Positions 1 to 54,813 of a stretch of 54,813 bases of DNA are shown here, in pieces (positions within the stretch are counted from its first letter, which is position 1; each line of letters begins with the position of its first letter). The translations under genes and the position numbers were made by a program. The stretch is taken from positions 1-54,813 of the forward strand of contig NZ_JAAHHW010000041.1 of the NCBI RefSeq assembly GCF_010692325.1, in the 5' to 3' direction. Under the pieces are notes generated by a model. It was given only the letters and a program-made list of their open reading frames with translations, had not been told where the DNA came from and made no database searches. The DNA comes from Moorena sp. SIO3I8 (GTDB taxonomy: Bacteria > Cyanobacteriota > Cyanobacteriia > Cyanobacteriales > Coleofasciculaceae).

Positions 1-126
1 CTTAATTCTTAATTCTTAATTCTTAATTCTTAATTCTTAATTCTTAATTCTTAATTCTTAATTCTTAATTCTTAATTCTTAATTCTTAATTCTTAATTCT
101 TAATTCTTAATTCTTAATTCTTAATT
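1..126. repeat. Heptanucleotide tandem array (CTTAATT)n
   Basis: About 18 perfect copies of the 7-bp unit CTTAATT run from the window edge. The array overlaps the 3' end of the next gene: the TAA stop at 107-109 and the last codons of the McrB-like gene are made of repeat units. It belongs to the STRR type of short tandem repeats known from filamentous cyanobacteria. The array may extend left beyond the window. Confidence 0.95.
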
Positions 127-1723
127 TTATAGTGTCCCAGCGAAATTGGTCTAGTTTATCCCGTTGATCGAAAAAGTATTCTTCTAGATATGGCTCAATT
201 TCCCTTTGCCAGATATCTTCAATTTCTTCAGCTATATTTTCTAGTAGAAAGAAAGAGATTCCCAGGGAGTAGTTAGGATCTGCGATCGCATTATTTATTT
301 GTTCGAGTATCTTAATCAATCCATTAACTGGAAAATCCGTTGTTTGGTGATATCGTCTCAGGATTTCATAGTTGGGATAGAGCCGAATAAACGCGAAGCG
401 ACGGCGAAATGCCTGATCAACTAGAGCAATAGAACGGTCTGCTGTGTTCATAGTACCGATGATCCGAACATTTTTCGGGATACTGAATAGTTGATTACTG
501 CCAGCTAAGGGAATTTTTTGATCCCGGTACTCTAGTAGATACAATAATTCTCCAAACACACTAGCGAGGTTAGCACGATTAATTTCATCGATGATTAGAA
601 CACAAATTCCTTGCCGAGACTCAGCTTTATTACAGAATTCTATAAATCTGCCTGGAACTAAAGGATATCTCAATTCCCCATTTTGACTTTGTGGACGGAT
701 ACCTTGAATAAAGTCTTCATAGGAATAGGCAGGATGGAATTGGACAAGTTCTGTGAATCCATCAGTTCCACTGATTAAATGGTTAGCAATTTTTTGAGCA
801 GTATAGGTTTTACCTGTACCTGGTGGGCCGTAAAAAATTCCTTGTCCTTTGCGTTCAATAGCACGTATCCATCCCTCTAACTCTGCGATATCAAAACCAG
901 TATCTTTAGCACAGTCGCTTACCGTATAGTCCTCTGGTAACGCCATCCTTGAACCATCAGAGGTAAATTCGATAACCTCGTCTTGACCGGAAAAATTATA
1001 CCCTTTAACCGCAACCAACCAGTAGCAAAACATATCGAATAAATCATTATTCCTGAGCACTGGTACACCCGGTTGATGCATAGTGTTATCTAATGCTTTA
1101 ATCAGCTTCAATCCTGTAGCATTGGCCGCTGGATAATCTGTCAGTCTCTTTCCGTAGGATGTATTAACAAAATAATTGATAACCTGTCGAGAATTATCAT
1201 TAATTAACAAAAACCTATCTGGTTGCAGCCCATTGAGGAGATTCGTCAGCATTTCCGTCGGAAAACCTTTGGAGTATTCCCCTGTATAAAACTGATCACA
1301 AGCTGCTGATAACTGATTAGGATGCTTAGTGCAGCAACCAACAAATTCAAGGATGTCGTAACCAATCTGCTCTACTAACCTTTGTATCCATTTATGCTGA
1401 TATTTCAGTTTTAATGGCAATCGTAATTCTAAATAATTATCACGTTTTCTAGGAATAGTTAGTATCCATGAATCATCACCCTCACCATATTGACTATTCA
1501 ACGTAATCGCCAATTCTCTATCAGGGAATAGCTGAAACAGGATCGGTTCTGTTATAGCTTCTCCAGAGTCCACCATAGCAGAGATGACTGCAAAATTACG
1601 ACACCAAAGGCGATGCTGATCTTTGTAGCTTGCCATGTGACTTAACCCAACCTGTGTGTAGGGATATGAACTGATAAATTCCTGAAATAGACTGACCAAT
1701 TCAGCTTTATTATCCCCCACCAT
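107..1723 (-). CDS. McrB-type AAA+ GTPase/ATPase, restriction-like motor
   Basis: This is the NTP-driven motor of an McrBC-like modification-dependent restriction system; family members form a ring that translocates DNA and drives an McrC-type nuclease. Numbering from the GTG at 1732, Walker A GPPGTGKT is at about residues 302-309, Walker B LIIDEINRAN at about 379-388, and the McrB signature MNTADRS at about 428-434, followed by the sensor-like FRRRF. The first 290 residues hold no domain I can name; known McrB proteins carry a substrate-reading domain there. The ATG at 1723 is preferred over GTG 1732 because AGGTGG lies 5 nt upstream. The stop lies inside the heptamer array, so the C-terminal few residues (about LRIKN) come from repeat DNA. 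Any mcrC partner would be to the left, outside the window. The upstream ASCH and GNAT-PIN genes run in the same direction. Confidence 0.88.
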   Translation of the reverse strand: MVGDNKAELVSLFQEFISSYPYTQVGLSHMASYKDQHRLWCRNFAVISAMVDSGEAITEPILFQLFPDRELAITLNSQYGEGDDSWILTIPRKRDNYLELRLPLKLKYQHKWIQRLVEQIGYDILEFVGCCTKHPNQLSAACDQFYTGEYSKGFPTEMLTNLLNGLQPDRFLLINDNSRQVINYFVNTSYGKRLTDYPAANATGLKLIKALDNTMHQPGVPVLRNNDLFDMFCYWLVAVKGYNFSGQDEVIEFTSDGSRMALPEDYTVSDCAKDTGFDIAELEGWIRAIERKGQGIFYGPPGTGKTYTAQKIANHLISGTDGFTELVQFHPAYSYEDFIQGIRPQSQNGELRYPLVPGRFIEFCNKAESRQGICVLIIDEINRANLASVFGELLYLLEYRDQKIPLAGSNQLFSIPKNVRIIGTMNTADRSIALVDQAFRRRFAFIRLYPNYEILRRYHQTTDFPVNGLIKILEQINNAIADPNYSLGISFFLLENIAEEIEDIWQREIEPYLEEYFFDQRDKLDQFRWDTIKLRIKN

Positions 1724-1879
1724 ACTATCCACCTAATTTTTTTTATTATAACATGTTTGAGACATTAGAGACTGTTAGTTAGTTAGTCATTGATTCTCAG
1801 TAATGGGTTATTGGCTTGCTATTATCCATTATCGATTCTCCATGACCCATTCCAAAATACCTTCTTAGCAAATATTTAG

Positions 1880-2341
1880 CTAATTGATATAAGGCTCTGA
1901 CATAATTGCCATTTTATCCTCTACAATAGACTTAAGATGCTCAAATTGACTAGTCGTCAAGTAATGATAAGATTGTGGAGGTCTAAAGTTAGCCCATTTT
2001 GCTCTCAAATCTTGTAAGGTTACTGGTGGCTCAAAATGTTCTATGAGTTTTAAGCAAATCCCATAACCGACGGCGGCTTCCTCATAATACTCATTAAAAT
2101 CTTTTTTTTCTATACCAGCATTGTCCTTTACTTTATACCAAAGGATATCCGGGCGGTCTTGAATAACGTCTTCCACTTCAAAAAAACCCGATAAAACCTT
2201 ATCTGGAGCCGAGACATAAACCACAACAATATCCCCTGGTACTAATCGAGGACGCACCCGACGAAGTTCAATTTTTTTGGTTCCCTTGAATAATTGATTA
2301 GCATATTTAGGACGAATTGATAATAACAACACATTGGGCAT
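1880..2341 (-). CDS. ASCH-domain (PUA-like fold) protein
   Basis: A small protein of about 153 residues. Its N-terminal part (LLLSIRPKYANQLFKG, then IELRR and PGDIVVVYVSAP) matches the ASCH superfamily pattern; ASCH and EVE domains share the PUA-like fold and bind RNA or modified nucleotides. ASCH/EVE-type domains recur beside McrB motors as readers of modified bases, so a reader role in the neighbouring system is plausible but inferred. The ATG at 2341 is preferred; a GTG three codons upstream (2350) is possible. The start lies about 20 bp after the stop of the GNAT-PIN gene, which suggests one transcript. The C-terminal 60 residues carry no motif I recognise. Confidence 0.75.
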   Translation of the reverse strand: MPNVLLLSIRPKYANQLFKGTKKIELRRVRPRLVPGDIVVVYVSAPDKVLSGFFEVEDVIQDRPDILWYKVKDNAGIEKKDFNEYYEEAAVGYGICLKLIEHFEPPVTLQDLRAKWANFRPPQSYHYLTTSQFEHLKSIVEDKMAIMSEPYIN

Positions 2342-2362
2342 TGTTAACACGAGTAATTTTGA

Positions 2363-4471
2363 TTAATTTTGGGTGCATTCTCTATATATTATTGTAAATT
2401 GTTCTTGAGAAATCCGCAACGGTGATTGAAGTGTTAAACGCTTACCAAGTATTTCTTGAATTTCAGGCAAATCTATAGGATTTTTAAACAGTTCAGTATC
2501 ACTAAATCGAAGCGCCATCAGCTTTTTATTAGGATCAGTTTTGGTAAGCTTCATTAAATCTTCTAATTCATATACACCCAATCGTCGAAACTGTTGATGG
2601 AGATTTTTAGGTTTATTTACGACTACTTCATCAAGTCTAGAGCACGCTCTTACCTTTCCTGTGCCGCAATACTTTTTATTATAGCTTACATACCAAAGAA
2701 TTCTACCAACAACCCCTGGTTTTAAGCCACCATTACCTCGATGGCTTCGATAATAGACAAGTTCACGTTTTAGCGCCAGATCAGTTTCCGATCTCCATAG
2801 GAGCTGGTTAGCTAAGTCTTCATCGAATAATTCTTTCGCCCATTCTGCTTGAATAGGAATGATTATAGTAGGAAGATCAGCATCAATAATTTTTGCTGGC
2901 CACAGTATGCGTTCAACGTCTAGCGTTGTTTTTACCGCTGTGGTTAATTTATCAGTTTTGAGGGTATCAGCAATTTTTAGGCAAAAGTTATAATCTTGAC
3001 TTCGATTCGCTAAAGTAGTGAGATAGTCTGATAATTCTGTCGCCGTAACCGCAACGGCAAGATTGGCATTTAAATAACCATCCTTAACTTTAAAAAATGC
3101 ATCATCTTGAATACCGCTAAGAATAGTGTGATCCAAATAAGGTTCAGTAATTCGTGTAAATGGCAGATTTTCACGTACTGACAGGGATATAAACCAAAAA
3201 ATTAAGTGCCGCGCCAGGGTTTCTTCAAGAGGACCAGATCTAACCCGAAAAATTGGCACGTTTAACTCATGATTTTTATGAGTATGATACGCAATTAAAG
3301 CTAGGGGATTTTTTTCTGACTGGAGAATAATATAACACTTAAATTTATCGGGATTAGCAATAATATAGCCCAGCCTTCCTTGAAAATTACTAAGTTTTTC
3401 TCCCTTAGCACCAACCAAAAACGTTTCACTCAAAAAACGTACTTGATCAAATTTATGAACACGTTGTCTAGTGATACCTGTGCCTGCTAATCGTACAGGC
3501 TGATAGTTAATATATTCGTGAAGATAATCTAGCTTAACAATTAAACTAGTAGGACTAAGGATTGATAAGTTAAATTCCTCATTGATAGCATCTGCGATCG
3601 CTAGTATTTGTGAATTACGAGTCAAAAAAAATGGTGCATCTGAAGCTATGGCTATAGCTAACTGACGCAGTTCAGATTTATTGAGAGTTATCTGAGTTGA
3701 TAACAAAACCTTGGTTAGAGCGCGACAAGCTGTTTGAAAGTCTTTCTGATTGTAAGGGAGTTGAGTAAAGGTATCGGCTAACTGGCGTTTACCATTCCTT
3801 TGTTTAGTATCATCAATACTATTGATGACCTTAAATATTTCATTAGTTATACATAACTCCAAGTCAGGTTGTAACCAATCAGCTAGTAGAGAGTCGGATT
3901 CGGCCTTTGACCTAGCTTCATCTCCTTGCAAGTCAAAAAACACGCTGGTATCAATGACTGCACACAATTTAGACTCAAGTTTTTGGGTAGCAACCGTAGA
4001 AAATAGGGTAGGATGGTCGTGATCCCGCCACCAAACGGTAAGTAGTTTTCCATCCTTGCTCCTTCCGGGTTTTTCAGCCAAAGGAACAAAGTCTAAGTGA
4101 GACCACATTTTCTCTAATCCATAATCACGACGGCATTTGAGTTTAATGCCGTAAAAGTCCTGAGTATTCTGACTTAGATAATTAACCAGCTTCTTAGCAA
4201 TACCGTTACCACGCCATGATGGCTCGATGCATAGATGAACAATAACGATGATATTATGTCTACGCACCTTCCGGTATAACAAATAACCGGTACACTTTTT
4301 TTCAGGAGTAAGCGCCACAAGTATTTGACCACTTAGTGCGTGTTGATCAAACGCTCCTTCAGGAAAATGACCAAGAGTGGTTGCGTGTGCTCGTCCCAAA
4401 GCCTTGACTGTCCTTAGGTGCAGGGATTTTTCATCAATTGTTTCAATTTGAAGCTGTATCTCTTGTGTCAC
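2363..4471 (-). CDS. GNAT acetyltransferase-PIN domain fusion protein
   Basis: A large protein of about 700 residues with three visible parts. Numbering is from the TTG at 4486. Residues 1-155 form a GNAT acetyltransferase domain with the acetyl-CoA loop RGNGIA at about 92-97. Residues about 175-320 form a PIN-like nuclease domain with acidic positions in VIDTSVFF (D179), NEIF and ASDAPFFLTRN; the last usual Asp (TRD) is Asn here. Residues about 330-500 may be a second acetyltransferase-like fold, and the rest is unassigned. A TTG at 4486 opens the frame inside a TAATTGG repeat, so the GTG at 4471, just past the repeat, is preferred. It is the first gene of a same-strand group with the ASCH and McrB genes. 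A toxin- or defence-type role is inferred from PIN and GNAT families; no substrate is known. Confidence 0.7.
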   Translation of the reverse strand: MTQEIQLQIETIDEKSLHLRTVKALGRAHATTLGHFPEGAFDQHALSGQILVALTPEKKCTGYLLYRKVRRHNIIVIVHLCIEPSWRGNGIAKKLVNYLSQNTQDFYGIKLKCRRDYGLEKMWSHLDFVPLAEKPGRSKDGKLLTVWWRDHDHPTLFSTVATQKLESKLCAVIDTSVFFDLQGDEARSKAESDSLLADWLQPDLELCITNEIFKVINSIDDTKQRNGKRQLADTFTQLPYNQKDFQTACRALTKVLLSTQITLNKSELRQLAIAIASDAPFFLTRNSQILAIADAINEEFNLSILSPTSLIVKLDYLHEYINYQPVRLAGTGITRQRVHKFDQVRFLSETFLVGAKGEKLSNFQGRLGYIIANPDKFKCYIILQSEKNPLALIAYHTHKNHELNVPIFRVRSGPLEETLARHLIFWFISLSVRENLPFTRITEPYLDHTILSGIQDDAFFKVKDGYLNANLAVAVTATELSDYLTTLANRSQDYNFCLKIADTLKTDKLTTAVKTTLDVERILWPAKIIDADLPTIIIPIQAEWAKELFDEDLANQLLWRSETDLALKRELVYYRSHRGNGGLKPGVVGRILWYVSYNKKYCGTGKVRACSRLDEVVVNKPKNLHQQFRRLGVYELEDLMKLTKTDPNKKLMALRFSDTELFKNPIDLPEIQEILGKRLTLQSPLRISQEQFTIIYRECTQN

Positions 4472-4472
4472 G

Positions 4473-4511
4473 TTACCAATTACCAATTACCAATGGCCAA
4501 TTACCAATTAC
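4473..4511. repeat. Heptamer array (TACCAAT)n
   Basis: Five to six imperfect copies of TACCAAT/GGCCAAT lie directly against the start codon of the GNAT-PIN gene. The repeat therefore forms its 5' untranslated leader and leaves no room for a normal Shine-Dalgarno sequence. Confidence 0.8.
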
Positions 4512-4557
4512 TATGCATGGAATCGACCCTATTGTACGTGATTAAGCATACCTAATC

Positions 4558-4935
4558 TTACTGGTTAGAAGGAAACCACTTTTGCTCTAGGTTGGTCAGT
4601 TCTCCGTCTTCCTGTAATTGCAAAATAATTCGGTTGATTGGCTCACGATAATGGCTACCTTGAGGCAAAACTATGCCGTAGTCTTGTTCAGCAAACAACT
4701 CACCTACAATCTGGTATTCTCGGTTTTGTGACGTTTGGTAAAGTAACGTTGGTGAATCATAAACTAGAGCCTGCACTTGCCCCGCTTTGAGAGCTTTGTA
4801 TGCATCTTCCAGCTGCTCAAATTCAATTAGCTTGACTGGCTGTTGATTCATATATCTGGCAGAGGTCGTGTCTGCGACAGTACCAACCTGTTTTCCGAAT
4901 AGATCGATAAGATCAGAAATATTCGATTCAAGTAG
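4558..4935 (-). pseudogene. 5'-truncated SBP_bac_3-type solute/glutamate-receptor-like binding domain
   Basis: The open frame runs from just after an in-frame TAA (4936-4938) to the stop at 4558 without a start codon before codon 30; the only ATG, at 4851, is internal to the fold. The reading ISDLIDLFGKQVGTVADTTS, then LVYDSPTLLYQ, QDYGIVLPQGS and LEQKWFP matches the second half of a periplasmic amino-acid-binding domain (PF00497), as found in ABC transporter receptors and in cyanobacterial GluR0-type potassium channels. The N-terminal lobe, signal peptide and any channel segment are missing, so this is a remnant. Whether it came from a transporter receptor or a channel cannot be decided from this piece. 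Confidence 0.75.
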
Positions 4936-5206
4936 TTATATACAATTAAACTTGACTGTTAAGATCAGGTATAGCGCTACGCGCAAGGCAAGAGACAAGA
5001 GGCAAGAGGAAAAAGTTGACTAAAACAGCTTTTGCTGCTTGTATCAATATCCTAACTTTAATGCTTAGTGCTATATTAGACAAGGGTAAACGGTTAATAT
5101 CAAGATTTTTATAAACGTCACAAATGTAACTATTAATATAATTACGTTTAATTATGTTAATAGTTATGAAACCCTAGCTTAAATACCGCTTTTATACCTA
5201 GATAAA
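4936..5206 (+). other. Intergenic stretch that may encode a small RNA (speculative)
   Basis: No coding frame is visible. The stretch is AT-rich and contains a short GGCAAGAG-type repeat (about 4985-5010). It lies directly upstream of a well-formed plus-strand terminator although no plus-strand gene is present, which makes an unannotated short transcript possible. No conserved RNA family was recognised. Confidence 0.2.
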
Positions 5207-5244
5207 GGAGGCTAAATAATTACTTTGTTAGCCTCCCGTTTTTT
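5207..5244 (+). terminator. Rho-independent terminator, plus strand, no gene upstream
   Basis: A perfect 9-bp stem GGAGGCTAA (5207-5215) / TTAGCCTCC (5228-5236) with a 12-nt loop is followed by CG and six T residues. The T-tract is on the right, so it terminates plus-strand transcription. All neighbouring genes are on the minus strand. Confidence 0.7.
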
Positions 5245-5255
5245 GATAAATTAAT

Positions 5256-5301
5256 AGGTGCGCTTGACCTTGGCGAATTAAATTCGCCACGGGTCGCACC
5301 T
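5256..5301. repeat. 46-bp dispersed palindromic repeat (AGGTGCG...CGCACCT)
   Basis: Ends AGGTGCG and CGCACCT are inverted, and the centre GGCGAATTAAATTCGCC is itself a palindrome. Close relatives occur at 11475-11521 and more distant ones at 8780-8825 and 32566-32610, so it is a dispersed small palindromic element. Confidence 0.85.
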
Positions 5302-5370
5302 CTTGTATAGATTAATGGTTAATGGGTCATCGTAAACTAGCAATTACCAATTCAAAATTACCCATTACCA

Positions 5371-6543
5371 TTAGTCAAGATTCAAAGTAGACCAAGTTAT
5401 AGAACCTACAATCCCATCAGCATATAATCCTTTCGCTTTCTGATAAGCAATCACAGCAGATTTTGTCCGAGATCCAAAATCACCATCCGTTGCACCAGAA
5501 TAAAATCCTTGGGTTTGGAGCAGCTGCTGTAGTTCCTCTACTTCTGATCCAACTGCTCCTTGAATTAAAGGAAGATAGGCAGATGAGGGTTGATCGTTAC
5601 GCCATCTTTCTGAAAACTCTTCCAAGACTTCTTTTGGTAGTTGTTTTTGTAGCCACTCAATCGCTTGTTTTTGGTGAGGTAAGCCACGATAATACTTGTA
5701 GGTGTTCAGGATAACCACAGGCTTGCGGTTCTGGTTACCTGGTTTAGAAGGAGATTTCTCTGATGGTTTAGAAGAACTTTTCAGTGCTTCCCAGGTCTTT
5801 GATCCCACTAATCCATTGGGATTGAGTCCCTCAAACTTCTGAAAGGAAATTACTGCTTTGGTGGTAGCAGGACCAAAAATGCCATCAACTGGGCCGGGAC
5901 TAAACCCTTTAGTTTGGAGGGATTGCTGTAGCTGTTTGACTTTCAGACCAGTGTCTCCTTCTCTGAGATAGTCTTCAACTGATGAGTCAAGGCGCTGACG
6001 AACTTCTCGGCGCAACCGAGGCAATTGACTGTATAACCAGTCCCCAGGGCATTGGGTTGGTGAAAAGTCTCGATGTCCTTTAATATTGTCTGGGCTAATC
6101 TTGGTAGTGTTGCAAATCGAAACACATAAATCTACCAAACTTTTCCATTGTTTGGCATTCATCCGGTAGCTGATAAAGGTGCCTTCATTTTCAATTCCCG
6201 GTGACTGGTTACCTAGAGTACTACCAGCATGAGCAGAGCTGACAGAACGTCCTTTTTTAATCGCTGATAAGGAACTCTGTCTACCTTCGAGTAAATATCC
6301 ACCGGTGGTATTCAAAAAGTTGTGACCTGAGTCATCCCAGCCAAAACCATCCATGTGGGATTTTTGAATACTCCTAGCCAAACTTCTGGATCCCCATAAG
6401 GTTCCTTTCGATAGATCATTCGGGGCATTGGGAGTAGCAGTATGGTGAATAATAATATATCGTGGTCGAGTGGTATCTGGCCATTTTTTTGGGGGTTTAG
6501 CTCCCCATTCTTTTGCTGAAATGACACTAGCAGTGAAAGACAT
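5371..6543 (-). CDS. N-acetylmuramoyl-L-alanine amidase with two PG-binding domains
   Basis: The enzyme cleaves the amide between MurNAc and the stem peptide in peptidoglycan. Numbering from the TTG at 6615, an Amidase_2/PGRP-type catalytic domain covers about residues 50-205; YIIIHHTATPN supplies the first zinc His, GHRDFSPTQCPGDWLY the distal His/Cys motif, and GHNFLNTTGGYLLEGR lies between. Two PG_binding_1 repeats follow (about 213-277, DTGLKVKQLQQSLQ...GPATTKAV, and about 350-412, GSEVEELQQLLQ...GSRTKSAV). The longest frame opens with TTG at 6615, but the ATG at 6543 starts just before the conserved domain and is preferred. No signal peptide is visible with either start, so the export route is unclear. 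The gene stands alone; a role in wall remodelling is inferred. Confidence 0.88.
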   Translation of the reverse strand: MSFTASVISAKEWGAKPPKKWPDTTRPRYIIIHHTATPNAPNDLSKGTLWGSRSLARSIQKSHMDGFGWDDSGHNFLNTTGGYLLEGRQSSLSAIKKGRSVSSAHAGSTLGNQSPGIENEGTFISYRMNAKQWKSLVDLCVSICNTTKISPDNIKGHRDFSPTQCPGDWLYSQLPRLRREVRQRLDSSVEDYLREGDTGLKVKQLQQSLQTKGFSPGPVDGIFGPATTKAVISFQKFEGLNPNGLVGSKTWEALKSSSKPSEKSPSKPGNQNRKPVVILNTYKYYRGLPHQKQAIEWLQKQLPKEVLEEFSERWRNDQPSSAYLPLIQGAVGSEVEELQQLLQTQGFYSGATDGDFGSRTKSAVIAYQKAKGLYADGIVGSITWSTLNLD

Positions 6544-6639
6544 ATTGACTTGCGGTCTCCAGTTATAATAGTTTACTAATGGGCTCGTCGAAATAGGATG
6601 CGAACAATTAACCAAACTATGGATTTGGCTGAGGTGGAT

Positions 6640-6774
6640 TGGGATACTCTTAAACCGTAATTAATCGGGATAAACCCGTACAAAACGGTCAAGGTGCAAT
6701 GTATTGTTGCCTGAGTGAGGGGTGGTTATACAGTAATTGGAGTTGAACCTTCCACCCGTCTTTCTAGGCATTCC
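6640..6774 (-). ncRNA. Possible TnpB guide (omega) RNA region and element end
   Basis: This is the sequence immediately 3' of the TnpB-like gene on its own strand. In TnpB systems the guide RNA scaffold overlaps the 3' end of tnpB and the right end of the element. Here GGGTGG and CCACCC can pair around a region with GGTTCAACTCC, and the stretch is non-coding. The boundaries and the function are inferred from position only. Confidence 0.22.
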
Positions 6775-8232
6775 TCAAATCCCGTTGAGGAGTTGCTTGA
6801 AAGCCTTAGCCAAGGTATGCTTACAATCAAGCCAACCAAGCTCGACTGCATCTAGCAGGCTAAGCCCCATCCCTTTCAAGAAACGCGCGGTACGACGCAA
6901 CAACACTGCTTGAACCTCGGTTTTATTCATGTACCGAGTTATTTCCTTGTCGGTACCGCGAGCAAGGATGTTCTTGGCAGCATTGCAATCAGCCTGTAAC
7001 ACGACCCCATCAAATCCGGTAAAATTGTCCCCAGTCCTTTTCCCCAACAGGGTTCCATTCCTAGAGTCAATTTGCGACGTGTAACTAGGTTGAACTTCTG
7101 TGACAACCGAGCCAGTCCAATCAGCCCATTTCTGCAAAGAATCCCGCATAACTCCTTTCATCCAACTATTGAGTTTGCGGGACACGGCCTTAGACTGACG
7201 CTTATTTCGGTACGGTTGTGTTAAATCTTCCGCAAAAACCTTTAAAGATTCCCCATTAAAAAGAGACTTAGAGGCTGCTCCTATTATCGCCGTCAGTTCT
7301 GATTGATTTTTTCTGTAGCGGCGATTTTCGGTTTTTCTGGTCAGATTATTTTCTAATATTCGAGCTGATTTGGCCTGGTCGATTTTTTCTAGTTTTCTAT
7401 GAAGTGCCCAAAGCTTCCCTCTGTTTCGGTTTTTTGCACATATTCGTTTCTGTTTCTGGGTGGTTACTTCCCCTAGTTCTTTTCCGTGAGCTTGCCCCTC
7501 TGAGTCATAGAAAGCCTCAGTGTAACCCTTGTCTACTCCTAGACTCCGACGTTCAGATTTAATTTCTACAGTTCCATGATCTACTAGAAAGTGAATCTCA
7601 AATCTTGGCAAAAGTTGGTTATATATCAGTCTGATCTGGCCTTTTATTGTACGATTAGACCTAACAACTATCCTGTTCCTTTTCCCTCTAGTGAGTCCAG
7701 CTAGTTCTAACTGGTAAGTATTACGGGAAAGCTTTTTACACTTATAACCTACTTGTTGATAAACTATCTGGTTTTTACCCCAAGAATGTCCCCGCTGAAA
7801 CTCCTTCCTAACAAGTCTGTGGAGAAGTGGCGTGTCCAGAAAGGCTAAAGTCTTAAGTTGTTTGCAAAGTTCCTTCCGTTCGTTCTGGTTATCTTTTCCA
7901 GGAAACCTTTTGTAAACCTTTTTAATTACCGCTTCGGTGCAAGCTGCCTGCTGAGCCGTAATGGCTTTGGCTACATCGCTTACAGTCCATTCCATCAATT
8001 TGGAAGGTAGTCCCAAGGATTCAGGAGTCCTAAAACTCCTAACTTTTGGGTAAGCTTTTTTCCAATCAAGTTCCCAATGACTTATGCTGCCTAGCTTGTT
8101 GTAGGATTCAGACCTGACAATGCCCAATTTCTTCATCGTGGACAACAACTCAAGTTCAACCGACTCAGTCATCCCTACTACAGGGACAATCTGGGTTGAT
8201 ATTTTCTTGGTCATTCCTACTTTTTTGGGCAT
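6775..8232 (-). CDS. Divergent TnpB-family RNA-guided nuclease without zinc finger
   Basis: A 485-residue TnpB relative. Numbering from the TTG at 8238, the RuvC triad is intact: LGVDKGYTEAF (D236), VFAEDLTQPY (E337) and LQADCNAAKNIL (D417). Between RuvC-II and -III, where canonical TnpB proteins have a CxxC...CxxC zinc ribbon, this protein reads SYTSQIDSRNGTLLGKRTGD with no Cys pairs. The N-terminal 200 residues are rich in Lys/Arg, as expected for guide-RNA binding. The protein is longer than the usual 380-410 residues and has a roughly 60-residue C-terminal tail after the last motif. ATG 8232 is chosen over TTG 8238. No tnpA transposase and no CRISPR array lie next to it. Family members cut DNA under guide-RNA control and help retain or home the element. 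Confidence 0.82.
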   Translation of the reverse strand: MPKKVGMTKKISTQIVPVVGMTESVELELLSTMKKLGIVRSESYNKLGSISHWELDWKKAYPKVRSFRTPESLGLPSKLMEWTVSDVAKAITAQQAACTEAVIKKVYKRFPGKDNQNERKELCKQLKTLAFLDTPLLHRLVRKEFQRGHSWGKNQIVYQQVGYKCKKLSRNTYQLELAGLTRGKRNRIVVRSNRTIKGQIRLIYNQLLPRFEIHFLVDHGTVEIKSERRSLGVDKGYTEAFYDSEGQAHGKELGEVTTQKQKRICAKNRNRGKLWALHRKLEKIDQAKSARILENNLTRKTENRRYRKNQSELTAIIGAASKSLFNGESLKVFAEDLTQPYRNKRQSKAVSRKLNSWMKGVMRDSLQKWADWTGSVVTEVQPSYTSQIDSRNGTLLGKRTGDNFTGFDGVVLQADCNAAKNILARGTDKEITRYMNKTEVQAVLLRRTARFLKGMGLSLLDAVELGWLDCKHTLAKAFKQLLNGI

Positions 8233-8403
8233 CGTCAAACCTGAGTCAATTACTTCAATGATACTCTAGCGCTAGTCAAATGTCAATGTCCATTTTATAG
8301 GATTAAATACCGATTTATACCTATTTTTAGGGGTTTAATTGCGAGGCAACTATTCCTGACTGGATTCTAGCCTTCAATTGCGATTATCATCTATGGCAGG
8401 TAA

Positions 8404-8492
8404 GCCTATGGGCTACAGATGGTGCTACAGATGGTGCTATCAGCGTGTCGCGTATCAGCCTATGGGCTACAGATGGTGCTACAGATGGTGCT
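8404..8492. repeat. Two 35-bp direct repeats, 54-bp period
   Basis: A 35-bp sequence starting GCCTATGGGCTACAGATGG occurs at 8404-8438 and again, identically, at 8458-8492. Each copy contains an internal duplication of TACAGATGGTGC. The spacer includes GTGTCGCGTATCA. The rest of the 460-bp gap between the TnpB gene and the tRNA shows no gene. Confidence 0.85.
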
Positions 8493-8645
8493 TTTGAATA
8501 AGCTATGCAGCCTGGTATTACCCGAGCACCAAGGAGAAGGCGAAACCCATTGAAGGGTATATTGCTTTCCGGGGCGGGGTGAGAGTTGAGGTGTAGGTGA
8601 TAAAGGGACTTTTTAAGGGGGATTTGGGAAAATTTTCCCCAGCAG

Positions 8646-8676
8646 TTGCAATAAAAGCTAAAATATATGCTATAAT
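8646..8676 (+). promoter_or_regulatory. Probable sigma-70-type promoter of tRNA-Leu
   Basis: TATAAT (8671-8676) lies 16 bp upstream of the mature tRNA 5' end. TTGCAA (8646-8651) is a fair -35 match, with a long 19-bp spacer. Confidence 0.5.
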
Positions 8677-8692
8677 TTAAATCGCAAGGTAC

Positions 8693-8774
8693 GCGGACGT
8701 GGCGGAATTGGTAGACGCGCTAGATTTAGGTTCTAGTGTCGCAAGACGTGAAGGTTCAAGTCCTTTCGTCCGCA
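8693..8774 (+). tRNA. tRNA-Leu (UAG)
   Basis: A full cloverleaf can be drawn: 7-bp acceptor stem GCGGACG/CGTCCGC, D-loop with TTGGTAG, anticodon stem CTAGA/TCTAG around the loop TTTAGGT (anticodon UAG, reading CUN codons), long class-II variable arm with GTCGCAAGACG as in all tRNA-Leu, and T-arm loop TTCAAGT. The discriminator base is A, as for Leu. CCA is not encoded. A palindromic repeat follows 5 bp downstream. Confidence 0.95.
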
Positions 8775-8779
8775 TCTAA

Positions 8780-8825
8780 AGGTGTGACCCAAGAGCGATT
8801 TACTCGCCCTAGGAGGCGCGCACCT
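8780..8825. repeat. 46-bp palindromic repeat relative (AGGTGTG...GCGCACCT)
   Basis: The layout is that of the 5256-5301 element, with ends AGGTGTGACCC and GCGCACCT and core AGCGATTTACTCGCCC. The core is shared with the copy at 32566-32610. It sits directly behind the tRNA and could act as a transcript end, but there is no T-tract. Confidence 0.7.
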
Positions 8826-8908
8826 AAGCAAATCAGGGTTATAGGTTTACAGAAACCAATAACCCTTAAGCAATTATTAGGGATTAGTTGTATTAGTGAC
8901 TATTGTCT

Positions 8909-9913
8909 TTAGCGGATAATTAGTGCCACCTTACCTGTCATGGAACCAGCTTCGATAGCGTTGTGAGCAGCAGCAGCTTCTTTGAGGGGAAACCGTTGGC
9001 TGAGGTGAATTTTCAGTTTACCTTCATCAATCCAATTAGCACACTGCTGGAGAATCTCGGTTTGGTGCTGTTGAGCTGTAGTGAGTCCTTTCAAGGCTGG
9101 GGTGAGCATGAGTTCTAGACTGATGCGCAAATTATGCGATCGCGCTGTCTTCAAATTACCTTCGGCTGGGTCTGGTTGGAGGATAGTCACAATATCGCCA
9201 TATACCCGCACTGCTTCACAGGTGTCATAAAAGGTTTTACCGCCCACAGTATCGAACGCCAAATCTACTCCCTCTCCCCCAGTCCAATCCAAGGCAGCTT
9301 TCACAAAGCTAGTTTGTTTGTAAAGGATAGGATAGTCAGCACCTAACTGACGCACTAATCTAGCTTTTTCTTGAGAACCGACAGTAGTACAAACCTCAGC
9401 ACCTTTGAGCTTAGCTAGCTGAATAGCAACGTGACCAACACCACCAGCACCTGCCTGAATCAGCACCTTTTGTCCTGCTTCCAACCGTCCTCGGTCATAC
9501 AATGATTCCCAGGCAGTGATCAGTACTAGAGGAGCAGCAGCCGCTTCAGGGAAGGAGAGGGATTTAGGCTTGTGGGCAACTAAGGACTGATCAACAACGG
9601 CTAGTTCGGCATAGTTACCCGTACCAGATAATCCTAATCCCCCAGCACAGAAATATACCTCATCACCCACCTGGAATTTCTGGACACCAGCACCAACAGC
9701 TTCTACCACACCAGCACCATCGCAGCCTAGGATAGCTGGCATTTGGTCACGGTAAAAGGTGCCTCTACGCCGCAGTTTGGTGTCAATGGGATTAACACCA
9801 GCAGCGTGAAGACGCACCAGGATTTCTGTGTCGTTTTTAATTTTGGGAGCTGGTACATCCTGAAGTTGTAGCACTTCAGGTGTACCAGGAGCAGTCATTA
9901 AAATGGCTTTCAT
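8909..9913 (-). CDS. Zinc-independent MDR oxidoreductase, quinone reductase-like
   Basis: A 334-residue member of the medium-chain dehydrogenase/reductase superfamily, close to NADPH:quinone oxidoreductase. The GroES-like domain includes GCDGAGVVEAVGAG (about 64-77). The Rossmann nucleotide-binding motif is AGAGGVGHVAIQLAK (about 154-168). The structural zinc Cys cluster of alcohol dehydrogenases is absent, which supports the quinone-reductase branch. Such enzymes reduce quinones or enones with NADPH in the cytosol; the actual substrate is unknown. The ATG at 9911-9913 is preceded by a TTGTTAA heptamer array that fills the leader. No operon partner is obvious. Confidence 0.9.
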   Translation of the reverse strand: MKAILMTAPGTPEVLQLQDVPAPKIKNDTEILVRLHAAGVNPIDTKLRRRGTFYRDQMPAILGCDGAGVVEAVGAGVQKFQVGDEVYFCAGGLGLSGTGNYAELAVVDQSLVAHKPKSLSFPEAAAAPLVLITAWESLYDRGRLEAGQKVLIQAGAGGVGHVAIQLAKLKGAEVCTTVGSQEKARLVRQLGADYPILYKQTSFVKAALDWTGGEGVDLAFDTVGGKTFYDTCEAVRVYGDIVTILQPDPAEGNLKTARSHNLRISLELMLTPALKGLTTAQQHQTEILQQCANWIDEGKLKIHLSQRFPLKEAAAAHNAIEAGSMTGKVALIIR

Positions 9914-9915
9914 TG

Positions 9916-9972
9916 GTCATTTGTTAATTGTTAATTGTTAATTGTCAATGATCAATGGTCAATTTTCAATTA
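9916..9972. repeat. Degenerate heptamer array (TTGTTAA / TCAATGG)n
   Basis: TTGTTAA-type units followed by drifting TCAATGA/TCAATGG/TCAATTT units lie in the 5' leader of the oxidoreductase gene. Confidence 0.7.
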
Positions 9973-10028
9973 ACTTTAGACAAAACCGCCATTGATGATT
10001 TGCCTTGATGATTTGCCTTTTACAGTGA

Positions 10029-10940
10029 TCATGCTGTACATAATTGTGCTGTAGTTTGACTATAGCGACAGGGATGGCTGAAGATTGCTTTAGGCTGGGA
10101 TTGGTGTTCTACTCGAAAGACATTGGCATAGAGATTAGCCAGGATTTGTTTACCAGAAAGGCTTCGGTCTAGGTAGGGCAATGCGGGTTTGATATAAGGA
10201 TAGACAACATTCCAGTAAAAGTTTGGGTAGTTCCGGCGTAAATCACCGGGATTACGATAGCCTAAAATCTGATTTTTCCCGATTTCTTCAAACTCGTAGA
10301 ACAAGGCACTAATTTTTTGTAAGTAGCGGGGATCAGCCAGCTGACCAATCAAATCTGCTGCTCTGACTAAACCAGGATAGTTAACCGTGTCTTGATGATC
10401 CTGATCATCAGGTACTGGGAAACGGGTTAATTCAATATTGTGCTTAATCTGCTTAGTATCAATCAGCAGGTGATTACCAAAGTGTTCATCAATAAACTGC
10501 TTACCCCGGTCTACATGGTAGGGAGTAAGGCTGGCATCAGTGGCACCTGTAGGGAGAGTAATCATAAAATTGTCTATTCCTGTGGCATACAATCCTTGGT
10601 CTGGTTGGTCTTGGCGACAGATGCCTTTGATATAGCCAATGTCATGGCACAACAAAGAGATAATCACGTGCAACCAGTCTTCACAGGAGACGCTCCCTTC
10701 GCAGATGTGCTTACCCCACAAGATTTCCTGTCCAACTATGGTGACTAGGACGGTGTGTTCAATGTTGTGATAAAGAGCGTCACTATTAGCAATATTTTCC
10801 AGAGCCATGTGGGTAGCCCAAGTAATCAGCTCACAGTAGTCTGATTTAAGGCTGCCGTAAGTGCTGTGGAAACCTGTCTGTAGGTTTTTAACACAGGTAT
10901 CAATGATTATCTCGGTAGGATTAAACATCATGCTAGACAT
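10029..10940 (-). CDS. HD-domain metal-dependent phosphohydrolase
   Basis: A 303-residue protein with an HD/PDEase-like metal site: YHNIEHT (about residues 58-64) gives the first His pair, SLLCHDIGYIKG (about 94-105) is the HD motif, and PYHVDRG and LVRAADLIGQLADP provide the distal His/Asp ligands. HD proteins of this type hydrolyse phosphomonoesters or cyclic phosphodiesters; the substrate here is unknown. The arrangement resembles cyanobacterial HD proteins annotated as metal-dependent phosphohydrolases. The ATG start at 10940 is clear. The gene is monocistronic, followed on its strand by the oxidoreductase gene about 115 bp away. No signal peptide or membrane segment is visible. Confidence 0.82.
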   Translation of the reverse strand: MSSMMFNPTEIIIDTCVKNLQTGFHSTYGSLKSDYCELITWATHMALENIANSDALYHNIEHTVLVTIVGQEILWGKHICEGSVSCEDWLHVIISLLCHDIGYIKGICRQDQPDQGLYATGIDNFMITLPTGATDASLTPYHVDRGKQFIDEHFGNHLLIDTKQIKHNIELTRFPVPDDQDHQDTVNYPGLVRAADLIGQLADPRYLQKISALFYEFEEIGKNQILGYRNPGDLRRNYPNFYWNVVYPYIKPALPYLDRSLSGKQILANLYANVFRVEHQSQPKAIFSHPCRYSQTTAQLCTA

Positions 10941-10987
10941 ATAGGGAACAGGGGATCACCGGAAGAGGGAAAAGAGAACAGGGAATA

Positions 10988-11086
10988 GCGATGCAGCAAG
11001 GGAACAGGGTAGCCAGTGGTGTCAAAGGGGATTTACCTCCCATAAGTGACTGATATGGTTGACCCCATTGGCGACTGCATCAAGAC
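10988..11086. repeat. Dispersed element GCGATGCAGC...GCATCAAGAC (copy 1)
   Basis: The element starts GCGATGCAGC and ends GCGACTGCATCAAGAC. The same ends occur at 32210-32366 and 48199-48253 with different internal sequence and length. GATGCAG is shared in inverted orientation between the ends, which makes it MITE-like. Confidence 0.65.
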
Positions 11087-12040
11087 GGGAAAAGGAAATA
11101 GGAAAAAAATCCTGTGTACCTCATAAGTATGGAAAACGCTATAGCTAAATCGATGGTAGATGGGTCTTGCATTTTTGATCTCCTAATTTCATAAAATTCT
11201 GTTTGAACCTCATATATTCATCAAACCCCACTGCATACTGACTTACCGCCTGAGATGATCTCAGTTATGACGGACTTGTGACTAACTTTTAGTGTGTCAA
11301 TGGTATATCAGCAACTCCTGATTTAGATTTCAGCTCATCCCCACGGTCACATCCGGGGGATTTCAGGTTAGGGGTTAGGGGTTAGTAGTTAGTTAATTGG
11401 TCTGGTATTGCTGAATTATGCAATGATTTTAATAGTTTTTTTGAATGGGCATCTTGGTGGAACCGGCATCTTTTAGGTGCGCTTGACCCATTAAGAATTA
11501 AATTCGCCACGGGTCGCACCTGTGGAACGGATATCTTGCCGTGGAACGGGCATCTTGCCCGTTTCATTTCGCAGGCAGGATGCCCACCCCACTGATATTA
11601 ATTCCGCCCTTCAGCAATGCCATTGGTCTGACTAACTACTAACGACGTTTTGTTTTGCAGCTCTCAATCCCTATATATAGATCAACGCTAGATCAAAGTC
11701 CTCAGCATTCGCCCTGAGGCACTTAGCTTTGTTAGGTTCGGCACAAGGGGCGAGGTATTAACCTTACGTTTGTCAAGTTTTCACCCACTTCGGATCAGGT
11801 ATCTACCAAGCTGATAGCTGATAGCTAAAAGTTGATCGCTTTATCAACACAACCCATCAAGCTCCCAATTTTGGGCAATACAAGTGCAACAGGGAGTGAT
11901 ATGATATTACCAGTACTCAGTGCCATCAAACGCAGGGTTTTAGCTTGAGGGAAAAGGCAAGAGAGTACTGAGACATCTATAACATCGTATAGGTTTGATT
12001 GCCATTAATCAAACTTTATACTGCGTTGAAGACATCAGGG
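11087..12040. other. Gene-free intergenic region rich in repeats
   Basis: No convincing gene is present. At 11115-11143 there is a solo copy of the IS630-type end starting TGTACCTCATAAG. At 11455-11605 a TGGAACGGGCATCTTGCC-type repeat is interrupted by the 47-bp palindrome at 11475-11521. GTTTGATT...AATCAAAC forms a short dyad near 11993-12014. A short AGCTGATAGCTGATAGC array lies near 11810. The remaining sequence shows nothing I can name. Confidence 0.6.
11475..11521. repeat. 47-bp palindromic repeat (second AGGTGCG...CGCACCT copy)
   Basis: It shares both ends and the AATTAAATTCGCCACGGG half with the copy at 5256-5301. It is inserted within another repeat family (TGGAACGGGCATCTTGCC), whose sequence resumes on the right with GTGGAACGG. 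Confidence 0.8.
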
Positions 12041-12044
12041 TAAT

Positions 12045-12103
12045 TTGTGGAAAAAGGCTCACAAGCCACGTCTAATCCATAATTTGTGTGAAAATCTTCA
12101 CAA
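12045..12103. promoter_or_regulatory. Two TTGTG-N10-CACAA dyads, candidate operator pair
   Basis: TTGTG-N10-CACAA occurs exactly at 12045-12064 and again at 12084-12103, 39 bp apart, ending 75 bp before the start of the HTH/AAA gene. The half-sites resemble, but do not match, the 16-bp CRP core spacing. The perfect match in spacing and arms suggests a dimeric regulator binding two sites. Confidence 0.45.
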
Positions 12104-12178
12104 ACCCATGGCTAGCTCAGCTTTTCGATAAGCTAGTTAGGATTGGTTTAAAATTAGCAGAAATAGTATCTTTTTTGG

Positions 12179-13621
12179 GTGCATCTTGATAACCACCTAA
12201 ACGCTATGTCTAGGGGACAAAACCAATTATTCAAAATCTCTATCGGCAAGACTGAGATGTTCTTAGAAAAATTGAATCAACTAGATTTGACTGTAGCATT
12301 TGATCAGCTAACACCTCGTAAACGAGAGGTCTTGAAGAAAATGTTAGCGGGCCAAAGCGATCAAGCGATCGCTAAGTCGCTACACATCACAGAAGCTACT
12401 GTCAGAAAACATGTGCAGCAGCTGTGTGAGAAATTTGAGCTGAGGAATGCACCAGGTGAACACTACTCACTTCGTAATCAGTTAATTGACCTATTTAGTG
12501 AATATCACCCTAATTTAGTAAATCCAGAGTTATTAAGTAAATATAGATCTTTTCTCGTCCCACCGATGCCAGAGTCAGAAGGGCAACAAAAGCCAGTTCC
12601 TCTCAATGCTGACTTTTATGTCAAGCGCATTCCTTATGAAGATCAGTTGTTAGAGGCAATTGTAAAGCCTGGTGCTCTAATTCGGATCAAAGCACCCCAG
12701 CAGATGGGCAAAACCTCCGTGATTGAACAAGTTCTGGCTGAGATCAGGAAAGAAGGTTATCAAGCTGTGACCTTAAGTTTTGATCTAGCAGATAGTACAG
12801 TCTATAGGGACCTCGGCAAATTCTCACGGTGGTTCTGTGCCAGAGTTGGTCAGCATCTGGGGCTGTCAAATAAGTTGAATGAGTATTGGGATGATATTTT
12901 TGGATGTAATAGTAACACCACAGATTATTTTCAAGAGTATTTATTGCCAGAAATAAAAAGCAATATTGTACTGGTTATAGATAAAGTTGATCGAGTGTTT
13001 GAACACCCCGTTATTGCTGATGATTTTTGTCGCCTTCTCCGTGGTTGGTATGACATCGCTAGGCGGGGCGATCGCAGTAGCGCTATCTGGAAAAAACTCC
13101 GGTTGGTGATAGTACATTCTACAGAAATTTATGGCTCCTTGGATATCAATCACTCACCACTGGCTAATGTCGGATTGGAAATTGAGTTGCCAGAGTTTAG
13201 CACAGAGCAAGTACAGGAGTTAGTCAGACGTTATGGACTGAATGGGAATCCCAGACAAGTCGAGGAACTGATGGCGATGGTGGGAGGACATCCTTATCTG
13301 TTGCGCAAAGGTTTAGCTTATATTAAATATCATCAGATTACCCTAGCGCAACTGTTAGAGGTGGCACCCACAGAAGCCGGACCATTCAGTGACCATCTGC
13401 GACGCCACCTAGGAAATCTCAAACAGTCTCCAGAATTGGAAACTGCGTTGGAGAAAGTGGTTCAAGCACACAGCTGGGTAACTATCCCATCGGAGCAAGC
13501 CTTTAAGTTATATAGCATGGGCTTAGTAAAGTTGCAAGGGAATAGCGTCATGCCTCGCTGTGATTTATATCATAAGTATTTTTGCGATCGCCTTTGGCAG
13601 CGGCTTGAGCCTGAGTGCTGA
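12179..13621 (+). CDS. LuxR-type HTH plus AAA-like (AAA_35) domain regulator
   Basis: A protein of up to 480 residues. Residues about 35-85 form a GerE/LuxR-type helix-turn-helix (LTPRKREVLKKMLAGQ, then AIAKSLHITEATVRKHVQ). Residues about 125-450 form the AAA-like module common in cyanobacterial STAND proteins (PF14516), with a P-loop APQQMGKTS near residue 180. The Walker B segment reads NIVLVIDKVD, so the usual catalytic Glu after Asp (DEID) is Lys; ATP may be bound but hydrolysis is doubtful. The longest frame begins with GTG at 12179; the ATG at 12206 is an equally good start. Two TTGTG-N10-CACAA dyads lie upstream. A related AAA module lies in the next gene, so the two may form a sensory pair, which is inference. 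Confidence 0.82.
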   Translation: MHLDNHLNAMSRGQNQLFKISIGKTEMFLEKLNQLDLTVAFDQLTPRKREVLKKMLAGQSDQAIAKSLHITEATVRKHVQQLCEKFELRNAPGEHYSLRNQLIDLFSEYHPNLVNPELLSKYRSFLVPPMPESEGQQKPVPLNADFYVKRIPYEDQLLEAIVKPGALIRIKAPQQMGKTSVIEQVLAEIRKEGYQAVTLSFDLADSTVYRDLGKFSRWFCARVGQHLGLSNKLNEYWDDIFGCNSNTTDYFQEYLLPEIKSNIVLVIDKVDRVFEHPVIADDFCRLLRGWYDIARRGDRSSAIWKKLRLVIVHSTEIYGSLDINHSPLANVGLEIELPEFSTEQVQELVRRYGLNGNPRQVEELMAMVGGHPYLLRKGLAYIKYHQITLAQLLEVAPTEAGPFSDHLRRHLGNLKQSPELETALEKVVQAHSWVTIPSEQAFKLYSMGLVKLQGNSVMPRCDLYHKYFCDRLWQRLEPEC

Positions 13622-13649
13622 GTGGGTCAGTTCAGAATCCATACTTCAT

Positions 13650-14014
13650 ATAACCTTAAACCTTAAACTTACAGGAATTGGGACGCCATGGGCGAACAAC
13701 CTTCAAGCTACCCGAAGGGAACGCCATGGGCCAACAACCTTGGCCAAAAGGCCACGCGTGCGCGTTCAACCTTAAATTTTAAACCTTAAACCTTAAGCCT
13801 TAAACCTACCCGACAACGGACGCCAAAGGCGAACAACCTTGGCCAAAAGGCCACGCGTGCGCGTTCAACCTTAAACAGTTAACCTTCAACCTTAAACAGT
13901 TAACCTTCAACCTTAAACAGTTAACCTTGGCCAAAAGGCCACGCGTGCGCGTTCAACCTTAAACCGTCAACCTTAAACCTTGGCCAAAAGGCCACCCTAC
14001 GCGAACAACAGTTA
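13650..14014. repeat. CCTTAAA heptamers with TTGGCCAAAAGGCCACGCGTG palindromes
   Basis: The whole gap before the next gene is repeat: CCTTAAA and AGTTAAC-type heptamers alternate with three to four copies of a GGCCAAAAGGCCACGCGTGC palindromic unit. The array ends within 20 bp of the next start codon. Short frames reading through it (for example 13560-13775) are not genes. Confidence 0.9.
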
Positions 14015-14023
14015 ACAAATAAA

Positions 14024-17000
14024 ATGACCTACGAATATATATACTCAGGGACTTTACCAGCCGATGCTCTTACCTATGTTAAGCGACAAGCAGATAATGA
14101 TTTATATGAAGGATTGAAGGCTGGAAAGTTTTGTTATGTATTGAACTCAAGACAGACTGGAAAATCTAGCTTACGAGTGCAAGTAATGCGCCGACTTGAA
14201 GCGGATGGGGTTGCCTGTGCAGTAATTGATTTATCCATGGATGGTACTCAGCATGTCACTCTCGATCAATGGTATGCCAATATTGTCCGCTCTCTGGCTA
14301 GAGACTTCGAGCTAGATATTAATTTACGCACTTGGTGGCGCGAGCGAGAAATGATATTTGCGGTGCGGCGATTGAGAGAATTTCTTGAAGAGGTTTTGCT
14401 CCAGCAAGTTACTCAAAATATTGTAATTTTTATTGATGAAATTGATAGCGTTCTTAGTCTCGATTTCCCCACTGATGATTTTTTCGCGTTTATTCGTGCC
14501 TGCTATAACCAACGTGTGGATAAGTCAGAATACCAACGCCTTACCTTTGTGCTACTTGGAGTAGCAACACCATCAGATTTAATTCAAGATAAAAAACGCA
14601 CACCCTTTAATATCGGTCAGGCGATTCAGCTATATGATTTTCAGTTGCACGAAGCACAGGCATTAGCCCAGGGATTACAAGGAAAAATTAGTAATCCCCA
14701 GGATGTCCTGAAACAGGTCTTGTACTGGAGTGGAGGTCAACCTTTTCTGACCCAAAAGCTTTGTAAACTTTTGTTGGATTCTGTATCTACTATCCCAACA
14801 GGTGGTGAGGCAGAGTGGGTTGACCAATTAGTGCGATCGCAAGTGATTGATGATTGGAAATCTCATGATAATCCGGAGCATCTTAAAACTATTCGCGATC
14901 GTCTTCTTAAGAATGAGCAACGGGCTGGGCGATTACTGGGATTGTATCAGCAAATTCTGCAACAGGGAGAAATAGCGTCTGATGACAGCTCTGAACAAAT
15001 AGAATTGCGGCTATCGGGATTAGTGGTTGAGCAGCAAGAAAAATTAAGGATTTATAACCGTATTTATCAAGCTGTTTTTAACCAAAATTGGGTAGATAAA
15101 GAGTTAGCAAATTTGCGACCTTATAGTAATGAAATTGCTGCTTGGTTAAACTCCGATGGTCAGGATAAATCCTGTCTTCTGCGGGGACAACAGTTACAGG
15201 ATGCATTAAGATGGGCCCTTGGGAAAAGCTTAAGCCATCAAGATTATCAGTTTTTGACCACTAGCCAAGAATGGGAAAAGCGAGAATTTAAAAAGGCTTT
15301 AGAAGAAATTCAACGGTATTCAGAAGCCAGACGACAAGGGAAACTGAATCCAGCCCTAGCGGCTACCACTAAGCAAACTATCTATGAGTCTCTTGAACAC
15401 CTGACCCCAGAAAGTTTCAAACATATTGTTTCCAACCTTGAATTAGACTTAGGAGTTTTTAATCAAACCTTATCCATGATGGATACTCTGCTAGACCGAG
15501 AAGGATTTGATTCGATTTTCAATGAAATGTTACGGTCTATCACCTTCAAAACTGGAGAGATACTACAGGCGGATCGCACGACTATTTTTTTATTAGATGA
15601 AGCCAAAAATGAACTCTGGTCAATTGTGGCTAAGGGGGAAGGAGGAGACTCAGAAGAGATTCGGGTGCCTGCGGATAAAGGGATTGCTGGTTATGTTGCT
15701 CAAACTAAGAAAACTGTCAATATTCCTTACGATTTATATGACGATACCCGTTCTAATACTGCTAAGCAATGGGATACCAAAACTGGATACCGTACTTATA
15801 CCATGCTGGCTTTACCCTTACTGGATGAACACGGAGATTTAGTGGCTGTTGTCCAATTACTCAATAAGTTAAAACAACCGCCGGTTTTAGACGCGCCCTT
15901 AGCTGATAAAATTAATACAAAAGGCTTTACCCCAGAGGATGAAAAACTTTTTGCGCAATTCGCCCGCTCCATTCAAATGATTCTTAAATCCTCTCGGTTA
16001 TTTTATAAAGCAGCTCAGAAACAACGAATAGCTTCAGCATTGATAAATGCGACACAATCTCTGGGTCAAAGTAGCTTGGATCTAGAAGAAACTTTGAATA
16101 AAGTGATGAATCAGGCTCAAGAGCTAATGTCTGCTGATCGCAGCACAGTCTGGATGTTAGATGAGGAAAAGGATGAATTATGGACAAAAATAACGGTTGC
16201 TGATGGCACATTAAAAGAAATTCGGATTCCCAAAGGAGCTGGCTTTGCTGGTCAAGTTGTTACTACTAAACAGCCACTGATAATTCCGTTTGATCTCTAT
16301 GACCATCCCAATTCAGAAACTGCCAAACAAACTGATAGTCAAACCGGTTATCGCACCTGTAGTTTGTTAGGGATGCCTGTGTTTAATGCCGATAATGAAT
16401 TAATTGCTGTTACCCAATTAGTCAATAAAAAGAAGCAGGGCAATTTTCCCCCATACAATCCCGCCGATTGGCCTAACCCTCCCGATTGCTGGAAGGCAAG
16501 TTTTGATCGTAGGGATCAAGACTTGATGGAAGCATTTAATATTCAAGCGGGTGTAGCGCTCCAAAATGCCAAGCTGTTTAGTAAAGTCAAGCAACAACAG
16601 TTAGAGCAGCGAGATTTAGTCTTTAATGTATCTAGTGGTGTAATTTTTACCAATAAAACCGGTCAGATTATCCTAGCCAATGATCATGCTAAGGATTTTA
16701 TTGGTTTAAAAGATATTGAGGAGAAGTCTTTACGGGACTTGCTCCACATTAAAGAAGGTAATTTTGCCGAATGGTTCGATCTAGCATTAGTGGCCAATAA
16801 TGAAGAAGAACGTCGGCAAGATTATTCAGCTCAAACCTTAGTATCCCATAATACTCAAGCAGAGCACAGTGTGAATCTATGTATTATCTCTTGTCCTGAT
16901 GCTTCTGATGTTAATCAGATTTCTACTATCCTAGTAATTATTAATGATAGTGGCGATGAGAAACAAAAACAGGAGCAGCAAAAGCTAGTGCGTAGTGTGT

Positions 17001-17026
17001 CTATGGTCGGCAATCTTTATGGTTGA
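14024..17026 (+). CDS. AAA-like / GAF-GAF / PAS-like sensory protein lacking an output domain
   Basis: A 1000-residue protein. Residues about 1-380 are an AAA-like module (PF14516): P-loop NSRQTGKSS near residue 47 and a full Walker [10 protein letters not shown] near 137. Residues about 490-660 and 685-860 are two GAF domains in tandem ([30 protein letters not shown]), each with the [18 protein letters not shown] segment that marks a repeated pair. Residues about 870-940 look like a PAS domain ([18 protein letters not shown]). Comparable cyanobacterial proteins usually continue into an adenylate cyclase, kinase or phosphatase domain; here the frame stops shortly after the PAS-like part (MVGNLYG), and no such domain is seen downstream. 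It is either a natural output-less sensor or a C-terminally truncated one. The start follows a repeat array with no clear ribosome binding site. Confidence 0.85.
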
Positions 17027-17261
17027 AATTATTTCATAATTAGAGATGATGTGGCTTCAATTAAGTGATAAATTTGGATTAGAACCCAGTTATTTAATTA
17101 AATTATTTAATTCAGGGTCATGTTTGGGGATAAAACTGTAGATGCAAAATCCCTGAATCAAAAATGTCTGTATTTCTTGATTAAACTCTTGATGAAACTG
17201 TAGATGCAAAATTCATGAAAATACAAATAATCACCAATTTATAATCAATACTATCCGAGGC

Positions 17262-17591
17262 TTAAGCCTTTTTACTCTGTTTTTTTATAAAGTCCTTGAT
17301 ACCTTCTAATGAAAAACATTCATGGACTTTTTTTTCGTCGTTATCAATAACTTTATACAGATATTTATCTGGGCGTCCAATACAACCATCATATCTCAAA
17401 ATTAACTCCTTATAGCCAAGTTCTTTGAGTTTTTCATAACAGATGTTATGCTCTTTGACATCAATTTTTTGAGTATCAACAGAACACTCAAATTTTGGTT
17501 TTTCTTCAGCCTCGACTTGACCAGCTTTCTGATCAAATTTTTCCTCTAGAGCTTTTACCCTTGATTTAAGATCGTTTAACTCTTCTTGCAC
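17262..17591 (-). CDS. Small cysteine-containing protein, family of three (copy 1)
   Basis: A 109-residue protein of unknown function and the most divergent of three local paralogues. The N-terminal third (ELNDLKSRVKALEEKFDQK) is a predicted coiled coil; the C-terminal part carries FECSVD, HNICYEKLKELGYKELIL and DGCIGRP, with three conserved Cys, then YKVIDNDEKKVHE. No signal peptide or membrane segment is visible. GTG start, as in the two other copies, with GGAG about 10 nt upstream. Flanking DNA is also shared with the other copies, so the whole unit was duplicated. I do not recognise the family. Confidence 0.75.
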   Translation of the reverse strand: MQEELNDLKSRVKALEEKFDQKAGQVEAEEKPKFECSVDTQKIDVKEHNICYEKLKELGYKELILRYDGCIGRPDKYLYKVIDNDEKKVHECFSLEGIKDFIKKQSKKA

Positions 17592-17906
17592 TTACTTATT
17601 TCTCCGGAATTTAATTTCATTTATTTCATTCAATGTAAATAGAGTTTCAGTAAGTGTTTGTGATCTAAATCAACTTTTGTTCTGATCTTTATCACTGGAG
17701 TTTAGACTAATTCTCGTTTATCAGAAACTTGCCTCCCTTGAGTAGTCACATTGACTTACTCAACTGAAACCCTTGATAAATAGTCATTACAGCAATTTTT
17801 AAGGCACTTGTCTTTAGGCAGTGCTATAACGGAATTGTGTGTACGCAAGACGAGTTGAAGAGTTTGGATAATGCAGCCCTAATCCAAACTCGGCAAAAAA
17901 GACAAA

Positions 17907-18016
17907 TATAGCAATTTTATATGCCATGAGGTACAAAGGGCTCCTCCGTTGGTCCCCCTTATCAAGGGGGACTTTGAGGTTGAAAAGTGTACCTCATAAA
18001 TCCTATAAACGCTATA
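17907..18016. mobile_element. 110-bp MITE with 29-bp imperfect inverted ends (IS630-type)
   Basis: Left end 17907-17935 (TATAGCAATTTTATATG...) and right end 17988-18016 (...CCTATAAACGCTATA) are imperfect inverted repeats. The right end matches the terminal sequence of the IS630 remnant at 19198-19226. Internally GGTCCCCC...GGGGGAC forms a hairpin (17951-17972). It has no coding capacity. Confidence 0.75.
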
Positions 18017-18087
18017 ATCAAATCACCCAAGACTATCTCAAACGCTCTTTGGTGCTTGAGGCATGGGTTTCAATTCCTAATTACTTC

Positions 18088-18176
18088 AGGACTTACGCAC
18101 AGACTCCATGGGTAGGGTGGACAAGGTTTTGCCCACCCTACAGGTAGATTTAAATTGAGGGATTTGCGTAAGTCCT
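18088..18176. mobile_element. 89-bp MITE with AGGACTTACGCA inverted ends
   Basis: The 12-bp ends AGGACTTACGCA (18088-18099) and TGCGTAAGTCCT (18165-18176) are perfect inverted repeats. The inside holds GTAGGGTGG...CCACCCTAC, a palindrome also found in the 105-bp repeats near argH. The remainder of the 17592-18334 gap shows no gene. Confidence 0.85.
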
Positions 18177-18334
18177 ATACTTTTTATGAAGTTTCGTTAA
18201 ATCCCAAAATTTAGTCTAAAGTCCAGTGAATTAAAAATGTCCGTATTTCTTGATTAAAATCTTGATTTTACTGTAGATGCAAAACTCCTGAAAAGACAAA
18301 TAATCACCAATTTAAAATCAAGATTATCAGAGGC

Positions 18335-18643
18335 TTAAGCGTTTTTAGGTTGTTTCTCTAAATAGTCTTTGACCCCTTTTAATGTATAAAATTCAGCGAC
18401 TTTCTTTTCGTCGTTATCAAGAACTTTATACCGATATAGATTTGGGGCTCCAATACAACCATCATTTTCCACAATTAACTCCTTATAGCCAAGTTCTTTG
18501 ACTTTGTCATAACAGCTGTTATGATCTTTAACATTAATGTTTTTCTGATCAACATTACACTTAAATTTTGGCTTTAGTCCAGCCTCGACTTTATCAGCTA
18601 TCTGTTTTAGAGTCGATTTAATCTCGTTTAAGTCTTCTGGCAC
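18335..18643 (-). CDS. Small cysteine-containing protein, family of three (copy 2)
   Basis: A 102-residue paralogue of the 17262 and 19527 genes. It shares FKCNVD, HNSCYDKVKELGYKELIV and DGCIGAPNLYRYKVLDNDE with copy 3 and differs from it at only about eight positions. The predicted N-terminal helix (DLNEIKSTLKQIADKVEAG) may form a coiled coil. GTG start with GGAG upstream. The close identity with copy 3 suggests a recent duplication or ongoing gene conversion. Function unknown. Confidence 0.78.
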   Translation of the reverse strand: MPEDLNEIKSTLKQIADKVEAGLKPKFKCNVDQKNINVKDHNSCYDKVKELGYKELIVENDGCIGAPNLYRYKVLDNDEKKVAEFYTLKGVKDYLEKQPKNA

Positions 18644-18945
18644 CTACTTATTTCTCCGGAATTTAATTTCATTTATTTCATTCAATGTAAATAGAGTTTC
18701 AGTAAGTGCCTGTGATCTGAATCAACTTATGGTCGGATTTTGATCACCGATATCCTATTCAAAAAAAAAACTTTTTACTCTCAATGTAAGCTATAATATT
18801 TTTCTTTGAATAGTGAATATAATCTCTTCAAAAAAGGCAAGAGGCAAGAGTTAATCAACTAGCGATGTATTACCACAGTTGACTGTCTACTGTCTACTGT
18901 CTACTGCCTGGGGGGGCGCTTGTCGCCCCCCCAGATGCCTGTGTT
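18644..18945. other. Gap with CTGTCTA heptamers and a G7/C7 palindrome
   Basis: It contains the duplicated upstream region of copy 2, a GAGGCAAGAG run, three CTGTCTA heptamers (about 18884-18908) and the strong hairpin GGGGGGGCG-CTTG-TCGCCCCCCC (about 18911-18932). There is no T-tract and no gene. Confidence 0.6.
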
Positions 18946-19226
18946 GTTATGGATAATGCCCAAATTAATGTGGGATAAATGGTAAGAGAAGTGATTGAAG
19001 AAGCTGGAGCTAAACTAGTTTATTTACCCCCCTACTCTCCGGAATTTTAACCGATAGAAAATTTTTGCTCAAAAGTTAAAAGTACTTTGAAAAAAATCGG
19101 AGCAAGAACCTATAAAGATTTAATTGATGGGATTACCTCCGCAATGCTGAAGGTGACTCAAGAAAATATTCATAACTGGTTTACTCATTGTTGTTACTGT
19201 ACCTCATGAGTCCTATAAACGCTATA
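18946..19226 (+). pseudogene. IS630-family transposase C-terminal remnant with right inverted end
   Basis: Reading from 18946: VMDNAQINVG, stop, then MVREVIEEAGAKLVYLPPYS, PEF, stop, PIENFCSKVKSTLKKIG. This is the C-terminal half of an IS630/DDE_3 transposase (YLPPYSP-PIE motif with the last catalytic Glu) broken by two in-frame TAA codons; the frame ends at 19209. The end at 19198-19226 is the terminal sequence shared with the MITE at 17907-18016. The N-terminal half is missing. Confidence 0.85.
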
Positions 19227-19282
19227 TTTAATTAAGGGTCATGTTTGGTGGTTAAACTGTAGATGCAAAACCCCGGAAAAAT

Positions 19283-19424
19283 GATACTGCTGGCGAAACA
19301 TTTCTTAACATCATGAAAGCATTGATATTCCGTGTAATGGTCGAAAAACATTTTATAGTTTTACAACTTAATCAACGGCAAAATCATTTTTTTGGATGTT
19401 AACTTATATTTCGCTAGCAGTATC
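19283..19424. mobile_element. 142-bp MITE with ~30-bp inverted ends (GATACTGCTGGCGAAA)
   Basis: The left end GATACTGCTGGCGAAACA... (from 19283) and the right end ...TATTTCGCTAGCAGTATC (to 19424) are inverted over about 30 bp with a few mismatches. It splits the repeated leader sequence GTAGATGCAAAA...AAAATGTCTGTATT that is uninterrupted downstream of copy 1, so the empty site can be read directly in the window. Confidence 0.85.
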
Positions 19425-19526
19425 TAAAATGTCTGTATTCCTTGATTAAACTCTTGATGAAACTGTATATACAAAAGTCCTGTAAATACAAATTACCACC
19501 AAGTTTTTATCAAGAAAGCCACAAAC

Positions 19527-19835
19527 TTAAGCTTTTTTATTTTTTTTATCTAAATAGTCCTTAACCCCTTTTAATGTATAAAATTCAGCGACTTTCTTTT
19601 CGTCATTATCAAGAACTTTATAGCGATATAGATTTGGGGCTCCAATACAACCATCATTTTCCACAATTAACTCCTTATAGCCAAGTTCTTTGACTTTGTC
19701 ATAACAGCTGTTATGATCTTTAACATTAATGTTGTTCTGATCAACATTACACTTAAATTTTGGCTTTAGTCCAGCCTCGACTTTATCAGCTATCTGTTTT
19801 AGAGTCGATTCAATATCGTTTAAGTCTTCTAGCAC
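19527..19835 (-). CDS. Small cysteine-containing protein, family of three (copy 3)
   Basis: A 102-residue paralogue almost identical to copy 2; most differences lie in the first 10 residues and the Lys-rich tail (DKKNKKA). It has the same three Cys (FKCNVD, HNSCY, DGCIG). GTG start; the upstream DNA is again shared with the other copies. An MITE has inserted within the duplicated flank on the downstream side. Function unknown. Confidence 0.78.
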   Translation of the reverse strand: MLEDLNDIESTLKQIADKVEAGLKPKFKCNVDQNNINVKDHNSCYDKVKELGYKELIVENDGCIGAPNLYRYKVLDNDEKKVAEFYTLKGVKDYLDKKNKKA

Positions 19836-20113
19836 CTACTTATTCCTCTGGAATTAATTGGCTTCAGTGTAAATATAGTTTGAGTAATTGTCTGTGATCT
19901 AAATCAACTTATGGTCTGATCTTGATCACTGACACCCTATTCAAAAAAAACTTGTTAGTTTAAATTTAATTTATATAACTTAAATTTAAGATTTGAACAT
20001 AATTCCTTAAAAAAGAGCAAGAGGCAAGAGGTAAGAATTAATCAAGTAGAGATGCATCCCTACTGCCTACTCCCTACTCCCAGAATGAAAGTATCTCACC
20101 TAATTGAGAACTG

Positions 20114-20881
20114 CTATAATGACTTGTCACTAACTTGAAACACCATCAAATGTTGACTCGGTAAATCATTTTTGGTTTCTTGCCAAATTAAATTTACAGC
20201 TTCCATTTCTTTTTTAATTTGCTTTTGAGTCATTTTAGGCAAGCCCTTAATAGGAATAAGTGGGTTTTATTTGCGATATTCCACCAGCACGACTCTCCCA
20301 CTTGGTTTAAGAGCTTTAACAATTGATTCCATCATTTATTGGGGATATTCAAGCTCATGGTAAAGATCTACCATTAAGACTAAATTAATGCTATTTTCAG
20401 GAAGTTTAGGGTCAGTTAAACTTCCTAATATTGTTTCGACGTTATTAACATTGTTGTCTTCTGTCAAAAAGTCAATGACGTCGATCATTTCTGGCTGAAT
20501 GTCTACTGATAATACTTTTACTTCAGGTACCAACGGAGCGATTCTGAAACTAAAATAACCAGTCCCTGCTCCAATATCGGCAACAGTATCTGTAGCTCGT
20601 AAATTAAGAGCATCAATAACTACAGAAGGTGGCTCTTGGGATTCCCTGCTAGGGCGTTCCAGCCACAACATTCCCTGATGTCCCATCACTTTAGCAATTT
20701 CTCGACCCATATAGAATTTGCCAATGCAATCTTTGCTATGAAAAGAGCGGATTTTATAGACTTCACTAGCATTGATGTTTGATTTTAGTTGCCGAGTATA
20801 GGTATAATTCGTTAGTATCAGTACTGGGATGAGTAAGACAGCGATCGCAGCTGCCAACAGATATTTCCTGAAATTTGCCAT
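20114..20881 (-). pseudogene. SAM-dependent methyltransferase with two in-frame TAA stops
   Basis: The N-terminus has a membrane segment (YLLAAAIAVLLIPVLILTN), followed by a class I methyltransferase fold: motif I VADIGAGTGYFSFRIAPL, then VLSVDIQPEM and LVLMVDLYHELEYP. The frame meets TAA at 20336 right after EYPQ but continues in the same frame as MMESIVKALKPSGRVVLVEY, meets a second TAA at 20267 after RK, and continues as NPLIPIKGLPKMTQKQIKKE to a TAG at 20114. In both places a Glu codon (GAA) is the likely ancestor. The gene is therefore nearly intact in length but probably dead, or it makes a 180-residue truncated protein. ATG 20881 is preferred over GTG 20896. Confidence 0.8.
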
Positions 20882-20964
20882 AAAAAATCGAACCACTGAA
20901 ACTCCCCGATATAAGCGATGGATGCAGGTAAATTATCAATTAACTATTTACAATTAACAAATTA

Positions 20965-23601
20965 CTAAGGACTAGCAATAGAAAACCCCCGGCGAGTTGG
21001 TGGATTTTCTGCTAACTGCACCTTGAAAGTGACGCGATCGCTAATGTCACCACTTTTTACCTCCAATGTCCAATCACCAGGACCCAGAGGCCAAAAGAAG
21101 GAATTGGATGAGTTGGTAGTTAGCTTTTCACCATTCAACCACCACTCCACCGACTCAGACTTTAGCCCAGCCACCTTGAACTCTAGCCGTTGAACAGCAC
21201 TGTTGCTATCTTGATCGGATTCAGTAGGGTAGAGCACATATAAATCCCCCTCCCGAGGAGACAAAATTTTCAGTTTTCCTGGCGCTAGATTTCCTTGGGG
21301 TTGTCTTGCTAACCACTCGTTGTATTCATCAGGTAAATTAACGATGTACTGGGGGGATTGCTGGTTAGCTCCAACACTGGTCATTTGATAAAACGTATCG
21401 GATTGACGTTCGTAATCCTGGAGGTCGTCTGGATAGAAGTATTCCTGGACAACAGTTGGACAAGCAGGAGTGGGACGCAAACCGGAAAGGGCGCACACTG
21501 GACGTTGGACTAAACCGGGAGGAGCTTGAAACGGAGCAGGTTCTTGAGATTGATGCAGGTGTAACATAATCCGATGCCAGAGGGGAGCAGCACCAATCAC
21601 CCCAGACACTTGTTCCATGGGCTCACCATTAAAATTACCTACCCAAGTGGCAACGGTATAGTTTTTGGTGAATCCCACAGTCCAAGTATCTCGGAAATTA
21701 GAAGAGGTGCCAGTTTTAACAGCAGCCGGAAAAGGTAAATTCAGTACTGAATCGACACCAAACCCCTGAGCACGAGCTTGAGGGTCACTCAGTATATCTG
21801 TTATTAATGCCCAGGTTGAAAGGGTTGAAAGTTCAAGGTTGGAATGTTTAAGGTTGGAATGTTTAAGGTTATTTGGTTGTTCGCCTTTGGCCTTCGAGTA
21901 GGGTACGTTATTGGGTTGAAAGTTGGAATGTTGAAAGTTGGAATGTTGAAGGTTATTTGGTTGTTCGCCTTTGGCGTTCCGGTAGGGTAGGTTGAATAGT
22001 GGGCTTTGCATACTTGGGGGATGATCTGACAATTGTTTACTTTTCTGTATTCCCTGTCTTCGTGCTCTTGCCCCTCTTCGATAAACCGACAAATCATCCC
22101 TATTTGGCGAGGGGCTAGATAGCGTAGTGACAACGGATGTGGGTTGTCCAAGTCGTGCTAGGGTGAGGTAGGCGCGAGCTAGTTCCCAAAGACTAACTTC
22201 GCCACTACCTAGGGTTAATCCTAATCCATAATGTTCTGGAGACTGGGTTAGGTGTTCAAAGCCTAGTTGATGTAAGTGCAACAGAAAGTTTGATACTCCA
22301 ACTTTTTCCAATACCCTAACTGCTGGGATATTAAGGGAATTGGCTAGAGCAACGCGAATGCGAACTGGTCCGAGGAAAGTTTCGCTGTAATCGGTGGGAC
22401 TGTAGAGTCTAGCTCCGGGAATGGCGTAATAGGTAGGGATATCAGCTAAGACGGTGTTGGGACGAATAATGCGTTGCTCTAGGGCTAATTGATATAAAAA
22501 AGGTTTGAGGGTGGAACCGGGTTGACGTAGGGCTTGGACTCCGTCATTGCGTCCTAATTCAGCTTCGGAAAAGTAATCAGGAGAGCCGACATAGGCGTAT
22601 ACTTCACCGGATTTATTTTCAATGACAATAGCAGCAGCGTGATGGACATTTTTATGGGCAAGGTCGCGAACTACTTGCTGCACTTGGGCTTCAACAAATT
22701 CCTGTAGAGGACGGTCGATAGTAGTACGGATTTGGGAGGGATGTTCTGATGGTAATTGGTTGGCAACCAAGAATAAAAAGTGTGGGGCGGCAATTATTCC
22801 TTGCTGTCGAGGTAGTAGGGAAATGGCTTCCTCATAGGCTTGGTCTGCTTGAGTAGCGGTGATATAGCCATCCTCTACCATTCGCTTGAGCACATAGATT
22901 TGCCGCCGTTTGGCAGCATCCCAGTAATAATAAGGATTGAGATAATTAGGATTATTGGGTAGACCAGCTAATAGGCTGGCTTGAGCAACATTGAGTTCAC
23001 TGGCGGGCATGCCAAAATAAATCCGAGCAGCAGCTTCTAAGCCATAGATATTGCCACCCATGGGGAGTCGGTTGATATAGGCTGCCAAGATTTCATCTTT
23101 ACTCATCCCTGCTGCTAATCGCCAGGATAGCCAAATTTCTTGGAATTTGGCAGGTAGAGTGCGGGGGTTGGGTTCGAGCATCCGTGCCAGTTGCATGGTG
23201 ATGGTGGAGGCACCACTGACAATGCGTTTCGCCTCAATGGCTTCAATTAGCGATCGCATAATTGCCCGCATCTCTAATGCCCCATGGTGATAAAACTCTC
23301 CATCTTCTGCGGCGAGAATAGCATGGATAAAGTGCGGGGAAATTTGATCGAGAGGCACAACCGCAGTATGGTCTTGGTCTCGACTGAGGATTGTGCCTAG
23401 GGATAAACCATTGCGGTCACGAAATTCTACCGCTAGGTCATCCTGAACTAAATCTTTAGCACGAATGGGAGCAAGATAGGGAAGCGATCGCACCGTGATG
23501 CTAAGCAGCGCCAAGCCAAGGGCTAATTTTACAGCGCGCCGATGTTTGGGATTTAGCCTCAACCACATTTTCTGTTTGATGATGTTAATCGAATTTCTCA
23601 T
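20965..23601 (-). CDS. pbpC: Penicillin-binding protein 1C (bifunctional), with repeat insertion
   Basis: This protein polymerises and cross-links peptidoglycan at the inner membrane/periplasm. A membrane anchor lies at about residues 23-45. The GT51 glycosyltransferase covers about 90-260 (AAEDGEFYHHGALE; GASTITMQLAR). The transpeptidase has PGSTLKPF (Ser363), ANSLN (422-424) and KTGTSS (629-631). A BiPBP_C domain ends the protein (about 775-865). Between the SxN and KTG boxes, residues about 500-595 are foreign: PNNLQHSNFQHSNFQ and PNNLKHSNLKHSNLE with two KAKGEQPNN/NAKGEQPNN units are the translation of intergenic-type repeat DNA (see 21816-22101). The flanking frame is kept and all catalytic boxes remain, so the protein may still work with a long low-complexity loop. 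No other gene appears linked to it. Confidence 0.93.
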   Translation of the reverse strand: MRNSINIIKQKMWLRLNPKHRRAVKLALGLALLSITVRSLPYLAPIRAKDLVQDDLAVEFRDRNGLSLGTILSRDQDHTAVVPLDQISPHFIHAILAAEDGEFYHHGALEMRAIMRSLIEAIEAKRIVSGASTITMQLARMLEPNPRTLPAKFQEIWLSWRLAAGMSKDEILAAYINRLPMGGNIYGLEAAARIYFGMPASELNVAQASLLAGLPNNPNYLNPYYYWDAAKRRQIYVLKRMVEDGYITATQADQAYEEAISLLPRQQGIIAAPHFLFLVANQLPSEHPSQIRTTIDRPLQEFVEAQVQQVVRDLAHKNVHHAAAIVIENKSGEVYAYVGSPDYFSEAELGRNDGVQALRQPGSTLKPFLYQLALEQRIIRPNTVLADIPTYYAIPGARLYSPTDYSETFLGPVRIRVALANSLNIPAVRVLEKVGVSNFLLHLHQLGFEHLTQSPEHYGLGLTLGSGEVSLWELARAYLTLARLGQPTSVVTTLSSPSPNRDDLSVYRRGARARRQGIQKSKQLSDHPPSMQSPLFNLPYRNAKGEQPNNLQHSNFQHSNFQPNNVPYSKAKGEQPNNLKHSNLKHSNLELSTLSTWALITDILSDPQARAQGFGVDSVLNLPFPAAVKTGTSSNFRDTWTVGFTKNYTVATWVGNFNGEPMEQVSGVIGAAPLWHRIMLHLHQSQEPAPFQAPPGLVQRPVCALSGLRPTPACPTVVQEYFYPDDLQDYERQSDTFYQMTSVGANQQSPQYIVNLPDEYNEWLARQPQGNLAPGKLKILSPREGDLYVLYPTESDQDSNSAVQRLEFKVAGLKSESVEWWLNGEKLTTNSSNSFFWPLGPGDWTLEVKSGDISDRVTFKVQLAENPPTRRGFSIASP
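21816..22101. repeat. Intragenic heptamer/palindrome repeat inside pbpC
   Basis: TTGGAATGTTGAAAG-type units plus two copies (about 21866-21911 and 21951-21996) of a 46-bp block starting AAGGTTATTTGGTTGTTCGC lie in the coding sequence. The same repeat classes fill intergenic gaps elsewhere (for example 51985-52660). The region stays open in the pbpC frame. Confidence 0.85.
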
Positions 23602-23780
23602 CAGGGAAACAATCTTGTGTAGCTCATTACTATGAGAACCGTTATAACCGAATGGTTAGAGGAAGGCTGAGGTGGAAGCCTGAGGTGATTAAAGCTTTGC
23701 TCAAATGGTTAAATCTAACAAAGCATCGGAGCAATTTTGCTGTATTTTTAAAGAACTGTTAAGAAAACCTTGAATTAAAC

Positions 23781-24080
23781 ATGGATTTAAGAGTACAATT
23801 GGCGGAATCCTTGGATGAGACAACCTGGGACTTACTGATTCCTCATGTTAAACGAGATGCAGTACTGGTGGTGAATGAGGGACTGGATTTGTTGGATGTT
23901 GGGGTAGCGATCGCAAACGATGATGTGCTATCTGTCCAACATTGGATCAGTGAGCAGCTAATGCACAAGCCTTTGCTTGAGCAACTCTCTAATTGGAACA
24001 GCAACCAGAACAAGCGGTTTCAGGCTCTGATTGTACAACCCTACGTACTGGTGCAAGAACTTTCAACAGACTTCACTTGA
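23781..24080 (+). CDS. DUF2288 family protein
   Basis: A 99-residue soluble protein. The sequence LAESLDETTWDLLIPHVKRD, LLDVGVAIANDDV, SVQHWISEQL and RFQALIVQPYVLVQE fits DUF2288, a small family found in cyanobacteria and proteobacteria with no assigned function. ATG start. Its end overlaps the 3' end of the convergent ydcF-like gene by 8 bp (24073-24080). Confidence 0.85.
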   Translation: MDLRVQLAESLDETTWDLLIPHVKRDAVLVVNEGLDLLDVGVAIANDDVLSVQHWISEQLMHKPLLEQLSNWNSNQNKRFQALIVQPYVLVQELSTDFT

Positions 24081-24669
24081 TTAACCTTTTCGAGGCTTGC
24101 CCTAATTCAGCCCCTGTCTGACCTGTCATCAACCAAAACAAAGCCCTAGCCCCATCTCGCAAAGCTTTATCAAGGGGTTCAGGAGACTTTTCGGAAGGAA
24201 CAGGTAACGGCTTGAGAACAATTCCTCTACTGCCAAGAACGATATCACCAATCAAGCGAGCACGGCGCATATGATAGTCAGAAGTAATCAAATAGACACT
24301 ATCGATGTCCTGAGCTTCTAACTGATCCACTAACGTGGTAAAGTTAGTCACCGTATCTACCGCTTTGTAGTCTAGGTGGAGGCGACTGACCTCAATTCCT
24401 TCCCGGGTAAATAACCGTTGAGCATATCCCTTCGGGCTGCCGGAAGATACCCAAATTTGGAGGTCTGGGTGCTTTATGGCAAATTTGGCAGCATATCTCT
24501 CCCGCGCTTCAGATCCCCCTAAAACTAAGGCAACTTTTGGTTGCACTAAATAGCTTTCAATCCTTTTGTAACCAAACATCAGAGTAAGTGCTAAAACGAG
24601 TGTCACCCATGGTATTAATTTAGCTTTATAGTTAGGGGCTGATGAGTGGGAGTGAATCCTGAAAATCAT
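24073..24669 (-). CDS. YdcF/ElyC/SanA-family (DUF218) protein
   Basis: A 198-residue protein with one N-terminal membrane segment (LIPWVTLVLALTLMFGYK) and a DUF218 domain: VALVLGGSEARERYAA, DLQIWVSSGSPKGYA, VYLITSDYHMRRA. The family is linked to envelope polysaccharide or antibiotic-resistance phenotypes (SanA, ElyC), but the chemistry is unsettled. ATG start at 24669. It overlaps the convergent DUF2288 gene by 8 bp. Confidence 0.88.
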   Translation of the reverse strand: MIFRIHSHSSAPNYKAKLIPWVTLVLALTLMFGYKRIESYLVQPKVALVLGGSEARERYAAKFAIKHPDLQIWVSSGSPKGYAQRLFTREGIEVSRLHLDYKAVDTVTNFTTLVDQLEAQDIDSVYLITSDYHMRRARLIGDIVLGSRGIVLKPLPVPSEKSPEPLDKALRDGARALFWLMTGQTGAELGQASKRLIK

Positions 24670-24749
24670 AACTCGAATAGATGTCGAATAGATAGATGGC
24701 GTTGTTTAACTCAAAGCGCAAGTTCGCAGCTTTGTTCAGGGATTAGTCA

Positions 24750-24872
24750 TTACTTGTTAATTGTTGATTGTTACTTGCTACTTTTTACTTGCTACTTGTT
24801 ACTTGCTACTTTTTACTTGCTACTTGTTACTTGTTGATTGTTAATTGCTACTTGTTACTTGTTACTTGTTAA
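24750..24872. repeat. Heptamer array (TTACTTG/TTGCTAC)n
   Basis: About 17 units of the 7-bp types TTGTTAC, TTGCTAC and TTTTTAC lie between the start of the ydcF-like gene and the end of rsmI. Confidence 0.9.
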
Positions 24873-24914
24873 TCAACAAAAACCAAAAAATTGAGAAAGA
24901 TTTAGCAATCAAGC

Positions 24915-25766
24915 TTAGTCTTGCTCCTTGACCGGAAAAACTGATGAAGGAATTGTCAACGCTAGTTGATAGAGTTGACGTCGGGGGAGTTGAGTTAGCT
25001 GAGCTAATTGACGACTCGCTTGCGATCGCGATACTCCCTGAGCCATAATCTCTATCAATTGAGCTTCTAATTCAGCTTTTGATAACATAGGCTTTTCCTG
25101 GGAAGCTCCACCAATTACTAGGGTAAACTCTCCCTTGGGTTCTAGCTTAGTAAAATGAGCGATCGCATCCCCAATAGTTCCCCGCCAAAACTCCTCATGG
25201 AGTTTAGTTAATTCCCTAGCCAATACAATCCTACGGTTTTCTCCCAAACAGCTTGCCAAATCTCGCAAGGTATTAAGCACGCGGTGAGGCCCTTCATATA
25301 AAATCAACGTTCTTGGTTCCCCCTTGAGAGAGTCTAAACGTTTTTTTCGACTTTGACCCTTGGTGGGTAAAAAGCCTTCAAACACAAATCGGTCTGTCGG
25401 TAGTCCCGCAGCACTTAATGCCGTAATTCCAGCAGTAGCACCTGGTATTGGCACTACCGATATCCCTTCCTCAATAACAGCCTTCACTAATTTATAGCCA
25501 GGGTCAGAAATGCCTGGCATCCCAGCATCCGTCACCAACGCAATCGTATTTCCTTGACCGAGCCGATTCAACAACTCGGGTAAACGCTGGTCGTGATTGT
25601 GTTTGTGGTAACTCACTTGCGGCGTTTTAATTTGAAAATGCTGCAATAGCTTCCCGGTATGGCGCGTATCTTCCGCAGCAATCAAATCCACCGATTGCAG
25701 AATTTCCACTGCCCGAAACGTCATATCCTGCAAATTACCAATTGGTGTTCCCACCACATAAAGCAT
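24915..25766 (-). CDS. rsmI: 16S rRNA (cytidine1402-2'-O)-methyltransferase RsmI
   Basis: The enzyme 2'-O-methylates C1402 of 16S rRNA using SAM. The N-terminal LYVVGTPIGNLQDMTFRA and AAEDTRHTGKLL, then LVTDAGMPGISDPG and PIPGATAGITALSAAGLPTD, are the hallmark motifs of the RsmI/tetrapyrrole-methylase fold. Length about 283 residues, as usual. ATG 25766 is chosen; GTG 25772 is an alternative. It follows hemW on the same strand by about 60 bp and may be cotranscribed. Confidence 0.95.
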   Translation of the reverse strand: MLYVVGTPIGNLQDMTFRAVEILQSVDLIAAEDTRHTGKLLQHFQIKTPQVSYHKHNHDQRLPELLNRLGQGNTIALVTDAGMPGISDPGYKLVKAVIEEGISVVPIPGATAGITALSAAGLPTDRFVFEGFLPTKGQSRKKRLDSLKGEPRTLILYEGPHRVLNTLRDLASCLGENRRIVLARELTKLHEEFWRGTIGDAIAHFTKLEPKGEFTLVIGGASQEKPMLSKAELEAQLIEIMAQGVSRSQASRQLAQLTQLPRRQLYQLALTIPSSVFPVKEQD

Positions 25767-25827
25767 TCCCACTTGTCTTCTTCGCCATCCCTTACGTCTT
25801 TGCGGTTAATCAACAAATCACGGGCTC

Positions 25828-27114
25828 CTACCCCAACAGATGAAACAAGTCAGCCAGAATGGTATTGGAGAACAAAAACCCTTCCGGGTCAGTTAATCTC
25901 AACCGTCCCGCCATTGGTAACCTCTGACCATAGGTTAAATTAACCCTTTCGCCATTATCTCCCACAACCTCTACCCAGTTACAACCGTAGTATTGCAGCA
26001 AAGCCGTCCAAATCTGTTCCAGAATTTTTTCCCCAAACCTCTGAGCTAGCATAGACAGACTCAACCCCTCTGCCAAGCGTAGACCTAGCATTAGGGTTTC
26101 TAACAACACATCCTCTGAAGTTGTGGGTGAGCCATCCGAAACCCCACCTGCTTGTACCAACTGTTCCACCCAAGCATAATACTCCCGCCTCGTGCGTGGT
26201 CTAGTGAACCGATATCCTTGAGTATAGCTAGCCGCACCCATGCCAAAACCGTAATAAGGGCGGTTTTCCCAATACACCCGATTGTGACGGCATTGATGAC
26301 CAGGCAAGGCATAGTTAGAAATTTCATAATGTTCGTACCCCACACTAGTAAACAACTGCTGTGCTAAGCGGTACATCACGGCAGTGGTTTCATCAGTCGG
26401 TAAAGGCTTAGTTCCAGAGGTGTACTGGCGGCCAAAGGCAGTGACAGGCTCAAGGACTAGGTCATAGCTGGAAATGTGGGTAGGGGCAATCTTGACCGTT
26501 ATTTCCAGAGACTTTTGCCATTGTTCTAAGGTTTGATCCGGTAGACCAGAGATTAAATCAAGACTAAATTCGGGAACCTCTACTTGATGGATCAGTTCGA
26601 TAGCAGTGACTATATCTTTAGAGTCATGGGTACGGCCACAATTGCTCAATAATTTATCTTGAAATGCCTGAACGCCTAAGCTGACTCGATTGACCCCCAA
26701 ATCTCGGTATCCCCTTAACTGATCCTTGGTGAAGGTTCCTGGATCCATCTCCATGGAAATCTCCGCATCAGCTGCAATTCCAAAGCGCCTGTCTAAGGTG
26801 TCTAGGATTTTTGCTAGTTGTTCAACTGCCAGCAGGGAGGGTGTTCCACCTCCAAAGAAAACTGTGTCTAAACTGCTTGTGGTCGGTGGAGTGATATTAA
26901 TTTCCTGACATAACACCTCGACATACTGGTCAATCATGCTAGAGGTACCCTGTGTGGCGTTATCCCCTACCACAGAGACTGGAAAATCACAGTAATAGCA
27001 TCGACGTCGGCAAAAGGGAATATGAACATAGGCGGCACTGACTCTTAAAGAATCGCAATCTTTCTCAGAATTATGTAATAAATTGACCACTGGCTTTTTA
27101 CGGTAATACTTCAA
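25828..27114 (-). CDS. hemW: HemW-type radical SAM heme chaperone
   Basis: A radical SAM protein of the HemN/HemW family. AYVHIPFCRRRCYYCDFP holds the CX3CX2C cluster motif; FFGGGTPSLL, SLGVQAF and the C-terminal HemN_C-like domain follow. It lacks the N-terminal extension of coproporphyrinogen oxidase HemN, so a heme-trafficking role (HemW) is more likely than oxygen-independent CPO activity. The frame opens with TTG at 27114; GTG 27090 is an alternative and no ATG precedes the motif. Upstream of rsmI. Confidence 0.88.
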   Translation of the reverse strand: MKYYRKKPVVNLLHNSEKDCDSLRVSAAYVHIPFCRRRCYYCDFPVSVVGDNATQGTSSMIDQYVEVLCQEINITPPTTSSLDTVFFGGGTPSLLAVEQLAKILDTLDRRFGIAADAEISMEMDPGTFTKDQLRGYRDLGVNRVSLGVQAFQDKLLSNCGRTHDSKDIVTAIELIHQVEVPEFSLDLISGLPDQTLEQWQKSLEITVKIAPTHISSYDLVLEPVTAFGRQYTSGTKPLPTDETTAVMYRLAQQLFTSVGYEHYEISNYALPGHQCRHNRVYWENRPYYGFGMGAASYTQGYRFTRPRTRREYYAWVEQLVQAGGVSDGSPTTSEDVLLETLMLGLRLAEGLSLSMLAQRFGEKILEQIWTALLQYYGCNWVEVVGDNGERVNLTYGQRLPMAGRLRLTDPEGFLFSNTILADLFHLLG

Positions 27115-27480
27115 TCAGGTAAGCCAATCCGACCGTTGGGATGAACAGTTATTAATTAAATAAATTTTTTATTAGTTTTGTGATCATCTTTTGGCTAACC
27201 TCAATCTTCTCCGGAGCGAGATTCGCCCCTTAAGAAGAGTCAACAGTAGGAAACCTGTAACTCCCTTGAGCAGATAACTCCAGCGAATAGAATTGCCCAA
27301 GCTATCCCTCGGTTAGCCTAGGCAATTCAACGGTTTAATGAAGCTAAGTCGGATCAGAGAATACAGCGATGTAAACGATATACTAAATATAGTTGTTGAC
27401 TATCAGGTTTACGACAGTTTATGCCATCGTTTAAAAAGTTTTCCTAAAAAAACAACTACAAAACCAATTGGAAAGGAAGG
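27115..27480. other. Divergent promoter region between hemW and the PIN/TRAM gene
   Basis: 366 bp without a gene. It contains a widely spaced inverted repeat GGCTAACC (near 27191) / GGTTAGCC (near 27311) and, at the right end, GGAAAGGAAGG directly before the next ATG, a good ribosome binding site. No further structure was recognised. Confidence 0.5.
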
Positions 27481-28560
27481 ATGCTTGACTTCGTCATTAT
27501 ACTTTTATTTATCATAGCAGCAGCAAGCATAGGCTTCGACAGTGTGGAATTGCTACCCGGTCATGTGCAAGATCAAGTCAGCAATTTGACCGCTTTACGC
27601 TCGACTACTGCATGTTTTGGTGCCATTATCGGACTAGCACTAGGGTTAATGGCCCAAGTAACTTACCGTCGGGTAGAAGCCCAAGTGCGAAAAATGCCGA
27701 TTGAGGTAATTTTGACCAGGGCTATTGGTCTTATCCTGGGACTGCTGTTAGCTAATTTGATGCTAGCGCCAATTTTCTTACTCCCCATCCCTTCGGAATT
27801 TTCCTTCATCAAACCCCTGACTGCCATTTTAGGAAGTGTGATGTTTTCGTTCTTGGGGGTTAGTCTAGCCGATACCCATGGTCGCACCTTCTTGCAGCTA
27901 ATCAATCCTAATAGCTTGGAATCAGTTTTAGTGGCAGAAGGCACCCTCAAACCAGCCTCGAGTAAAGTTTTAGATACTAGCTGTATCATTGATGGTCGGA
28001 TCGAAGCACTGCTTGAGACGGGTTTTATCGAAGGCCAAATTCTGGTTTCCCAGTTTGTCTTACTAGAATTGCAGCAACTTGCCGATGCTGCCAATGATCA
28101 GAAGCGCACTCGGGGACGGCGGGGGCTAGATATCCTAAATCGGATGCAAGCTGTTTACCCAGAACGCTTGGTGATCCATTCCGCTGATTACGATGACCTA
28201 CAAACTGTAGATACCAAATTGGTACGTTTTGCCCAGGAAATTAATGGCACTCTTTTAACTAATGATTACAACTTGAGTAAAGTGGCTAAGCTCCAAAAGG
28301 TGCCAGTGTTGAATGTCAATGATTTAGCCCAAGCCGTGCGTCCTCTGTATCTACCGGGTGACATCCTAGAGCTGAAAATCCTTAAGGGCGGTAAAGAACC
28401 TACCCAGGGAGTTGGTTATCTAGATGATGGGACAATGGTAGTGGTAGAAGAAGGGTATAAACACATGGGTGTTGAACTGCCAGTCATTGTTACCTCAGCC
28501 TTGCAGACCTCAGCAGGTAGGATGATTTTTGCTCGACCTCAAGCTTCGGTGACGGTTTGA
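27481..28560 (+). CDS. PIN/TRAM-domain membrane protein (YacL-like)
   Basis: A 359-residue protein. Residues about 1-135 contain four hydrophobic helices (FVIILLFIIAAASIGF; ACFGAIIGLALGLMAQV; IGLILGLLLANLMLAPIFLL; LTAILGSVMFSFLGVSLA). Residues about 165-290 form a PIN nuclease domain (VLDTSCIIDGRIEAL; LLELQQLAD; GTLLTNDYNLSKVA). The C-terminus is a TRAM RNA-binding domain (LPGDILELKILKGGKE). The architecture matches Bacillus YacL and cyanobacterial homologues, whose RNA substrate is not established. Strong Shine-Dalgarno GGAAGG just upstream. Confidence 0.92.
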   Translation: MLDFVIILLFIIAAASIGFDSVELLPGHVQDQVSNLTALRSTTACFGAIIGLALGLMAQVTYRRVEAQVRKMPIEVILTRAIGLILGLLLANLMLAPIFLLPIPSEFSFIKPLTAILGSVMFSFLGVSLADTHGRTFLQLINPNSLESVLVAEGTLKPASSKVLDTSCIIDGRIEALLETGFIEGQILVSQFVLLELQQLADAANDQKRTRGRRGLDILNRMQAVYPERLVIHSADYDDLQTVDTKLVRFAQEINGTLLTNDYNLSKVAKLQKVPVLNVNDLAQAVRPLYLPGDILELKILKGGKEPTQGVGYLDDGTMVVVEEGYKHMGVELPVIVTSALQTSAGRMIFARPQASVTV

Positions 28561-28569
28561 TATTGGTGT

Positions 28570-28917
28570 TTTATAGGTTGTTCGCGTAGCGTGGCCAATA
28601 GGCCAAGGTTGAAGGTTGAATGTTGAATGTTATCAATCCAGGTTTCAATTGTTAACGCTCTAATCTTCAACCTTGGCCTTTTGGCCTTTAGGCCACGCTA
28701 CGCGAACGGCCACGCTACGGGAACAACCGTCTAACCCTCTAACCGTCTAACCCTCTAACCGTCTAACCCTCTAACCTTCAACCTCCTAACCGTCTAACCC
28801 TCTAACCGTCTAACCCTCTAACCGTCTAACCCTCTAACCTTCAACCTCCTAACCTTCAACCTCCTAACCTCCTAACCATCAACCTCCTAACCATCAACCT
28901 CCTAACCTTCTAACCTA
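28570..28917. repeat. Octamer array CTAACC[C/G]T plus TTCGCGTAGCGTGGCC palindromes
   Basis: Two palindromic blocks (TTCGCGTAGCGTGGCCAATA near 28580 and its inverse around 28670-28735) are followed by alternating 8-bp units CTAACCCT/CTAACCGT and CTAACCTC. The array ends three bases before the ATG of the next gene and therefore is its 5' leader. Confidence 0.92.
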
Positions 28918-30117
28918 ATGACTGATGCTATGCTTAGCCTATGCATGATTGTTAAAGATGAAGAAGAATCTTTACCACAATGTTTGAATAGTGTCAAGGA
29001 TGTAGTGGATGAGATGGTCGTCCTAGACACAGGTTCAACGGATCGGACGATTGAGGTGGCGCAAAGCTATGGCGCTAAAGTTGAACAGTTTGAATGGTGC
29101 AATGATTTTGCAGCTGCTCGCAATCAGGCGTTGAAGTATGTGCAAGGGGAATGGGTGCTGGTGTTGGATGCTGATGAAGTGTTGAAACCGGAAGTTGTAC
29201 CGGAAATCAAGCAGGCTATCCAAAATAGTTCCTATCTAGTTATTAATCTAGTCCGGCAAGAAGTGGGTGCTACTCAATCTCCCTATTCTCTGGTGTCCCG
29301 TTTATTTCGCTATCACCCAGATATTCGCTTTTCTCGCCCCTATCATGCTATGGTTGATGATACTGTAGCGCAAGTGTTACAACGAGAACCCCAATGGCAG
29401 GTGGTGTCTCTATCCCAGGTGGGAATCTTACACTACGGTTATAGCCGTGATGCGATCGCATCACGCAATAAGTTGACTAGAGCCCTTACGGCGATGGAAG
29501 GCTATCTGGCTAGTCATCCGTTTGATGCTTATGTGTGTAGTAAACTCGGGGCGCTTTATATTCAAAATAATCAAGTAGACCAGGGTGTGGAGTTACTCAA
29601 GCGTGGTTTAACTAGCACTAAGCTAGAGCCAGCGGTATTATTTGAACTGCACTACCATCTGGGGAATGCTTATACTCGCCAAGGAGAGCTTAATTCAGGA
29701 GCAATACATTATCAACAGGCGATTCAACAACCGATTTTGCCCCAGTTGAAATTAGGAGCTTACAATAACTTGGGCAGTTTGTTGTTACAAGCAGGGGAGT
29801 TGAATCACGCCAAAACTGCTTATGAAATGGCTGTGAAGATAGACCCAAGTTTTGCCCTTGGACATAATAATCTGGGCATGACTTGGAAGGCTTTGGGTCA
29901 GATGGAAAATGCGATCGCATCCTATCAGCAAGCGATTCAACTCAACCCAGAGTATGGAGAGGCTTATCAAAACTTGGGAGTGGTTTGGCTGAAATTGGGC
30001 AAGGTTGATCAGAGTTTATCGGCATTTAAAAAAGCGATCGCACTTCACGAAACCCATAACCCGGCTGAAGCTCAGCGTCTTCGTCAGGGACTTTACGCTA
30101 TGGGATTTCAGGTTTAA
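28918..30117 (+). CDS. Family 2 glycosyltransferase with C-terminal TPR repeats
   Basis: A 399-residue protein. The GT2 domain (about 1-190) has LSLCMIVKDEEESLPQCL, VVLDTGSTDRT and the metal-binding VLDADEV. The rest (about 195-395) consists of tetratricopeptide repeats, with clear units LGNAYTRQGELNSGAIHYQQ, LGMTWKALGQMENAIASYQQ and LGVVWLKLGKVDQSLSAFKK. Proteins of this design transfer sugars to proteins or polysaccharide precursors, with the TPRs acting as scaffold; the acceptor is unknown. The start codon is set directly against a repeat array, and no ribosome binding site is visible. Confidence 0.9.
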   Translation: MTDAMLSLCMIVKDEEESLPQCLNSVKDVVDEMVVLDTGSTDRTIEVAQSYGAKVEQFEWCNDFAAARNQALKYVQGEWVLVLDADEVLKPEVVPEIKQAIQNSSYLVINLVRQEVGATQSPYSLVSRLFRYHPDIRFSRPYHAMVDDTVAQVLQREPQWQVVSLSQVGILHYGYSRDAIASRNKLTRALTAMEGYLASHPFDAYVCSKLGALYIQNNQVDQGVELLKRGLTSTKLEPAVLFELHYHLGNAYTRQGELNSGAIHYQQAIQQPILPQLKLGAYNNLGSLLLQAGELNHAKTAYEMAVKIDPSFALGHNNLGMTWKALGQMENAIASYQQAIQLNPEYGEAYQNLGVVWLKLGKVDQSLSAFKKAIALHETHNPAEAQRLRQGLYAMGFQV

Positions 30118-30413
30118 TTTTATTAAGTATTAGGGAACAGGGAACAGCGGATCACCGGAACAGGGAACAGAGAAGTCGGAAGTGGGAAGAGGGAAAAAAT
30201 CCTGTTTAGCTCATAGTTATGAAAAATGCTGTATAAGCCTGTCTTCATTTAAATGGGCTCCCTTTAACCTTTAAGTCTCTTCAAAAACTACTCCCTACTC
30301 CCTATTTTAAGATTTAACTTAGCTTACTAGTTACTGAAGAAGCCGTAATCGTTAATTTCACTTTTAAGGCATCCCTTAGAATTAAAATAAACCAACTTTC
30401 AAGAGTTATAGCA
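30118..30413. other. Intergenic region with AGGGAAC heptamers and decayed IS-end
   Basis: AGGGAACAGGGAACAG-type units lie near 30130-30165. A degenerate match to the TGTACCTCATAAG...CGCTATA IS630-type end lies near 30205-30235. No gene is visible. Confidence 0.5.
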
Positions 30414-31296
30414 CTACGCGCATACATTAGGACATTTTTTGAACGCTGCATCTACACATTCTCGTACAGTATCAAATTCAATAATTCTTTGTTTCATCCA
30501 TGTTTTTAAAACAGCCCACCAATTCTCTATTTTATTCAAATCTGGTGAATAAGCTGGTAAATCCCAAATTTCGCATCCGGCTTCTTCAACAATTTCTCTG
30601 ATATATTCTCCTTTCTGAAAACTGGCATTGTCAATAATAAGAATATCTCCTGAATCTAAGTTAGGTATTAAACAGTGTATTAACCAATTTTCAAATAAAT
30701 TTCTATTACATGAACCCTCAAAAGTTAAAGGAGCCAATAATTGGTTCTCTTTTAAGGCAGATAGCCAACTCACTCTTTCTGTTCTTTTTCCCGACTTCAG
30801 AGCATAACATCTTTGTCCTTTAAGACTATAGCCATAGGGGTAATCCTCTCTATTATCGAATCCAGCTTCATCTACATAAACTTTTCTGGTGTTTTCTATT
30901 TCCTCCAGCTTTTTGATAAATTCTTCTCTTTTATGCTCATCTCGTTCTCGGTAACCCTAAGTTTTTTTTTGCGCGTAAACCCCAGTTTTTTGATGGCATA
31001 ACTAACATTTTGTTGTGTCACGTTATTTCCCCAAATTTCAGCCATCTGTTTTTGGGTTTTGTCACTATGTTCTTCGACAAATTTTCGAAATTTTTCTAGG
31101 TCGGTAATTTTGGGGACAGTTCCTACTCCTACAGGTTGACTAGCTTGATAGTCTCCTGTTTCTCTTTCTTTTTTTAGCCAGAGGTCAAAGGTATTTCTAC
31201 TAATTTTAAAAAAACGGCTTACCTCTATTTTTTTTTTCCTCGTTTAACGGCTTCGATCGCTTTTGAACGCAAATCGTAACTATAGGGTGCAGGCAT
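30414..31296 (-). pseudogene. IS630-family transposase, frameshifted
   Basis: It starts at ATG 31296 (MPAPYSYDLRSKAIEAVKRG), an N-terminal HTH. At a run of ten A (rc of 31228-31237) the frame must shift to reach IEVSRFFKISRNTFDLWLKK. After TRKKK a second run of nine A (rc of 30962-30970) again breaks the frame, followed by TAG where Tyr of KTYGYRERDE is expected. The C-terminal part is open: DEAGFDNREDYPYGYSLKG, LIIDNASFQKGEYI, DLPAYSPDLNKIENWW (DDE motif). Two A-tract shifts plus a nonsense codon mean it is probably dead. Confidence 0.85.
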
Positions 31297-32209
31297 ACTA
31301 TTTACCTAACGGGGGGACAGAGCGGGTATAGCCATTGTGTAGCAAGGGATACAGCAGATGAAGGAAAAAAAAGATAGGTCAAATATAGTCATGCTGACCT
31401 ATCTAGCAAAAATGATAGCGTGCGCCATACCAGAAAATCCTACAAAATAAGCTGCATCACACCAGGTATTTGTTACTAATCTTAGTCGTTGCCAGCCTAC
31501 AATTGCTCAGACAGGTCAAACTAGAAGTGTTAGCTGAAGCGCTGCCGTTACCTATTTTATTTGAAAGTCGCCCTTCAGAAATTACGTCGGTTTTTGCGCA
31601 TCAAACAGTTCAATATTGTTTCAATCTGGTTTCCCTGCGTAAGTGCTCTGGTAGAAGAGATGTTTAACCCGAACGATAGGATATATTTAGCGTATGACCG
31701 TACCAGTTGGGGGGTGATTAATATCTTGATGGGAACGCGTGATCTATGATCATCGTGCCTGGCCGATTTACACCGGAGTTGTTGGATAAAAAAGGCAGCA
31801 GTAACTTTGATGAGCAAACGGCTGTTTTGGCGCTTAAGTCTTGGGTTACTCTCCAACAAAGCGCGTAGTGGTGTTAGGAGACCGGGAATTTTGTTCACCC
31901 AAACTGGGCAACTGGCTGAGCTTCGAGGGTGCATACTTTTGTTTGAGACAGAAAAATAATACCCTTGTTTGGCAGGATACTGAGGTGGCTCGGGAGTTGA
32001 AAGACTATGGAGTTAAACCAGGAGTAAAACTATTTATTAATGACTGCCATGTGACGAAACAAAAAGGATTTGGGACGTTTAATATAGCCTGTAAGTGGAA
32101 GCGGACTTACCAGGGATTTAAGACGAAAGAACCCTGGTATATTTTGACTAACTTTGATGATGTTGAACCGGCTATTGTAGCTTACCAAAGACGATTCTCA
32201 ATAGAGGAA

Positions 32210-32366
32210 GCGATGCAGCGCGGTCTTGGGGGTTTCCCCCGGAGACAAAACCTTAGATAGTGGAGCCTTTATAGTTAGCAGGTTATGCAGAAAAGGGTTA
32301 AATATTTTTTAATAAGGCTCCACTATCTTACGGTAAATTCAAACCACTCGCTATTGCATCAAGACA
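32210..32366. repeat. Dispersed element GCGATGCAGC...GCATCAAGACA (copy 2), with MITE inside
   Basis: It is inserted between the Glu-Glu and Met codons of the IS4 transposase signature (SIEE|MFRD), so its borders are exact. The ends match copies at 10988-11086 and 48199-48253. A second element (32255-32328) is inserted within it. Confidence 0.8.
32255..32328. mobile_element. 74-bp MITE with AGATAGTGGAGCCTT inverted ends
   Basis: The perfect 15-bp inverted repeats AGATAGTGGAGCCTT (32255-32269) and AAGGCTCCACTATCT (32314-32328) are flanked by TTA on both sides if the element is taken from GATAG to CTATC, consistent with a TA target duplication. Confidence 0.82.
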
Positions 32367-32565
32367 ATGTTTCGAGATTTCAAGTCGGGAGGCTATAGTC
32401 TTGAAGGGTCGTTGGCTGAGTGGTGAGTATCTATCAAAACTGATGATTATTGTGGCGATTGCCTATACCAGTGCGATTCTCCAAGGGCGACACATTAAGC
32501 GAATGGGAATTCAAAAATATGTGGTCAGACCAGAAACCCAATCAAGTGGACAACGGCAACATAGC

Positions 32566-32610
32566 GGTGCGACCCAAGGGCGATTTACTCGCCCATTGGA
32601 AAGCGCACCG
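32566..32610. repeat. Palindromic repeat (GGTGCGACCC...GCGCACC) inside transposase remnant
   Basis: The core GGGCGATTTACTCGCCC is shared with the copy at 8780-8825. It adds 16 codons in frame between HS and AFYVGLHQHSW of the transposase. Confidence 0.7.
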
Positions 32611-32868
32611 TCCGCTTTTTATGTTGGCCTACATCAGCATTCGTGGCTTTTCTTAAGGGGATTATGCCAAAAAATAGTGGACGAAATGCATGGAAATTAA
32701 CCGTCGTTGGCTCAATTATTACAAGAAGGGTGAGCGGGCTATAGAGTTTGCACTGTGTACGTTATAAGCTTTATGTCCCCCTGTCAGACTATTTACAATT
32801 ATTCTGATATTCATTATTCTATCATAGTATTGTCCTAACAGTAGCGCGTAGTGCTATAGACAGTTTTC

Positions 32869-33456
32869 ATGAAAACTACCACTATCTCCTTACCCCCTAC
32901 TCTAGAATTAAAACTGGACTTAACGGACGAACAATTCTGGCAACTGTGTCACGACAACAGCGACTTAAAATTTGAGCGCACTGCGACTGGAGAATTAATT
33001 ATTATGTCACCTACAGGTAGCACCACAGGGGAACGAAATGCTGATCTAATTTATCAACTTAAAGCCTGGAGTCGCCAGAACAATCTGGGTAAAGTGTTTG
33101 ACTCTAACACTGGGTTTACACTTCCCAATGGTGCAGACCGCTCTCCTGATGCGTCTTGGGTTCAGCAAGAGCGCTGGGATGCTTTAACCCCCGTTGAACA
33201 AGAAAGATTTGCCCCGATATGTCCCGATTTCGTAGTTGAGTTAATGTCTCCTAGCGATTCCCTCGAAAAAACCCGTGCCAAAATGCGAGAATACATGGAA
33301 AACGGGGCAAGACTTGGCTGGTTGATTAACCGAAAACAGCGAAAGACTGAAATTTATCGTCCCCATCAAGCTGTAGAAATTCTCAACAATCCTGATACTA
33401 TGTCTGGGGAAGATGTTTTGCCAGGATTTGTGTTAGATCTTTCAACAATTTGGTAA
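32869..33456 (+). CDS. Uma2 family (DUF820) putative restriction-like endonuclease
   Basis: A 195-residue protein with the PD-(D/E)XK-type Uma2 fold typical of the many DUF820 copies in cyanobacteria: SPDASWV supplies Asp, DFVVELMSPSDS the central Glu, with GARLGWLINRKQRKTEIYRP downstream. The nuclease assignment is by family; no activity has been shown for most copies. ATG start at 32869. It is flanked by IS debris on the left and palindromic repeats on the right. Confidence 0.9.
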   Translation: MKTTTISLPPTLELKLDLTDEQFWQLCHDNSDLKFERTATGELIIMSPTGSTTGERNADLIYQLKAWSRQNNLGKVFDSNTGFTLPNGADRSPDASWVQQERWDALTPVEQERFAPICPDFVVELMSPSDSLEKTRAKMREYMENGARLGWLINRKQRKTEIYRPHQAVEILNNPDTMSGEDVLPGFVLDLSTIW

Positions 33457-33504
33457 TTTGTAAATGGTATTTTGGGGTTTGTGTCTTCAGTAAATCATAA
33501 GCAT

Positions 33505-33680
33505 TCATAAGCATTCAGCCATCAGCTGTCAGCCGTCAGCCATTCCCGTAGCGTGGCACAGGCTTTGGCCTTTGGCCACGCTGTGCGAACGACGTTGGGA
33601 CGTAGCGTATAAGCTGTTCGCGTAGCGTGTGCGTAGCACATAAGCTGTTTGCGTAGCGTGGGCGTAGCGCATTAGCTGAA
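33505..33680. repeat. CAGCCGT heptamers and GCGTAGCGTG palindromes
   Basis: A CAGC[C/T][G/A]T heptamer run (about 33515-33545) is followed by at least five GCGTAGCG(T/C) motifs and a TTTGGCC palindrome. It lies between two convergent Uma2 genes. Confidence 0.85.
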
Positions 33681-33693
33681 TGCTTACCTTTAG

Positions 33694-34260
33694 CTAATTA
33701 CCTGACATTTTCAGCCAACCAAAAATCCGATCTACTGTTAATTCTAGGTTAATATCCTCTAATACAGAAGGGTGATTGCTACCTAGTAACAATTCTGGTT
33801 GTTGACCCGGTCTAAACACTAAAATCGACCTATCGGCAGGATCAATTAACCAACCTAGCTTACAACCATGTTGTAAGCAATAGAGAATATTGCCAATTAC
33901 CCGATTTGAACTCTGTTCTGGAGAGAGGATTTCAATTGTCCAATCGGGGTGCAATAAAAAATCATTGGGAACTTCCCCATCGGCATCAAACGGAATTCGT
34001 GACCATTTGAAAACCGCTATATCAGCTACAATAGAGCGTATGCCAAAACTACAGCGCAACTCTGGGAAGGCATAAGCAATTTTCTGGCTTTCTGTGTTTT
34101 CGTTGATACTATTGCATAGCCTCAGCTGCAATCGACTATGCTTTCCTTTCGGCATTGGCTTCTGGACAATCTCGCCGTTGATGTATTCCCTAGCTGGCTT
34201 TGTTTCTGGGAGCTTCAGAAATTCTTCCAGGCTATGTGCTGGGGTGATTGTGACAGTCAT
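33694..34260 (-). CDS. Uma2 family (DUF820) putative restriction-like endonuclease
   Basis: A 188-residue second Uma2 protein, not closely similar to the first. SIVADIAVFKW gives Asp, DWTIEILSPEQSS the Glu, and GCKLGWLIDPADRSILVFRP follows. ATG start at 34260. It is convergent with the 32869 gene across a repeat block. Same functional caveat as for the family in general. Confidence 0.9.
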   Translation of the reverse strand: MTVTITPAHSLEEFLKLPETKPAREYINGEIVQKPMPKGKHSRLQLRLCNSINENTESQKIAYAFPELRCSFGIRSIVADIAVFKWSRIPFDADGEVPNDFLLHPDWTIEILSPEQSSNRVIGNILYCLQHGCKLGWLIDPADRSILVFRPGQQPELLLGSNHPSVLEDINLELTVDRIFGWLKMSGN

Positions 34261-35104
34261 GGCTCCTGAATTTTTGGGGAAATCTTTCTTTAGTTTAGCA
34301 GTATAGCATTTCTATTTGATTTGTTAACATACTTCCTTAAGGAAAGGCAAGAGGAATCCCCCCTAACCCCCCTTAGTAAGCAGGGCTTTTTCATTCTTTC
34401 TTTGGAATAAATTGTCAGGTCAATCGGGTGAAAGGGAGGTGGGGTGCTGGGGAGAGGGTTTTTTTAAGGTTAAAAATACCTATCACATTTTAGTCGGACG
34501 CAAGAAACAGCCCTGGGATTAGGGGGGATTCCTGTTCCCTAAAATCCCAAAATTGTATACCTCACCAAATTTAAAACCGCTATACAAGTAATCAAACCTA
34601 TTGTGAATGACTCGATGCTGCTGGCTTTGGCAGTGTTACAATCCCTGAAATCTGTGAAGATGCCGCAGATAACTGATGGTATCTAGTTTATGGGCGTTAC
34701 CTAGGTAACTGTGATTCCTTAATTTTAACTAAAACTTGAACAAGTTTAGTCTTAACTTTACGAATACTTTAAATAAAAGTATTTTTCTTTAAAAAAAGAA
34801 TTGATAAATTGATAAATAGTCAAGTCAAGCAAAATATAAAAAACATTCAGGGTAAAAAAATAAGACACCTTAAGGTATTTGAAGTTTTCAGGAATACTCC
34901 AAAATTTAAATGTTGATTTATAGGGGAAGCTACGAAAAAATTATCGATTTTACGAGTCTGATTTAGGGTGTATCAACTGGTGTATCAACTGGTGTATCAA
35001 CTGGTGTATCAACTTATGATGCCTTGAGGTGAGCTTAGTCGAAATTTGTTTGTCTGCAATGACCTTTTTGTGTCAATCATTTATTCTACCAAAAACAAAA
35101 TCTG
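34261..35104. other. 844-bp gap with a decayed inverted-repeat element
   Basis: Inverted arms AGGAATCCCCCCTAA (34352-34366) and TTAGGGGGGATTCCT (34519-34533) enclose 150 bp. Outside them TATAGC (about 34301) and CCGCTATA (about 34586) resemble the IS630-type ends, so 34301-34593 may be one degenerate MITE. The rest is AT-rich with no gene, plus the 12-bp array at 34968-35015. Confidence 0.5.
34968..35015. repeat. Four 12-bp direct repeats GTGTATCAACTG
   Basis: Four consecutive copies, the last ending in TT instead of TG, about 90 bp upstream of the RTX-repeat gene start. They could bind a regulator or be slippage products. Confidence 0.9.
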
Positions 35105-36208
35105 ATGACTAATATTTTGGGATTTGAGACTGGCAACTTCATAAATTGGAACACTATCGGCGATGCCAGCATTGAGACAGCGGCATTTGGCAGTATCCCT
35201 TCTCAGGGAAAATTTCAGGCTTTGATTACTAATGATGTCGGTTCTGTAAGTGATAGCGAAATTGAAAACTTCTTGGGGTTGAACCCAGGCACTATCGATG
35301 GTTTTGGCAATGGAGATGCCAAAGAAGGATCCGCTCTCACGCTAAAACCTATTACAGTCAAGGCTGGGGATGTTTTGAGCTTCGACTTTAACTTCCTCAC
35401 TGATGAGCTTACTCCTGACTCCACCTTCAAGGATTTTGCCTTTGTCTCCATCACCCCAAACGTTTTATCTAACCTCGCAGATACAAATAGTTCATTTCTC
35501 CTGTCTCCTACAGGATTTCGTGAGGAAACAGACTACAATACCTTTACCTACAAATTCCCAACTGGTGGCACTTATATAGTAGGTATGGCAGTGGTGGATG
35601 TAGAAGATGAGTTATTGGAATCAGCGCTACTAGTGGATAACTTAAGAGTTGTCCCGAAAGATGAAGTAATTCTAGGCAAAAGCAACGGTGAAACTCTTTT
35701 CGGTACTACTGATAATGACACAATCTACGGTCAGGGTGGTAATGACAGAATCTTTGGCAGTGAGGGAGTAAACATTCTCTATGGTGGTGCTGGGGATGAC
35801 TTGATTTTCGGCGGTTCCAATTCTGACACCATTTATGGCGGCACTGGTAATGACCAGATCTTCTCCTCCGGAGGCAATAACACAGTCTATGGGGGTATCG
35901 GTAATGACCTCATAGACACTGGCACTGGTAATGATTTAGTTGTTGGTGGCTTTGGCAACGATAGGATCAGGCTTGGGGGTGGTCAGGATATTGTTGTCCT
36001 AGAAGCACGCAAAGGAACTGATACTATCCTTAACTTTAAGGCTGGTAAGACGTCGCTAGGTCTGTCTGGTGCCTTGACTTTCAGTAACTTGACGTTTAAC
36101 CAAAGTAGTGATACTGTGGCTATCTCTGCTAACGGTGAAGTCTTAGCAGTTGTCAATAATGCACAAGTTGGCACTATTGCCAGCGCTAGCAACTTTGTGA
36201 CGATTTAG
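35105..36208 (+). CDS. RTX calcium-binding repeat protein, probable type I secretion substrate
   Basis: A 367-residue acidic protein. Residues about 1-185 form a beta-rich domain with no signal peptide (ILGFETGNFINWNTIGDASI; SFDFNFLTDE; ALLVDNLRVVP). Residues about 200-300 hold six to seven RTX nonapeptides of the GGxGxDxI type (YGQGGNDRIFG; YGGAGDDLIFGG; YGGTGNDQIF; YGGIGNDLID; GGFGNDRI). RTX proteins fold on calcium outside the cell and are exported by type I systems reading a C-terminal signal. No ABC exporter lies in this window. Function unknown; a surface or matrix protein is likely. Confidence 0.9.
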   Translation: MTNILGFETGNFINWNTIGDASIETAAFGSIPSQGKFQALITNDVGSVSDSEIENFLGLNPGTIDGFGNGDAKEGSALTLKPITVKAGDVLSFDFNFLTDELTPDSTFKDFAFVSITPNVLSNLADTNSSFLLSPTGFREETDYNTFTYKFPTGGTYIVGMAVVDVEDELLESALLVDNLRVVPKDEVILGKSNGETLFGTTDNDTIYGQGGNDRIFGSEGVNILYGGAGDDLIFGGSNSDTIYGGTGNDQIFSSGGNNTVYGGIGNDLIDTGTGNDLVVGGFGNDRIRLGGGQDIVVLEARKGTDTILNFKAGKTSLGLSGALTFSNLTFNQSSDTVAISANGEVLAVVNNAQVGTIASASNFVTI

Positions 36209-36476
36209 CTAATCGGTTGTAGCTCTGAGTAAACCTGTTTTTTCTCTAGGGTTTGTAACTCAGGACTTTAGCAATAACTATACCGTTAGGGGCGCACGTC
36301 GTACGCCCCTACTACTGAAGATAAATCCAGAAGGGTGTTTGAGGTAAAGTTTGGCGACAGTCGTTGTAACTCTGGTTTTTTTGTGAAAACTATCATAACC
36401 AGGTCTAGAATCTCAAGAGGTACACTGGGGGAATTGGTAGTTAAAGATTATGGTTTTGATTAGTAATCAGTTCCCT

Positions 36477-38639
36477 ATGTCTACATTTTTATTAGAAGTT
36501 GGTACAGAAGAATTACCCGCAGATTTTGTCGATAGTGCGATCGCACAGTGGCAATCGAGAATTCCCCAAACCCTAGATGAGTACTTTCTTACTCCAGAAG
36601 GAATTGAGATTTACGGCACCCCTCGCCGCTTAGCAGTTATCATCAAAGGATTACCTGGAAAGCAACCCGACCGAGAAGAAGAGGTTAAAGGACCACCAGC
36701 TAAGGCAGCGTTTAAAGATGGCCAACCTACTAAAGCAGCACTTGGGTTTGCCCGTAAACAGGGGGTAGAGGTAGATAATCTATTCCTCAGAGATACGGAT
36801 AAAGGAGAATTTGTCTTTGTTCAGAAACAGATATCCGGTCGCCCCGCTACGGAAATTCTAACGGAACTGATTCCCCAATGGATATTTGGATTGGAAGGGA
36901 GACGGTTCATGCGCTGGGCGAATGGAGATTTAAAGTTTCCCCGTCCCATTCGCTGGCTAGTCACACTTTTAGATGATGTAGTGCTACCGGTAGAGTTAGA
37001 TAATAATGCCGAGATTATAAAAAGCGATCGCATTTCCAGTGGTCATCGGATCTTGTCTCCCAAACCGGTAGAGATTCCCCAAGCTACAGATTATCAGTCC
37101 TGTTTGCGCAATGCTTATGTAGAGGTTAAGCCTGAAACACGTCGCGAGACAATCAAATCACAAGTAGAATCAGCGGCTAAACAGTTAGGTGGTTATACCC
37201 CTCTGTACCCTGAGTTATGGGAAGAAGTCACTAATTTAGTGGAATGGCCGACAGCAGTAGTGGGTAAATTTTCCTCAGAATTCTTGAATTTACCTCAAGA
37301 AGTGGTCACCACAGAGATGGTGTCTCACCAGCGCTACTTCCCAGTATTCAAAACCGAAGCAGCTACTGAACTTATCCCCTATTTTATTACTATTGGTAAC
37401 GGTGACCCCGCCAAATCCGAAATTATTGCTACTGGCAACGAGCGAGTAATCCGAGCGAGGCTAGCCGATGGCCAGTTTTTCTACAAAACCGATATCGACT
37501 CACCCTTAGAAAGCTATTTACCCCAACTGGAGAAAGTCACTTTTCAGAAAGATTTGGGTTCAGTACGCCAAAAGGTCGGTAGAATAGAAAAGATAGCGAG
37601 TCAAATTACTGACCAGTTACGTCAACACTCTCCTAATCTAATCTCACCAGAGGCGATTACTCAGATTCAAAGGGCGGCCTTATTGTGTAAAGCAGACTTG
37701 GTTACCCAGATGGTGTATGAATTTCCTGAATTACAAGGGGTAATGGGACAAAAGTATGCCGTTGCTAGTGGGGAATCTGAGCAAGTCGCAACAGCAATTT
37801 TTGAGCATTATTTACCGAGGGGTGCAGGTGATTCTCTACCTCAAACCATTACTGGGCAAGTGGTAGGGTTATCAGACAGGCTAGATACCTTAGTCAGTAT
37901 CTTTGGCTTAGGTATGTTACCCACAGGCTCTTCTGATCCCTTTGCTCTACGTCGTGCTGCTAATGGGATTATCAACATTACCTGGGATGCCAATTTACCG
38001 ATTAATCTCCAGCAGTTGCTAAAAGATATTGCTGCGGATTTTGTAGCTGCTTATCCAGACAAGAATTCACCAATAGAGTCATTACAGGAATTTTTCTTAC
38101 AACGGATTCGGACTCTGCTCCAAGAAGAAAAGAAAATTGATTATGATTTAGTGAATGCTGTGTTAGGAGAAGATGATCCCGAGTATCAAAACAGGGCATT
38201 AATTGATGTGTTAGATGTACGCGATCGCGCTTTGTTTCTCCAGTCTATCCGAGATAATGGTACCCTGGATAAAATCTATGAAACTGTCAACCGTTCAGCT
38301 CGTTTAGCTAAACAAGGGGATTTAGATACCAAAGAGTTACAACCAACAACAGTAGTGAATCCGGAACACTTCCAGAAGTCTTGTGAGCAAGCATTTTATG
38401 ATGCTCTCGTGGAATTAGTGCCAAAAATTAAAGCTTCTCAGGAAGAGCGAGATTATCAGAAATTAGTGGAAGCACTAGAGCAGATTACTCCTACAGTTAG
38501 CACTTTCTTTGATGGTGACCAGAGTGTATTGGTGATGGATCCTGACCCCAATATTCGCAGTAATCGCTTGAATTTGTTAGGATTGTTGCGGAATCATGCT
38601 CGTGTCTTAGCAGATTTTGGAGCAATTGTCAAGAGTTAG
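36477..38639 (+). CDS. glyS: Glycine--tRNA ligase beta subunit
   Basis: The beta chain of the alpha2-beta2 bacterial GlyRS, which binds tRNA-Gly and supports charging by the GlyQ alpha chain (not in this window). [59 protein letters not shown] and [10 protein letters not shown] are diagnostic, and [20 protein letters not shown] near the HD-like region is typical. About 720 residues, the usual length. The longest frame begins at 36450, but the ATG at 36477 matches the family N-terminus (MSTFLLEVG). Confidence 0.96.
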
Positions 38640-38649
38640 GGGTTGGTTT

Positions 38650-38910
38650 GTAAGCATATGCGCTACGCGCACGCTACGCGAACAGTAATCAGCAATCAGT
38701 AATCAGCAATCAGTAATCAGCAATCAGTAATCAGCAATCAGCAATCAGCAATCAGTAATCAGCAATCAGCAATCAGCAATCAGCAATCAGTAGTGGCCAA
38801 AGGCCAAGGCTGTTCGCGTAGCGTGGCCAAAGGCCAAGGCTGACGGCTGACGGCTGACGGCTGAGCGCTGAGGGCTGACCACTGAGCGCTGACCGCTGAC
38901 CGCTGATAAC
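38650..38910. repeat. AATCAGC/AATCAGT heptamers, TTCGCGTAGCGTGG palindromes, CTGACGG units
   Basis: About 14 heptamers (38685-38790) sit between GCGTAGCG-type palindromes (38655-38675 and about 38798-38840), followed by CTGACGG/CTGAGCG/CTGACCG heptamers. The gap to the next start (39006) is otherwise featureless. Confidence 0.92.
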
Positions 38911-39005
38911 TTTGGGGGATTGATAGTAAAAGCTCTATCTGCGGTTTTCTGAAAATTGTGCTCAAATTGAAACTGACCTACGATTGAGCTAGCCTGATAA
39001 ATGCC

Positions 39006-39578
39006 ATGGAGATTCTAGAAACCGTAACCTTTGATAATGCCATCGCATTCACGGAATCGATAATGACCAAAATGGTAACAGGGGAACTGACATCGCCAGA
39101 AATTACCGAAGCGATGCTCCTTTGGAGCCGCTTCGCGAACGCATCCTTAGTCAAAACCAAAAATGGTGCTAGAGGTTTCTTTGTCACCTACCTTACCAGT
39201 GACAGCACCTTAGCCGACAATCCCTCACCAGAGGTGATCACAGCTCTAGAGTCATCCCCCGAAATCGTAGCGGAACTGTTAGTCAAAAATTTAGCTATGT
39301 CAGCGGCAATGGGATTGAACCATCGCCGCAATGGTAAAGAAGACATGGCTCAAGGATCAGACCGAGTGCGATGCTCCGTAGGAGCCGCTCCGCGAACGCG
39401 TAGTGCTAATCTCATTAAACAACTAAATATGCCAAGCCTGTTTGACATTGCCCAACAGTTAAGGCAAAGCGCCCTTACTGGAGTTGGCAACTACCAAGAA
39501 TTTCTGCAGCGCTGGAGATACGATTCTGAGCAAAAACAGGTCATCCATCAAGCTCTATCTGAAATTCTTGACGAATAA
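39006..39578 (+). CDS. Hypothetical protein with two in-frame palindromic repeat insertions
   Basis: A 190-residue protein of unknown function. Conserved-looking stretches are NGARGFFVTYLTSDSTLADN, SPEIVAELLVKNLAMSAAM and the C-terminal SLFDIAQQLRQSALTGVGNY. The segments EAMLLWSRFANASL and RCSVGAAPRTRSAN are both translated from the same repeat (GCGATGCTCC...GGAGCCGC...GCGAACGC at 39111-39142 and 39368-39406), read in two different frames. Without them the protein would be about 165 residues. It lies 125 bp upstream of sbcD on the same strand. No membrane segment. Confidence 0.72.
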   Translation: MEILETVTFDNAIAFTESIMTKMVTGELTSPEITEAMLLWSRFANASLVKTKNGARGFFVTYLTSDSTLADNPSPEVITALESSPEIVAELLVKNLAMSAAMGLNHRRNGKEDMAQGSDRVRCSVGAAPRTRSANLIKQLNMPSLFDIAQQLRQSALTGVGNYQEFLQRWRYDSEQKQVIHQALSEILDE

Positions 39579-39702
39579 CCAAAGGGATGTTTTCAAAAAT
39601 CAAAAAGTGACTATAGATATTAATAGGAAAATAGCAATTTAAAAATTGTTAATTGCTATTTCCTAATCTCATCATGTCTACTTTGTAATAGTATCATCGC
39701 CA

Positions 39703-40926
39703 ATGATAAAAATTCTTCACCTATCTGACATCCACATGGGTAGTGGCTTCTCCCATGGACGAATCAACCCTGCTACTGGAATCAATACACGTTTAGAAGA
39801 TTTTGTCAATACCCTAGCTAAATGTATTGACCGAGCTATTACCGAGCCTGTGGATTTAGTGCTTTTTGGCGGTGATGCCTTTCCCGATGCCACACCACCA
39901 CCCTATGTTCAACAAGCCTTTGCCAATCAATTTCGCCGCTTAGTAGATGCAAACATTCCTACAGTTTTACTAGTAGGAAACCACGACCAACACTCCCAAG
40001 GACAAGGAGGTGCTAGCTTATGCATTTACCGCACCTTAGGTGTGCCTGGATTTGTAGTAGGAGATACCATCACCACTCATAAGATTCAAACCGACAATGG
40101 TCCAGTACAGGTGATTACTCTACCTTGGCTAACCAACTCCACCCTTCTCAGTCGCCCAGACACCGAAGGTCTAACCCTAGCCGAGGTTAACCAACTCCTG
40201 ATCTCACGGCTTGAGCCAATCTTAGAAGCAGAAATTCGTAAACTTGACCCAAACCTGCCAACGGTCTTATTAGGTCATTTAATGGCAGACCAAGCTAGAT
40301 TTGGTGCAGAGCGCTTCCTAGCAGTTGGTAAAGGTTTTACTATTCCGCTCTCGCTACTGACTCGACCCTGCTTTGATTATGTAGCTTTAGGACACATCCA
40401 CCATCACCAGAATCTCAACCACTCCAATGACCCTCCAGTCATTTACCCTGGCAGTATTGAGCGGGTCGATTTCAGTGAAGAGAAGGAAGACAAAGGTTAT
40501 GTCATGATTGAGCTGTCCAAAGGTCGCGTTCAGTGGGAATTTTGTCCCTTGTCAGTACGACCCTTCCGTACCATTGAGGTCAACCTTGCTGAAGCAGATG
40601 ATCCCCAAAGTACTTTACTAAACGCTATTGGTAACGAAACTATTAAAGACGCTATAGTCCGGCTGATTTACAAGCTACGTTCTGAGCAGCTCGACCTAAT
40701 TGACAATACTGCCATACATGAATCCTTGAGGCCAGCCCACCACTATACCATTCGTCCAGAATTAGTCAGCCAGCTAGCCCGTCCCCGCTTGCCGGAACTG
40801 GGTATAGGTAACAGTATTGATCCGATGGATGCCTTATCGACATATCTAGAGAATCGGCAAGACCTCAGAGATATTGCTGCAGATATGCTAGAAGCTGCAG
40901 AATGTCTATTAGAGAAAAATCGGTAA
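39703..40926 (+). CDS. sbcD: Exonuclease SbcD (Mre11-type) nuclease subunit
   Basis: A calcineurin-like phosphoesterase of the Mre11/SbcD type, which with SbcC trims hairpins and blocked DNA ends. Metal motifs: HLSDIHMG (I), LFGGDAFPD (II), LLVGNHDQHS (III), LLGHLMAD (IV) and VALGHIHHHQ (V). 407 residues, normal length. An sbcC partner is not seen in this window; downstream are a small ORF and an IS605 element. SbcCD is known to act on long palindromes, which are unusually frequent in this genome. Confidence 0.92.
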   Translation: MIKILHLSDIHMGSGFSHGRINPATGINTRLEDFVNTLAKCIDRAITEPVDLVLFGGDAFPDATPPPYVQQAFANQFRRLVDANIPTVLLVGNHDQHSQGQGGASLCIYRTLGVPGFVVGDTITTHKIQTDNGPVQVITLPWLTNSTLLSRPDTEGLTLAEVNQLLISRLEPILEAEIRKLDPNLPTVLLGHLMADQARFGAERFLAVGKGFTIPLSLLTRPCFDYVALGHIHHHQNLNHSNDPPVIYPGSIERVDFSEEKEDKGYVMIELSKGRVQWEFCPLSVRPFRTIEVNLAEADDPQSTLLNAIGNETIKDAIVRLIYKLRSEQLDLIDNTAIHESLRPAHHYTIRPELVSQLARPRLPELGIGNSIDPMDALSTYLENRQDLRDIAADMLEAAECLLEKNR

Positions 40927-40933
40927 TTGGTAA

Positions 40934-41161
40934 TTAGCTAGTAGCAGGAAAACTACCACCGATGAAGTGGATATCACTGAAGGTTTCGATCGCGTAGCGT
41001 GACCGTAGGTCAATCCACAGACGAGCGCCACAATCGAGTGGGTGATCTGGCTGATAGACAATCCGACATGGACCGAGGATTTCTACCTCGTTTCCGTATA
41101 GATTGTCGCCACTTCGTTTTACTGAAATCACTGGCTTCCGGTCTTTGGGACTTTTGTGCAT
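40934..41161 (-). CDS. Small hypothetical protein, frame open upstream into IS605 end
   Basis: From ATG 41161: 75 residues including SVKRSGDNLYGNEVEILGPC and IVYQPDHPLDCGARLWID, which look like real protein sequence. The frame stays open upstream to about 41279 (RGRRGPKGKWLKNRPPALAK, INVNRNHIGSN) up to a TAG beside the tnpB stop, so this may be the tail of a longer gene cut by the IS605 insertion. LRSRYAI near the end is translated from a GCGTAGCGTGACCGTAGGTC repeat. Function unknown. It is convergent with sbcD, 7 bp apart. Confidence 0.45.
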   Translation of the reverse strand: MHKSPKDRKPVISVKRSGDNLYGNEVEILGPCRIVYQPDHPLDCGARLWIDLRSRYAIETFSDIHFIGGSFPATS

Positions 41162-41245
41162 ATTCGAGCCAATGTGATTACGGTTGACATTGATCTTAGC
41201 TAGAGCAGGAGGACGATTTTTAAGCCATTTACCCTTTGGACCACG

Positions 41246-41270
41246 TCTGCCTCTGGTAATTTGAGGCAGA
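41246..41270. mobile_element. IS200/IS605-type hairpin at right end
   Basis: The perfect 8-bp stem TCTGCCTC (41246-41253) / GAGGCAGA (41263-41270) lies 22 bp beyond the tnpB stop. IS200/IS605 elements have such subterminal hairpins, recognised by TnpA. The position is right for the 3' end of this element and for the guide RNA that overlaps it. Confidence 0.55.
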
Positions 41271-41291
41271 TGGGTGAACTACCCCAACCTA

Positions 41292-42524
41292 CTACGTAGA
41301 GGTTGGGGCTTCCAGTTTCACGGAAGAATGCCTTAACTTGGACGGGCGTCCACGTCTTGGTCTTACTTCTTCTCCACTAGCGTTGACCTCCCCCGTCCCA
41401 GAGGAGGATAGCATTCTGATACCTTCTGCTCTAATATTCTTAGCGGCATTACCATCTCTGTCATGATGAGTTCCACAACTTGGGCAAGTCCAAGTTCTGA
41501 CATCTAGTGGCAACTCTTTGATTCGGTAATGACAATTAGAGCAGGTTTTAGAACTGGGGAACCACCGGTCTATCTCAACCAATACCTTCCCTTCTTTTTC
41601 ACACTTATAAGACAGGAAGTTCACAAAGGTTCCCCAGCTTATATCAGATATTGCTTTAGCTAATTTATGGTTACGAACCATGCCCTTGACATTTAGGTTT
41701 TCAACTACTACTACTTGGTTGTTGTCAACTATTTTTCTGGATAGTTTGTGTAGGTAGTCTTGGCGGACATTTCCAATCCGTTCGTATACCTTAGCTACAA
41801 TCTTTCTGGCTTTTTTCCGTCCATTGCTTCCCTTTTTCTTTCGGGCGGCAATACGCTGTTTTTTGGCTAATTTTCGTTCGTATTTAGCTAGGTGTCTGGG
41901 ATTACCAAACTTAGAGGTCTTTTTGCCATCGTAAGTGATCGCAAAATCCTTGATACCCAAATCAATACCAATCACCTTCCCGTCGGTGGATGGCTTTATA
42001 TCGTCCGACTCATACTCCATCAACACAGAAGCGTAATACTTACCAGATGGAGTTTTACTAACTGTGACAGTTTTAATTTCCCCGTCTATTTCTCTGTGAA
42101 TTTTAGCCTTGATAACACCCAGTTTCCCGGGAAATTTTAAGCAGTAACCTACTTGTTTGACGTATTGTGGATACTGGATTGATTGGCGATGATGAAATGA
42201 TTTGAACCTAGGATATTTAGCCCTGCCCTCAAAAAAGTTTTGATAGGCACGACTAAGGTTGAGACTTACAGATTGTAAAACCTGAGAATAACAGTCTTTT
42301 AGCCAAACAGTTTTTTCATCTTTTTTGAGTTTTGGCAACATAGAATTGAGCGCAGACCGAGACAACCCTTTGCCGGTTTCCTTGTAAGTCTCTATACACT
42401 GATTTAATGCATAGTTCCACCACCAACGAGCACAACCAAAATGTTGAGCAAGTATCTGAACTTGCTCCTGCGTGGGGTAAATTCTGACTTTTACGGCTTG
42501 ATGGTTCACTGTCTTTGCACTCAT
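41292..42524 (-). CDS. tnpB: IS200/IS605-type TnpB RNA-guided nuclease
   Basis: A 410-residue canonical TnpB. An N-terminal HTH_OrfB part (KVRIYPTQEQVQILAQHFGC) is followed by the RuvC motifs GIDLGIKDFAI (Asp), VVVENLNVKGM (Glu) and HHDRDGNAAKNIRAEG (Asp), with a full zinc ribbon CSNCHYRIKE...CPSCG between the last two. All catalytic and zinc residues are present, so it may be active. No TnpA gene is adjacent, so the element would need TnpA in trans. ATG start at 42524; the hairpin at 41246-41270 marks the 3' side. Confidence 0.93.
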   Translation of the reverse strand: MSAKTVNHQAVKVRIYPTQEQVQILAQHFGCARWWWNYALNQCIETYKETGKGLSRSALNSMLPKLKKDEKTVWLKDCYSQVLQSVSLNLSRAYQNFFEGRAKYPRFKSFHHRQSIQYPQYVKQVGYCLKFPGKLGVIKAKIHREIDGEIKTVTVSKTPSGKYYASVLMEYESDDIKPSTDGKVIGIDLGIKDFAITYDGKKTSKFGNPRHLAKYERKLAKKQRIAARKKKGSNGRKKARKIVAKVYERIGNVRQDYLHKLSRKIVDNNQVVVVENLNVKGMVRNHKLAKAISDISWGTFVNFLSYKCEKEGKVLVEIDRWFPSSKTCSNCHYRIKELPLDVRTWTCPSCGTHHDRDGNAAKNIRAEGIRMLSSSGTGEVNASGEEVRPRRGRPSKLRHSSVKLEAPTST

Positions 42525-43232
42525 CCATCGACCTTATATATCATAATATATACTTTGTGGTAAATTATCAAGTTCCGTTAATTCCTTGTTCGCGTAGCGT
42601 GGCCTACGGCCAGGGGTCTATCCACCCCCACCCTAAATAGGGATGGGGAATTTCGACCCCTCAAACTCCCCTATTCGTTAAAAAAAATTTTCCAATAAAA
42701 CTAGTAAGTAGTCGGACAAAAGTTTTGGGTGCTGTATAAAGTTTTGTAAATATCGGCCAAACCTTTTGGGGTAATGGTTACAAGAATTTTACAGTTTTTG
42801 AGACAGTACCGTTTATTTATGTCCGACTACATATAACAGAAAAATTTGTGGAATGCCAAATCATGGGGTTATATTAATTAATGCATCAGCCCTCAGCACT
42901 CAGAAGATTCCCTGAATAACATTGAGTGTAATTAGGGCTATCATTAGACAAATCAGGTCAGTTGGAATAATTGGTTGGGACTTCCCTAATAGCTAAAAAT
43001 GGCAATCAGTGCTACTGTAGGATGCCATACTGTTGCGCTAGTTATCCTACATGGTTGAATCAATACCTAAGAAAAACTACCGTGAAGATTCAGGGTCAGC
43101 CATCGTAGGCTTCACAGGTCAACAGTTTCAGCAACAGCTGCTTGACAAAACCTGAGTAGACATCTGTTCTAACTCCTGATTAACCTGATGGTTTGTGCAG
43201 CATAACTGGTAACGCTCCTAACACCTGATGCA
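42525..43232. other. 708-bp gap: IS605 left-end DNA, palindrome, MITE and featureless DNA
   Basis: TTCGCGTAGCGTGGCCTACG (about 42589) is a dispersed palindrome. CCCACCCTA/TAGGGATGGGG forms a hairpin near 42628-42648 and may belong to the left end of the IS605-type element. The MITE at 42708-42830 follows. From 42840 to 43232 no structure was recognised; this should hold the promoter of the phosphatase gene. Confidence 0.5.
42708..42830. mobile_element. 123-bp MITE with GTAGTCGGACA inverted ends
   Basis: The perfect 11-bp ends GTAGTCGGACA (42708-42718) and TGTCCGACTAC (42820-42830) enclose non-coding AT-rich sequence. No related transposase is seen in the window. Confidence 0.85.
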
Positions 43233-44690
43233 ATGACAGCACTGCCTATTCCCCACCAACCCTCAAGTTCAACCAATAGCACCAGCTCCTATGCTGCTGC
43301 TAAGAAAAACCCTGTGTCCACCCTCAAAGAACTGGTGGCACGTCTTTATCGAGAACAGCACAAGGTTCAAGATTTGTTAAGCTCATTGGGGTTTGCCTTA
43401 CGCAGCTTCAACAATCTCAATCAGTTTTTAGAGTTAATTCCTCTAATGGCAGCACGGGTCAGTGATGCCGATGGGGGAGCCTTAATCTTGTTTAATCGAG
43501 ATGGTCAGGTACAACGCTCTGACCTACACTACCAGAACCCTCAGGTGGGTCAGACTATTCGTAAAGCGATAGAAAAGACCACCCGCCAAGTTACGAGTCC
43601 TAATGGCCAAGGGGAGAATTCTCAGCACACACCAACCTCTTTGAAACTGGTTCAGGCATCCTTTGATAAACTCTTGAGGGATTATCTTGAACCCAATATC
43701 AAACTTTTTAGTCTTCCCATTCTGGTTAAAAATGCTGAACAAGGACATTTGTATATCTTTAGCCATGACCCACAATATAACTGGACACCGACACGACAGA
43801 AGTTGGTAAGGTTAGTGGCTGACCAAACTGCAGTAGCGATCGCTAATGATGAACTTAAAGTTGAGCTACGCCATAAAGAACGCTTAGATCGAGAGTTAGA
43901 AATTGGTGCCGATATCCAAATCCGCCTACTACCGCGCCAATGCCCTGAAATTGAAGGTGTGGAATTAGCGGCTTTCTGTAAAACCGCTAACCGTGTCGGA
44001 GGTGACTACTACGATTTCATTCCCACCAACTACGACCAGCTCGGACCCAAAAACTCCGGGGATGGTAACGTCACTGATGAGCACAGCGCTTATTTACCTT
44101 GGAGCATTGTGATTGGTGATGTGATGGGCAAAGGGGTTCCGGCTGGGTTGATTATGACCATGACCAGGGGAATGCTGCGGGCAGAAGTACTAAACGGTCA
44201 CTCCCCTGCACGCATTCTCGAACACTTGAATCGGGTTATGTATGTTGACTTGGAAAATTCCCATCGGTTCGTTACCCTGTTTTATTCTGAGTACGACCCC
44301 AAAACCAAGATTTTGTCCTATAGTAATGCCGCTCACAATCCCCCGTTGTTGTGGCAGGCATCAACCCGTTCTATCAAACCCTTGGATACCGCAGGGATGC
44401 TGATTGGTTTAGAAGTTGATTCTCAATACGAAGACTCTCAAGTGCAGCTCGATTCAGGGGACACCATTATTTACTACACTGATGGGGTGACCGAGGCAGC
44501 CAATCTCAATGGCAATCGCTTTGATGAGGAAAATCTCACCCAAAGCTTCCAGTGGGCCTGTGAACATAGTCATAGTGCTCAGGAAATTTTAGATTACCTA
44601 TTTGAGCAAGTTCAGCAGTTTACTGGTACAACAACTAACGGAGATGATATGACACTGGTCGTAATGCAGGTAAAATCAAGGTTTCACTAA
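43233..44690 (+). CDS. GAF-domain PP2C (SpoIIE/RsbU-type) serine/threonine phosphatase
   Basis: A 485-residue protein. A GAF-like domain covers about residues 50-205; the RsbU/SpoIIE phosphatase covers about 225-482, with ELEIGADIQIRLLPRQCPEI, VGGDYYDFI, VIGDVMGKGVPAGLIMTMTR, NAAHNPPLLW, YYTDGVTEAAN and GDDMTLVVMQV supplying the metal-binding Asp residues. Such proteins dephosphorylate anti-sigma-factor antagonists in partner-switching pathways. No antagonist or anti-sigma gene is adjacent. ATG 43233. Confidence 0.92.
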   Translation: MTALPIPHQPSSSTNSTSSYAAAKKNPVSTLKELVARLYREQHKVQDLLSSLGFALRSFNNLNQFLELIPLMAARVSDADGGALILFNRDGQVQRSDLHYQNPQVGQTIRKAIEKTTRQVTSPNGQGENSQHTPTSLKLVQASFDKLLRDYLEPNIKLFSLPILVKNAEQGHLYIFSHDPQYNWTPTRQKLVRLVADQTAVAIANDELKVELRHKERLDRELEIGADIQIRLLPRQCPEIEGVELAAFCKTANRVGGDYYDFIPTNYDQLGPKNSGDGNVTDEHSAYLPWSIVIGDVMGKGVPAGLIMTMTRGMLRAEVLNGHSPARILEHLNRVMYVDLENSHRFVTLFYSEYDPKTKILSYSNAAHNPPLLWQASTRSIKPLDTAGMLIGLEVDSQYEDSQVQLDSGDTIIYYTDGVTEAANLNGNRFDEENLTQSFQWACEHSHSAQEILDYLFEQVQQFTGTTTNGDDMTLVVMQVKSRFH

Positions 44691-44718
44691 AAGATTTAAG
44701 GTATAGGAAATCATAGCA

Positions 44719-44970
44719 ATGGTGATTGTAGGCATACAAACAGTAATAGTTCCGTTCTTATGCATTAGCGATTGGACTGATGTCTTGGGATGGCTGAACT
44801 CTCAGTTACCCATCGATGGGCTAGTTTTGGCTCAAACTATTGAAGATCCAGATGTACTTGGTCAAATCAAGACGGCCTGGCAAAACTTTATTGATTCTGG
44901 TCAGGCTGCAGCGCTGGTGATTGGCTTAGTTGTTGGTTACTTATTCAGAAATCTAACTTCGTTTAACTAA
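44719..44970 (+). CDS. Small membrane protein upstream of argH, 3' end altered by repeats
   Basis: An 83-residue protein with a hydrophobic N-terminus ([14 protein letters not shown]) and a C-terminal membrane helix ([18 protein letters not shown]), separated by [18 protein letters not shown]. It resembles small conserved cyanobacterial proteins of unknown function. Its stop codon TAA (44968-44970) lies at the junction with the 105-bp repeat array. Without the array the frame would continue through [15 protein letters not shown] into argH. The original C-terminus therefore cannot be stated. It follows the phosphatase gene by 28 bp, possibly in one operon. Confidence 0.7.
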
Positions 44971-45388
44971 GGGAGTTGCGTGTAAAAAAAATACCAATTA
45001 AAGTAGGGTGGGCAAAGTTATCTTATCTAGAAGACTCATTTGAACCAAAATGTTTTTGCCCACCCTACAAGCTAAGGGAGTTGCGTGTAAAAAAAATACC
45101 AATTAAAGTAGGGTGGGCAAAGTTATCTTATCTAGAAGACTCATTTGAACCAAAATGTTCTTGCCCACCCTACAAGCTAAGGGAGTTGCGTGTAAAAAAA
45201 ATACCAATTAAAGTAGGGTGGGCAAAGTTATCTTATCTAGAAGACTCATTTGAACCAAAATGTTTTTGCCCACCCTACAAGCTAAGGGAGTTGCGTGTAA
45301 AAAAAATACCAATTAAAGTAGGGTGGGCAAAGTTATCTTATCTAGAAGACTCATTTGAACCAAAATGTTCTTGCCCACCCTACAAGCT
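44969..45388. repeat. Four 105-bp tandem repeats in ABAB pattern, flanked by a 20-bp duplication
   Basis: Four consecutive 105-bp units (unit starts GGGAG at 44971, 45076, 45181, 45286). Units 1 and 3 have TGTTTTTGCC where units 2 and 4 have TGTTCTTGCC, so the array arose by doubling of a 210-bp dimer. Each unit contains inverted GTAGGGTGGGCAAAG and TTGCCCACCCTAC. The 20-bp sequence AAATCTAACTTCGTTTAACT is present on both sides (44949-44968, 45389-45408). Unit length is 35 codons and one frame is open throughout, which produces a false N-terminal extension of argH. Confidence 0.97.
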
Positions 45389-45440
45389 AAATCTAACTTC
45401 GTTTAACTCGTCTTTTGTCCTTTATCTTGTTTCCAAAACT

Positions 45441-46835
45441 GTGACTGAGCAAAAAACCTGGAGTCAGCGATTTGAATCAGCGTTACATCCAGCAATTGCT
45501 TGCTTCAATGCCAGTATCGGCTTTGACATAGAACTGATTGAGTATGACATTACTGGTTCTGTAGCTCATGCCAAGATGCTTGCCCATACTGGCATTATTT
45601 CTGAGTCGGAAGCTCAGCAGCTGGTAGCTGGCTTAGAACAAATCCGCTCAGAATACCACCAAGGAAAATTTAACCCTGGTGTTGATGCGGAGGATGTACA
45701 CTTAGCTGTAGAACGCCGCCTTACTGATATTGTGGGTGATGTTGGCAAGAAGCTACATACAGCGCGATCGCGTAATGACCAAGTTGGTACGGATACCCGA
45801 CTCTACCTCCGGGAGCAGATTGATCAGATTCGTAGCCAGTTACGTCACTTCCAAGAGGTCTTGCTCAATCTTGCCAAAGCTCATGTTGAAACCCTGATTC
45901 CTGGCTATACTCACCTGCAACGGGCTCAGCCAGTCAGTTTAGCCCATCACCTGTTAGCTTACGTAGAAATGCTAGAGCGGGACTGGCAGCGTTTAGGGGA
46001 AATCCGACGGCGGGTGAATATCTCACCCCTCGGTTGTGGGGCATTAGCAGGGACTACCTTCCCCATTGACCGACATCATACCGCCAAAACCTTGCATTTT
46101 GAAGGAATTTATGGTAATAGCCTCGATGGAGTAAGCGATCGCGACTTTGCCATTGAATTCCTCTGTGCTGCCAGTTTGATCATGGTACATCTGAGCCGAT
46201 TTTCAGAGGAAATCATTCTCTGGGCATCTCAGGAATTTGGCTTTGTTACTCTCCTGGATAGTTGTGCTACTGGTTCTAGCATCATGCCCCAAAAGAAAAA
46301 TCCTGATGTTCCCGAACTGGTACGAGGTAAGACTGGTCGTGTCTTTGGTCATCTACAAGGGTTGTTAGTTTTGATGAAAGGGCTACCTTTGGCTTACAAC
46401 AAAGACTTGCAAGAAGACAAAGAAGCACTGTTTGATAGCGTTAACACTATCAAAGCCTGTCTCGAAGCCATGACCATTCTCTGGCAGGAAGGGTTAGAAT
46501 TTCGTAGCGAACGTCTAGCATCAGCAGTTACTGAAGATTTCTCTAACGCTACCGATGTCGCTGACTATTTAGCCTCAAAAGGGGTTCCGTTTCGGGAAGC
46601 CTACAATCTGGTGGGTAAGGTGGTCAGAGGTTGTTTGGGATCCGGGAAGTTACTGAAGGATTTGAGCCTTGAACAGTGGCAAGCGTTGCATCCAGCCTTT
46701 GCAGAGGATATTTATCAAGCCATTGCCCCGACTCAAGTCGTCGCTCGTCGGAATAGTTATGGTGGCACTGGTTTTGACCAGGTTAGGCGAGGGATTCAGG
46801 ATGCATGCGATCGCCTAATTTCTAATAATGATTGA
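45441..46835 (+). CDS. argH: Argininosuccinate lyase
   Basis: The enzyme cleaves argininosuccinate to arginine and fumarate, the last step of arginine synthesis. About 464 residues from GTG 45441 ([18 protein letters not shown]), matching the family N-terminus. Signature motifs: [34 protein letters not shown] and [20 protein letters not shown]. The open frame extends upstream to 44976 through the 105-bp repeats, but those 155 residues are repeat translation and not part of the enzyme. No good ribosome binding site precedes the GTG; the leader TCGTCTTTTGTCCTTTATC is low in complexity. Expression may depend on readthrough from the upstream gene. Confidence 0.95.
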
Positions 46836-47440
46836 TCGCTAATTTATCTCTAATCTTAGATCTTGTCGTTCGCTAGCCAACGCCCTTCGGGCTAATCGCG
46901 TAGCGTGACCGTAGGTCAATCTTGCACCAGTACAAAACTACTTAATAATAGGGAAGTTAGGAGCGGGAAACTTCGGATCAGAAGTAAGATTTTTTAGTTA
47001 GTTTTTGGCTTAAAACATACTTTGACTTTTGTTTATTCCAATAACATAACCGATACTTTTTAGATACCAAAGTCTACCAAGATAAACTTTAGCCCACCAA
47101 TCCAAGATGCTTTCACATCCAGGGGGTATTTCCGCTCTCAGGAATATCCCGCGAGCGCCATAAAAATGTCAACAAATTTGGTTCCACCGGGATTACAGCG
47201 CAACTATTAAACCCTTGGTTTTCGGCTTTAATTTAAGTTACATAATAATCCCTGTCGGTGTTACCCTAATTTAAGTCTAACAAATAATAAGAGTTTTTGG
47301 TAGACTCTGCGACATTTTCTTGTGCTGTTTACTAACCTTGACTTATTCTGATTCGAAGCTCCTGACTCGATACTCCTAAATTTTCTAAATCGACTTTCTA
47401 CATCGACAGTCGTTAATCAACTCGGGTAGCTACCTCATCG
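46836..47440. other. Gene-free region with one dispersed palindrome
   Basis: A GCGTAGCGTGACCGTAGGTC repeat (about 46891-46919) follows argH, next to a CCCTTCGGG palindrome. The rest is AT-rich with CAGGGGGTATTTCC and GGAATATCCCGCGAG segments but no gene or RNA family I recognise. Confidence 0.5.
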
Positions 47441-47477
47441 GATGTAAGGAGTCAGCTGATAACTGACTCCTTACATC
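47441..47477 (-). terminator. 15-bp perfect hairpin overlapping a stop codon
   Basis: GATGTAAGGAGTCAG (47441-47455) and CTGACTCCTTACATC (47463-47477) pair perfectly around a 7-nt loop. On the minus strand this begins in the last codon (ATG) and the TAA stop of the small basic protein. No T-tract follows, so a Rho-independent terminator is doubtful; a 3' stabilising or processing hairpin is as likely. Confidence 0.45.
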
Positions 47478-47665
47478 GCACCAGTACCACCTTGGTAATT
47501 ATCCTCGTTAGTTTCTGTTGTTGTTTCCTCCGACTTAGGAGGTTTGCTACCGTACCGTCTATTTTTGGAAAAACGGCCCGTATTACGCTTGGATTTCCGA
47601 AACTTACGGGCGTAAGCTTGATTCCGCTGCGCCTTTTCCTTTTTTAGATTGCGGCGCTTTGCCAT
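47471..47665 (-). CDS. Small Lys/Arg-rich protein next to the RRM gene
   Basis: 64 residues. The first 40 (MAKRRNLKKEKAQRNQAYAR, KFRKSKRNTGRFSKNRRYG) are strongly basic and likely bind nucleic acid; the tail (SEETTTETNEDNYQGGTGAM) is acidic. It does not match ribosomal S21, which often follows rbp genes in cyanobacteria. It lies 156 bp downstream of the RRM gene on the same strand, probably in one unit. ATG 47665. Confidence 0.7.
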   Translation of the reverse strand: MAKRRNLKKEKAQRNQAYARKFRKSKRNTGRFSKNRRYGSKPPKSEETTTETNEDNYQGGTGAM

Positions 47666-47821
47666 GTCTACCTCATTGATAAAAAAACAAAAACACTATC
47701 AAACCCAAGTCTTACAATAAATTCAGCTTGGTTTATTTAAGTTACCCATGTGACCCAAGGGAAAGTCAAATAGTTATTTGACCACACCAGACTTCTTGAT
47801 TGTCCTCGAAGCCTACTGTTT

Positions 47822-48112
47822 CTAGAACTGACTGCGACTACGATTTCCTCGATTGTTGTCGTTGTCGTTAGTCTTTGGTCTAGCTTTACGGACGCGCATA
47901 TAACGTCCCATCCATTGTGCACCATCTAGCTCAGCAATAGCCGAATCTTCCTCATCCGGTGTCCCCATATCAACAAAAGCGAATCCACGCCCTTGACCGG
48001 TTTCCCTATCTTTAGGAACTGCTACTTTTGATACTGTACCATAATCCTCAAATACTTCCTGTAGGTTTTGAGAGGTAACCTGATAATCTAGGTTGCCAAT
48101 GTATATAGTCAT
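47822..48112 (-). CDS. RRM RNA-binding protein (Rbp type)
   Basis: 96 residues. A single RNA recognition motif with RNP2 IYIGNL (about 3-8) and RNP1 GRGFAFVDM (about 42-50), plus a short Asn/Arg/Ser-rich tail (NDNDNNRGNRSRSQF). Cyanobacterial Rbp proteins of this type are cold- or stress-induced and bind mRNA; some are needed to localise photosystem mRNAs at the thylakoid. ATG 48112. The leader upstream is unexplored and may hold a thermosensor, as in relatives. Confidence 0.93.
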   Translation of the reverse strand: MTIYIGNLDYQVTSQNLQEVFEDYGTVSKVAVPKDRETGQGRGFAFVDMGTPDEEDSAIAELDGAQWMGRYMRVRKARPKTNDNDNNRGNRSRSQF

Positions 48113-48198
48113 TTAGAGTTGTCCATCTGATCGAACATGTTCAGATGAAGGTCGGTGAGAGGGCGAAGCACTGGTGCATATCTACCCTGGTTATTACA

Positions 48199-48253
48199 GC
48201 GATGCAGCACCTTCATCAGGGGGTTTCCGACCCTCGCGCTTTGCATCAAGACA
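48199..48253. repeat. Dispersed element GCGATGCAGC...GCATCAAGACA (copy 3)
   Basis: A short 55-bp member of the family at 10988-11086 and 32210-32366, with internal GGGGGTTTCCGACCCTCGC. It lies between the divergent RRM and Nudix genes. Confidence 0.7.
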
Positions 48254-48450
48254 GATATTTAAACACAAGTGCTTTGCCTGTGAACCGGTCAGGTATTCCT
48301 TAGGCTCCTAGCTGTTAACTACTCAGACGTTCAACGTTGAATTGCATCACAATGGACTTTTCAATCACTGACGTTACCGAACTTGCATCCATAATGTCTA
48401 TCATAGCAGTCAGTAAAAGCAACACACACACTCAACAGCCCTATCATCAC

Positions 48451-48906
48451 ATGAGAAGATTATGGCAATTTGTCCAAACCGTTATCGGGATTATATTTCG
48501 ACATCCTATTACCGGTACGAGCATCATTCCACTCTTGCCGGATGGGCGAATTGTGCTAGTTCGACGTCGTGACAATGGTAAGTGGGCTCTACCAGGAGGG
48601 ATGGTTAACTGGGGTCAAGATATTCCAACGACTATCGAACGGGAATTATTCGAGGAAACTGGACTTGAGTTGCTCAAGATTCGCCAGTTAGTTGGGGTTT
48701 ACTCAGCACCAGGAAGAGACCCCAGAGTCCATTCTATCTGTATTCTGGTAGAAGCTGATGTCACCGGAACTATGGAGGTACAGGACGTCTTGGAAATTAG
48801 TGAAGTCAAGGCGTTTGAACCGGAAGCTATCCCTAAGGGAAACCTCAGCCATGACCATGACCGTCAGTTACAGGACTATTTTGAGGGTAATATCACTGTT
48901 GCTTAA
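48451..48906 (+). CDS. Nudix hydrolase
   Basis: About 151 residues from ATG 48451. The Nudix box is complete: [17 protein letters not shown] followed by LFEETGLEL (G-x5-E-x7-RE-x2-EE-x-G). [17 protein letters not shown] precedes it and [20 protein letters not shown] follows. The frame is open from ATG 48337, but the extra 38 residues (rich in Ser/Ile/His) do not resemble the family, so the internal ATG is preferred. The substrate, a nucleoside diphosphate derivative, cannot be named. Confidence 0.88.
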
Positions 48907-48938
48907 TTCCCCATTCCCCACAACAGTTACCGCAGCAA

Positions 48939-49736
48939 CTAACTACCAACCACTGACAACATTCCCCAAAAGATTAAGTAAGGATCAACAATAATCTGAG
49001 CCGCTATTCCAGGAAATTGGGATTGGAGATAAGTAACTAACTGCTCAGAGTCGCCGCCAGTCAGAGCAATCTGACTGTTGGGAAACTGCCTTTGCCAATC
49101 CTCAATAAAATCCCGGATACTAGCCAATACTGTATAGACAACACCACTTGCTATTGCCTCTGATGTCTCCAGTGACCAACGCTTTGGTAACTGAGCTGGT
49201 AGTTCAATCGCAGGTAATGCTCCAGTTTTTTGTGCTAGAGACTGTAACTGTAATCCCAATCCTGGTAAGATAGCTCCTCCGATTAGCTGTAGGTTTTGGT
49301 TAGCCCCAGTAAAGGTTAGAGCAGTACCAGCATCAATAACTAAAACTGGATAACTATACCTATTACCAGCACCAAATACGGCCAAGGCGCGGTCAATGCC
49401 TAGGGTGGGATATAGTCCGGAAAGGGGTAAATCCTCAAGGGTCAATATTGTAGTATCGGAATAGTTTTGCCAGAGTGCTGTTTGGGCAGGTACTACTGAA
49501 GCGATGTAAAGGGGTAATGGCTTGGATGGGTCTGTCCCCTGAGCTGCTAACTGGGGTGGGAAAATTTCCGCTGAGATTACATTAGACCTCCAGTCCTTGA
49601 TTAACTGCTCTACAGCTGCTGGGGTTAGATGGTTGGTATCCCAGGCTTTTTTCAGGGTGTTATCCACAAACCAAGCCCAATGTAGCCGGGAATTGCCAAT
49701 CACTAATCCTAAAAAGCTGTTTGCCTTAGTTGTCAT
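48939..49736 (-). CDS. coaX: Type III pantothenate kinase
   Basis: The first step of coenzyme A synthesis: pantothenate + ATP to 4'-phosphopantothenate. 265 residues. The ASKHA fold is seen in GLVIGNSRLHWAWF, IASVVPAQ, TLGIDRALAVFGAG, VLVIDAGTALTFTGA, GGAILPGLGLQLQSLA and IALTGGDSEQL. The first motif has Asn (GNSRLHW), where many homologues have Asp, as often seen in cyanobacterial CoaX. ATG 49736. Convergent with the Nudix gene. Confidence 0.92.
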   Translation of the reverse strand: MTTKANSFLGLVIGNSRLHWAWFVDNTLKKAWDTNHLTPAAVEQLIKDWRSNVISAEIFPPQLAAQGTDPSKPLPLYIASVVPAQTALWQNYSDTTILTLEDLPLSGLYPTLGIDRALAVFGAGNRYSYPVLVIDAGTALTFTGANQNLQLIGGAILPGLGLQLQSLAQKTGALPAIELPAQLPKRWSLETSEAIASGVVYTVLASIRDFIEDWQRQFPNSQIALTGGDSEQLVTYLQSQFPGIAAQIIVDPYLIFWGMLSVVGS

Positions 49737-49859
49737 ATAGCAGTTATCAATTCGGTGAAGTACAAATTACTGGGTTAATGGGAGTCGGGAGTCGGGAGTC
49801 GGGGAAATAAATTTGCCTTTTGCCTTTTTCTTTGCCTAATCGATTCTAGATTTCTTTTT

Positions 49860-50063
49860 TTGGGAAGACTAGTCACAGTGGGAAAAAATCCCTGTTCCGG
49901 AAGAGAAAACGGTCAAGTCATCATTGACGTTATCCCTGAACTAGAACGAATCATTGGCAAACAGTCTCCTGTGCCAGAACTATCAGCTGGTGCAGCACAA
50001 AATCGTTTTAATCGACTGTTCCAGAAATTCATCCAAGTCTTCACTACTGCTGAGCATCCCTAA
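49860..50063 (+). pseudogene. Fragment of AAA ATPase domain from a cyanobacterial multidomain kinase
   Basis: A 67-residue open frame whose core ENGQVIIDVIPELERIIGKQ, SPVPELSAGAAQNRFNRLFQ, KFIQVFTTAEHP resembles the central AAA_16 part of large Ser/Thr-kinase or hybrid histidine-kinase proteins, where the sequence would continue to LVxFLDDLQWAD. It stops right there and has no start of its own. A remnant with no function expected. A GGGAGTC heptamer run lies just upstream (about 49780-49802). Confidence 0.65.
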
Positions 50064-50261
50064 AGCATTGACCATGAATAGCTGATAGCTGGCAAGGGTA
50101 GCATGAGCCTAGGGCGTTAGCTATCAGCTATTGGTGGTGACTGAACCATAATAAATCCTAAATCAGAGCGATAGCATATCCTAATCCAGCTTTAGCAAAT
50201 ATTTGTGTAAAAATAAAGAAAAGTTACATAACTTAAAAATAGCGGATAAAGGAGTAAAGGG

Positions 50262-51980
50262 ATGGTAGTACTCACTGACCGGGTTCAAAAGCGGCTAACC
50301 ATAGAGACTAGCGAGATTGCTCCAGATACCACAACTATTCGTTCTTTGGATTGGGATCGCGATCGCTTCGACATCGAATTTGGACTACAAAACGGCACCA
50401 CGTACAACTCGTATCTGATTCGGGGCGAGAAAATTGCCTTGGTCGATACGTCCCATGAAAAATTCCGCCAGCTATATTTAGATACTCTAACCGGACTAAT
50501 TAACCCTACCGATATTGATTACCTAATTATCAGCCATACCGAACCAGACCACAGTGGGTTAGTTAAAGATATCCTTGCACTGGCTCCAGATATTACTGTG
50601 GTTGGTTCAAAAGTGGCGATTCAGTTTCTGGAAGACTTTGTACACCAACCGTTTCAGCGGCAAATTGTCAAAAGTGGTAATCAGCTAGATTTGGGCAATG
50701 GGCATATCCTGGATTTTGTTAATGCCCCTAATCTCCATTGGCCCGACACCATGCTCACTTACGATGCCGGGACTAAGGTGCTGTATACTTGTGATGTATT
50801 TGGCATGCACTATTGCTCTGCTAGCACCTATGATGACAACCTCAGCGCTATCGAAGCAGATTATCGATTTTACTACGAATGCCTGATGGCTCCCAACGCC
50901 CGTTCAGTGCTATCTGCTCTCAAGCGGATGGACAAGTTGGGAGAGGTGACTACTGTTGCTAATGGTCATGGTCCTCTACTGCGCCACAATGTAGAACAAC
51001 TGGTAGGAAATTACCGCGACTGGAGTCAAGCTAAGGCCAAGGCAGAAAAATCGGTTGTTGTGTTTTATGTCTCAGATTATGGCTATAGCGATCGCATTTC
51101 TCAAGCCATAGCCCTAGGCATTACCAAAACTGAGATTGCTGTGGAGATGATGGACCTCAAATCCGCTGACCCCCAAGAGGTTCAGGAAGCAGTTAACCGT
51201 GCTGCTGGCATAGTGATTGGCATGCCTCCAACCACAAACAGCACCACTACAGCAGCAGTTAGCACGGTACTTGCTGCGGTCAAATCCAAGCAATCCGTTG
51301 GTCTGTTTGAATCCTATGGCGAAGATGACGAACCGATTGACCCCCTACGCAGTCAATTTAGAAGCCTAGGACTCAAAGAAGCCTTTCCTGCGATTCGGAT
51401 CAAAGACACTCCTAGTGAAACCATTTACAAGCTTTGTGAAGAAGCTGGTACTGACATCGGGCAATGGCTGAGTCGCGATCGCTTGATCAAGAACATGAAA
51501 TCCCTAGATACAGACCTAGACAAAGCCCTAGGTCGTCTCAGTGGTGGATTGTACATCATCACCGCTAAGAAAGGGGATGTCAAGAGTGCGATGTTAGCCT
51601 CTTGGGTGACCCAAGCTAGCTTCGAGCCTCTGGGTTTAACCATTGCTGTAGCCAAAGACCGGGCGATTGAATCCTTGATGCAAGTGGGAGACCGCTTTGT
51701 ACTCAATGTACTCGAAGAAGGCAACTACCAAAGCTTAATGAAACACTTCCTCAAGCGCTTCAAACCTGGTGCTGACCGCTTTGCAGGGGTGAATACACAA
51801 ACAGCACAAAACGGTTCCCCGATTCTGAGCGATGCCCTAGCTTATCTAGAGTGTAAAGTTACCACCCGTATGGAGTGTAGTGATCATTGGATTGTTTACT
51901 CTACCGTTGAGACCGGAAGGGTTTCTAAGCCAGAGTCTCTGACTGCTATCCACCATCGCAAAGTTGGAAATCATTACTAA
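50262..51980 (+). CDS. flv3: Flavodiiron protein Flv3-type (diflavin, canonical diiron site)
   Basis: A 572-residue three-domain flavodiiron protein that uses NAD(P)H to reduce oxygen to water (Mehler-like reaction) with Flv1. Metallo-beta-lactamase-like domain about 1-265, flavodoxin about 265-415 (VVVFYVSDYGYSDRISQAIA), flavin reductase about 425-572 (LSGGLYIITAKKGDVKSAML). The diiron ligands are canonical: ISHTEPDHSG, NLHWPDT, CDVFGMHYC, NGHGP. The canonical site identifies the Flv3 (or Flv2/4-type) branch; pairing with a ligand-poor Flv1 favours Flv3. ATG 50262 has AAAGGAG upstream. Confidence 0.9.
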   Translation: MVVLTDRVQKRLTIETSEIAPDTTTIRSLDWDRDRFDIEFGLQNGTTYNSYLIRGEKIALVDTSHEKFRQLYLDTLTGLINPTDIDYLIISHTEPDHSGLVKDILALAPDITVVGSKVAIQFLEDFVHQPFQRQIVKSGNQLDLGNGHILDFVNAPNLHWPDTMLTYDAGTKVLYTCDVFGMHYCSASTYDDNLSAIEADYRFYYECLMAPNARSVLSALKRMDKLGEVTTVANGHGPLLRHNVEQLVGNYRDWSQAKAKAEKSVVVFYVSDYGYSDRISQAIALGITKTEIAVEMMDLKSADPQEVQEAVNRAAGIVIGMPPTTNSTTTAAVSTVLAAVKSKQSVGLFESYGEDDEPIDPLRSQFRSLGLKEAFPAIRIKDTPSETIYKLCEEAGTDIGQWLSRDRLIKNMKSLDTDLDKALGRLSGGLYIITAKKGDVKSAMLASWVTQASFEPLGLTIAVAKDRAIESLMQVGDRFVLNVLEEGNYQSLMKHFLKRFKPGADRFAGVNTQTAQNGSPILSDALAYLECKVTTRMECSDHWIVYSTVETGRVSKPESLTAIHHRKVGNHY

Positions 51981-51984
51981 ACAT

Positions 51985-52660
51985 TAGGTTGAATTGTTGA
52001 ATTGTTGAAGGTTGGTTTGTTGAAGGTTGAAGGTTGGTTTGTTGAAGGTTGAAGGTTGGTTTGTTGAAGGTTGAAGGTTGATTGGTTGAAGGTTGAAGGT
52101 TGGTTTGTTGAAGGTTGAAGGTTGATTGGTTGAAGGTTGAAGGTTGGTTTGTTGAAGGTTGAAGGTTGGTTTGTTGAAGGTTGAAGGTTGGTTTGTTGAA
52201 GGTTGATTGGTTGAAGGTTGAAGGTTGGTTTGTTGAAGGTTAAAGGTTGAATTTTTGAAGGTTGAAGGTTGAATTTTTGAAGGTTGAAGGTTGAATTTTT
52301 GAAGGTTGATTGGTTGAAGGTTGAAGGTTGTTTTGATCAGAATATAACCGATTAACTTGAAACCGATTAACTTGAAACCGATTAACTTGAAACCTGTAAC
52401 CTTCAAAAATTAACCTTAAACCAAATAACCTGTAACCTTCAACCAAATAACCTTGGCCTTTCGGCCACGCTACGCGAACAACCTTCAACCTTCAACCAAA
52501 TAACCAAATAACCTTCAACCAAATAACCTAGCAACCTTGGCCTTTCGGCCACGCTACGCGAACAACCTTCAACCTGATAACTTTCAACCTGATAACTTTC
52601 AACCTGATAACTTTCAACCTGATAACTTTCAACCTGATAACCTGCCTGATAACCTGAACC
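51985..52660. repeat. 680-bp repeat block between flv3 and flv1
   Basis: About 40 GTTGAAG/GTTGGTT/GTTGATT heptamers (to about 52330), AACCGATTAACTTGA units (three), two GGCCTTTCGGCCACGCTACG palindromes with AACAACC (about 52451-52485 and 52535-52570), and five copies of a 15-bp unit CCTGATAACTTTCAA. It ends within 15 bp of the flv1 ATG. Frames reading through it are translation of the repeat. Confidence 0.95.
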
Positions 52661-52661
52661 C

Positions 52662-54410
52662 ATGAACAATACAAAACCCCGTGACGTCCAAGTCTTACAT
52701 ATTGCGACCGATACGATCATATTGCGATCGCGTACTTGGGACCGGCTCAAATTTGAAATCGAATATGCCTTGCAACGAGGCACCACTGCTAATTCTTTTC
52801 TAATTCGAGCTGATCAAATCGCCCTATTTGATCCACCAGGAGAATCCTTTACAGAGGTGTTTCTAAAAGCATTACAAGAACGCCTTGACCCGAAGCTGAT
52901 CGATTACGTCATCCTCGGTCACCTCAATCCCAATCGCCTGGTTACTCTGAATGCTCTGCTCAAACTTGCTCCTGAGATTACCTTTGTTTGCTCCAATCCT
53001 GGTGCTAAATCTTTGCGTACTCTGTTTGAGAAACTAGAGGATAAAGCTATTCCAGAACAGGAGCTCAAAATCCTGGTGATGAAAGGGGATGATACTCTCG
53101 ATTTAGGTGAAGGTCACATCCTAGATTTTATCCCTACCCCTAATCCCCGTTTCCCTGATCAGCTTTGTACCTACGATCCTAAAACTCAAATCCTATTTAC
53201 AGATAAATTATTTGGTGCTCATGTCTGTGGAGACCAGGTAATGGATGAAGGTTGGAAGGTTTATAACGAAGACCGACGCTATTATTTTGATTGCCTGATG
53301 GCACCCCACGCCCGACAGGTGGAAACAGCTTTAGCTAAATTAGCAGACTTTGATGCTAAGCTTTATGCTACCGGTCACGGACCCTTGGTGCGCTATGGCT
53401 TTCAAGAACTAACTGAGTCCTATGGGAAATGGAGTAAGCAACAACAAGCTCAAGAGGCCAATGTTGCTCTAATTTATGCCTCAGCTTACGGCAATACTGG
53501 AGCGATTGCCCAAGCGATCGCACGAGGTATCACTAAAGCTGGTGTATCGGTAGAATCCCTGAACTGTGAAGCAGCTGAACCGGAAGAGATTGGAGCTGCT
53601 GTCGAGAAAGCAGACGGATTTATCATGGGTTCTCCTACCCTAGGAGGTCACGCACCAACCCAGGTTCAAACCGCTTTGGGTATGGTTTTATCTAGCGCTA
53701 CGAAAACTAAGCTAGCGGGTGTTTTTGGTTCCTATGGCTGGAGTGGGGAAGCCATTGACCTATTAGAAAATAAGTTCCGGGATGCGGGTTACAAGTTTGG
53801 CTTTGAGACGATTCGGGTGAAATTTAAGCCTACAGACAAAGACCTCAAATACTGTGAAGAAGCTGGTACAGATTTTGCTCAAGCCCTGAAAAAAGCCAAA
53901 AAAGCCCGGAAACCTAAGCAACCTGCTGGTGAGTCTTCTGCTGCCCGCACTGAGCAAGCGGTGGGACGGTTGATTGGTTCGTTGTGTGTTGTGACTACTA
54001 AACAACAAGACCTGACCGGAGCGATGCTAGCTTCCTGGGTATCTCAAGCTACCTTTACCCCTCCAGGATTAACCGTAGCGGTAGCTAAAGAACGAGCCAT
54101 TGAGTCTTTGATGCACAGTGGGGATAACTTTGTATTGAATGTGTTAGAAGATGGGAAACATTTACCCTTGATGAAGCAGTTTATCAAACCCTTTGGCCCT
54201 GGTGAAGAACGATTTGGTGGGATAAAGATCGAAGAAGCAGAAAATGGTTGTCCAATTATAAGTGATGCCCTAGCTTATTTGGAATGTACTGTAGAAAATC
54301 GGATGGAATGTGGTGACCACTGGCTAGTTTATGGGGTAGTTAAAAATGGGAAGGTGCTATCTGATGGAGTAACTGCCCTGCATCATCGTAAGTCGGGAAC
54401 CTATTATTAA
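52662..54410 (+). CDS. flv1: Flavodiiron protein Flv1-type (non-canonical metal site)
   Basis: 582 residues with the same three domains as the 50262 gene: lactamase-like about 1-270, flavodoxin about 270-420 (VALIYASAYGNTGAIAQAIA), flavin reductase about 440-582 (IGSLCVVTTKQQDLTGAML). The diiron ligands are replaced: LGHLNPNRLV instead of HxExDH and PNPRFPDQ instead of NLHWPDT; only GHGP remains. Such loss is typical of cyanobacterial Flv1, which works as the partner of Flv3. It follows flv3 in the same direction, but 680 bp of repeats intervene. The Lys/Ala-rich linker (KKAKKARKPKQPAGESSAAR) precedes the reductase domain. Confidence 0.9.
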   Translation: MNNTKPRDVQVLHIATDTIILRSRTWDRLKFEIEYALQRGTTANSFLIRADQIALFDPPGESFTEVFLKALQERLDPKLIDYVILGHLNPNRLVTLNALLKLAPEITFVCSNPGAKSLRTLFEKLEDKAIPEQELKILVMKGDDTLDLGEGHILDFIPTPNPRFPDQLCTYDPKTQILFTDKLFGAHVCGDQVMDEGWKVYNEDRRYYFDCLMAPHARQVETALAKLADFDAKLYATGHGPLVRYGFQELTESYGKWSKQQQAQEANVALIYASAYGNTGAIAQAIARGITKAGVSVESLNCEAAEPEEIGAAVEKADGFIMGSPTLGGHAPTQVQTALGMVLSSATKTKLAGVFGSYGWSGEAIDLLENKFRDAGYKFGFETIRVKFKPTDKDLKYCEEAGTDFAQALKKAKKARKPKQPAGESSAARTEQAVGRLIGSLCVVTTKQQDLTGAMLASWVSQATFTPPGLTVAVAKERAIESLMHSGDNFVLNVLEDGKHLPLMKQFIKPFGPGEERFGGIKIEEAENGCPIISDALAYLECTVENRMECGDHWLVYGVVKNGKVLSDGVTALHHRKSGTYY

Positions 54411-54414
54411 GTTT

Positions 54415-54453
54415 CAAGAAGTGTTGAATGTTTAGAATGTTCAACACTTCTTG
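54415..54453 (+). terminator. 14-bp hairpin after flv1
   Basis: CAAGAAGTGTTGAA (54415-54428) pairs with TTCAACACTTCTTG (54440-54453) around an 11-nt loop, starting 5 bp after the flv1 stop. No T-tract is present. It is a probable transcript end or stabiliser. Confidence 0.5.
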
Positions 54454-54615
54454 ATAATTCGCTCCAATTGATCGAAAACTTGGCTTGATTAGTTCTGATA
54501 AAAAATTGTCAAACCCCATAATATATAAGGATTACATGTAAATTTGCCTGCCATCATCACTGGGACTATTTTCCACTAGCTGTTAGAATATTCCGGTAGC
54601 CAAGGACTAATCACA

Positions 54616-54813
54616 ATGAAGTCTAAACTCAAATATATCCTCCGTTGCACTTTGTGTGGAAAAGACTATGAACCAGACCCTTTCCGCCTGGTTGACTGAC
54701 AAAACTCAACAAGCATAGTCAAAAGACCTTACTGTAAACTCCAGCCGATACCTCTTCTGCTCGTCCTGTTTTCGGGAAGCCATCGCTGGTGATGGGTCGG
54801 GTTTCCCACTTAA
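54616..54813 (+). pseudogene. Decayed N-terminus, possibly PLP-enzyme (threonine/cysteate synthase-like)
   Basis: ATG 54616 opens KSKLKYILRCTLCGKDYEPD, PFRLVD and then TGA. The CxxCG start resembles the zinc-knuckle N-terminus of threonine-synthase-like PLP enzymes. Another frame continues SKDLTVNSSRYLFCSSCFRE, which could be the next segment after a frameshift. The window ends here, so whether the gene resumes cannot be judged. Assignment is weak. Confidence 0.3.

Follow-up and report, generated by a model that had tools for sequence, protein, structure and literature searches.

A GNAT-PIN protein, its ASCH partner and the McrB N-terminal domain as a probable exchangeable specificity cassette of a four-gene type IV restriction system in Moorena

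Genes for an McrB-like motor, an ASCH protein and a protein that combines GNAT and PIN-like domains lie side by side at one end of a 54,813-bp stretch of Moorena sp. SIO3I8 (contig NZ_JAAHHW010000041.1; hereafter, the window). Do the three genes belong to one system, and which of its parts cuts? The genes are the front three of a four-gene operon, GNAT-PIN / ASCH / McrB / McrC, whose first part is probably an exchangeable recognition, or specificity, part of a type IV restriction system.

The minus strand carries all three genes, in the stretch given by the initial annotation. The GNAT - PIN-like - middle domain - ASCH-like fusion (2363-4486, 707 aa) starts at TTG 4486 or GTG 4471; the latter was given in that annotation as the end coordinate of the cluster. 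It is followed by the stand-alone ASCH gene (1880-2350 from a GTG start or 1880-2341 from an ATG start) and by mcrB (107-1732, 541 aa), which encodes an N-terminal domain and an AAA+ GTPase. The ASCH ATG is 21 bp past the GNAT-PIN stop, in agreement with the gap of about 20 bp reported earlier, and the spacer between ASCH and McrB is 147 bp. Promoter-like sites (11, with a shuffle mean of 15.5) and terminator-like sites (2, with a shuffle mean of 2.9) are fewer than in shuffled sequences. The earlier domain calls stand for McrB, ASCH and GNAT, the latter two above their cut-offs, and are weak for PIN.

A (CTTAATT)18 array occupies positions 1..126 (no strand assigned; Tandem Repeats Finder, 18 copies, 100%) and encodes the last mcrB codons (...LRIKN). 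The mcrC gene is outside the window because the assembly breaks inside this array, and the assembly has its own mcrC on a separate contig (C79). In two Moorena relatives, L055 and L056, the same unit is found between mcrB and mcrC (3 and 5 copies, respectively), and mcrC comes right after mcrB, across the array. Since mcrC of the window's strain is on another contig, its adjacency to mcrB is assigned by synteny. The initial annotation had no canonical McrC in view; the gene is not missing. The D-DxK residues of the PD-(D/E)xK nuclease are kept in 37 of 37 McrC rows.

The McrB AAA core (386..838, minus strand; residues 299-449) matches AAA_5 (E 1e-19) and contains the motifs GPPGTGKT at 302, IDEINR at 381 and the NxxD signature MNTADR at 428. 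The NCBIfam McrB model is matched over its last two thirds with E 4.5e-41 (141 of 637 bits, under the cut-off). The N-terminal domain (923..1732, minus strand; residues 1-270) is a different matter: no Pfam family is matched by more than one of 15 members, and its profile has no credible match among PDB sequences. By sequence comparison, no known modified-base reader appears to be fused to this McrB. Of 386 cyanobacterial genomes, 13 yielded the N-domain; each of these also has GNAT-PIN and belongs to the 15 genomes having GNAT-PIN at E<1e-100. Depending on the scan, at most 3 or 6 first-look candidates were scored per genome, so misses are possible in these counts. When the N-domain was compared with the proteins of 17 McrBC-only loci with an McrB AAA part, one of these McrBs being a 114-aa fragment, the best E was 0.48. 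In these scans the N-domain is dedicated to the four-gene loci (quartets).

The fusion protein begins with a GNAT domain (4007..4459, minus strand; residues 10-160), which matches Acetyltransf_10 above the cut-off (E 1.3e-7) and contains RGNGIA, which we take to be the acetyl-CoA loop motif. The loop, [RQ]xxGx[AG], is retained in 14/20 quartet rows and 4/8 rows where the pair lacks adjacent McrBC (pair-only rows), so acetylation may not be needed. The PIN-like domain (3512..3979, minus strand; residues 170-325) matches PIN_3 under the cut-off (E 0.021 for the whole protein, 0.00066 for the domain); 10 of 15 family members match this model at E up to 1, the best at 4.8e-6. In the window protein D179 is retained, and V220, E272 and N291 replace E, D and D. 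All four canonical acids are found in none of the 20 McrBC-linked rows versus six of the eight pair-only rows, a difference that represents only one to three independent evolutionary contrasts; Fisher p values computed for it take no account of kinship. The PIN active site is decayed in the McrBC-linked forms.

The middle domain (3047..3493, minus strand; residues 332-480) occupies the place of GNAT in PIN-GNAT-EVE proteins. No Pfam GNAT family matches it, and its profile, set against that of the first GNAT domain, scores a probability of 0.2%, so a GNAT identity is not confirmed; that label comes from the alignment with PDC-M11A and from a conventional protein in G143 with GNAT at 196-293. 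Compared as profiles, the C-terminal domain (2366..2929, minus strand; residues 520-707) and the stand-alone ASCH protein match well (hhalign 97.7%, E 1.3e-12), which makes this domain a second ASCH-like one; the window copy matches no Pfam family. Profiles of the C-terminal, middle and PIN domains have no credible match among PDB sequences. The AlphaFold model of the fusion is weak (7 sequences, mean pLDDT 64.8, pTM 0.36), with an unreliable C-terminal domain. Its best 50 PDB structure matches are, by title, acetyltransferases or complexes with one, and presumably belong to the first GNAT.

The stand-alone ASCH protein matches PF04266 above the cut-off (E 6.3e-5), and its K22, E25 and R27 are unchanged in 14 of 14 aligned sequences. 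YqfB, another ASCH protein, uses threonine where the small ASCH family carries the invariant Glu 25, and a role of the partner as a YqfB-type amidohydrolase was set aside on this ground.

Fifteen more genomes in which GNAT-PIN is unbroken show the same gene order with McrC, contiguous and on one strand, among them the Moorena congeners L055 and L056. Two more quartets are found in Moorena SIO3H5, where GNAT-PIN is cut by the contig end, and in G290, where it is in two frames. The initial annotation had linked McrB to the other two genes with reservation, and this link is borne out by the recurrence of all three together and by their joint exchange; an mcrC to the left with the other two genes absent from relatives was not seen, both being present where mcrC adjoins. 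Eight rows have the GNAT-PIN and ASCH pair with no McrBC next to it, so the pair can work alone. One such locus (G056) follows Mrr, itself a restriction endonuclease, at a distance of 134 bp, and a Prevotella pair is preceded by an Eco57I-type methylase, an AAA protein and an HNH protein. No relatives were found among the viral contigs or phage records searched, and in the phylum of the Streptomyces locus the one hit among 376 genomes (E<=1e-30) is the starting genome itself.

In three genera, sister genomes hold either the quartet or plain McrBC at one and the same site, and this pattern is seen in all nine comparisons made. The flanking DNA is 84-98% identical between sister genomes. Upstream similarity is lost some 55-252 bp short of GNAT-PIN. 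Over GNAT-PIN, ASCH and the McrB N-domain the genomes share no block of at least 120 bases at E<=1e-10; similarity resumes inside McrB at residue ~261-276, the end of the N-domain, and continues through mcrC. The corresponding junction in the window McrB is at 905..943 (no strand assigned; about residues 264-276), an edge placed by homology, as the exchange was observed in three genera other than Moorena. On the McrC tree (37 rows) the quartet label requires nine changes, at least six of them on well-supported branches. GNAT-PIN and ASCH are tied to McrB because they are exchanged jointly with its N-domain, and the three appear to travel as a cassette on an ordinary McrB-McrC.

Parts of this arrangement have been described. 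Bell et al. 2020 (PMC7641849) reported (PIN)-GNAT-EVE + ASCH operons, read them as TA systems and stated that no module of these systems had been characterised. Like these operons, the Moorena locus has fused PIN, GNAT-type and C-terminal PUA-superfamily domains, a separate ASCH partner and restriction neighbours; the PIN-like and ASCH-like domains and the partner are found, and a catalytic PIN is not. The quartet differs in its extra N-terminal GNAT, the lack of a Pfam GNAT match in the middle domain, the decayed PIN and the adjacent McrB-McrC. The neighbours listed in the available part of PMC7641849 are type I RM, CRISPR-Cas, AAA_17 ATPases and a COG1743/DUF499 system, with McrBC not named there. 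Among the PADLOC PDC-M11 models, the ASCH protein matches M11B (7e-34) and GNAT-PIN matches M11A (3.4e-7), the latter at residues 510-700 of the window protein; a Prevotella relative aligns to M11A over 3-458 of 486. The PDC-M11A models examined (357-501 positions) leave the N-terminal ~160 residues of the long form without a match. Judging by the model names, the PDC-M11 phage defence candidate has two components, without McrBC.

The McrB and McrC proteins resemble type IV systems of the McrBC kind in the AAA+ NxxD GTPase with Walker A/B motifs, the adjacent PD-(D/E)xK McrC and the variable McrB N-terminal domain; they are unlike the usual ones in that the proposed recognition cassette is spread over three polypeptides and the N-domain resembles none of the known readers. 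CoCoNuTs are likewise elaborated McrBC systems, with one subtype mainly in Cyanobacteriota, but they have the NxD branch and coiled coils; by the motif definition of Bell et al. 2024 (PMC11090510), MNTADR is NxxD, which rules out CoCoNuT membership. No paper links GNAT-PIN/ASCH to McrBC among the matches listed (several lists were capped, one at the best 20 of 154; bioRxiv preprints and supplements were outside the scope), nor do the available parts of PMC7641849, PMC11090510, PMC10853773, PMC12707154 and PMC11037411. The initial annotation named no described system with a GNAT-PIN subunit; the pair alone is already known from Bell 2020 and PDC-M11, and its link to McrBC does not appear in the literature found. 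What is new is the extra N-terminal GNAT, the decayed PIN, the dedicated McrB N-domain and the cassette behaviour.

We propose that McrB, an NxxD GTPase motor, and McrC, a PD-(D/E)xK nuclease, could serve as a chassis, while the GNAT-PIN-ASCH protein, the small ASCH and the McrB N-domain would form a single exchangeable recognition cassette, probably within one complex. The readers of a modified base would most likely be the two ASCH domains of PUA-like type, the fused one and the free one, acting on incoming nucleic acid. Docking of this reader by the quartet-specific N-domain is a guess, as the latter has no recognised fold; docking would then lead the McrB ring to translocate and McrC to cut, possibly in defence against phages. 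The PIN-like domain would no longer cut and would act as a scaffold or hold on to nucleic acid. Since most quartets keep the GNAT loop intact, a putative acetylation step may license or tag the target.

Several other roles could be imagined. Following the reading of Bell 2020 (PMC7641849), the pair might be a TA or abortive-infection unit riding with McrBC, in which GNAT (once also PIN) poisons translation, for instance by tRNA acetylation, and is restrained by ASCH until McrBC is defeated. The eight pair-only rows, six with all four PIN acids, and the restriction-associated Prevotella pair favour this option. However, in quartets the PIN is decayed and the pair is exchanged together with the McrB N-domain, with an edge in the middle of mcrB that a neighbouring TA would not need, and we regard this role as unlikely. 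The notion raised in the initial annotation, that PIN supplies the nuclease activity in an McrB-driven system devoid of McrC, owed its appeal to the position of mcrC outside the window. It has next to no probability, as synteny puts mcrC just past the broken array, McrC keeps its PD-(D/E)xK residues and the PIN acids are decayed; PIN as the sole nuclease is ruled out by the mcrC found.

The retained GNAT loop and the two ASCH-type domains could also point to self/non-self discrimination, with GNAT writing a DNA acetyl mark, the ASCH domains reading it and McrBC cutting by its presence or absence. DNA-base acetylation was proposed by Iyer et al., as reported in Bell 2020 (PMC7641849), and, according to a review, the ASCH protein YqfB hydrolyses N4-acetylcytidine, so the ASCH fold can handle acetylated cytosine. 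Yet the loop is lost in 6/20 quartet rows, the data fit DNA, RNA or protein as the substrate alike, and an acetylated DNA base is hypothetical, which makes this mechanism rather improbable. GNAT might instead acetylate McrB or McrC to hold the nuclease in check, with ASCH as a regulator, as the McrB N-domain is found only alongside GNAT-PIN; this is very improbable, for it leaves two ASCH-type domains unexplained and gives no reason why just this N-domain should need control. We speculate, with considerable doubt, about acetylation-licensed restriction, in which the GNAT-ASCH protein and its ASCH partner would set an acetyl mark and recognise it (or an acetylated base would be the trigger) and pass the decision to McrBC via the McrB docking domain; the old PIN ribonuclease would have turned into a non-cutting scaffold once cutting had passed to McrC.

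Under the preferred interpretation as an exchangeable specificity part, the natural exchange would assign the long GNAT-PIN form a single function, selecting the targets of McrBC, with McrB residues 1 to ~270 as the likely partner surface. Ready controls exist in sister genomes that carry or lack the cassette at one shared site. The quartets also suggest how a ribonuclease module can be reused as a non-cutting recognition subunit.

The three minus-strand genes reported in the initial annotation, encoding McrB, a small ASCH protein (1880-2341) and a 707-aa GNAT-PIN fusion (2363-4486), were confirmed; GNAT-PIN and ASCH are 21 bp apart, and ASCH and McrB 147 bp. The AAA/McrB, ASCH and GNAT assignments are backed by Pfam and NCBIfam, with the McrB model match below its cut-off. 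The PIN match is weak in the window protein, and 10 of 15 relatives match PIN with E-values up to 1. The long protein has the domain order GNAT, PIN-like, middle, ASCH-like, and its C-terminal domain is homologous to the small ASCH protein. In PADLOC, the latter corresponds to the phage defence candidate model PDC-M11B (7e-34), and PDC-M11A (3.4e-7) is hit by the C-terminal portion of GNAT-PIN. In the Prevotella relative, residues 163-649 align to positions 3-458 of the 486 of PDC-M11A, so the first 160 residues, which contain a Pfam GNAT match, are extra to this model. A shorter conventional protein (genome G143) has Pfam GNAT in the middle (196-293); the middle domain of the long form has no Pfam GNAT match.

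Just upstream of GNAT-PIN lies a short solute-binding-protein fragment (4558-4851; SBP_bac_3, E 9.6e-5, below cut-off), which may be a broken channel gene, since the related locus L041 has, just upstream of GNAT-PIN, a frame of 209 aa containing a channel-like TTVGYGDKSP stretch. Elsewhere in the window, the later part of a 619-aa frame (44967-46835) resembles argininosuccinate lyase by eye; the first ~130 residues are repetitive, since the frame opens within a tandem repeat (105 bp, four copies). Two other frames (6775-8238 and 41292-42524) resemble TnpB/OrfB transposon proteins on visual inspection.

The left end of the window is a CTTAATT heptamer array (1-126). A single McrC-type match occurs in the window's own genome, an assembly of 510 contigs; it lies on contig C79, where a 16-copy AATTAAG array (~19808-19919; 1107-1220 of stretch L002) is followed by mcrC. 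The gene ahead of this array encodes an M16 peptidase, with a frame of 508 aa versus 547 aa in all three congeners compared; peptidase residues 327-369 are present again on contig C489 (98% identical), in a 134-aa frame. M. bouillonii and genome G003 have mcrB contiguous with a short array of this heptamer unit and then mcrC, and the 60 bases past the array on C79 are 59/60 identical to each. The simplest reading, based on synteny rather than reads, is that C79 was falsely joined at the repeat and mcrC belongs just left of the window; the heptamer arrays appear to have caused this join. In genome G001, the contig breaks in the same array and mcrC lies on another contig. An in-frame stop was reported in mcrC of G003 (residue 393 of 394) and likewise in that of G001. 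Genome-wide, a 28-base array pattern has 93 forward and 87 reverse matches, and the arrays reach into gene ends, mcrB and the M16 peptidase both finishing in ...LRIKN.

In tblastn searches with window and Calothrix proteins, GNAT-PIN, ASCH, McrB and McrC were found in this order on one strand in 15 genomes (loci L041/L056, L042/L055, L044, L050/L094, L057, L058, L059, L060, L062, L095, L097, L099, L100, L101 and L103). This quartet is also seen at L046, with GNAT-PIN cut by a contig end, and at L104 (G290; 8594-12807), with GNAT-PIN in two frames; the latter repeats a 45-aa McrB end ahead of mcrC. The quartet is incomplete in the window and G001, both from the array break, in G081 (where a contig ends within mcrB and C29 opens with the rest of the gene) and on a Nostoc CENA543 plasmid (mcrB cut short, then transposition genes). 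Scytonema hyalinum (L045:10001-13068) lacks ASCH and mcrB, through either deletion or an assembly artefact; its GNAT-PIN match runs to residue 631, a few bases short of the start of the mcrC match. Eight rows have the GNAT-PIN and ASCH pair with no McrBC next to it: G005, G056, G145 (with McrBC elsewhere in the genome), Electrothrix, two Streptomyces, Prevotella and Caulobacter. The counts omit fragments in G011 and G019, an SIO3H5 contig end (L043) and the G143 protein. In G056 an Mrr restriction endonuclease (Mrr_N + Mrr_cat) precedes the pair by 134 bp (L063:6494-7414 and 7549-10166), and the quartet of the Calothrix PCC 6303 plasmid (L050:5853-13557) directly follows a cytosine methyltransferase and an Eco29kI-type endonuclease.

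At E<1e-100, GNAT-PIN was found in 15 of 386 cyanobacterial genomes (in G290 in two pieces), excluding the GNAT-only matches that make up most of a tally of 138 at E<=0.001; the McrC family (E<=1e-30) occurs in 31 of the 386. A profile of McrB residues 1-265, representing the N-terminal domain (McrB-N), matches 13 of 386 genomes, all within the 15 with GNAT-PIN; the exceptions among the latter are G056 and G145. At most three first-look candidates per genome were scored for GNAT-PIN and six for McrB-N, and Fisher tests on this link treat related genomes as independent. McrC occurs without the quartet in 19 genomes, and the McrC loci of 18 were retrieved (G020 left out). Against the 17 McrBC-only loci with an McrB AAA part, one of these McrBs being a 114-aa fragment, McrB-N gave no match better than E 0.48. 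In ten scanned McrBs, the only Pfam match (E<=0.01) of the alternative N-terminal parts was to TPR repeats, in a single protein.

Because flanking genes showed shared sites, quartet and McrBC-only loci were compared within genera: L095 with L151 and L153; L100 with L152, L154, L155, L157 and L168; L103 and L104 with L165. These nine comparisons in three genera are a selection, picked for shared flanks. In all nine, similarity stops before GNAT-PIN (~252, 55, 72 and 89 bp for L095, L100, L103 and L104) and no blastn block of at least 120 bases, the reporting minimum, covers GNAT-PIN, ASCH or McrB-N at E<=1e-10. Similarity resumes at McrB residue ~274, ~264-276, ~264 and ~261, respectively, and continues through mcrC; the adjoining blocks are 84-98% identical. 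On the McrC tree of 37 rows, the quartet label requires nine changes, at least six on starred branches. The site comparisons and this tree thus suggest that GNAT-PIN, ASCH and McrB-N move as one, with the McrB AAA part and McrC staying in place.

The four canonical acid positions of PIN domains such as VapC were read from the alignment; the window protein has D179, V220, E272 and N291. At the second position, E occurs in 1 of 20 McrBC-linked rows, which include the broken Nostoc and Scytonema quartets, versus all eight pair-only rows. The complete set (D, E, D, D) is found in none of the 20 versus six of the eight, the exceptions being Caulobacter (E at the fourth) and the Mrr-adjacent G056 (C at the third, Q at the fourth). 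A tree without PIN columns gives only one to three independent contrasts for PIN decay and does not reject a single origin of the McrBC-linked group (AU p 0.31); a second tree used all columns. Among these aligned sequences, a single event with constraint relaxing afterwards explains the pattern better than does recurrent correlated change. McrC residues D300, D316 and K318 are kept in 37 of 37 rows. The GNAT loop motif, [RQ]xxGx[AG], is present in 14 of 20 McrBC-linked and four of eight pair-only rows.

The available passages of Bell et al. 2020 (PMC7641849) report (PIN)-GNAT-EVE proteins that have ASCH partners and lie near type I RM, CRISPR-Cas and a COG1743/DUF499 system, call their C-terminal domain EVE, another PUA-superfamily member, state that no module of such systems had been characterised and propose TA-like roles. 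A TA unit is the main rival explanation for the genes studied here, and we consider it rather unlikely. McrBC is treated by Bell et al. 2024 (PMC11090510), with GNAT absent from its main text as available, and the accessible parts of two restriction papers (PMC12707154, PMC11037411) do not mention GNAT; among the matches listed, we found no publication joining GNAT-PIN/ASCH with McrBC. We lean towards GNAT-PIN, ASCH and McrB-N forming a multi-protein recognition cassette for McrBC. Recognition by this cassette would include an acetylation step, the target of McrBC so equipped may be a modified base, and the quartet would have an antiphage role.
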